Positions 1-27,420 of a stretch of 27,420 nucleotides of DNA are shown here, piece by piece. A model generated the notes under the pieces. It was not told the origin of the DNA and made no database searches. It was given only the letters and a program-made list of their open reading frames with translations. The position numbers were made by a program, and so were the translations under genes. The DNA is taken from the IMG/VR virus record IMGVR_UViG_3300009182_003299, positions 1 to 27,420 of that record, one strand, 5' to 3'. Numbering within the stretch: the first letter of the stretch is position 1; every line of letters starts with the position of its first letter. Origin of the DNA: a virus.

Positions 1-17
1 GCATAAGAATCAACCAT
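1..17 (-). CDS. 5' end of a small minus-strand gene, cut by the window edge
   Basis: Only the first codons (MVDSYA) are inside the window, so no function can be given. The start is supported by an AAGGAG ribosome binding site 5 nt upstream and by a good sigma-70-type promoter at 44-72, which lies between this gene and the 52-aa gene before it. The arrangement (short leader, strong Shine-Dalgarno sequence, private promoter) matches the neighbouring early genes. Confidence 0.6.
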
Positions 18-43
18 ATCAACTCCTTAGTGTGTAAGCGTTA

Positions 44-72
44 ATTATACAATGGTTTTACCAGTCTGTCAA
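44..72 (-). promoter_or_regulatory. Sigma-70-type early promoter
   Basis: On the minus strand TTGACA (67-72) and TATAAT (44-49) are separated by exactly 17 bp. Both hexamers match the bacterial consensus perfectly. It reads into the gene starting at 17, with a leader of about 20 nt. Confidence 0.85.
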
Positions 73-75
73 CCT

Positions 76-234
76 TTACCAGGCCACAGCGTGAATGCGT
101 TCTGTCTGCCCAATGTAGAACACACGCCCGTTTGACAGCATACGAGCAGTTCTGGTGCTCTGCTTGACATAGTCATTGCCGTTCAGGTGAAACATGCGTC
201 CAATTCGAAAGTCCTTGAATAGCCACGATCCCAT
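76..234 (-). CDS. Small early protein, 52 aa, unknown function
   Basis: The ORF starts at an ATG preceded by AAAGGAG with good spacing and ends in TAA at 76-78. A perfectly spaced promoter at 261-289 drives it. The product is basic and mostly soluble, with no membrane segment. It contains an STRTARML stretch followed by GRVFYIGQ near the C-terminus, a pattern I associate, from memory only, with small conserved proteins of T4-like phages. I do not recognise a named family. The private promoter and strong ribosome binding site make it a real gene, probably early expressed. It is followed at once by the promoter for the next gene. Confidence 0.75.
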   Translation of the reverse strand: MGSWLFKDFRIGRMFHLNGNDYVKQSTRTARMLSNGRVFYIGQTERIHAVAW

Positions 235-260
235 AGTGTCTCCTTTGTTGCGATGTGTGT

Positions 261-289
261 ATTATAACGTCAACCCAAGGCGCCGTCAA
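261..289 (-). promoter_or_regulatory. Sigma-70-type early promoter
   Basis: Minus strand TTGACG (284-289), 17-bp spacer, TATAAT (261-266), followed by ACACAC. A second TTGACG lies inside the spacer but is too close to the -10 box to serve as -35. It drives the 52-aa gene. Confidence 0.85.
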
Positions 290-298
290 CCTCTAGGG

Positions 299-793
299 TT
301 ATTTGCGAGCCTTGTTCAAACGAGGCAAATTTCCCGTTTGACTAAAGATGTAGTCCAGGTATCGCATCTCAAGATCTTTGTGGAAGCTGGTCATTGTGGA
401 GTCTTCGCACCCAGCCACAGACACCGTCAGCGCTACCATTTCGCAACGACGAGCCCACAGTGAAACACGACCTTGGCGCACTTCCGTCCGCAGTTCCTCG
501 CGAATATACCAGTCAGTGGCATCTCCTGCACGATAGCGACCAAAGCGTCCTTCACTGCCCATTTTAGGCTGATTGCCGGTCTTCATGCGTACACCCAGGG
601 GATTGCCAGTCTCGCCTACTTTGACAATCTCTTCGTCTACTACAATGAAGTAGACCCAACTACGGTGCTCACTGAACATCATGGCCTCGTTGATGTTTTC
701 GTAGAACCAACGGTTCTCAGTGTCCCTAGCCACATCACATACTTTGACAAGCCCGTCAGCTGCATAAGTGTTGATGTTCAGTGCTGCATTCAT
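299..793 (-). CDS. GIY-YIG nuclease-fold protein, 164 aa
   Basis: Residues 47-70 read VYF-I...VKVGETGNPLGVRM, the core of a GIY-YIG domain in the T5orf172/MUG113-like style: the two motif strands, then the conserved Arg (R69). Near the C-terminus LEMRYLDY (141-148) supplies the expected catalytic Glu (E142), and a P-x-LN element follows, as in many GIY-YIG proteins. These enzymes are single-strand nicking nucleases, and phages use them as homing or host-DNA-degrading endonucleases. Residues 1-40 form an extension of unknown role. The ATG has an AGGAG site, and the promoter at 820-848 is private to it. It is not inserted in another gene, so an early-expressed nuclease or regulator is as likely as homing. 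The family assignment is fairly secure, activity is not. Confidence 0.75.
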   Translation of the reverse strand: MNAALNINTYAADGLVKVCDVARDTENRWFYENINEAMMFSEHRSWVYFIVVDEEIVKVGETGNPLGVRMKTGNQPKMGSEGRFGRYRAGDATDWYIREELRTEVRQGRVSLWARRCEMVALTVSVAGCEDSTMTSFHKDLEMRYLDYIFSQTGNLPRLNKARK

Positions 794-819
794 AGTCGGC
801 TCCTGTTTAGTGTAAGTGT

Positions 820-848
820 ATTATAACTGAGAACTGTCAAACAGTCAA
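820..848 (-). promoter_or_regulatory. Sigma-70-type early promoter
   Basis: Minus strand TTGACT (843-848), 17-bp spacer, TATAAT (820-825), then ACAC. The -35 box lies inside the last codons of the upstream 115-aa gene. It drives the 164-aa GIY-YIG gene. Confidence 0.85.
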
Positions 849-1184
849 ATCACCGCGAATGTCCGTGTTCAACGTAGGGTTAATCATTCTGCGGATCTCA
901 ACTTCCCGCCGATGAGCAGCCGCCTTGCCACGAATGACTTCATGTATATAGCACTCGATCTCCGATTTGTCACTTAGAGCACGTAGAGCTACACAGAGCG
1001 CCCACGCCTTGCTCTCAGTCTTGGCACGATAGAAATGCTTGGCCGCACGTGACAACACCGACTTGCCAACAGTTGACTCTGTTTTAGCAGTGACACCAAT
1101 GTAGTTCTCACCATTGACCACTAGTTCGTAGATGATGTGATTGCGGTCTGTGCGCTTCTTACGGGTGACAGTTTTTGTGTTCAT
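837..1184 (-). CDS. Small GIY-YIG-fold protein, 115 aa
   Basis: Residues 17-33 (IIYEL...NYIGVTA) are a GIY-YIG pair of strands. R46 lies at the expected distance, and EVEIRRMINPTLN (94-106) supplies the catalytic-Glu helix and the final P-x-LN element. The domain fills the whole protein, so this is a minimal stand-alone GIY-YIG protein with a basic N-terminal tail (RKKRTDR). It is only distantly similar to the 164-aa neighbour. The -10 box of the best promoter (1191-1196) ends 6 nt before the ATG, so the mRNA from it would be leaderless or nearly so. Alternatively the start is coupled to a 40-aa ORF that overlaps it by ATGA. No later in-frame start would keep the domain whole. Confidence 0.75.
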   Translation of the reverse strand: MNTKTVTRKKRTDRNHIIYELVVNGENYIGVTAKTESTVGKSVLSRAAKHFYRAKTESKAWALCVALRALSDKSEIECYIHEVIRGKAAAHRREVEIRRMINPTLNTDIRGDLTV

Positions 1185-1303
1185 GTGTGTATTATAGCAC
1201 GTGACCCCATCTCTGTCATCTCAACAATAATGTCCCGCCAATCATACTGTGATATATCTGCCACATGACCCGGCACTCCCGCCGTTGTTTTCTCGCCACA
1301 CAT
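1181..1303 (-). CDS. Possible 40-aa peptide overlapping the 115-aa gene
   Basis: A 41-codon ORF (MCGEKTTAGV..., with a DWRDIIVEM stretch) ends in ATGA over the start of the 115-aa GIY-YIG gene, the typical form of translational coupling. A weak AGGG site lies 8 nt before its ATG, but that site is the 3' arm of a terminator-like hairpin. The promoter for the next gene lies inside it. It may be a real leader peptide or a chance ORF. I recognise no family. Confidence 0.3.
   Translation of the reverse strand: MCGEKTTAGVPGHVADISQYDWRDIIVEMTEMGSRAIIHT
1191..1219 (-). promoter_or_regulatory. Sigma-70-type early promoter
   Basis: Minus strand ATGACA (1214-1219), 17-bp spacer, TATAAT (1191-1196), then ACACAC as in the promoters at 261 and 820. 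Transcription would start at about the first base of the 115-aa gene, which implies a leaderless message. Confidence 0.75.
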
Positions 1304-1310
1304 AAGAGAA

Positions 1311-1337
1311 ACCCTATACCTAGCTCAAGTATAGGGT
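1311..1337 (-). terminator. Hairpin with T-rich tail, likely terminator for leftward transcripts
   Basis: A perfect 9-bp stem (ACCCTATAC / GTATAGGGT) with a 9-nt loop is followed on the minus strand by TTCTCTT. It would stop transcripts coming from the four-gene sugar operon before they enter the early genes. The tail is not a pure T run, so strength is uncertain. Its 3' arm also holds the only possible ribosome site of the 40-aa ORF, so it could act as an attenuator instead. Confidence 0.5.
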
Positions 1338-1644
1338 CTTTCAGTATGTCAGTGCGCAGGTTCCACCCAACATCCCATCCTGCTTGTTCCAGGGCACTTG
1401 GTCCCCCTTCCTAACCACTTCTAGATCATGGTCGCAGGTTATCTCGGGTTCATTACTGCTATACAGTAACTCAACTAGTGAGAATATACGACACAACCTA
1501 GAAGTATTCCCGTATATGTACTAGTGTATATGCCCGTAGATCACAGTTTACATATATACTACTTAGTAGAAGTCGAAGCTACGTAGTGAAAGGTTAGAGT
1601 TGTTAGTACAGTTAACACAGTCAATATACCACACTGGATATAAC
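1338..1644. other. Region without a supportable gene
   Basis: I checked both strands for starts with a ribosome site and found only ORFs of about 13 codons or fewer. No tRNA-like cloverleaf is visible. The stretch holds a hairpin at 1448-1475, a GTACTAGTGT word at 1518-1527 that recurs at 2011-2020, and the left arm of a 19-bp inverted repeat. It probably belongs to a regulatory or non-coding RNA region. Confidence 0.5.
1448..1475. other. Short hairpin in non-coding DNA
   Basis: TTACTG (1453-1458) pairs with CAGTAA (1464-1469) around a CTATA loop. GTT (1448-1450) can pair with AAC (1473-1475) beyond an internal loop. No T-run follows on either strand, so it is not a classic terminator. Function unknown. 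Confidence 0.4.
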
Positions 1645-1833
1645 ATGGTTGACAGCATGGGCATTGACTATATGGTTGACACACATGCACCGTGGAAAAC
1701 TGTCAAAGAATCAGTGAAAAACGGTCTCAGAATGGTGAAATCACGGTGGATTTCCCAAGGTTTTTATTCAGATCGGCAGGATTTTTATAGTGATTTTATT
1801 CTGGAGCAGGGTGGGGAAGAGAGGCTATCGTAA
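1645..1833 (+). CDS. Doubtful 62-aa ORF inside the inverted repeat
   Basis: The frame is open from a TTG at 1600, but the better start is the ATG at 1645, preceded by GGATATAAC, the same ribosome-site layout as the 47-aa gene at 17038. The product (MVDSMGIDYMVD... then a Trp- and Lys-rich middle and a Gly/Glu-rich end) matches no family I know. It runs opposite to its neighbours, has no clear promoter, and sits in the long non-coding stretch. The short duplicated ATGGTTGACA word at its start may be regulatory rather than coding. Confidence 0.25.
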   Translation: MVDSMGIDYMVDTHAPWKTVKESVKNGLRMVKSRWISQGFYSDRQDFYSDFILEQGGEERLS

Positions 1834-1881
1834 GATACTTTCTCAGTTATTCCCACCATTCCCACAGTAATACCAAAGTAA

Positions 1882-1906
1882 GTTTAGGGTGAATACCCGA
1901 GTAAAC
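1882..1906. other. Bulged hairpin next to the right inverted-repeat arm
   Basis: GTTTAGGGT (1882-1890) pairs with ACCC (1895-1898) and TAAAC (1902-1906) around a GAAT tetraloop with a 3-nt bulge. It abuts the right arm of the 19-bp inverted repeat. No T-run follows. Confidence 0.4.
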
Positions 1907-1938
1907 CTAACCTTTCACTACGTAGGGACCGACCGATC

Positions 1939-2075
1939 TAGCGGGGTATTTGGCCGTGTGTGTATAGCGGGGTATCTGTATAGGCCTGTATAGCGGGGTA
2001 TTTGTATAGGGTACTAGTGTGGGGGTATATGTATACGCTAGTAGACTATTCTCTTATAGTGCTACAGCGGGGTAT
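1939..2075. repeat. Iteron-like G-rich direct repeats (AGCGGGGTAT)
   Basis: The word TAGCGGGGTAT occurs at 1939-1949, 1965-1975 and 1991-2001. A degenerate GGGGTAT starts at 2022, and CAGCGGGGTAT lies at 2065-2075. The GGGGTAT cores start at 1943, 1969, 1995 and 2022, a period of 26-27 bp. Copies 2 and 3 also share a trailing TGTATAGG. The last copy runs into the stop codon of the 127-aa gene. Spaced repeats like this usually bind a replication or regulatory protein. There are no conserved palindromic repeats separated by unique spacers, so it is not a CRISPR array. Confidence 0.65.
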
Positions 2076-2458
2076 TATAGTGTGTGTTGTTTTTCTTCTA
2101 CTATGTCACTAGCGCATAGATCGTTGATCTTACGTTTAACAGCAGCACGTAGATCGTTCTTTATATACACCTTACGAGCAGCGTCAATAAACATCAGATC
2201 AAAGTTATCTATAGTTTCACAAGCACGTTTATAGTTCTCTATATCCCACAGTTCCATATTAATACTTTTGAGTTCCAGCAGGAGATCTTGTATGTTCGCT
2301 AGATCATCATTAGGCAGTGTATTAAGCAGTTGCAGCAGCAGCGTCAGTTCCTTGTTGACATTTTCAAGTTTATTTGGATCTGTAATGCGTTGTTGTTTGA
2401 TCATTAATATAGTGATCTTATCCACAAGTTCGCCGATTGAAATAGGTGCCAGTATCAT
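2075..2458 (-). CDS. DUF6165-like protein, 127 aa
   Basis: The N-terminus (ILAPISIGELVDKITILMIK) closely fits the DUF6165 family, small helical proteins found in bacterial polysaccharide gene clusters and marine phages. No catalytic role is established for that family. The rest is helical and rich in Leu, Asn and charged residues, without membrane segments. It is the last gene of a four-gene operon. Its start overlaps the end of the upstream glycosyltransferase-like gene by 4 nt, so translation is probably coupled. Context suggests a helper in surface sugar synthesis. Family call by recalled motif, fairly sure. Confidence 0.7.
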   Translation of the reverse strand: MILAPISIGELVDKITILMIKQQRITDPNKLENVNKELTLLLQLLNTLPNDDLANIQDLLLELKSINMELWDIENYKRACETIDNFDLMFIDAARKVYIKNDLRAAVKRKINDLCASDIVEEKQHTL

Positions 2459-3213
2459 CCCGGAGTTCCCACTGTTTTATGATGTGGTGGTAAGTCTGGA
2501 TTAGGTAGCCAATTCCAAACTGTGCCCCATGTAGGGCTCCAATTCAAGTGATGTAGTGGTATAAAGTATTTGTCATCGCCGATTTTAAGTTGATCGGTCA
2601 TATTAGCAAACACTGAATTAGTCATCACAATGCTTTGTGCGCCCTCGATGATTTTAATCCAGTCAAAGATATAGCCCTCATCTGTAATATCTATAATATC
2701 CCAGCCTTCTGGGATCACGCTGGTATCAAACCTAACGGTATATTGGCTGCTTTTCAAGTGTGTGACCACATAGTTGGGATTTTTAACTTTTCTGTCATAC
2801 AGGGCCTGTTCTCTAGCCGGATCGCGTGTAATGCATTCATTCAGTGTCCATTTCTTCAGGAATGGAACGCCTGCCTGGACATATTTGTATTGATCGAATG
2901 TAGTAAACTGGAAGAAGGGTTCGTTGCTGAATTCAGCATGTCCGGTCAAGGCATTGTATAGACATATGATCTCATCGCATTTGAAATTTCTAAGTCTCTG
3001 CATGGGGATATCATAGAAGAATGGGCCCTGATCTGGTTCTACGGGTATCCATTTAACCCATGGAGCATAGTGTGTCATCTGTTGGACCCAAGCAGCAGTG
3101 ATAGGCCAGTAGACTTCCCAACCCAAATCTGCATAGTGTCGAGCGATGGGCAGTGCGATAATGATATCGCCCAGGCCACGGGTCTGAATAATGCCCAGTT
3201 TTTGATTAGCCAT
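2455..3213 (-). CDS. GT-B glycosyltransferase-like protein (GT9/heptosyltransferase type), 252 aa
   Basis: The N-terminus has the GT9-like phosphate-loop strand GIIQTRGLGDIIIALPIA (7-24), followed by a GWEVYWPI strand. Near residues 190-205 a VMTNSVFANMTDQL segment corresponds to the nucleotide-sugar-binding end of the second Rossmann domain. ADP-heptosyltransferases are about 350 aa, so this is a short version, as is common in phages. It probably transfers a sugar in the cytoplasm. Donor and acceptor cannot be read. It overlaps the dehydratase gene upstream by 8 nt and the DUF6165 gene downstream by 4 nt. It is distantly related in layout to the first gene of the operon (4243-5016). Confidence 0.65.
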   Translation of the reverse strand: MANQKLGIIQTRGLGDIIIALPIARHYADLGWEVYWPITAAWVQQMTHYAPWVKWIPVEPDQGPFFYDIPMQRLRNFKCDEIICLYNALTGHAEFSNEPFFQFTTFDQYKYVQAGVPFLKKWTLNECITRDPAREQALYDRKVKNPNYVVTHLKSSQYTVRFDTSVIPEGWDIIDITDEGYIFDWIKIIEGAQSIVMTNSVFANMTDQLKIGDDKYFIPLHHLNWSPTWGTVWNWLPNPDLPPHHKTVGTPG

Positions 3214-4231
3214 GTTTGATCACTCCTTGCCAATCATTAGCGCACATGTCGTAGACCAATGATGCCAGTGTATGTTTAGGCTGCCAGTTCAGTTGTGTTC
3301 TTGCCTTGGTGCTGTCACCCAACAGGGTATTGACATCTGCTGGGCGATAGAATTCAGGATTAATTTCGTATATGACCTTGCCGGTATTGAGATCAATACC
3401 TTTTTCGTCAGTGCCCGAGCCTTGCCATTGCAGGTTCATGCCATGCCATTTGGCCACGAGTTCGCAGAATTCTCTAACGCTGTGTTGTTGTCCGGTGCTC
3501 AATACATAGTCTTGGGCATGATCTTGTTGCAACATCAGCCACATGCCCAAGACAAAGTCTTCAGCGTGTCCCCAATCTCTCATGGCATCAATGTTGCCCA
3601 GTTGAACGGTTTTTTGCAGTCCGGCACGAACACGGGCCACACCCAATGTAATTTTGCGTGTAACAAAGGTTTCTCCTCTGCGTGGGCTTTCGTGATTAAA
3701 CAGTATACCGCTGCAACCAAATAGTTTATAGCTTTCTCTGTAGTTGACTGTGATCCAGTGTCCATACAATTTGGCCACTCCATAGGGACTGCGTGGATAG
3801 AATGCAGTGGTTTCTCGTTGTGGTATTTCCTGCACCTGTCCAAACATTTCGCTAGTAGATGCTTGATAAAACCTAACTGGTTTGATTTTGTTCAGTGTAC
3901 GAACCGCTTCTAGTATCCTTAGCACACCCACAGCGTTGGTTTCTGACGTAAATCCTGGCATATCAAAACTAACATGCACATGACTCTGTGCTGCTAGATT
4001 GTAAACTTCGTCTGGTTGCACGTCTAGCAATATGTTGATCAAGTTTCCGGAATCAGTTAAATCGCCATAGTGCAATTTGATTTGACTGCGGATGCTCTGT
4101 ATATTGGGCAGCAGGTCCCAATTAGTGGTCTTACGAACCAGGCCATGTACTTCGTAGCCCTTGCTCAACAGCAGTTCTGCTAGATAAGATCCGTCCTGTC
4201 CTGTAACACCTGTAATCAGTGCTTTCTTCAT
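3206..4231 (-). CDS. gmd: GDP-mannose 4,6-dehydratase
   Basis: Full-length extended short-chain dehydrogenase. The NAD(P)-binding motif is TGVTGQDG (7-14), the catalytic triad is in STSEMFG (125-131, with T126 and E128) plus Y150 and K154 of the YxxxK motif, and the substrate-loop signature LFNHESPRRGETFVTRK is intact. The length (341 aa) is that of bacterial Gmd. It converts GDP-mannose to GDP-4-keto-6-deoxymannose, the precursor of fucose, rhamnose and perosamine nucleotides. No fucose synthase (WcaG) or reductase is visible here. A DegT aminotransferase in the far-right operon is a possible next enzyme. It follows the first GT-like gene after an 11-nt gap. T4-like marine phages are known to carry gmd-type genes. 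Confidence 0.93.
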   Translation of the reverse strand: MKKALITGVTGQDGSYLAELLLSKGYEVHGLVRKTTNWDLLPNIQSIRSQIKLHYGDLTDSGNLINILLDVQPDEVYNLAAQSHVHVSFDMPGFTSETNAVGVLRILEAVRTLNKIKPVRFYQASTSEMFGQVQEIPQRETTAFYPRSPYGVAKLYGHWITVNYRESYKLFGCSGILFNHESPRRGETFVTRKITLGVARVRAGLQKTVQLGNIDAMRDWGHAEDFVLGMWLMLQQDHAQDYVLSTGQQHSVREFCELVAKWHGMNLQWQGSGTDEKGIDLNTGKVIYEINPEFYRPADVNTLLGDSTKARTQLNWQPKHTLASLVYDMCANDWQGVIKHG

Positions 4232-4242
4232 GGTATATCCTT

Positions 4243-5016
4243 TTAAAAATTGTCGCCGTTTTCGTGATTGGGAAAATAGCTTTCATTGCGTTCAATAGGC
4301 AAGTCTCCCCTGGCCTCAAACGCATAAGGTACTCTAAGTCCTTGGGCAATGCTGAGACATAGGCTTTGATTGCCTATAAACTGTTCGCAACCTGCAATGA
4401 CCTCTGCTAGTTCCAGCAGATTTTCTGTAGGGTAGTAATCTAGTTCCCAACCTGTAAGAGTTTTAAAATCTTGGTATTCGTTGGGTAGACCCACAAACAC
4501 GCTTTCTTTATCGATGCCTTCTTCCCGCCATTGAGTCCATGCAAGATTACACCCTGGGCTGGTAAATCCTCTACTGGTACGATTGACCACATAGGGTTTA
4601 CCCTCAATGACTTTTGGGTTAGGCACAGTTAGCCAAGGCCCGTCGCTGATTTGAGTTTGCAGTGTTTGATCATGAATGCCAAATGCTTGGCAGTAGGTAG
4701 TGATATAATTTGCTGAATGACTCACAAACAGTGGGCGGAATCTATCTAAATTATGTGTGATCTCATGTAGATTAACATCTAATATATCACATTCAGTGAC
4801 ATAGTCCTGTGCCAGCATAAAGTCTTTGATAAAGTCAAAGTCTTTTTGATTCATATGTCCCTGATGATAGGGATCTGGTTGCCCTCCGTAGTAGTATTGG
4901 GTTATCCAATTGACTTGATTCAAATGCAGGTAGAATTTACCACCTCCAAAGTGTTTCATCAGGGGCAATGAGTAGATGATATCGCCCAGTGTACCGGAGT
5001 GTTTAAATGTATTCAT
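4243..5016 (-). CDS. GT-B glycosyltransferase-like protein (GT9-like), 257 aa
   Basis: The N-terminus FKHSGTLGDIIYSLPLMKHF (4-23) is the GT9-like glycine-rich entry strand. Late in the protein CEQFIGNQSLCLSIAQGLRVP matches the donor-site helix of this fold (the G-N-Q-S-x-x-x-x-x-A form). It is shorter than bacterial heptosyltransferases. It is the first gene of the leftward sugar operon. A promoter (5027-5055) sits so close that the message would have only a few leader bases, and no Shine-Dalgarno sequence precedes the ATG. A role in building a phage-directed glycan is inferred from the gmd neighbour. Confidence 0.65.
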   Translation of the reverse strand: MNTFKHSGTLGDIIYSLPLMKHFGGGKFYLHLNQVNWITQYYYGGQPDPYHQGHMNQKDFDFIKDFMLAQDYVTECDILDVNLHEITHNLDRFRPLFVSHSANYITTYCQAFGIHDQTLQTQISDGPWLTVPNPKVIEGKPYVVNRTSRGFTSPGCNLAWTQWREEGIDKESVFVGLPNEYQDFKTLTGWELDYYPTENLLELAEVIAGCEQFIGNQSLCLSIAQGLRVPYAFEARGDLPIERNESYFPNHENGDNF

Positions 5017-5026
5017 AATTACTTTT

Positions 5027-5055
5027 ATTATAGCAGTATTTAATTATTTGATCAA
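5027..5055 (-). promoter_or_regulatory. Sigma-70-type promoter of the sugar operon
   Basis: Minus strand TTGATC (5050-5055), 17-bp spacer, TATAAT (5027-5032). It would start transcription about 4-5 nt before the ATG at 5016, giving a nearly leaderless message. It lies back to back with the late-type element at 5076. Confidence 0.7.
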
Positions 5056-5075
5056 CCCTAGCACCTGTTCCTGGG

Positions 5076-5082
5076 CTAAATA
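5076..5082 (+). promoter_or_regulatory. Late-type promoter element CTAAATA
   Basis: CTAAATA is a known variant of the T4-type late element TATAAATA in marine T4-like phages. It lies 8 nt before the ATG of the first fibre-like gene, in the only gap before a 13-kb rightward gene run. Transcripts would have almost no leader, and no ribosome site is visible. Confidence 0.55.
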
Positions 5083-5090
5083 GTTGTATT

Positions 5091-5882
5091 ATGAGTTTAC
5101 CCACAACCACTGGTGCTGTAATTGCCACTACTGACTTCAATCCTACCCAAGCGATATTAGAAGATATCCTGGGTATAGGTGAGAACGGGTGGGGATTAAC
5201 ATCAATTCAATCAAATCCGGTACCGCCGGGTAAACGGATATATGCTCGAGACATTAATGGATTACTAGCTGATGTCAATTTGGTCAATCAACACATAACG
5301 GGTGGATTTACCAATATATCAGCAGTAGTAACAGGCACCGGTGTAGTAAATCATAACACGGCTAATGATTTGTACGATGCGACTCAGTCTCTAGTGGCCA
5401 ACAGATACTCAGTAAACCCCAATCAATTTTTAATATCGGATGGCGGATATTCTACAATCTTTTACGCGGGCGGTGATAGTTTACGTACATTTCCGTGGGG
5501 TATTGATACCAATGTGATCACACATAAGGTAGTAACACAATTCCCCAACAGATTAGCAGCAAGATATTATTTCAACATGGGATGTTATTTGACCTATACG
5601 CCTTATTATAGTGGTTTTGGATTAAATGATCTTGATGCTGAGTGGGCTAATTTTATTGATTATCTTCGAGATCCTGCTCGAACCTATACATATGATCGTC
5701 AAAAGTTTGTAAGCTATGATTCAACTACCACAGCGTGGACCAGTGGGACATTGCATGTAAGTATCACCGCTGACAGAGCAGCGGATTTGAAATCTGTTGA
5801 GTTTACGGTAGAATATCGAAATGATGCCAGTCCTGATCTATTAATAAGTCCGGCTGTGGGCATATACACTATTACATTATAA
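5091..5882 (+). CDS. Fibre-like or neck-like structural protein, 263 aa
   Basis: No enzyme motif is seen. The N-terminus holds ILEDILGIGENGWGL followed by PVPPGKRIYARDINGLLADVN (about residues 22-63), a segment that recurs, to my recollection, in virion structural proteins of T4-like marine phages. The C-terminal half is rich in Tyr, Thr, Ser and Asn and looks beta-stranded, ending VGIYTITL. It is the first gene of a late-type run and is followed after 3 nt by another fibre-like gene. Position and composition point to an appendage or tail-fibre component, but the exact part is unknown. It lacks a Shine-Dalgarno sequence and sits next to a late promoter element. Confidence 0.6.
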   Translation: MSLPTTTGAVIATTDFNPTQAILEDILGIGENGWGLTSIQSNPVPPGKRIYARDINGLLADVNLVNQHITGGFTNISAVVTGTGVVNHNTANDLYDATQSLVANRYSVNPNQFLISDGGYSTIFYAGGDSLRTFPWGIDTNVITHKVVTQFPNRLAARYYFNMGCYLTYTPYYSGFGLNDLDAEWANFIDYLRDPARTYTYDRQKFVSYDSTTTAWTSGTLHVSITADRAADLKSVEFTVEYRNDASPDLLISPAVGIYTITL

Positions 5883-5885
5883 TAT

Positions 5886-7043
5886 ATGGCTACTCCTGCA
5901 ACCCCTATAACGTTCACATTGGCCAATAACACAGTCAATCAAATGTCTATACGTAGCATCACCTATGTAGATGACAGCAACATCACACATCACGCCAATT
6001 ATAGTAATTTTGATTATGGTGGTAGTGACAATACTGATAATACCACTGCTATAACTCGGGTAAAGCAATACCAAACTGGTGATTATTTACAAAGATCATT
6101 TGTATCTGATACACACGCTAGAACTGTTTATTACAGCACACACACTGGCAATATATTAACTATAAAAGACTCAACCACTGAGGGATTATATGCAGGGTGG
6201 GCGGCTGATAGTCTAGGGGATAATGCATTTGATGGATTAACTATCAGCAGTATAGGTGGTCCAACAACCATAGTATTAAGTGGAACTCCTAGTATACTCT
6301 TACCAGCTCAGGGTGAGTCCATTGTATTCTCTATCAGTCCTAACAAGATAACCATCGATGACACTACTGGAATTTATGCAGGTTGGCAAATTAGAGATAA
6401 TGGATATACCAGCCCGGCCACAGTGATCAGTGTAGTAGATAGTCAGACACTAATTGTCAGCGCATTACCTATTAACCCTACAGTGGGCAACACCATGTTG
6501 TTCACATCCTCGACTAATTATCTAACTGTTAATAACACAACTGATATACAAGCCGGGTGGACTGCTCAAACCAGTGACAATGCATATGATGGTTCGCAAT
6601 ATGTAGTATCAGTAATCAATGGCAGCACTGTAAAAATGAGTGCTCAGCCCAATAGTGCCCCTTCAACTAGCTCGCCTGCTAATCAAATAACATTTACTTC
6701 TGATCAACCGTTATCTACAATTGATGCAGGTCAAGCCAAAACATTCATTTTAAACTATACTAATAACAACAGCACACCAGTAGCTAGTCTTCCTTCTATA
6801 CTAACAATCAATGCAAAGAATCTCAGTAACAACAATAGTATTATAGGTCATATCAATAATTATGTGAGTATAAATTCACCACCACCACCACCTCCAGTAT
6901 ATACTAATAATATTAATGGTAACGGTGGAGGTGGTGGCCGGGGTGGGGGTGGTGATTCAATTGGTGCTACCACGGGATGCAAGGGCGGCTTTAATCCGGC
7001 CGTGGGCGGTTATTCGTCATGTAGCAACTCAGGTGATCAATAA
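5886..7043 (+). CDS. Repeat-containing fibre protein with proline and glycine-rich tip, 385 aa
   Basis: Three related modules of about 55-60 residues can be aligned at roughly 91-150, 154-208 and 212-271. Each has the form LTI-x-[DN]-[ST]T-x4-[YQ]AGW, then a turn, a V-x-x-x-x-x-TI/LIV strand and a closing [VLI]-x-F[ST]-S strand. A single beta domain follows (about 272-330). Then come six prolines (332-337) and a glycine-rich run with one Arg (346-356), and a tail with two Cys (C365, C379). The layout of a beta shaft followed by a Gly-rich tip resembles, in outline only, T4-like gp38 adhesins. It is probably exposed on the virion and could take part in host binding. It has no signal peptide or enzyme motif. 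Confidence 0.6.
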   Translation: MATPATPITFTLANNTVNQMSIRSITYVDDSNITHHANYSNFDYGGSDNTDNTTAITRVKQYQTGDYLQRSFVSDTHARTVYYSTHTGNILTIKDSTTEGLYAGWAADSLGDNAFDGLTISSIGGPTTIVLSGTPSILLPAQGESIVFSISPNKITIDDTTGIYAGWQIRDNGYTSPATVISVVDSQTLIVSALPINPTVGNTMLFTSSTNYLTVNNTTDIQAGWTAQTSDNAYDGSQYVVSVINGSTVKMSAQPNSAPSTSSPANQITFTSDQPLSTIDAGQAKTFILNYTNNNSTPVASLPSILTINAKNLSNNNSIIGHINNYVSINSPPPPPPVYTNNINGNGGGGGRGGGGDSIGATTGCKGGFNPAVGGYSSCSNSGDQ

Positions 7044-7052
7044 GAGAATACA

Positions 7053-8519
7053 ATGGCAACTTCATATGATGTAAATTTAAAAATAGGCAGCGCGATTGGA
7101 TTTAATGTAGTCGGGCGTGGCATTATACAGGGATTAACTCCTATACAAACTACCACATTGACATTAGATGGTGATGTATTTCCACCATCTGGATATAACA
7201 CTGGTACTAGAACATTAATTATTGAGCCATTAAATGATTTTTTGTTGTCACCCGGAACAACCAGTACCAGCCAAATAGTAAGAATGACCAATAATGGTAA
7301 TGCTGTATTAACAGTTACTGATATATTATTTTCATTGACTGAAGGAATAGTTCCTCGTTTCTATTTTGATCCGGGAGTAACTGTATTAAACTCTTCCACG
7401 ATTACTATTCTTCCAAATAATACAGCAACCTTTCAATTGGCCTATCTAGCTAGAGATGCTGCTGAGTATAACAGTTATATTATAATAGTATCAAACAGTG
7501 ACAGTGGGTATTACAAACTTCAAACGAGACAATTGGTAATCAATACAGCTGATTTCTCCGTGTCCCCCGCTGAAGTCAACACCAGCACAACCAGTTTAGG
7601 GCATAATGATACATTTACCTATTACATAACACCAATTGTTAATTATGTTAATCGTCCTGATATAATTTTACCTATTGAAGGAACTATTACAGGAAGTCCG
7701 GCATGGACTATAGATAGCATTGGAACCAACTCGATCACTGTGCGATTTAATCCCAATGAGATTAACAATGCAGATGGTATTCATATTTCTAATTTAGTAA
7801 TAAAAGCCAATAATATATATCACCAGGTAACCAACACCGCACTGGTAAGTATAGATCCTAATAAAAACAAAAATCTTGCCAGTTGGATAAGTCCAGCTAG
7901 TCATTTCAACAGTATTATAGGGGTGAGTTACGACTTAGAGGATGATATCAAATATATAACTATAGGGGTAGGCATGGGTGCGGATGGTTCACCTTTATAC
8001 GGTGAAAGTGGCGGTAATATATTTGTTAATGTAGCTAATCTTGGATTAGGTGCCGGAACTGCAACTGTTAAATATCCATTTTGGGCCAATGTATATAAAA
8101 TTCCTTTAGATAGTACCGGTACATCGCAAGTATACCATAGTGCAGATTACATAGTTAAAACTACCAAGACCTACGAAGGATTAGATTATAATACATTTTT
8201 TGGAGAATATAGGGCACCTGGTTCTATGTTTATCATTGAAGATGACGGATATGGATCAGTAACTATTGAAATTAATCACCTAAGAGACCTCGAACCAGGT
8301 ATTCCTGGTTATGTGTTTGATACATTGAGAAATTTAACCAGAGCATTCCATTATTACTCTAATGTTGATATAAATGGTAGATTTACTCCATTATCTCCAG
8401 AGTATGCCAATCCTAATGTGTTTGATACCAGCACTACTAATTTGTTCCTTGGGTTCAATTACAATACTCGAGATAAGTTAGCATTTGTTAATACATCAAT
8501 TGTACCTTTACCGGTATAA
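7053..8519 (+). CDS. Ig-like domain structural protein, 488 aa
   Basis: Residues about 60-135 (LLSPGTT...IVRMTNNGNAVLTVTDI...ITILPNNTATFQLAY) have the pattern of an ASH/SPD-2-like immunoglobulin-fold domain, and a second beta domain covers about 165-265. The C-terminal part (about 275-488) is a separate domain with ISPASHFNSIIGVSYDLEDDI and FWANVYKIPL, ending in Tyr/Asn-rich strands. I recognise no enzyme. Ig-like modules are common on fibres, whiskers and capsid decorations. The ATG is preceded by AAGAGA at a proper distance, and the gene lies 9 nt after the previous one. It is likely part of the same appendage assembly. Confidence 0.6.
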   Translation: MATSYDVNLKIGSAIGFNVVGRGIIQGLTPIQTTTLTLDGDVFPPSGYNTGTRTLIIEPLNDFLLSPGTTSTSQIVRMTNNGNAVLTVTDILFSLTEGIVPRFYFDPGVTVLNSSTITILPNNTATFQLAYLARDAAEYNSYIIIVSNSDSGYYKLQTRQLVINTADFSVSPAEVNTSTTSLGHNDTFTYYITPIVNYVNRPDIILPIEGTITGSPAWTIDSIGTNSITVRFNPNEINNADGIHISNLVIKANNIYHQVTNTALVSIDPNKNKNLASWISPASHFNSIIGVSYDLEDDIKYITIGVGMGADGSPLYGESGGNIFVNVANLGLGAGTATVKYPFWANVYKIPLDSTGTSQVYHSADYIVKTTKTYEGLDYNTFFGEYRAPGSMFIIEDDGYGSVTIEINHLRDLEPGIPGYVFDTLRNLTRAFHYYSNVDINGRFTPLSPEYANPNVFDTSTTNLFLGFNYNTRDKLAFVNTSIVPLPV

Positions 8520-8564
8520 CTCACAATTTAAGTTTTTCATTATATACTAAGATAATTAGTACAT

Positions 8565-10076
8565 ATGACAACATACACTTGGAGTAAGAATCCCGATCTT
8601 GACAAATTAATGACTTTTGAAAAAGATCCCTACGGCGTCTTTGAACCCAGAGTGTGGGACAGTGTATATGAGTTAGTTTGGTATATAGATCCTAGATTCA
8701 ATCCCTTGCCCGATAAAGTTTGGGCTATGCGCTGTAGGCCAGTAGGTAAAATTGAAGGTGTTAAGGATATGGGATATCTTGTGCCCAATGTTAATGTTGA
8801 ATATAATAATGAGCTACCAGATTTAGGTGTAGATGTCGATCAATGTTGTCCTGCATTTTGGGAACTTGAAAATGAGTGTGCATGGGAGTTAGATCCTATA
8901 CATACACCTAACAATCGTATGTGGGTAGTCAAATATAGTCCAGCATATCGAAAACCTAAATCTTGGCAATGGTATGGTATCATATCACCTGAATACCATA
9001 TCGAATACAATCCTGATCTACCCAATATGGAATATGATCTAGACTATATTATTCCGTGGCATGATTTAACTTATGAGCATGTATGGATGTTAGATCGCAA
9101 GCATTTATTAAATGATGAAGCTGATATATGGGCATTCAAAATTAAAGTATCGAATGATATAGAAGTTAGTAAAACTATAGACTATATTAGTCCTAACATC
9201 AATATTGAATACAATCCTGATCTACCTAAAATGAAGTTTGATTTAGATTATATTATTCCGTGGCATGATTTAACTTATGGTCATGCATGGTGTTTAGATG
9301 ATACCGAAAAGACGTGGGCAATTAAAATGTCTGCTACTAATAATCCAACAGGTATCAAAGAAATGCCCGATGTCAAAATTGTAGTTTCTAAGCAATTAGA
9401 TGTTATCTTTATCAGTTATCATGAGCCCAATGCAGAAGAAAATTGGCAAAGGGTATTAGAAAAAGCTCCTTGGGCAAAACGTGTAGATGGTGTTGAGGGC
9501 ATATTTCAAGCACACAAAGCCGCAGCAAAACTATCCACTACAGATATGTTTTACGTAGTGGACGGTGATGCATGGTTAGTAGATGATTTTAATTTTGATT
9601 TTCAACCTAACATATATGATAGAGATTGCACACATGTATGGCGAGCAAGGAATCCAATCAATGGATTAGTCTACGGCTATGGTGGAGTCAAATTGTTTCC
9701 TAAACAGGCGTTAATGAAAATGAAAACATGGAAAACTTTAGATTTATCTATGTCGGCAAACTCTAAAATTAAAATCATCAACAAAATTAGTAACATTACC
9801 GCATTTGATACAGATGCATTATCAGTCTGGCGAAGTGCTTTTAGAGAATGTGTAAAACTGTGTTATAATATAAAACAAGATCCAACTGACCACGATAGTC
9901 AATATCGTCTCGAACAATGGACAAACAAGGATACAGATCATCAATTGGGAAAATATGCAAGAAATGCTGCTCAACTGTCTGTAGAATGGACTAATAATAA
10001 TTATAATGATCTAAAAACTTTAAAATTAATCAATAATCGAAAGTGGATAGAAAACATGGCTAATATAAATGAGTAA
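8565..10076 (+). CDS. Four-repeat protein fused to a glycosyltransferase-like domain, 503 aa
   Basis: The N-terminal half has four related units (about 30-88, 98-158, 164-228, 232-265). Each has W/F-x-LD followed by W-[AV]-x-[KR] strands and an EYNPDLP segment. Units 3 and 4 are nearly identical also in DNA. From about 277 a new domain begins: LDVIFISYHEPNAEENW, a basic VDGVEGIFQAHKAAA helix, then YVVDGDAW (330-337), whose D-G-D is a GT-A-type metal-binding DxD motif, and later GYGGVKLFP. This fits a phage glycosyltransferase-like family. Acceptor and donor are unknown. Its place between fibre genes and radical SAM genes suggests sugar transfer to a virion protein or surface glycan. It is 45 nt downstream of the fibre gene, without a clear ribosome site. 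Confidence 0.65.
   Translation: MTTYTWSKNPDLDKLMTFEKDPYGVFEPRVWDSVYELVWYIDPRFNPLPDKVWAMRCRPVGKIEGVKDMGYLVPNVNVEYNNELPDLGVDVDQCCPAFWELENECAWELDPIHTPNNRMWVVKYSPAYRKPKSWQWYGIISPEYHIEYNPDLPNMEYDLDYIIPWHDLTYEHVWMLDRKHLLNDEADIWAFKIKVSNDIEVSKTIDYISPNINIEYNPDLPKMKFDLDYIIPWHDLTYGHAWCLDDTEKTWAIKMSATNNPTGIKEMPDVKIVVSKQLDVIFISYHEPNAEENWQRVLEKAPWAKRVDGVEGIFQAHKAAAKLSTTDMFYVVDGDAWLVDDFNFDFQPNIYDRDCTHVWRARNPINGLVYGYGGVKLFPKQALMKMKTWKTLDLSMSANSKIKIINKISNITAFDTDALSVWRSAFRECVKLCYNIKQDPTDHDSQYRLEQWTNKDTDHQLGKYARNAAQLSVEWTNNNYNDLKTLKLINNRKWIENMANINE
9003..9290 (+). repeat. Internal DNA duplication, two copies about 84 bp, 204 bp apart
   Basis: The stretch 9003-9086 recurs at 9207-9290 with few changes, including the identical block around TATTCCGTGGCATGATTTAAC. 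The offset is exactly 68 codons, so the frame is kept. It marks a recent or homogenised duplication of one N-terminal module of the glycosyltransferase-like protein. Confidence 0.8.
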
Positions 10077-11448
10077 TGAACACCGAATAGAAATTCTTAA
10101 AAATAAAGTTATTAAAATAAATTCAGTAAGTCCTAGCTTTTGTACAGCTAAATGGTTACAAACTACTTTATATTTGCAAAACGGATACAATCATAGTTGC
10201 CATCATCCCGGACCACATAAGATACCTGTAGATGAAGTATTAGCTGATCCAGCGGCATTACATAATTCAAATTATAAAAAACAGCAACGCAAGTTAATGT
10301 TAGAGGGTCAACGACCTAGTGAATGTGAGTACTGTTGGAATATTGAAGATTTAAACAAAGACTATTTCTCTGACAGACATTACAAAACTAGTGATTATTG
10401 GGCTTGGGATAGGTTTGATGAGATTGCTAGGTCTAATTGGGATGATAATATCAATCCTGCATATTTGGAAGTAAGTTTTTCTAATGCATGTAATCTCAAA
10501 TGTGCCTATTGCAGTCCGGAGATTAGTTCTAAGTGGTTAGAGGAGATTGAACGATACGGTCCATATCCTAGTGGATTGGGAGATTTAACATGGTTAAAAG
10601 ATACTGGCAGATATCCCTATAAGAATAAAGAAGCAAACCCATATGTTGATGCATTCTGGACTTGGTTTCCTGACATATATAAAGATTTAAAAGTATTTCG
10701 GGTCACCGGTGGCGAACCCTTAATGAGCAAGGATCTGTGGAAATTATTTGATTGGATAATAGAAAATCCCAATCCTCAATTAGAGTTAGCAATTAACAGC
10801 AACATGTGCAATGATAAGTTGTTAATTAATAAGTTTATTGAAAAACTTAATTTGGTACAAGGCAAGGTTAAACGTCTTATTGTTTTTACCAGCATTGAAA
10901 GTATAGAACAACAAGCAGAATATGCTAGATTTGGTATGAATTATACTCAATGGCTAAACAATGTGAATTTTCTATTAGAAAACACACAAGTTGAATTAGG
11001 TATAATGACCACAATGAATATATTAAGTGTTAATCAAACTACTGATCTAATAGAGTTAGCAATGAAGTTACGTTCTACATTTAATAAATCTAACGACGAC
11101 ACTAGGATACATTTAAGTTTCAATATACTTCGTTGGCCTCCTATACTAGATGTTAGGTTGTTGCCTAATGACTATAAACAACAACTCTCGTCGACGATCA
11201 TAACTAAAGGCAAATGGTGGACTAAGTTTGAAAATGGAACTACTTTTTCTAAAATATATTTAGAAGAATTAGATCAGCTAAAGCGTTTCTGTGATTATAT
11301 GACTAGTGATATTGATGAGGAAGAATGTAATATACATCGCAAGAATTTTATTGCATTTGTTGATGAGTATGATAAAAGAAAAGGAACAGATTTTTTAAAA
11401 ACATTCCCTCATTTAGAATCAATCTATTATGATTGGAATAACCTGTGA
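10069..11448 (+). CDS. Twitch-type radical SAM protein 1, 459 aa
   Basis: The radical SAM core starts at SNACNLKCAYCSP: C141, C145 and C148 form the CxxxCxxC site for the SAM-bound 4Fe-4S cluster, and TGGEPL (212-217) is the SAM-binding GGEP motif. Upstream, C25, C44, C86 and C89 (SPSFC..., SCHHP, CEYCW) form an auxiliary-cluster set of the SPASM/twitch kind, here placed at the N-terminus. Such proteins are called twitch domain-containing radical SAM proteins and are known from marine T4-like viruses, with no proven substrate. The start overlaps the previous stop by 8 nt, and the next gene begins within GTGA. The cysteine positions are identical to those of the 527-aa paralogue. Confidence 0.85.
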   Translation: MSNEHRIEILKNKVIKINSVSPSFCTAKWLQTTLYLQNGYNHSCHHPGPHKIPVDEVLADPAALHNSNYKKQQRKLMLEGQRPSECEYCWNIEDLNKDYFSDRHYKTSDYWAWDRFDEIARSNWDDNINPAYLEVSFSNACNLKCAYCSPEISSKWLEEIERYGPYPSGLGDLTWLKDTGRYPYKNKEANPYVDAFWTWFPDIYKDLKVFRVTGGEPLMSKDLWKLFDWIIENPNPQLELAINSNMCNDKLLINKFIEKLNLVQGKVKRLIVFTSIESIEQQAEYARFGMNYTQWLNNVNFLLENTQVELGIMTTMNILSVNQTTDLIELAMKLRSTFNKSNDDTRIHLSFNILRWPPILDVRLLPNDYKQQLSSTIITKGKWWTKFENGTTFSKIYLEELDQLKRFCDYMTSDIDEEECNIHRKNFIAFVDEYDKRKGTDFLKTFPHLESIYYDWNNL

Positions 11449-12116
11449 AAATAATACATTATCAAAATATAGGATTCCCTAAATGTGGAACTAGTTGGTT
11501 GTATGGTAGGATTGGTAACATGCATGATGTGACCAAACTTGACAAAGAAAACCCCTGGCAAGAAAGATATACTAACGAACACGAATTTAAAATAAAATAT
11601 ATAGATCGTTACAACTCACATGATATTACTTTTAATTTTAATACACAAACATATAATCTACCAATTGAAAAAATAAAAAAAGTTCATGAATACACTACTC
11701 ATCTTACTATGATTATAAGAAATCCTTGGGAGATAATGGAGAGTTGGTATAATTATTCAATTACGGGTTATCAAGGAGAAAAGTATATTAGAACACTTGA
11801 CATAAATCCTATGTTTGATTTTCCTAAAGTTTTTCAAAACTGGGCATTTTCTCAAATACCAGTAAAAGTGATGTTATATGACGATTTATGTGATACTCCT
11901 GTTGAATTTGTAAAAGAGATATGCAAATATACAGGCATACGATATAACGGGTTAGTTACAACTGAATCGATTCTCGCATGGTATGAACGTATAAACAAAA
12001 CCACATATATTAAATCATTACCTATACCTAGTAAGGAACTAATTAATTTAATTAACAATAGAATTACCGAGACAGAATTGATAACTGGAAGAAACCTTAA
12101 TCACTGGAAAAAATAA
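11445..12116 (+). CDS. Sulfotransferase family protein, 223 aa
   Basis: Residues 10-20 (GFPKCGTSWLY) are the 5'-phosphosulfate loop of PAPS-dependent sulfotransferases, and IRNPWEIMESWYNY (91-104) is the 3'-phosphate motif with R92 and S100. The length is a little short of the usual 250-300 aa, but both cofactor motifs are intact. It would move a sulfuryl group from PAPS to a hydroxyl of a sugar or other acceptor. The gene starts at GTG within GTGA of the first twitch gene and ends in TAATG at the second, so it is embedded and co-translated between two radical SAM paralogues. That placement suggests a shared substrate. No APS kinase or ATP sulfurylase is in the window, so PAPS must come from the host. 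Confidence 0.85.
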   Translation: MKIIHYQNIGFPKCGTSWLYGRIGNMHDVTKLDKENPWQERYTNEHEFKIKYIDRYNSHDITFNFNTQTYNLPIEKIKKVHEYTTHLTMIIRNPWEIMESWYNYSITGYQGEKYIRTLDINPMFDFPKVFQNWAFSQIPVKVMLYDDLCDTPVEFVKEICKYTGIRYNGLVTTESILAWYERINKTTYIKSLPIPSKELINLINNRITETELITGRNLNHWKK

Positions 12117-13699
12117 TGCCAAAAAAAACAAATGAAACATATACAGAATATAGGAATAGAGCAATTGATTCTATCAGTCCCAGTTTCTGCGGAGCAAAAT
12201 GGTACAATGCAACTGTTTGGTTAGGTAGTGGAAGTACAGCAAGTTGTCATCATCCACCGGCACATAAGATACCATTAGAAGAATTAGCTCGTAGTCCAAA
12301 AGCTCTACATAATACCGAATACAAAAAGTTAGTAAGAGAACAGATGCTCAGGGGAGAACAACCAGAAGAGTGTGACTATTGTTGGAAGATTGAAGGATTG
12401 AGCAAAGACACAGTTAGTGATCGTGTGTATAAGAGTATAATTTATTCTGATCAAGATTTAATAGATGCAAAAACTGTATTTGGCAGTAATATCGATGTTG
12501 ATCTAAAAACGTTAGAGATTGCATTTGATGCTAATTGTAATTTTGCCTGTAGTTATTGCAATCCTAGTTTCAGCACAACATGGATGGCAGATGTTAAGAC
12601 TAATGGGCCTTATCAGAATCTAGTAAGCGACGGTGCTGGAGCATTTCAACAAGACGGAACATGGGCACAACCTTACGGTATTAAGAACAAAGATAACCCA
12701 TATGTAGAAGCATTTTGGAAATGGTGGGAGGGTGATCTACAACATAGTTTAAAAGAGTTGCGAGTAACTGGTGGGGAAGCAACTATGAGTCAAGACTTTT
12801 GGAAACTAATGGATTGGTGGCAACAGCATCCTGAGTGCAAAGTTGCATTAGCTGTTAACAGCAACCTAGGAGCAACACCTAAGTTAATTGACCGACTGTG
12901 CAAAGCAACGCATAGTTTTAAGAGTTTTGATCTTTACACCAGCAATGAAAGTTATGGGGCTCATGCTGAATATATTAGAGATGGCCTCAATTGGGAAATT
13001 TGGTTATCTAATTTACGCATGATGATTGAGCAAGGCAATTGTCGTGCAACACATATGATGATGACTATTAATAGTTTGTCGTTGTTTAGCATTGTTGAGT
13101 TCATGGATGAGATGTTAAAGTTACGCAAAGAATTTGGACGTAAACATTGCACAATGAGTTTTAACATATTGCGTTTCCCTAGCTTCATGAGTCCATTAAC
13201 ATTGCCACAGTCCATAAGGAATCAAATAGCAGATAAACTTGAAAGTTGGATCGATACCAAATGGGAAGAGCAAGGTAATTCAGATGGTCAGGGTACAGGA
13301 TTGATACATCAAATGGAATATGATAGCATCAAACGTATGCTACCATATCTACGTGAGCTAGATGTTGGACACAATCAGACCAGCAGTTTAGAAACTAGAG
13401 AACGCGACTTTAAGAGTTTCTTCATGCAGTATGATCAACGTAGAGGTAAAGATTTTAAAACAACCTTCCCTGAACTAGCAGAATGGTATGATTCTATACC
13501 TGTTACTGACCTAACACCCTTGACTGAATTCATAGATGGTGATAGTACTAAAGGATGGGGACATGCTGATAGGTTAGTTGAGAAAGCTAACAAAGAAGGA
13601 TGGATATTAAACCCAACTGGAGAAAATCCAGGAAGTCAAACATACAAACAGCCAGCTGTAGGTGCGCCTATTAAATTTTACAAAAAGAAGCATGTCTAA
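12116..13699 (+). CDS. Twitch-type radical SAM protein 2, 527 aa
   Basis: Paralogue of the 459-aa protein. The N-terminal cysteines C25, C44, C86 and C89 and the radical SAM cysteines C141, C145 and C148 (DANCNFACSYCNP) fall at exactly the same residue numbers. The GGEP motif is here GGEAT, so the usual Pro is replaced by Ala. The protein is longer at the C-terminus by about 70 residues, with an acidic-basic tail ending VGAPIKFYKKKHV. The core fold and auxiliary-cluster domain are intact. The gene starts in TAATG at the sulfotransferase stop and overlaps the next start by 8 nt. Substrate unknown. Confidence 0.85.
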   Translation: MPKKTNETYTEYRNRAIDSISPSFCGAKWYNATVWLGSGSTASCHHPPAHKIPLEELARSPKALHNTEYKKLVREQMLRGEQPEECDYCWKIEGLSKDTVSDRVYKSIIYSDQDLIDAKTVFGSNIDVDLKTLEIAFDANCNFACSYCNPSFSTTWMADVKTNGPYQNLVSDGAGAFQQDGTWAQPYGIKNKDNPYVEAFWKWWEGDLQHSLKELRVTGGEATMSQDFWKLMDWWQQHPECKVALAVNSNLGATPKLIDRLCKATHSFKSFDLYTSNESYGAHAEYIRDGLNWEIWLSNLRMMIEQGNCRATHMMMTINSLSLFSIVEFMDEMLKLRKEFGRKHCTMSFNILRFPSFMSPLTLPQSIRNQIADKLESWIDTKWEEQGNSDGQGTGLIHQMEYDSIKRMLPYLRELDVGHNQTSSLETRERDFKSFFMQYDQRRGKDFKTTFPELAEWYDSIPVTDLTPLTEFIDGDSTKGWGHADRLVEKANKEGWILNPTGENPGSQTYKQPAVGAPIKFYKKKHV

Positions 13700-14999
13700 T
13701 CCATATTTTTGCACAGCACCATGGACACATACTTACCTCAGTCCGCAAACTGAACGTAGGATATGCTGTGCCAGTAGAGAACAAGCCACTTGGCAACGTC
13801 AATATATTGATCAAAACAGTGATGCTATTAATAAGGACTACAAACCTGTTACATTAGAAGAACACTGGAACAGCGAACATATGATGAGTGTTCGAAAGAG
13901 AATACTTGCGGGAGAATCAATTCCAGAATGCCAAGTATGTAATGATAACTTATTAAATTTATATACATATAGAGATTACTTTACCAAAACATTGTTTCCA
14001 CATAAGGTAAATGATATACTGGCCAATACAGATGAGAATGGATTTACTACATTAAAGCCAGTGAGTTTTGATTATAGAATATATAATCTTTGTAATTTCA
14101 AATGCCGTATGTGCGGAGAACAATTGAGTAGTGCATGGGAAACTGAAAAACGTACAATGGGTATGTGGGATCCAAAACGAGATGTTTGGATGGTTGACGA
14201 AGCCAAAGCAAAAATAGAAGAATTTCAAAGTTCAGTATGCGAAGAAGAATTATGGGCATCGGTTAAAAATAATACTATTGAGGAGATATATTGGGTAGGT
14301 GGTGAACCTCTTATGTATCAGATACATTGGGATATTATGCAGTATCTGGTTAAATCGGGGCATAGTAAAAATGTCACAGTTAGATATAACACCAATCTGA
14401 GCAGAACAACGTATAAAGGTATTAACCTTTATGATCTATTGCCACATTTTAAAAATGTTAACATGTGTTGCTCGCAAGACGCCACGGGCAAAGTAGCAGA
14501 ATATATACGTTCAGGTCTTAAATGGAATGAATGGTTAACAAATTTCAAAAATGGTATATTTTTAAATGATTTATACGGAATGAATGGAATGGTTATTGAT
14601 GTAACACTAACACTACCAGGTATGCTAGACATGAAAAATTTAATAGACCTAGCAGTAGAATTAGGTGTAAAGAGTTATGTAAAGATTACATTTGATTTTG
14701 ATCCTAGTGCAATAATGAGTCCAATGTGTTTGCCAAAAAAATTATTAAATGCATTGTTGGATGATCTAATAGAATACGAACAAAATAATGGTAATGAATA
14801 CACACGTATCTATAGTGAAACTTTCAAGGAGATGAAAAATCGCCCTAATTTTAATGACAAGTACTTGGATTATGAGCAAGGTTTGCGCAATGGTAAAAAG
14901 CGTTATGAAAAAATCGACAAGCATCGGGGTGACGATGTTCTTTTGCGCAGTATTTTAAGTAACAACACTGATATTTTAGATTGGTATGATAATATATGA
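13692..14999 (+). CDS. Twitch-type radical SAM protein 3, 435 aa
   Basis: The frame extends back to a GTG at 13662, but the ATG at 13692 is the natural start: the family signature FCTAPW follows at once and the overlap with the previous gene falls to 8 nt (ATGTCTAA). N-terminal cysteines are C7, the pair C25-C26, then C80 and C83 (CQVC). The radical SAM cluster is C134, C138 and C141 (LCNFKCRMCG), with VGGEPL downstream. The CC pair is shared with the next paralogue but not with the first two, so the four proteins form two subtypes. The gene ends in ATGA over the next start. Function unknown beyond radical SAM chemistry. Confidence 0.85.
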   Translation: MSNPYFCTAPWTHTYLSPQTERRICCASREQATWQRQYIDQNSDAINKDYKPVTLEEHWNSEHMMSVRKRILAGESIPECQVCNDNLLNLYTYRDYFTKTLFPHKVNDILANTDENGFTTLKPVSFDYRIYNLCNFKCRMCGEQLSSAWETEKRTMGMWDPKRDVWMVDEAKAKIEEFQSSVCEEELWASVKNNTIEEIYWVGGEPLMYQIHWDIMQYLVKSGHSKNVTVRYNTNLSRTTYKGINLYDLLPHFKNVNMCCSQDATGKVAEYIRSGLKWNEWLTNFKNGIFLNDLYGMNGMVIDVTLTLPGMLDMKNLIDLAVELGVKSYVKITFDFDPSAIMSPMCLPKKLLNALLDDLIEYEQNNGNEYTRIYSETFKEMKNRPNFNDKYLDYEQGLRNGKKRYEKIDKHRGDDVLLRSILSNNTDILDWYDNI

Positions 15000-16192
15000 A
15001 ACCAATAATAAAAAATATTGTGAGTGAAACATTTTGTCCACTTCCATGGATGCATTTAGCGACACATCCTGAAGGCAAAAGTACATTATGCTGTGTAAGT
15101 GATCACACTAATAATATGAGTGCAGCCAGAACCAACGGCAAGGTATTAAATTTAAATAAAAATAAAGTAGTTGAAATTGTCAACAGCGACTATTATATAA
15201 CCGTTCGTCAGCAAATGAATAATAACATCAAACCCGAATCATGTTTAAGGTGTTACCATGAAGAAAATATTCAGATAAAGAGCAAGCGACAATTAGAGTT
15301 AGACCGCTTTGGTTCCAAATACACCGATGATAACGGTTTGATAACGCCTAATATAAAATTCATTGAACTAAGATTAGGGAATTTGTGCAATGTACGTTGT
15401 AGAACCTGCAATCCCGCAAGTAGTACTCAATGGATAAGTGAGTACAGCAAATTACAAAATGAATTAACATTTGTAACTCATTACGACGGGAAAATAGATA
15501 CAGATTGGACACACTCGGACAGTTTTTGGGATGATTTGTTAGAGAATAGTAAACATGTTGAATTGATTTATATTAATGGAGGTGAACCTACTTTAGTAGA
15601 GAAACATTGGAATTATTTAGAAAGATTAATTGAACGTGGCTTGCACAAGCAAGTTAAGTTATGGTACAGCATTAATATGACCAATCTACCAGACAGGTTA
15701 TTAGACATATGGAAACAATTTAAAGAAGTAGAAATACATGCTAGCATTGATGATTTATACGAACGCAATGAGTACATTAGGAAAGGTACCAAGTGGATAG
15801 ATGTTGAAACAAATTTAAATAAATTAATTAAAAATAAATGGATTAATAGTAGTGTTACACAAACCATTAGTTGGATGAATATATATTATGTACAAGAATT
15901 TAAGGACTATTTTGATAAATTGGGTATGCGAGTACAACATAATTTAGTTCATGATCCTGAATTTTATAGTGTAAGCATCTTGCCATTAACTATAAAAGAT
16001 AAATTGATTAAAAGACTAGATAATTTTAATCATTTATTAGTCCAAATTTCTACCAATGTAAATAATGAACAATTTAAAAATGGAATTAAATACAATAATT
16101 GGTTAGACAACAATCGTAAAGAAAATTTTAACCAACTATTCACACCTTGGAGTTCAATTATAAATGACACATTTGATCAAAACTGGATTTGA
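14996..16192 (+). CDS. Twitch-type radical SAM protein 4, 398 aa
   Basis: Shortest of the four tandem paralogues. N-terminal auxiliary cysteines are C14 (ETFCPLPWMH), the pair C32-C33, and C83 and C86 (CLRC). The radical SAM site is C131, C135 and C138 (LCNVRCRTCNP), followed by NGGEPT. It is closest in layout to the 435-aa protein. Its start is in ATGA with the previous stop, and its 3' end overlaps the SGNH-like gene by 29 nt. It retains all cluster ligands and the SAM motif, so it is expected to be active. Confidence 0.85.
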   Translation: MKPIIKNIVSETFCPLPWMHLATHPEGKSTLCCVSDHTNNMSAARTNGKVLNLNKNKVVEIVNSDYYITVRQQMNNNIKPESCLRCYHEENIQIKSKRQLELDRFGSKYTDDNGLITPNIKFIELRLGNLCNVRCRTCNPASSTQWISEYSKLQNELTFVTHYDGKIDTDWTHSDSFWDDLLENSKHVELIYINGGEPTLVEKHWNYLERLIERGLHKQVKLWYSINMTNLPDRLLDIWKQFKEVEIHASIDDLYERNEYIRKGTKWIDVETNLNKLIKNKWINSSVTQTISWMNIYYVQEFKDYFDKLGMRVQHNLVHDPEFYSVSILPLTIKDKLIKRLDNFNHLLVQISTNVNNEQFKNGIKYNNWLDNNRKENFNQLFTPWSSIINDTFDQNWI

Positions 16193-17012
16193 CTACGACG
16201 TATCAATTGAAACAGAATTTTCAGGAACTGATAACGCAGAATTGTATTATAAAAATAGATCTAAGTTTGGTCCATCTTGGGCATATTATCATCCAAACAT
16301 AACGTATAAGTTCAATTCTTTTGGGTATAGAATGAACAAAGAATTAGATGATATAGATTTTGATAATTATATTGCGTTCTTTGGTTGTAGTTTTTGTGTT
16401 GGTACAGGGTTACCGCTCGAAGATACATATGCATACAGAATATCAAAAGAACTAGATGTTGATTATATTAATGGGGCAATGGGCGGAGGATCTCCTAAAC
16501 TTGTTTTTAACAATTTAGTAACTTTATTTAAGAATGCACCTAAATTGCCTAAACACGTGATTATTAATTGGCCTCCCATTTATAGAACAATGTTTTGGTT
16601 TGAAAATTATACAACATTTTTTGGTCCAAACTTTTCTCCCAATCAAACTCCGGCATTTAAATATTGGGAAGATACATACAATAAACTATTAATACAAGAA
16701 ACTAATATTTTGAATGAATTTGATATAATTCAAAATAATATAAAAATGTTATGTGATTTTGCCGAAGTTCCGTTGTTTGAAATGTCTAGCAATCCGGGAG
16801 TTGGAAATAATGAAGAATTTTTTAAAAAATATAGTAGTGTACATCAAATCCGTATTTCAACAACTGACATAGTTGATCAAACCAATATCAAACAAGTAAA
16901 CTATGAGTTAGCAAGAGATGTCAGCGAATCTGGTACGCATCCTGGAATTTATCATCATCAAACAGTAGTAGACAAATTTTTAATGATTAACTCTATCAAA
17001 AAAAATTTATAA
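16164..17012 (+). CDS. SGNH hydrolase-like protein, 282 aa
   Basis: FFGCSFCVGTGL (72-83) is a block-I motif of GDSL/SGNH hydrolases in the GCS form, with S76 as the candidate nucleophile. NGAMGGGSP (103-111) fits block II, VIINWPP fits block III, and SGTHPG (256-261, H259) is block V. The usual catalytic Asp three residues before His is not in place (S256 there). D252 is the nearest Asp, so activity is uncertain. Family members remove or transfer acyl groups on sugars and lipids. The start lies 29 nt inside the previous gene, and I see no better one. Context suggests acyl editing of the same modified product. Confidence 0.7.
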   Translation: MTHLIKTGFDYDVSIETEFSGTDNAELYYKNRSKFGPSWAYYHPNITYKFNSFGYRMNKELDDIDFDNYIAFFGCSFCVGTGLPLEDTYAYRISKELDVDYINGAMGGGSPKLVFNNLVTLFKNAPKLPKHVIINWPPIYRTMFWFENYTTFFGPNFSPNQTPAFKYWEDTYNKLLIQETNILNEFDIIQNNIKMLCDFAEVPLFEMSSNPGVGNNEEFFKKYSSVHQIRISTTDIVDQTNIKQVNYELARDVSESGTHPGIYHHQTVVDKFLMINSIKKNL

Positions 17013-17037
17013 TGCAGAAAAGAATAAAGGATATAAC

Positions 17038-17181
17038 ATGGAAATTAATACAAATACAAATAATACAGATGCAGTATCATTGGATGAAACTTTAAAAAAT
17101 GATAAAATAAAAGCAGACAATGAAAAATTAGAAAGACGTTTAGAAGAATTAAGAAAACTTGATCCGTTTATATACAAATAA
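17038..17181 (+). CDS. Small coiled-coil peptide, 47 aa
   Basis: The ATG is preceded by AAAGGA with 6-nt spacing, and the ORF ends in TAA 8 nt before the next ATG, so spacing and ribosome site support a real gene. The product starts with an Asn/Thr-rich stretch, then a highly charged helix (KADNEKLERRLEELRKL) with heptad-like leucines, and ends DPFIYK. It has no Cys and no signal or membrane segment. It could be a small partner or assembly helper for its neighbours. A RiPP precursor is unlikely, because there is no Cys-, Ser- or Gly-rich core. Confidence 0.65.
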   Translation: MEINTNTNNTDAVSLDETLKNDKIKADNEKLERRLEELRKLDPFIYK

Positions 17182-17189
17182 GGAATAAA

Positions 17190-18134
17190 ATGATACATTG
17201 GGGAATTAATGCTCTTAATCATGGCAGCAGCATTGCCGTATTTGACAACGATCTTAAATTATTTGAGTTTAATAAAACAGACACTTTATATTTAGATTCA
17301 ATAACCCGAGCATTAGAATTTAGCAAACCGGATCGTATATTTTGGTATGAGCGTCCCTGGCTTAAAAAAGCAAGACAATTTTATGCTGGTCAGTATTCTG
17401 TTGCAATGGATCTTAATGAATTGCCTAATCGTTATCTTAAAACAATAGGATTGGGTGATGTTCCTATTACCTATACCCCGCATCATGGAAGTCATGCAGC
17501 AGCTGGTTATTATACAAGCCCATTTGATCACTGTGCTATAGTTGTCCTTGATGCTATAGGAGAATTTGAATGCGCAACTGTTTGGGAAGGTAACAATAAT
17601 AAGATGCGTAAAGTTTGGAGCCGTACCTATCCACATAGTCTTGGATTATTTTATAGTGCGTTTACTAAATTAATAGGGCTAGAGCCCATTAAAGATGAAT
17701 ACTTATTACAACAAATGTCATCCAACGGGGACCCTAACAGGTTTAAACATGCTGTGCAAAGGTATTTTGGTCAAGGTACGTTAAATTTAAATTATAACTT
17801 TCATAAAGGTGTTAATAACTGGCAGCTAGAAATCACAGACGAACAATGTAAATTTGATATCGCAGCAGCGGTTCAATTGGTATTTGAAGAACAAATTTCT
17901 CAAATTATGAATATTGCAAAAACTCGAACTAATGCAGATAATCTAGTATATATGGGTGGATGTGCGATGAACAGCCGTGCAAACTTAAATGTAGTTAAGC
18001 AATGGAAACATGTTTGGAGTTTGCCGAATCCGGGAGATCCGAGTAGTGCAATTGGTGCGGTATTATACCATACAAAAAATCGTATTTCTGATTATAACTT
18101 AGGCCTAGTCAAGCATATCAATATTTCTATATAA
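17190..18134 (+). CDS. Carbamoyltransferase N-terminal domain only, 314 aa
   Basis: It matches the Kae1-like N-terminal domain of the NodU/CmcH/TobZ family: a WGINALNHGSS start, HHGSHAAAGYYTSPF with the metal/carbamoyl-phosphate histidines, VLDAIGEFECATVW, and late YMGGCAMNSRANLN and NPGDPSSAIGA. The family is normally 500-600 aa with a C-terminal YrdC-like carbamoyl-transfer domain. Here the protein stops right after the N-terminal domain. The SMSS-like region EYLLQQMSSNG replaces the usual EGKxMGLA loop. A good AAGGA site precedes the ATG. Its 3' end overlaps the convergent methyltransferase gene by 30 bp. It may be a regulatory or partner subunit, or the stump of a gene cut at an operon junction. 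Confidence 0.75.
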   Translation: MIHWGINALNHGSSIAVFDNDLKLFEFNKTDTLYLDSITRALEFSKPDRIFWYERPWLKKARQFYAGQYSVAMDLNELPNRYLKTIGLGDVPITYTPHHGSHAAAGYYTSPFDHCAIVVLDAIGEFECATVWEGNNNKMRKVWSRTYPHSLGLFYSAFTKLIGLEPIKDEYLLQQMSSNGDPNRFKHAVQRYFGQGTLNLNYNFHKGVNNWQLEITDEQCKFDIAAAVQLVFEEQISQIMNIAKTRTNADNLVYMGGCAMNSRANLNVVKQWKHVWSLPNPGDPSSAIGAVLYHTKNRISDYNLGLVKHINISI

Positions 18135-18752
18135 TATTTTGCCTATGAGCATATACCTAGTACCTCGGTTATCTTCTAACTCATCCTCAAACAATACTTC
18201 ACTATTATCAGGCAATTGATTTTTAAACTCTTGTAAGGAGTGAACACAATTAATATGGCCTTCAATAGTATCCATATTATTTGATTGAAATGCAAAATAT
18301 GCATCAGATTTTAATTCTGTCCAAAATGGCCATTCTTTCATAGGCAACATATGCTCACATGATGTATTGATGAATAGTTTTGTATCGATATATCTTCCAC
18401 GAAATTTAGAAAAAATATCATCTGCAATGAAATCTATATTTTTGTAGTCTTTAAAAAATCTATTCTTGGCAATTTTTAAAGCAGCATCATCTAAATCAAT
18501 ACCAGTAACTCTTTTTACTTTGTTTGCTAATACAGGCATTAGTATGCTTCCGTACCAACAACCAAATATGATTACTTCGGATTCATTATCTAAAATATTC
18601 AATTGATCTAATTTTTCTAATAATTTTGTTTTTGAGTTGAATTGATTATCACTGAAAGAATCAATTATGTCGCTTCTTTCTGAATTTTTAATTTCCCGTA
18701 GTATTCTTCTAAATAAATTTAAATCAATAGTATTATTTTTTAAATCGATCAT
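18105..18752 (-). CDS. Class I SAM-dependent methyltransferase, 215 aa
   Basis: VIIFGCWYGSILMPVLA is the SAM-binding glycine loop in a G-C-W-Y-G form, followed by VTGIDLDDAAL with the acidic ribose-binding end of strand 2 and DFIADDIF for motif II. I place the start at the ATG at 18752, 2 nt after the carbamoyltransferase stop and 6 nt after an AGGA site. The frame reaches back to 18776, but that start has no ribosome site. It is the last gene of the long minus-strand operon. The acceptor is unknown; a sugar or the operon's product is the simplest guess. The 3' end overlaps the convergent truncated carbamoyltransferase by 30 bp. Confidence 0.8.
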   Translation of the reverse strand: MIDLKNNTIDLNLFRRILREIKNSERSDIIDSFSDNQFNSKTKLLEKLDQLNILDNESEVIIFGCWYGSILMPVLANKVKRVTGIDLDDAALKIAKNRFFKDYKNIDFIADDIFSKFRGRYIDTKLFINTSCEHMLPMKEWPFWTELKSDAYFAFQSNNMDTIEGHINCVHSLQEFKNQLPDNSEVLFEDELEDNRGTRYMLIGKILYRNIDMLD

Positions 18753-18753
18753 A

Positions 18754-20265
18754 CTATTTCCTAATGACATAATCATTAATTACTAACATATCTAACCCGC
18801 ATTTTTTAAAGGTGTTTACTGCATCAATTGGAGTTTCAACTACGGGTTCTTGACAATTAAAACTGGTATTCAGCAGCATAGGAATTCCTGTGATTTTATA
18901 AAACTCATTTATTAAATTGTAATAGTGTTTGTTAAAGTCTTTACTAACAGTTTGAATTCTTGCTGTACCATCTACATGAGTGACTCCTGGTATCTTATCT
19001 GAAGTTACAGGCATGATGCGAGACATATACGGACTAAGTTGATTTGTATCAAAATATTCTTTATAATATTCCTCAAGGACACTAGGGGCAAATGGTCTGA
19101 AGTCTTCGCGTAGTTTAATTTTTGAATTAATAATATTCTTAATGTTTGGATTTCTAGGATCGGCTAGTATGCTTCTATTTCCCAATGCTCTATTGCCGCT
19201 TTCACTCTTTCCCTGATACCAACCGATTATTTCACCGTTTGCAATGGCATGAGCAGCTTTTTTATAAACTTCATCCATGGATATTTGTTGATATTTTAAA
19301 TTATCAAATATACCAATATCTACTAAATGCTCTTTTCCAGAATATACTGTAGGTACTCGAATACTCTTGTTTAAAATATAATCGGCATGCATATAAGCAC
19401 CTATCGATTGTCCTTCGTCTCCAGCAGCAGGAGGAACATGTACATTTGAATAGTGTTTGGTCAATTCTTCGTTCATATATCCATTATAAGCAACTCCCCC
19501 TGCAACACATATATTATTTGATGTTTTAAGAGGATACACAAATTTTTTAATCAACTCAATTGTAGCGTATTGTAAAGTAAATGCTACATCTTCTTTAGGA
19601 ATCTGTTTTATTATATCTAACGCTCCATCGGGCAATCGGTGATTGGGATTTTGTAAATATTGTTCAATCATGCTATGGATTTGTTTATCGTATTTTCCAA
19701 ATCCTACCAATCCCATAGTCTTCCCAGCACCTAAATATCCAAAACCTATATCCTGAGATAGTCTATTCCATAGTCCACCTATTGATATTTTTTCAGACAG
19801 GTCAGTAATTGTACCGTGTTTATCAACAAATATACAATTGAATTGCCATCCTCTACCATCTATTGCTAATATATCAGATTCATTAAATCCTGAACTTAAA
19901 AAAGCATATGCTGCATGACTTTGGTGATGATCAATATAATAATAATGTTCATTATGTAATCTATCCCAAAGATTCTTTGGTTTGAATGATAAAAAACTTG
20001 TATCTGGTAATGTTTCCTTAAGAAGATCCAAAACAAACTCCTGTCCTAAATTAGAAACAGTGAATGCAAAAACATTATGTTTATTAGCTTTTTTATAATT
20101 AGGCAAAAAATACTCAAGAAAAAATTCTCTACTATATGTAGGATCGTGTGGATTTAATCGATTAAGATTATTTTTTCTTCTGGTATATCTCTCTATTTGA
20201 TTATGAAATTCGCCGTCAAATGTGTTATGATCGTGAATATTCACTGCTACTGCAAAAATTTTCAT
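18754..20265 (-). CDS. Carbamoyltransferase (NodU/CmcH/TobZ family), 503 aa
   Basis: Both domains are present. The N-terminal Kae1-like domain has HHQSHAAYAF (113-122), IDGRGW (135-140), GAGKTMGL (179-186), VAGGVAYNG (254-262) and PPAAGDEGQSIGA (278-290). The C-terminal domain starts near 325 and has WYQGKSESGNRALGNRSIL (349-367), REDFRPFAPSV and LNTSFNCQEPVVETP. The family moves a carbamoyl group from carbamoyl phosphate, through a carbamoyl-adenylate made with ATP, to a hydroxyl of a sugar or antibiotic. The N-terminus lacks the usual GI-x-[AG]-x-HD opening and reads VAVNIHDHNTFDGEF instead. The gene starts in TAATG at the radical SAM stop. It is the complete counterpart of the truncated protein at 17190-18134. 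Confidence 0.88.
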   Translation of the reverse strand: MKIFAVAVNIHDHNTFDGEFHNQIERYTRRKNNLNRLNPHDPTYSREFFLEYFLPNYKKANKHNVFAFTVSNLGQEFVLDLLKETLPDTSFLSFKPKNLWDRLHNEHYYYIDHHQSHAAYAFLSSGFNESDILAIDGRGWQFNCIFVDKHGTITDLSEKISIGGLWNRLSQDIGFGYLGAGKTMGLVGFGKYDKQIHSMIEQYLQNPNHRLPDGALDIIKQIPKEDVAFTLQYATIELIKKFVYPLKTSNNICVAGGVAYNGYMNEELTKHYSNVHVPPAAGDEGQSIGAYMHADYILNKSIRVPTVYSGKEHLVDIGIFDNLKYQQISMDEVYKKAAHAIANGEIIGWYQGKSESGNRALGNRSILADPRNPNIKNIINSKIKLREDFRPFAPSVLEEYYKEYFDTNQLSPYMSRIMPVTSDKIPGVTHVDGTARIQTVSKDFNKHYYNLINEFYKITGIPMLLNTSFNCQEPVVETPIDAVNTFKKCGLDMLVINDYVIRK

Positions 20266-21089
20266 TATAAATTCTTTTCTGCTTCAATTATTTTAAGTAT
20301 TTGTGTTTTTCGAAATTCTGGTCTAGGAGGAATGATGTCGTAACAAGTTTCGCAATATTTTTCAAATTCAAATAATTTAAAAGTCATCATCTTGTCTATA
20401 TTTTCTTTCGTTACATCAAATTCTTTTGAGCCATTGATAACTTTTCTACTACAATGTCGTATTTTTTGTATTTCAAAATCAAAAACAGGAACTAATGGAA
20501 ACTTCGCGCATATTCTTCTATCTATTTCCGGTGCTTTTTCTTTAAACTCGAAACTAGGAGATCTAGAGTTGTATTCTTTAAACTCGGTATTTTCATGATC
20601 GATCATCCACAAATCATATTTTTCTCTGTATTTAAAATAGTTAGGTGTTTGAATAATTAAATTATAATTGTTCTTATTATTTTCTTCAAGAAATTCGTAA
20701 TTTCCTAACTTTTCAATTTTGTCTTCATAAAAATCAAGAACCAAATGTTCGATGTATATTATCTCCGGATCTTCTAGAATCCACGGATAAAATTTTCTCA
20801 CTAAAGAATTTGATAAAACTTGTATAATAAAGTTTGGATATTTTTTAATTTCATCAATTACTTCTTTAAGATTTTTAATGAGACCGGGCTCGCCTCCAAG
20901 CAAGCAAATTCTTGTTTTATAAGGACTTAGATATTCGAGAGTCTTTCTTAAGAAATCCATATCTACATTTAAATTTCTCATCTCAAGCGTCCACGCTGTG
21001 CAATAATGGCACGACTTATTGCATGACTTTGACAAATAAAAATCAACGGTTAGATAGTCTGAACTTTTTAAATCTTTTAATGTTAACAT
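20265..21089 (-). CDS. Radical SAM protein with C-terminal auxiliary-cluster cysteines, 274 aa
   Basis: The radical SAM cluster site is C23, C27 and C30 (SCNKSCHYC), and LLGGEPGL (63-70) is the SAM motif. The protein is short. C194, C213, C246 and C249 (with YCETCYD) form a late cysteine set with an 18-residue gap and a CxxC, like a reduced SPASM/twitch domain at the C-terminus. This is the reverse order to the four plus-strand twitch proteins, which carry theirs at the N-terminus. No ribosome site is evident 15 nt after the SPASM-like gene. Its stop overlaps the carbamoyltransferase start, so the two are probably made together. Substrate unknown. Confidence 0.8.
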   Translation of the reverse strand: MLTLKDLKSSDYLTVDFYLSKSCNKSCHYCTAWTLEMRNLNVDMDFLRKTLEYLSPYKTRICLLGGEPGLIKNLKEVIDEIKKYPNFIIQVLSNSLVRKFYPWILEDPEIIYIEHLVLDFYEDKIEKLGNYEFLEENNKNNYNLIIQTPNYFKYREKYDLWMIDHENTEFKEYNSRSPSFEFKEKAPEIDRRICAKFPLVPVFDFEIQKIRHCSRKVINGSKEFDVTKENIDKMMTFKLFEFEKYCETCYDIIPPRPEFRKTQILKIIEAEKNL

Positions 21090-21104
21090 ATAATTAATTT
21101 TCTA

Positions 21105-21449
21105 TTAGATATTTCTAACTTTTTCTACAGCACCACTATCAGGATTGATCCATGTATCTTTTCGAACCATATTAATATCGTCCTCTTTCACTCGGCATAC
21201 CGTCATACAAGCATCTGGTCCTTTATGATTTCTTAAATCTTCTTCAAAATCTTTCCATTCTTTTAAGGACACAATTTCATCTAAGGTTTCATAATCACTA
21301 ATTTTGCTCACTTCCATAAGTTTTTGAAATTTTGGATCATCAAGGGTATATTTGTCGTCGCAATGGCAACAAGGTAATAGATAACCAGTATTTGTTATTG
21401 CCATTGGAAAACGTTTAAAACACGCCGGATCTAATTTTATTTCACTCAT
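21105..21449 (-). CDS. Free-standing SPASM/twitch-like iron-sulfur protein, 114 aa
   Basis: Cysteines C10, C27, C28, C30, C81 and C85 lie in the order of a SPASM/twitch auxiliary-cluster domain: C...FP...IT-x-x-GYLLPCCHC, then SLKEW...DL before C-x3-C. There is no radical SAM core. The gene starts in ATGA at the stop of a radical SAM core gene that itself lacks this domain, so the pair looks like one enzyme split into two polypeptides. It would hold the auxiliary 4Fe-4S cluster in trans. It could also be an independent ferredoxin-like partner. Confidence 0.75.
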   Translation of the reverse strand: MSEIKLDPACFKRFPMAITNTGYLLPCCHCDDKYTLDDPKFQKLMEVSKISDYETLDEIVSLKEWKDFEEDLRNHKGPDACMTVCRVKEDDINMVRKDTWINPDSGAVEKVRNI

Positions 21450-22081
21450 CTCAGTTTTTCCATTCTATATTCTAGTCTAGTTGGCATTAACCAGTCATTA
21501 TTTCCGTTCCATCTAGAACTTTGTACAAGATAAAAACCTACTCCTACTTCTTTTGCTAACGCAATGGCAGCATCAATGCTATATTCATTATAACTAAAAA
21601 TGATATATTGCCATACTGGTTTATTAACCAAATACTTTTTTGACTCTACCATAATGTCAAATAATTTTGGACCATCTTGATTAATCCTATATGTTTTGCT
21701 TTCTGCAGGAAGACCGTCAATTGAAAATACCCATTGAGCATTTGGGTTAGCTTCGAATGCTTCTATGTACCACTCTTTAGATTTTGCTGATGATGCATTG
21801 TGTATTTCTGTCTCAATATCTGCCTCAAAGGACATTTTTAAAAGATTTATAAACGATCGATGATGAACAGGATCGGATAGTTGACCTTCGAAATTAATTC
21901 CCTTAAAAAATTTAAGAACTTTTTTAAAATTCTCTATGCTAAGGTCATTGCCCGGTACTTTCAATCCCTTATTTCTAAAATCGTATTGTCGTTGACATCT
22001 CGGGCATTCAAGAGGACACCGATTAGTTAAATCTATATTAACTCCTCGAATTTTTCCGTTAAAAAAATTATTATTTTCCAT
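21446..22081 (-). CDS. Radical SAM core protein lacking its own SPASM domain, 211 aa
   Basis: DLTNRCPLECPRCQRQ supplies C22, C26 and C29 of the CxxxCxxC site. FEGQLSDPVHH stands where SPASM-type enzymes carry G-x-GDP or GGEP. WVFSIDG and later beta-strand segments follow the partial TIM barrel. The protein ends at YRMEKLR without any C-terminal cysteines, while typical SPASM enzymes are about 350-400 aa. The missing part appears as the next gene, coupled through ATGA. Its own start overlaps the nitroreductase end by 11 nt. Confidence 0.82.
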   Translation of the reverse strand: MENNNFFNGKIRGVNIDLTNRCPLECPRCQRQYDFRNKGLKVPGNDLSIENFKKVLKFFKGINFEGQLSDPVHHRSFINLLKMSFEADIETEIHNASSAKSKEWYIEAFEANPNAQWVFSIDGLPAESKTYRINQDGPKLFDIMVESKKYLVNKPVWQYIIFSYNEYSIDAAIALAKEVGVGFYLVQSSRWNGNNDWLMPTRLEYRMEKLR

Positions 22082-22787
22082 TTATTGATACTTTTATAGT
22101 TTTATCTAGACTAGGAAATCTCCATTTTTCATCCAAGTTACCAGTTTGATATTCTTCTGTAATTTCTCGGTTTAAAGTTTCTGCATGAAGACGTCTATCT
22201 ACTCCAGTATTTTCATATCCCACTCCAACTAATAGTTTAACATCGCGATCGGATTTAATTATGTTGCGTACAATAGTTTGATCAAATGCCGAACATATTC
22301 CAGTCTTATAGTTAAGTAGAGTTGCTGCAAGAGTCAGTTGCCCAACGGATATACCTATTGAATAGTTTTTTTGTTCATTGTATATTGCAATGCTACCTTG
22401 GTCATCATTCTGTGCTAAAAAATGGGTTACTCCTCGCATAGGGCCGTCGTCGTCGGTGTAAACAAACAACGCATTTGCTAAGATTTGAGAATTATGTACA
22501 GCTCTGTTTTCATACATCCATTGTTCTCCTTTAGTTGGATCTAGAATTTCAGACAGGTGTTGTTTGTTTCCAAATGTAAATCGTTTAGTAGTATTATAAA
22601 TTTCTCTTATTATATCTCTATCTGTATAAACATGTAAAGAATAATGCGTTTCATTTTGTTTTGAAGGAGAATGAGTAGCAGCATATATTAAAGTCTCTAA
22701 ATCTTTGTCTTCTATATTTTTAGACAAATCGTAATTACGCTGTGCTCTTTGCGATGTATCCACTGCTTTTTTTATTTTATCATTCAT
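22071..22787 (-). CDS. Nitroreductase-like flavoprotein, type B, 238 aa
   Basis: SQRAQRNYDLS (12-22) and ATHSPSKQNETHYSLHVYTD (37-56) are the N-terminal FMN-binding elements of the nitroreductase fold. YSIGISVGQLTLAATLLNYKTGICSAFD is the dimer-core helix and glycine turn, and VGVGY is the final FMN-contact strand. I use the ATG at 22787. A GTG at 22796, right after the previous stop, would add three residues, and neither has a strong ribosome site. It shares the QRN-[YW]-[DN]-LS and PSKQ[NH]E signatures with the C-terminal domain of the 423-aa protein. Such enzymes oxidise or reduce small molecules with FMN. The substrate is open. Confidence 0.75.
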   Translation of the reverse strand: MNDKIKKAVDTSQRAQRNYDLSKNIEDKDLETLIYAATHSPSKQNETHYSLHVYTDRDIIREIYNTTKRFTFGNKQHLSEILDPTKGEQWMYENRAVHNSQILANALFVYTDDDGPMRGVTHFLAQNDDQGSIAIYNEQKNYSIGISVGQLTLAATLLNYKTGICSAFDQTIVRNIIKSDRDVKLLVGVGYENTGVDRRLHAETLNREITEEYQTGNLDEKWRFPSLDKTIKVSINGK

Positions 22788-22796
22788 ACAATACAC

Positions 22797-23465
22797 TTAC
22801 TTTATAAAGTTAACAATCCTATCGTAATTAGGACGAAGATCTTGTTTTTGCAATTCATCTTTTATATCATCAATATAGACCTTACCTTTACCGACATGCA
22901 TTAATATTATTGGCATTCTTTTAACAAACGGAATGTCTTTCCATTTTTCTACATCTCTATGGAAACAACCTATAAAGGAAGAATCTATACCATGTTCTAA
23001 AAGTAATGCATTGAATACGCTAGTAAACAGTCCTACTTCTAAACAAGCCATTGCATATAAATCACCTAATCTAGATTCGTCGACTGCTTCGTACCTATGT
23101 CCGCGTTCAATGAGAAATTTTTGAAAAGGATTTGGATCTGTTTCTAATCGCATGGTGAATATAAGTAAATATGAGCAACTTAACATATTAGCATAATTTG
23201 GTAAGTGTTCCGTGTACCGTGCTTCTAGAGGATTTTCTATACTATCGGATAACCCTTCATTACTTAGTGAATTAAGATATACAAGTTCTTTATACTTCTG
23301 ATGATTGGGACCCAATACATGAACTGTGTACGGCATGAAGTTATTCTTAGATGGAGTAACCTTCCAGGTCTGTTGTAATAGAGAATCAATTAATGATTCT
23401 GGTATATCGGCAGTTGTATCGTATTCTCGTACAAATCTGCGGTTCACTAAAGTATTGTATATCAT
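22797..23465 (-). CDS. Nitroreductase-like flavoprotein, type A, 222 aa
   Basis: NRRFVREYD (8-16) is the basic FMN-phosphate motif, KVTPSKNNFMPYTVHVLGP (35-53) the second FMN segment, and ACLEVGLFTSVFNALLLEHGIDSSFIG the core helix pair. VGKGKVY is near the end. The family is typically 200-220 aa, so this is full length. It is a clear paralogue of the next-upstream 227-aa protein, sharing the TWKVTPSKNN stretch, LGP-x-HQ-x-YKE and the YDRIV-[NK]-FI ending. A weak AAAGAAAC sequence precedes the ATG. The two adjacent type-A genes could give a heterodimer. Confidence 0.78.
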   Translation of the reverse strand: MIYNTLVNRRFVREYDTTADIPESLIDSLLQQTWKVTPSKNNFMPYTVHVLGPNHQKYKELVYLNSLSNEGLSDSIENPLEARYTEHLPNYANMLSCSYLLIFTMRLETDPNPFQKFLIERGHRYEAVDESRLGDLYAMACLEVGLFTSVFNALLLEHGIDSSFIGCFHRDVEKWKDIPFVKRMPIILMHVGKGKVYIDDIKDELQKQDLRPNYDRIVNFIK

Positions 23466-23480
23466 ATGTTTCTTTTGAGT

Positions 23481-24164
23481 TTATTCTATAAATTTCACAA
23501 TTCTATCATAATCGGGTTTTACGTCACCAATGTAATCTTCAGTGGGTGGTAATTTCATATCTTCACGATAAACTTTTGCGTACCCGACTGTCATTAATAG
23601 CATCACCCGCCTATTTATAAATGGTATTTCTTTCCAATCGTCAATATCTTTGCTGAAATTTGCAGTAAACGATGTGTCAATACCTTCCTCAACACATAAT
23701 CCTCTAAAAGTGTTAGCAAATAAACCACATTCAACAGCAATATTTTCGCAACTTTGAATAAGTCCTTCTTCGAGGCAAGGGTCATAACATACTCCTCTGT
23801 TCCACTGACGTTGCTGATAAGGATTTAACGGACCACCTAATCTAAGTGTAAAAATTAAAAGATATTGACAGTTAAGTAAATTAGAGTATGCTGGGATTCT
23901 TCCTTTTGTCTTATCAGTATCCGGTATAGGATTACGCTTATTAGTTCTATCTTCATTGTTAGAAGATATATCATATATTATTTCTTTATAATGTTGATGC
24001 TCGGGCCCAAGTACATAAACATTATAGGCCATTATATTATTCTTAGATGGAGTTACCTTCCATGTTTTTTTAAGTATTTTTTCTATAGTTGATTGTTCAA
24101 TTAATGGCGCAGTTTGATCATATGTTAATACATGCTTATGTTTTCCTAAAGTTTCGTATATCAT
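23481..24164 (-). CDS. Nitroreductase-like protein, type A, with altered N-terminal motif, 227 aa
   Basis: Paralogue of the 222-aa protein: KVTPSKNNIMAYNVYVLGP, VECGLFANTFRGLCVEEGIDTSF and the ending KPDYDRIVKFIE all align. The Arg-Arg pair that usually binds the FMN phosphate is replaced: the segment reads GKHKHVLTYD where the neighbour has VNRRFVREYD. That may weaken flavin binding, and the protein may work as a partner of the 222-aa protein. It also has several extra Cys (such as in GVCYDPCLEEG). The ATG overlaps the aminotransferase stop (ATGA) and has an AAGGA site. Confidence 0.75.
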   Translation of the reverse strand: MIYETLGKHKHVLTYDQTAPLIEQSTIEKILKKTWKVTPSKNNIMAYNVYVLGPEHQHYKEIIYDISSNNEDRTNKRNPIPDTDKTKGRIPAYSNLLNCQYLLIFTLRLGGPLNPYQQRQWNRGVCYDPCLEEGLIQSCENIAVECGLFANTFRGLCVEEGIDTSFTANFSKDIDDWKEIPFINRRVMLLMTVGYAKVYREDMKLPPTEDYIGDVKPDYDRIVKFIE

Positions 24165-25234
24165 ATACTTTCCTTAACATTTTCGATGATAATACTTATC
24201 TCATCTTTTGTTAGCCATGCATGAATTGGCAAAGATAATATTGTATCTGCAACTATCTTAGAGACAACACAATTATCTTTTCGATGAACAATATTTTTAT
24301 ACATTGAATTGGATGATAGTGGTATTTCGTAATGTATAGAAGCCCCTAACTTTTTCTTTACACGATTTCTAGTTTCTGTATCTGCAAATCGTATGGTGTA
24401 CTTGTGGTAATTATGATTTAACTCTTCCGACATTGATTGAACATATATTGGTAAATTTTTAAATGCATCGTTATATTGATTGGCAATTTCTTGGCGTCGA
24501 ATTTGCGTTTTTTTTATATGTTGCAAACGTAAGTTAATAATTTCTGCATTAAGAACATACATTCTAGAATTATACCCAAGCATTTCAAAATCGGAATCTT
24601 TGCCATGTCGCCTTATCTTTTTAAACAGTTTGGCTTGTTCTTTATCGTTAGTTAAAAACATACCTCCGCCATTAATACCAGCAATAACTTTGTTACTATT
24701 AAAACTATAAACACTACAGTCACCTATAGTGCCGGCCGTTATTCCGTTTAGGCTTGACCCAAGACTTTGAGCAGCATCTTCAATGAACGCAATGTTTTTT
24801 TCTTTACAAAATTGTTGAATTTCGGATGTGTCTGTCATATTTCCAAATAGGTGAACATATACTATCGCCTTAGTCTTTTCGCTATACATACGTTTGATAC
24901 TAGCTAAACTCATATGATAAGAATCTAAATTAATATCGCAGAATACAGGTGTTGCACCTGCCATACTTACACATGCCGCAGACGAAATCCAAGAAAAGTC
25001 TGTTACTAGTACTTCATCTCCGGGACCAATACCGTAGCTTAGTAATGCAAAATGCAGAGCATCAGTGGCATTTGCTACCGACACTGCATATTGTCTACCA
25101 ACACGTTCTGCAAAATTACGTTCAAATTCTTCATTGTTTTCGTAATTAAGTTGCGACATAAATTGGTCAAACAACTCTAAATATGATTCTTTGTTTTCTT
25201 TATATTCTCGATCCCATCCGTCATATGATATCAT
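24161..25234 (-). CDS. DegT/DnrJ/EryC1/StrS-type aminotransferase, 357 aa
   Basis: PLP fold-type I sugar aminotransferase. VANATDALHFAL (53-64) is the phosphate-binding region, VTDFSWISSAACV follows, and EDAAQSLG (152-159) contains D153 for the pyridine nitrogen and Q156. SFNSNK (177-182) holds the Schiff-base lysine K182, followed by the glycine run INGGGMFLT. The length is close to the family's usual 370-400. It transfers an amino group, usually from glutamate, to a keto-sugar nucleotide. GDP-4-keto-6-deoxymannose from the gmd gene at 3206-4231 is a plausible substrate, which would give GDP-perosamine, but this is inference. It is third in the operon, with ATGA-type overlaps on both sides. 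Confidence 0.88.
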   Translation of the reverse strand: MISYDGWDREYKENKESYLELFDQFMSQLNYENNEEFERNFAERVGRQYAVSVANATDALHFALLSYGIGPGDEVLVTDFSWISSAACVSMAGATPVFCDINLDSYHMSLASIKRMYSEKTKAIVYVHLFGNMTDTSEIQQFCKEKNIAFIEDAAQSLGSSLNGITAGTIGDCSVYSFNSNKVIAGINGGGMFLTNDKEQAKLFKKIRRHGKDSDFEMLGYNSRMYVLNAEIINLRLQHIKKTQIRRQEIANQYNDAFKNLPIYVQSMSEELNHNYHKYTIRFADTETRNRVKKKLGASIHYEIPLSSNSMYKNIVHRKDNCVVSKIVADTILSLPIHAWLTKDEISIIIENVKESI

Positions 25235-26085
25235 TTTAATTTCTCTATTGCATTTAATATTGGTTTGATGTTTAAATCTTTAATAGGTCTTTTCCAATAC
25301 ACACTTCCGCCGTCATGTATTGTTTTATCTCTAAGATAAATTACGTTTTTTCTAAAATATTTACATTCTTGAAAAATTCTCGGAGCTGGATCAAATGTTT
25401 CTTTTGTGTAGACATAAGTTTCAAACATGCCCATGAGATTTTCTACAGGGGCAAACACATTATTATTCTTTATATTAACATACGATTCATCATATGTCAA
25501 AATTCCGTGATCGGAAAATTGATCAATAACTTTTTCTACCGATGCATAATATTTGTCGTTGGTTCCTAGGAACAAATATTTAAATTTTATATCATCCTTA
25601 TACGATTTGTAAATTTCAAAATTAATTGTTTTCTCAAAATGTTCACCTATGCCATTTGGATAAACTTCGGTATCACACAAATCTAAAATATTTTTTGGAG
25701 AATAAAATTCAACTGCTAACGGATATGTTGTGGGATGATTTTCTGAGTAAACTGCAATAATATTACCACCAAAAAGATTGCGCAATGAATCCTGTTGTTG
25801 TTTATTATAAAATTTAAAATCTTGGAAAGATAGTGTCATCATACTCCTTCCTAATATCAATGTTATATCAGTGGGACTGGTTGTGACATTATCAAATTCT
25901 ACATCTTTATAATGAATGTACTTGTTTTTAATTGAGTCTACATAGTTAGATTCTGAGAACTTTCTATGCCGAATAATAACTACCTTAGAATCTATACCTA
26001 AAGAATTTAGATATGAACAATATTCGTAACTATAGTAAAGTAACCCATCAACTGGTTTACTAGTAACTACAATATTAATGGTCAT
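25231..26085 (-). CDS. Glycosyltransferase-like protein (probable GT-B), 284 aa
   Basis: The protein begins with a strand-helix unit (INIVVTSKPVDGLLYYSYEYCSYLNSLG) like a GT-B N-terminal Rossmann fold. The C-terminal half has FKYLFLGTND and then ENLMGMFETYVYTKETFDPAPRIFQECKYFRKNVIYL, which resembles the donor-binding E-x7-E-type region of glycosyltransferases, where an acidic residue and a pro-aro-ile helix contact the nucleotide sugar. The assignment rests on this layout rather than on a strict motif. ATGA overlaps link it to the genes before and after. It likely attaches the amino sugar made by its downstream neighbour. Confidence 0.5.
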   Translation of the reverse strand: MTINIVVTSKPVDGLLYYSYEYCSYLNSLGIDSKVVIIRHRKFSESNYVDSIKNKYIHYKDVEFDNVTTSPTDITLILGRSMMTLSFQDFKFYNKQQQDSLRNLFGGNIIAVYSENHPTTYPLAVEFYSPKNILDLCDTEVYPNGIGEHFEKTINFEIYKSYKDDIKFKYLFLGTNDKYYASVEKVIDQFSDHGILTYDESYVNIKNNNVFAPVENLMGMFETYVYTKETFDPAPRIFQECKYFRKNVIYLRDKTIHDGGSVYWKRPIKDLNIKPILNAIEKLK

Positions 26086-27353
26086 TTGGGTATTTCGATT
26101 GCTTTGATGTCTCTTTGATAAATTGTATTAATTTTGATGGCATGCTCTGTCGGTATAACTTGTTTCTTTCCGTAGGGATCGATCAACGTTTTACCACCAT
26201 GTTCTCTAATATCAACGATTTTAATTTTCCTTTTTTCTTGTCCATTTTTCATCATTGGTTCAAAATCCACATCATCATATTTGGTAGTGACATTGTGTCC
26301 ATTACTTGCACCTATGGCAAATTCAGTATCATCTGACTCCCAACGCGGTCTGTTTGCGTTTGCCAGTCCAATTCCGAGACCAAAGAATATTTTTTTAGTC
26401 CCGGCTTTGACATCGTCATATATTCCTAATTTCTTTTCCCATTCAAAATCATAATCTGGGCCGAGGTCTTTGACTTTATTAGGTCCTGTACTTAGGCCCA
26501 TTTTGTTTGCAGCTCGCATTACTAATCCCATTGCCATGCCTACACTAACTATAGAATTCTCCCATCTCGAATCTCCCCATGGATTTTGCAAGGTGCCATC
26601 ATTGTTGCAGTTAAACATTGTTGGAGGTTGTTTGCATACAAATATCATATATAGATTAGCATTCATTTGAGAATTTCTCCACATTGCTGGTGGATTTTTT
26701 CTGTGAGTACTTCCCCATGAGAACTTGTAAAGATAATCAATGTTTTCACGATCTGTTGAATAATATACATCGTAGTATGCTTCATGCTGTTTTGACGGAG
26801 CATTTTGGGCTATCCATAACAGGTAGTCTACTGCTTCCTTAGACATTTTATAAGATAGATTCCAGTTTCTCTGACATTGCTGCATTTTGAGCATGATACG
26901 TTTTTCGTCATCCCAACCGTACAGCATGTGTTTTATACGATCTTCAAATGGCATGTTAATAGTGATGTCGTCACTATCTAATGCGAACCCTTTAGATAAA
27001 TTTTTCTTTAACAATTGGATACTTGCATCACACAATTCTGCTGCGCCAATTTCAGTTTCATAAAACGCATTTTTAAGCTCTTTTAACAAAAAGTGATACG
27101 CATCAAATTCAACATGCAATGGACATATCTGAAGAACTCCAGCTTTAAAAAATAATCCAGCAGCCTGATCCATTGGTGCTGTATTATTGTCCTCTAAGCA
27201 ATACACTAACGCATTTATTACGTAAGACATGTTCTCAACGCGAGTGTCGTAGTTGCCGGCATGTTCTGGATAATTGGTCGTAATCCACTGAACTACTTTA
27301 TTGGCAATTTCTTTGGATTTTGTTTTGAGTAATTTAGATGAGTTGATATACAT
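26082..27353 (-). CDS. Nitroreductase-like domain with an extra N-terminal helical domain, 423 aa
   Basis: Residues about 158-340 form a nitroreductase-like domain: QQCQRNWNLS (158-167), AQNAPSKQHEAYYDVYYSTD (182-201), SIVSVGMAMGLVMRAANKMGLSTG as core helix, and FFGLGIGLA as the FMN strand. About 150 residues precede it, a helical region (IANKVVQWITTNYPEH..., YVINALVYCLED) of a type I do not recognise, loosely similar to helical segments in phage structural proteins. About 80 residues follow, ending in a beta-rich tail. It is the first gene of the operon, behind a perfect late promoter and an AGGAAC ribosome site. It belongs with the 238-aa protein (type B). Confidence 0.72.
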   Translation of the reverse strand: MYINSSKLLKTKSKEIANKVVQWITTNYPEHAGNYDTRVENMSYVINALVYCLEDNNTAPMDQAAGLFFKAGVLQICPLHVEFDAYHFLLKELKNAFYETEIGAAELCDASIQLLKKNLSKGFALDSDDITINMPFEDRIKHMLYGWDDEKRIMLKMQQCQRNWNLSYKMSKEAVDYLLWIAQNAPSKQHEAYYDVYYSTDRENIDYLYKFSWGSTHRKNPPAMWRNSQMNANLYMIFVCKQPPTMFNCNNDGTLQNPWGDSRWENSIVSVGMAMGLVMRAANKMGLSTGPNKVKDLGPDYDFEWEKKLGIYDDVKAGTKKIFFGLGIGLANANRPRWESDDTEFAIGASNGHNVTTKYDDVDFEPMMKNGQEKRKIKIVDIREHGGKTLIDPYGKKQVIPTEHAIKINTIYQRDIKAIEIPK

Positions 27354-27372
27354 TACATTGTTCCTGTTTTTT

Positions 27373-27380
27373 TATTTATA
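27373..27380 (-). promoter_or_regulatory. T4-type late promoter TATAAATA
   Basis: On the minus strand the exact T4 late consensus TATAAATA stands 19 nt before the ATG at 27353, with the ribosome site AGGAAC between. It implies that the 11-gene nitroreductase / radical SAM operon is expressed late, with virion assembly. Confidence 0.75.
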
Positions 27381-27420
27381 TATGCTATATACTTTGAATA
27401 AATAATTTTATAATGAAATA

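Follow-up and report, generated by a model that had tools for sequence, protein, structure and literature searches.

Four conserved lineages of radical SAM enzymes with a twitch-like domain ahead of the core among putative fibre and glycan genes of an environmental phage

Background

BtrN, the dehydrogenase of butirosin biosynthesis, is a twitch radical SAM enzyme (PDB 4M7S/4M7T) in which the auxiliary cluster is fully ligated (PMC6231123) and the twitch domain follows the core. Enzymes of the SkfB, SuiB, CteB and anSME type likewise carry the auxiliary domain at the carboxy terminus, and the first three have, in addition, an amino-terminal RRE (PMC6231123). The reverse arrangement, with the auxiliary domain ahead of the core, is already named in NCBIfam as N_Twi_rSAM (NF033640, twitch domain-containing radical SAM protein; curated cut-off 170 bits).

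In phages, radical SAM cassettes have been reported, alongside fibres and glycosyltransferases, from the host-recognition clusters of pelagimyophages (2020; PMC7029224). That report describes a variable island of T4-like marine phages with the same content classes as the locus analyzed here, and its passages on the cassettes give no subtypes, gene order, twitch domain or bacterial counterpart. Our literature search found no paper that describes the subtypes of the cassette, the order of its genes, the His-rich signature or the counterparts in bacteria.

Results and discussion

Four NF033640 members in one cassette

The window, by which we mean the whole 27.4 kb fragment analyzed, comes from a phage in an environmental sample. 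A sequence-only reading of it had reported four tandem radical SAM genes, and this is borne out: r1, r2, r3 and r4 are all intact, lie on the same strand and match NF033640 over their whole length with 309-339 bits, about twice the cut-off score (Table 1). Since a sulfotransferase-like gene lies between r1 and r2, the genes stand in a row with one insertion. The r2 and r3 genes overlap by 8 bases, and r3 and r4 are joined by an ATGA overlap. The window also contains GDP-mannose dehydratase genes.

Table 1. Features of the cassette and its surroundings in the window
Feature	Position	Strand	Profile match
Three fibre-like structural genes 5' of the cassette (assigned by sequence reading and context)	5091..8519	+	no Pfam match
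Putative glycosyltransferase, W-rich N-terminal repeats, directly 5' of r1 (weak assignment)	8565..10076	+	no Pfam match
r1: radical SAM enzyme of the N-terminal-twitch family, 459 aa, with SCHHPxxH	10069..11448	+	NF033640 E 1.1e-96, 324 bits
Sulfotransferase-like gene between r1 and r2	11445..12116	+	PF00685 E 3.8e-5, 23.6 bits, cut-off 22
r2: radical SAM enzyme of the N-terminal-twitch family, 527 aa, with SCHHPxxH and a C-terminal extension	12116..13699	+	NF033640 E 2.2e-93, 314 bits
r3: radical SAM enzyme of the N-terminal-twitch family, 435 aa counted from ATG, CC type	13692..14999	+	NF033640 E 6.7e-92, 309 bits
r4: radical SAM enzyme of the N-terminal-twitch family, 398 aa, CC type	14996..16192	+	NF033640 E 5.1e-101, 339 bits
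SGNH/GDSL-hydrolase-like gene, overlaps r4 end (assigned by sequence reading)	16164..17012	+	no significant Pfam match
Carbamoyltransferase, N-terminal domain alone	17190..18134	+	PF02543 E 1.9e-32
Carbamoyltransferase, full-length	18754..20265	-	PF16861 E 4.7e-66, PF02543 E 2.5e-20

The cysteines fall exactly where the earlier reading had placed them: C25, C44, C86 and C89, then C141/C145/C148 in both r1 and r2; C7, C25C26, C80 and C83, then C134/138/141 in r3; and C14, C32C33, C83 and C86, then C131/135/138 in r4. All four enzymes retain the CxxxCxxC and GGE motifs, and the pattern C-x(17-19)-C ... CxxC precedes the core in each of the 74 representatives of the r1-r4 types. The seven-cysteine SPASM motif is absent after the core; the auxiliary domain has four cysteines (five with the CC pair), all ahead of the core. 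The reversal of the usual SPASM order that had been pointed out is thus real, although it is what NCBIfam already calls N_Twi_rSAM. The NCBIfam entry describes one subfamily, whereas the phage set consists of four fixed lineages in a fixed order, two of which carry the signature SCHHPxxH.

Four old lineages under purifying selection

The closest pair is clearly r1/r2 (37% identity by BLASTP, E 4e-96), and r3/r4 (25%, E 2e-23) are no nearer to each other than r2/r3 (25.5%, E 1e-21). These scores, together with those against NF033640, show that the radical SAM resemblance of the four enzymes is not due to chance. Separate trees of the amino-terminal domain and of the core, which the earlier reading had proposed as a check, recover the same groups, so that the two domains have co-evolved; there is no sign of domain swapping between them. 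The suggestion of two subtypes, each duplicated, holds in part: r1 and r2 are sister lineages with a clade support of 100 in both trees, but r3 and r4 do not form a clade in either and cannot be regarded as a duplicated pair. The CC pair that they share is a common state of the family, being found also in 53 of the 58 unclassified members.

Recent duplication within this phage is ruled out by the trees and by the fixed gene order in other phages; the four lineages are old and common to many phages and to Bdellovibrionota. The view that four functional copies are retained is upheld by dN/dS values of about 0.03-0.11 against a close relative (0.058 for r1 against contig L006 and 0.034 for r2; dS is saturated for r4). 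All four genes are therefore under strong purifying selection, and degenerate copies are ruled out by these low values and by the presence of all motifs. The existence of four separately conserved lineages makes it more likely that the enzymes act on different substrates or positions, as we infer.

A twitch-like domain ahead of the core

The amino-terminal domain of the CC type (r3/r4) aligns to the twitch domain of BtrN (4M7S, E 1.1e-7) with its cysteines on the BtrN ligands C169, C187, C232 and C235, so that the four-cysteine auxiliary domain and all four ligands correspond. In addition, PF13186 matches this domain in r4 (E 1.7e-6). The BtrN match and a predicted order of secondary structure elements like that of a twitch domain agree with the earlier description of the domain as twitch-like. 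The phage enzymes, whose activity is putative, differ from BtrN in that the domain precedes the core.

AlphaFold2 models have a pLDDT of 90.0 for r2 and 94.5 for r4. BtrN is absent from the 50 fold matches listed; the core dominates such comparisons, and its absence is thus no argument against the twitch match. The core fold is related to those of SkfB, SuiB and anSME (Z about 11-13), which also have an auxiliary cluster domain.

The r1/r2 domain is more divergent. Its four cysteines are present, and its profile taken alone finds nothing below E 0.4 and misses BtrN, so that the putative twitch cluster of r1 and r2 rests on their homology to other family members. Matches of these domains to zinc fingers of solved structure are attributable to chance. 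The hairpin cysteine lies at +19 instead of +18, one residue later than in BtrN, within the motif SCHHPxxH, which has three histidines, is invariant in r1 and r2 and is missing from other phage family members. This motif possibly marks an altered cluster site.

Distribution and gene order in related phages

Relatives of r2 number 479 in IMG/VR viral contigs in one scan (52-96% identity in the best 80), and those of r3 at least 600. In the INPHARED phage collection, by comparison, r1 and r4 find no more than three matches, all of them weak. This appears, therefore, to be a widespread phage enzyme set that is hardly seen in culture.

The order r1, r2, r3, r4 is kept in 27 of the 27 loci having all four genes, and r1 orthologues directly precede r2 in viral contigs. 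Among loci anchored on r2, 27 have both r3 and r4, five r3 only, none r4 only and 39 neither; among those anchored on r3, r4 is found in 64 of 75 and r2 in 64 of 69. The loci of this study come from a ranking by similarity and so are not independent of one another, which makes P-values indicative. Thus, r1/r2 form a core pair and r3/r4 an accessory pair, with r4 not found without r3 among the r2-anchored loci. Genes of the r1 type can also occur alone, as r2 is missing from 7 of the 18 r1-anchored loci. Five marine MAG contigs (L107, L108, L110, L115 and L175) are counted here as phage because the ORFs that precede the family genes follow one common order, their match to phage clusters being drawn from order and lengths.

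The surroundings of the cassette recur as well. In 27 of 80 loci the gene immediately 5' of r1 belongs to the ORF cluster of the putative glycosyltransferase, and in 38 that place is taken by a gene combining GT7 (PF02709/PF13733) with LamG, a combination found in 42 phage loci. UDP-glucose dehydrogenase and carbamoyltransferase are further neighbors; many of the neighboring 'glycosyltransferases' were assigned by sequence reading, without a Pfam match. The hydrolase-like gene has counterparts in 32 loci, and a tail sheath gene lies downstream of or near the cassette in 19. The first of the three fibre-like genes clusters with ORFs that recur 5' of r1-r2 in 28 loci, and homologous ORFs are present in L006. 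Between r1 and r2, 29 related loci have no ORF and 32 a small ORF unlike the sulfotransferase-like gene; this small ORF (cluster 8) appears lectin-like by eye and has no Pfam match. The T4-type protein gp23 scores above its cut-off in 18 of 50 related contigs, and the island of fibre and glycosyltransferase genes in these contigs is thus set in a T4-like phage background.

Relatives in Bdellovibrionota and the likely substrate

Close relatives occur on the chromosomes of Bdellovibrionota (predatory-type bacteria), where their neighbors include carbamoyltransferases, GT4-type transferases, DegT, ABC-2 exporters, PqqD-like proteins and fibre-like proteins. Of 42 bacterial loci with family members, 8 have a carbamoyltransferase gene nearby, where 0.27 would be expected. 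The setting of glycan genes in phages, and the same partners in bacteria, lead us to favor glycoconjugate tailoring: with a probability that we put at roughly 0.45, the four enzymes, in a host-recognition and fibre island of a T4-like myophage, tailor a surface or virion glycoconjugate. Lying among sugar-decorating and fibre genes, the cassette probably finishes a surface coating and does not consist of spare copies.

Each enzyme would carry one SAM-cleaving [4Fe-4S] cluster at CxxxCxxC and one auxiliary cluster. The adjoining glycosyltransferase, carbamoyltransferase, sulfotransferase and hydrolase genes would produce a glycoconjugate, one residue of which would lose a hydrogen to the 5'-deoxyadenosyl radical, and the auxiliary cluster may then take up an electron, by analogy with the aminocyclitol dehydrogenase BtrN. 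The outcome would be oxidized, epimerized or deoxygenated residues, with the four enzymes working sequentially or on different residues. Decoration of the virion fibres by this product, or with lower probability of the host surface, would set or hide receptor recognition.

A finding against a glycan substrate is that PqqD (PF05402), a type of protein that assists radical SAM enzymes acting on peptides, lies within 1 kb of r1/r2-type genes at 16 of 73 places in Bdellovibrionota, against 0.09 expected, which is far above chance and points to a peptide. The enzymes may, on this evidence, modify a polypeptide, which could be a protein of the fibre or adhesin kind or a small peptide of ribosomal origin, in the manner of RiPP maturases, with PqqD presenting the peptide in bacteria and another part doing so in phages. 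Some bacterial loci have r1, PqqD and an S74 protein in one direction with pilin-like fibre genes adjoining, the phage copies lie 3' of fibre-like genes, and SkfB, SuiB and anSME are among the profile and fold matches. However, SkfB, SuiB and CteB have an amino-terminal RRE, whereas PqqD is above its cut-off in none of 50 phage contigs, which may be fragments and whose RREs may be divergent. Moreover, an unsystematic look brought no conserved precursor peptide to light, the cassette is retained behind varying sets of fibres and glycosyltransferases, and glycan genes are present in the same bacterial loci. We therefore consider a polypeptide substrate rather unlikely, though it is the strongest of the alternatives.

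It is considerably less likely that the cassette changes the host surface polysaccharide during infection and thereby blocks competing phages, the virion not being the target. The carbamoyltransferase and GDP-mannose dehydratase genes would fit chemistry of the O-antigen type, and such a role has been proposed for the glycosyltransferases of the pelagimyophage host-recognition clusters (PMC7029224). The cassette, however, is co-oriented with the fibre-like genes, which, together with its proximity to the tail sheath gene, suggests late expression with virion genes. Improbable to a similar degree is a narrower version of glycoconjugate tailoring, in which r1 and r2 are a dedicated pair with a permuted twitch domain, the SCHHPxxH hairpin provides Cys/His ligands or an open substrate site, and both lineages passed between T4-like phages and Bdellovibrionota within a module for tailoring surface-fibre glycoconjugates, the partner being PqqD in bacteria and the second enzyme in phages.

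A role as auxiliary metabolic genes in the making of a cofactor, such as heme by an AhbD-like route, or as antiviral nucleotide enzymes of the viperin type is very improbable: the profile matches fall far below the cut-offs for AhbD heme b synthase (TIGR04545; r1 17.5 bits against 500, r2-r4 not listed), viperin (NF038283; best of the four r3, 25.2 against 180) and MoaA (r1 36.8 against 284), and the neighbors are glycan and fibre genes.

Conclusion

Four separate, old and conserved lineages with a predicted twitch-type auxiliary site ahead of the core are found in this phage cassette. In a study of the Baltic Sea, a phage gene named 'ahbD' was reported 261 times, with a function that the authors considered speculative (PMC9301287); genes of the present cassette are at risk of being annotated as metabolic genes of this kind. 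The link to Bdellovibrionota provides bacterial relatives with a defined neighborhood for study, and at the SCHHPxxH site the ways in which an auxiliary cluster can be ligated may be tested directly. If the enzymes tailor fibres or fibre glycans, radical chemistry would be a part of phage host recognition.

Family membership and conservation of the four genes

The four radical SAM genes of the window, r1 to r4, are all intact and lie where the sequence-only reading had placed them. The cysteines listed there are likewise confirmed: r1 and r2 both contain C25, C44, C86 and C89 together with C141/145/148, and r3 and r4 each contain a CC pair, a CxxC and a CxxxCxxC. Profile searches assign each of the four to NCBIfam NF033640 (N_Twi_rSAM), with matches that span almost the full length and score 309-339 bits, where the cut-off is 170 bits. 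The auxiliary-domain-first order, which is indeed unusual relative to SPASM proteins, is therefore a trait of a named subfamily, of which it is the hallmark. Among the papers searched, none names N_Twi_rSAM or NF033640. The four-enzyme cassette is genuine and well conserved and belongs to a known subfamily; what is new is the arrangement described here and a variant of the site.

Relatives in IMG/VR number 479 with r2 as query and at least 600 with r3, and the 18 found with r4 and 22 with r1 are shaped by search patterns as well as by true numbers. Because the loci are kin, the following figures are counts and not independent trials: r1 is present in 68 of 71 r2-anchored loci with enough flank (within 1.2 kb in 60 of those), and the same 71 loci contain both r3 and r4 in 27 cases, r3 alone in 5, r4 alone in 0 and neither in 39; the order r1-r2-r3-r4 holds in 27/27 r2-anchored loci with all four; r3-anchored loci contain r4 in 64/75 and r2 in 64/69; and r1-anchored loci contain r2 in 11/18. 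Loci have one to eight family members. Relative to the nearest phage contig, dN/dS is about 0.058 for r1, 0.034 for r2, 0.11 for r3 and 0.09 for r4, where dS is saturated.

Features of the window and of related loci
Feature	Location	Strand	Remark
r1	10069-11448	+	459 aa
r2	12116-13699	+	527 aa
r3	13692-14999	+	435 aa
r4	14996-16192	+	398 aa
Sulfotransferase-like gene	11445-12116	+	
W-rich repeat protein	8565-10076		no Pfam match
Similar protein, related locus	L009 14381-16714		
Carbamoyltransferase ORF	17190-18134		N-terminal domain only; strand opposite to next
Carbamoyltransferase ORF	18754-20265		
Short radical SAM protein, outside cassette	20265-21089	-	PF04055, E 1.1e-7; no auxiliary-domain match
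SPASM-like ORF	21105-21449	-	PF13186, E 1e-3
Radical SAM core ORF	21446-22081	-	4-base overlap with SPASM-like ORF
Four nitroreductase-related ORFs	22071-24164 and 26082-27353	-	PF00881, one weakly; one cluster around DegT aminotransferase
~194-aa ORF, related phage locus	L026 6521-7102		no Pfam match
PqqD and S74 genes, Bdellovibrionota	L203 7651-8511		example

Lineages and two versions of the auxiliary site

In a FastTree phylogeny of 132 proteins, r2, r3 and r4 form separate supported clades and r1 groups with r2. Trees of the N-terminal domains and of the cores, run separately, recover the same groups, with the r2, r3 and r4 clades in both (support 93-100); r1 is resolved less well in the N-domain tree. 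Of the two duplicated subtypes proposed earlier, the r1/r2 pair holds (support 100 in both trees, one further row included) and the r3/r4 pair does not, as these group in neither tree. Hence r1 and r2 derive from an old duplication, and r3 and r4 are two distinct lineages.

The hairpin of r3, r4 and most other members has a CC pair at +18/+19, counted from the first cysteine, and that of r1 and r2 has a single cysteine at +19 inside an invariant SCHHPxxH, which accounts for their identical cysteine residue numbers. This motif occurs in 44/44 r1/r2 phage representatives, in 28/33 bacterial proteins of the r1/r2 type, for which the pattern was relaxed slightly, and in 0/88 other phage family members.

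In the PDB, BtrN, the twitch radical SAM dehydrogenase of butirosin biosynthesis (4M7S/4M7T), is matched solely by the N-terminal portion of the family profile (E 3e-7 and 4.3e-7). N-domains of the CC type match BtrN by themselves (E 1.1e-7), and the r1/r2 N-domain profile alone matched no solved structure. In the profile alignments, family cysteines fall on BtrN C169, C187, C232 and C235. Four cysteines from the BtrN twitch domain ligate a [4Fe-4S] cluster (PMC6231123), and all four have aligned counterparts in the CC-type N-domains. AF2 models of r4 and r2 (pLDDT 94.5 and 90.0) predict the twitch-domain order of hairpin, short helix, longer helix and CxxC. Since the C-terminal twitch domain of SkfB sits beside the first core strand (PMC6231123), relocation of a twitch to the N-terminus would, by analogy, not need to alter the fold.

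Phage and bacterial neighborhoods

The place directly 5' of r1 is taken by a LamG-containing GT7 transferase in 38/80 loci and by a relative of the W-rich repeat protein in 27/80, with fibre-like ORFs further 5'. That protein and its L009 counterpart have W-rich repeats ahead of a putative glycosyltransferase domain. In 32/80 loci a ~194-aa ORF, lectin-like by eye, separates r1 from r2. Common genes in the phage loci are those for UDP-glucose dehydrogenase, carbamoyltransferase and SGNH-like proteins; a tail sheath gene is found in 19 loci, and a T4-type gp23 scores above cut-off in 18/50 contigs. The window further contributes the sulfotransferase-like gene that separates r1 from r2, genes for a GDP-mannose dehydratase and a DegT aminotransferase, and the two carbamoyltransferase ORFs; its SPASM-like and radical SAM core ORFs represent either a naturally split gene or one that a frameshift has divided. 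These surroundings fit the pelagimyophage host-recognition cluster, for which radical SAM cassettes have been mentioned with no detail given (PMC7029224).

Many of the matches to genome contigs are genuinely chromosomal. In one Bacteriovoracaceae genome, r2-, r3- and r4-type genes follow one another in this sequence beside obgE and rpmA, both named by reading the sequence, and more r1- and r2-type genes are present; in its class, 63/129 genomes have an r2 match (E <= 0.001), the weaker ones being other family members. In Bdellovibrionota, a PqqD-like gene lies within 1 kb of r1/r2-type genes in 16/73 cases (0.09 expected) and within 10 kb in 23/73 (0.6 expected). Carbamoyltransferases, glycosyltransferases and ABC-2 exporters also adjoin bacterial r1/r2-type genes, and in a set of 42 bacterial loci, 8 have a carbamoyltransferase close to a family member (0.27 expected). 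S74-chaperone or pilin-like fibre proteins occur in 9-10 of the retrieved bacterial loci, from regions partly picked for nearby PqqD.

Bdellovibrionota loci L197-L211 carry, behind or beside r1-type genes, a ~97-aa PqqD and a ~150-aa S74 (endosialidase chaperone) protein, with pilin-like fibre proteins next to them. In Elusimicrobia MAG bin-0981 (L116-L130, L136, L143), N_Twi_rSAM proteins are encoded in head-to-tail arrays, with dozens of copies in this single genome; many carry a long TPR region in front, for a total length of about 560-1200 aa.

Possible substrate of the cassette

Family membership, the four lineages, their order, selection and neighborhood are established. The neighbors in two unrelated kinds of genome, together with the sugar-like substrate of BtrN, suggest that the cassette may tailor a glycoconjugate, a tentative reading to which we give a probability of about 0.45. 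The PqqD and fibre neighbors point instead to modification of a peptide, which we rank below glycan tailoring and consider rather unlikely. That the cassette alters the host surface is improbable. Each enzyme would contain two clusters and abstract hydrogen by a radical mechanism, with the auxiliary cluster taking the electron; the substrate would be a surface or virion glycoconjugate, and the four enzymes may act on four different residues or steps.
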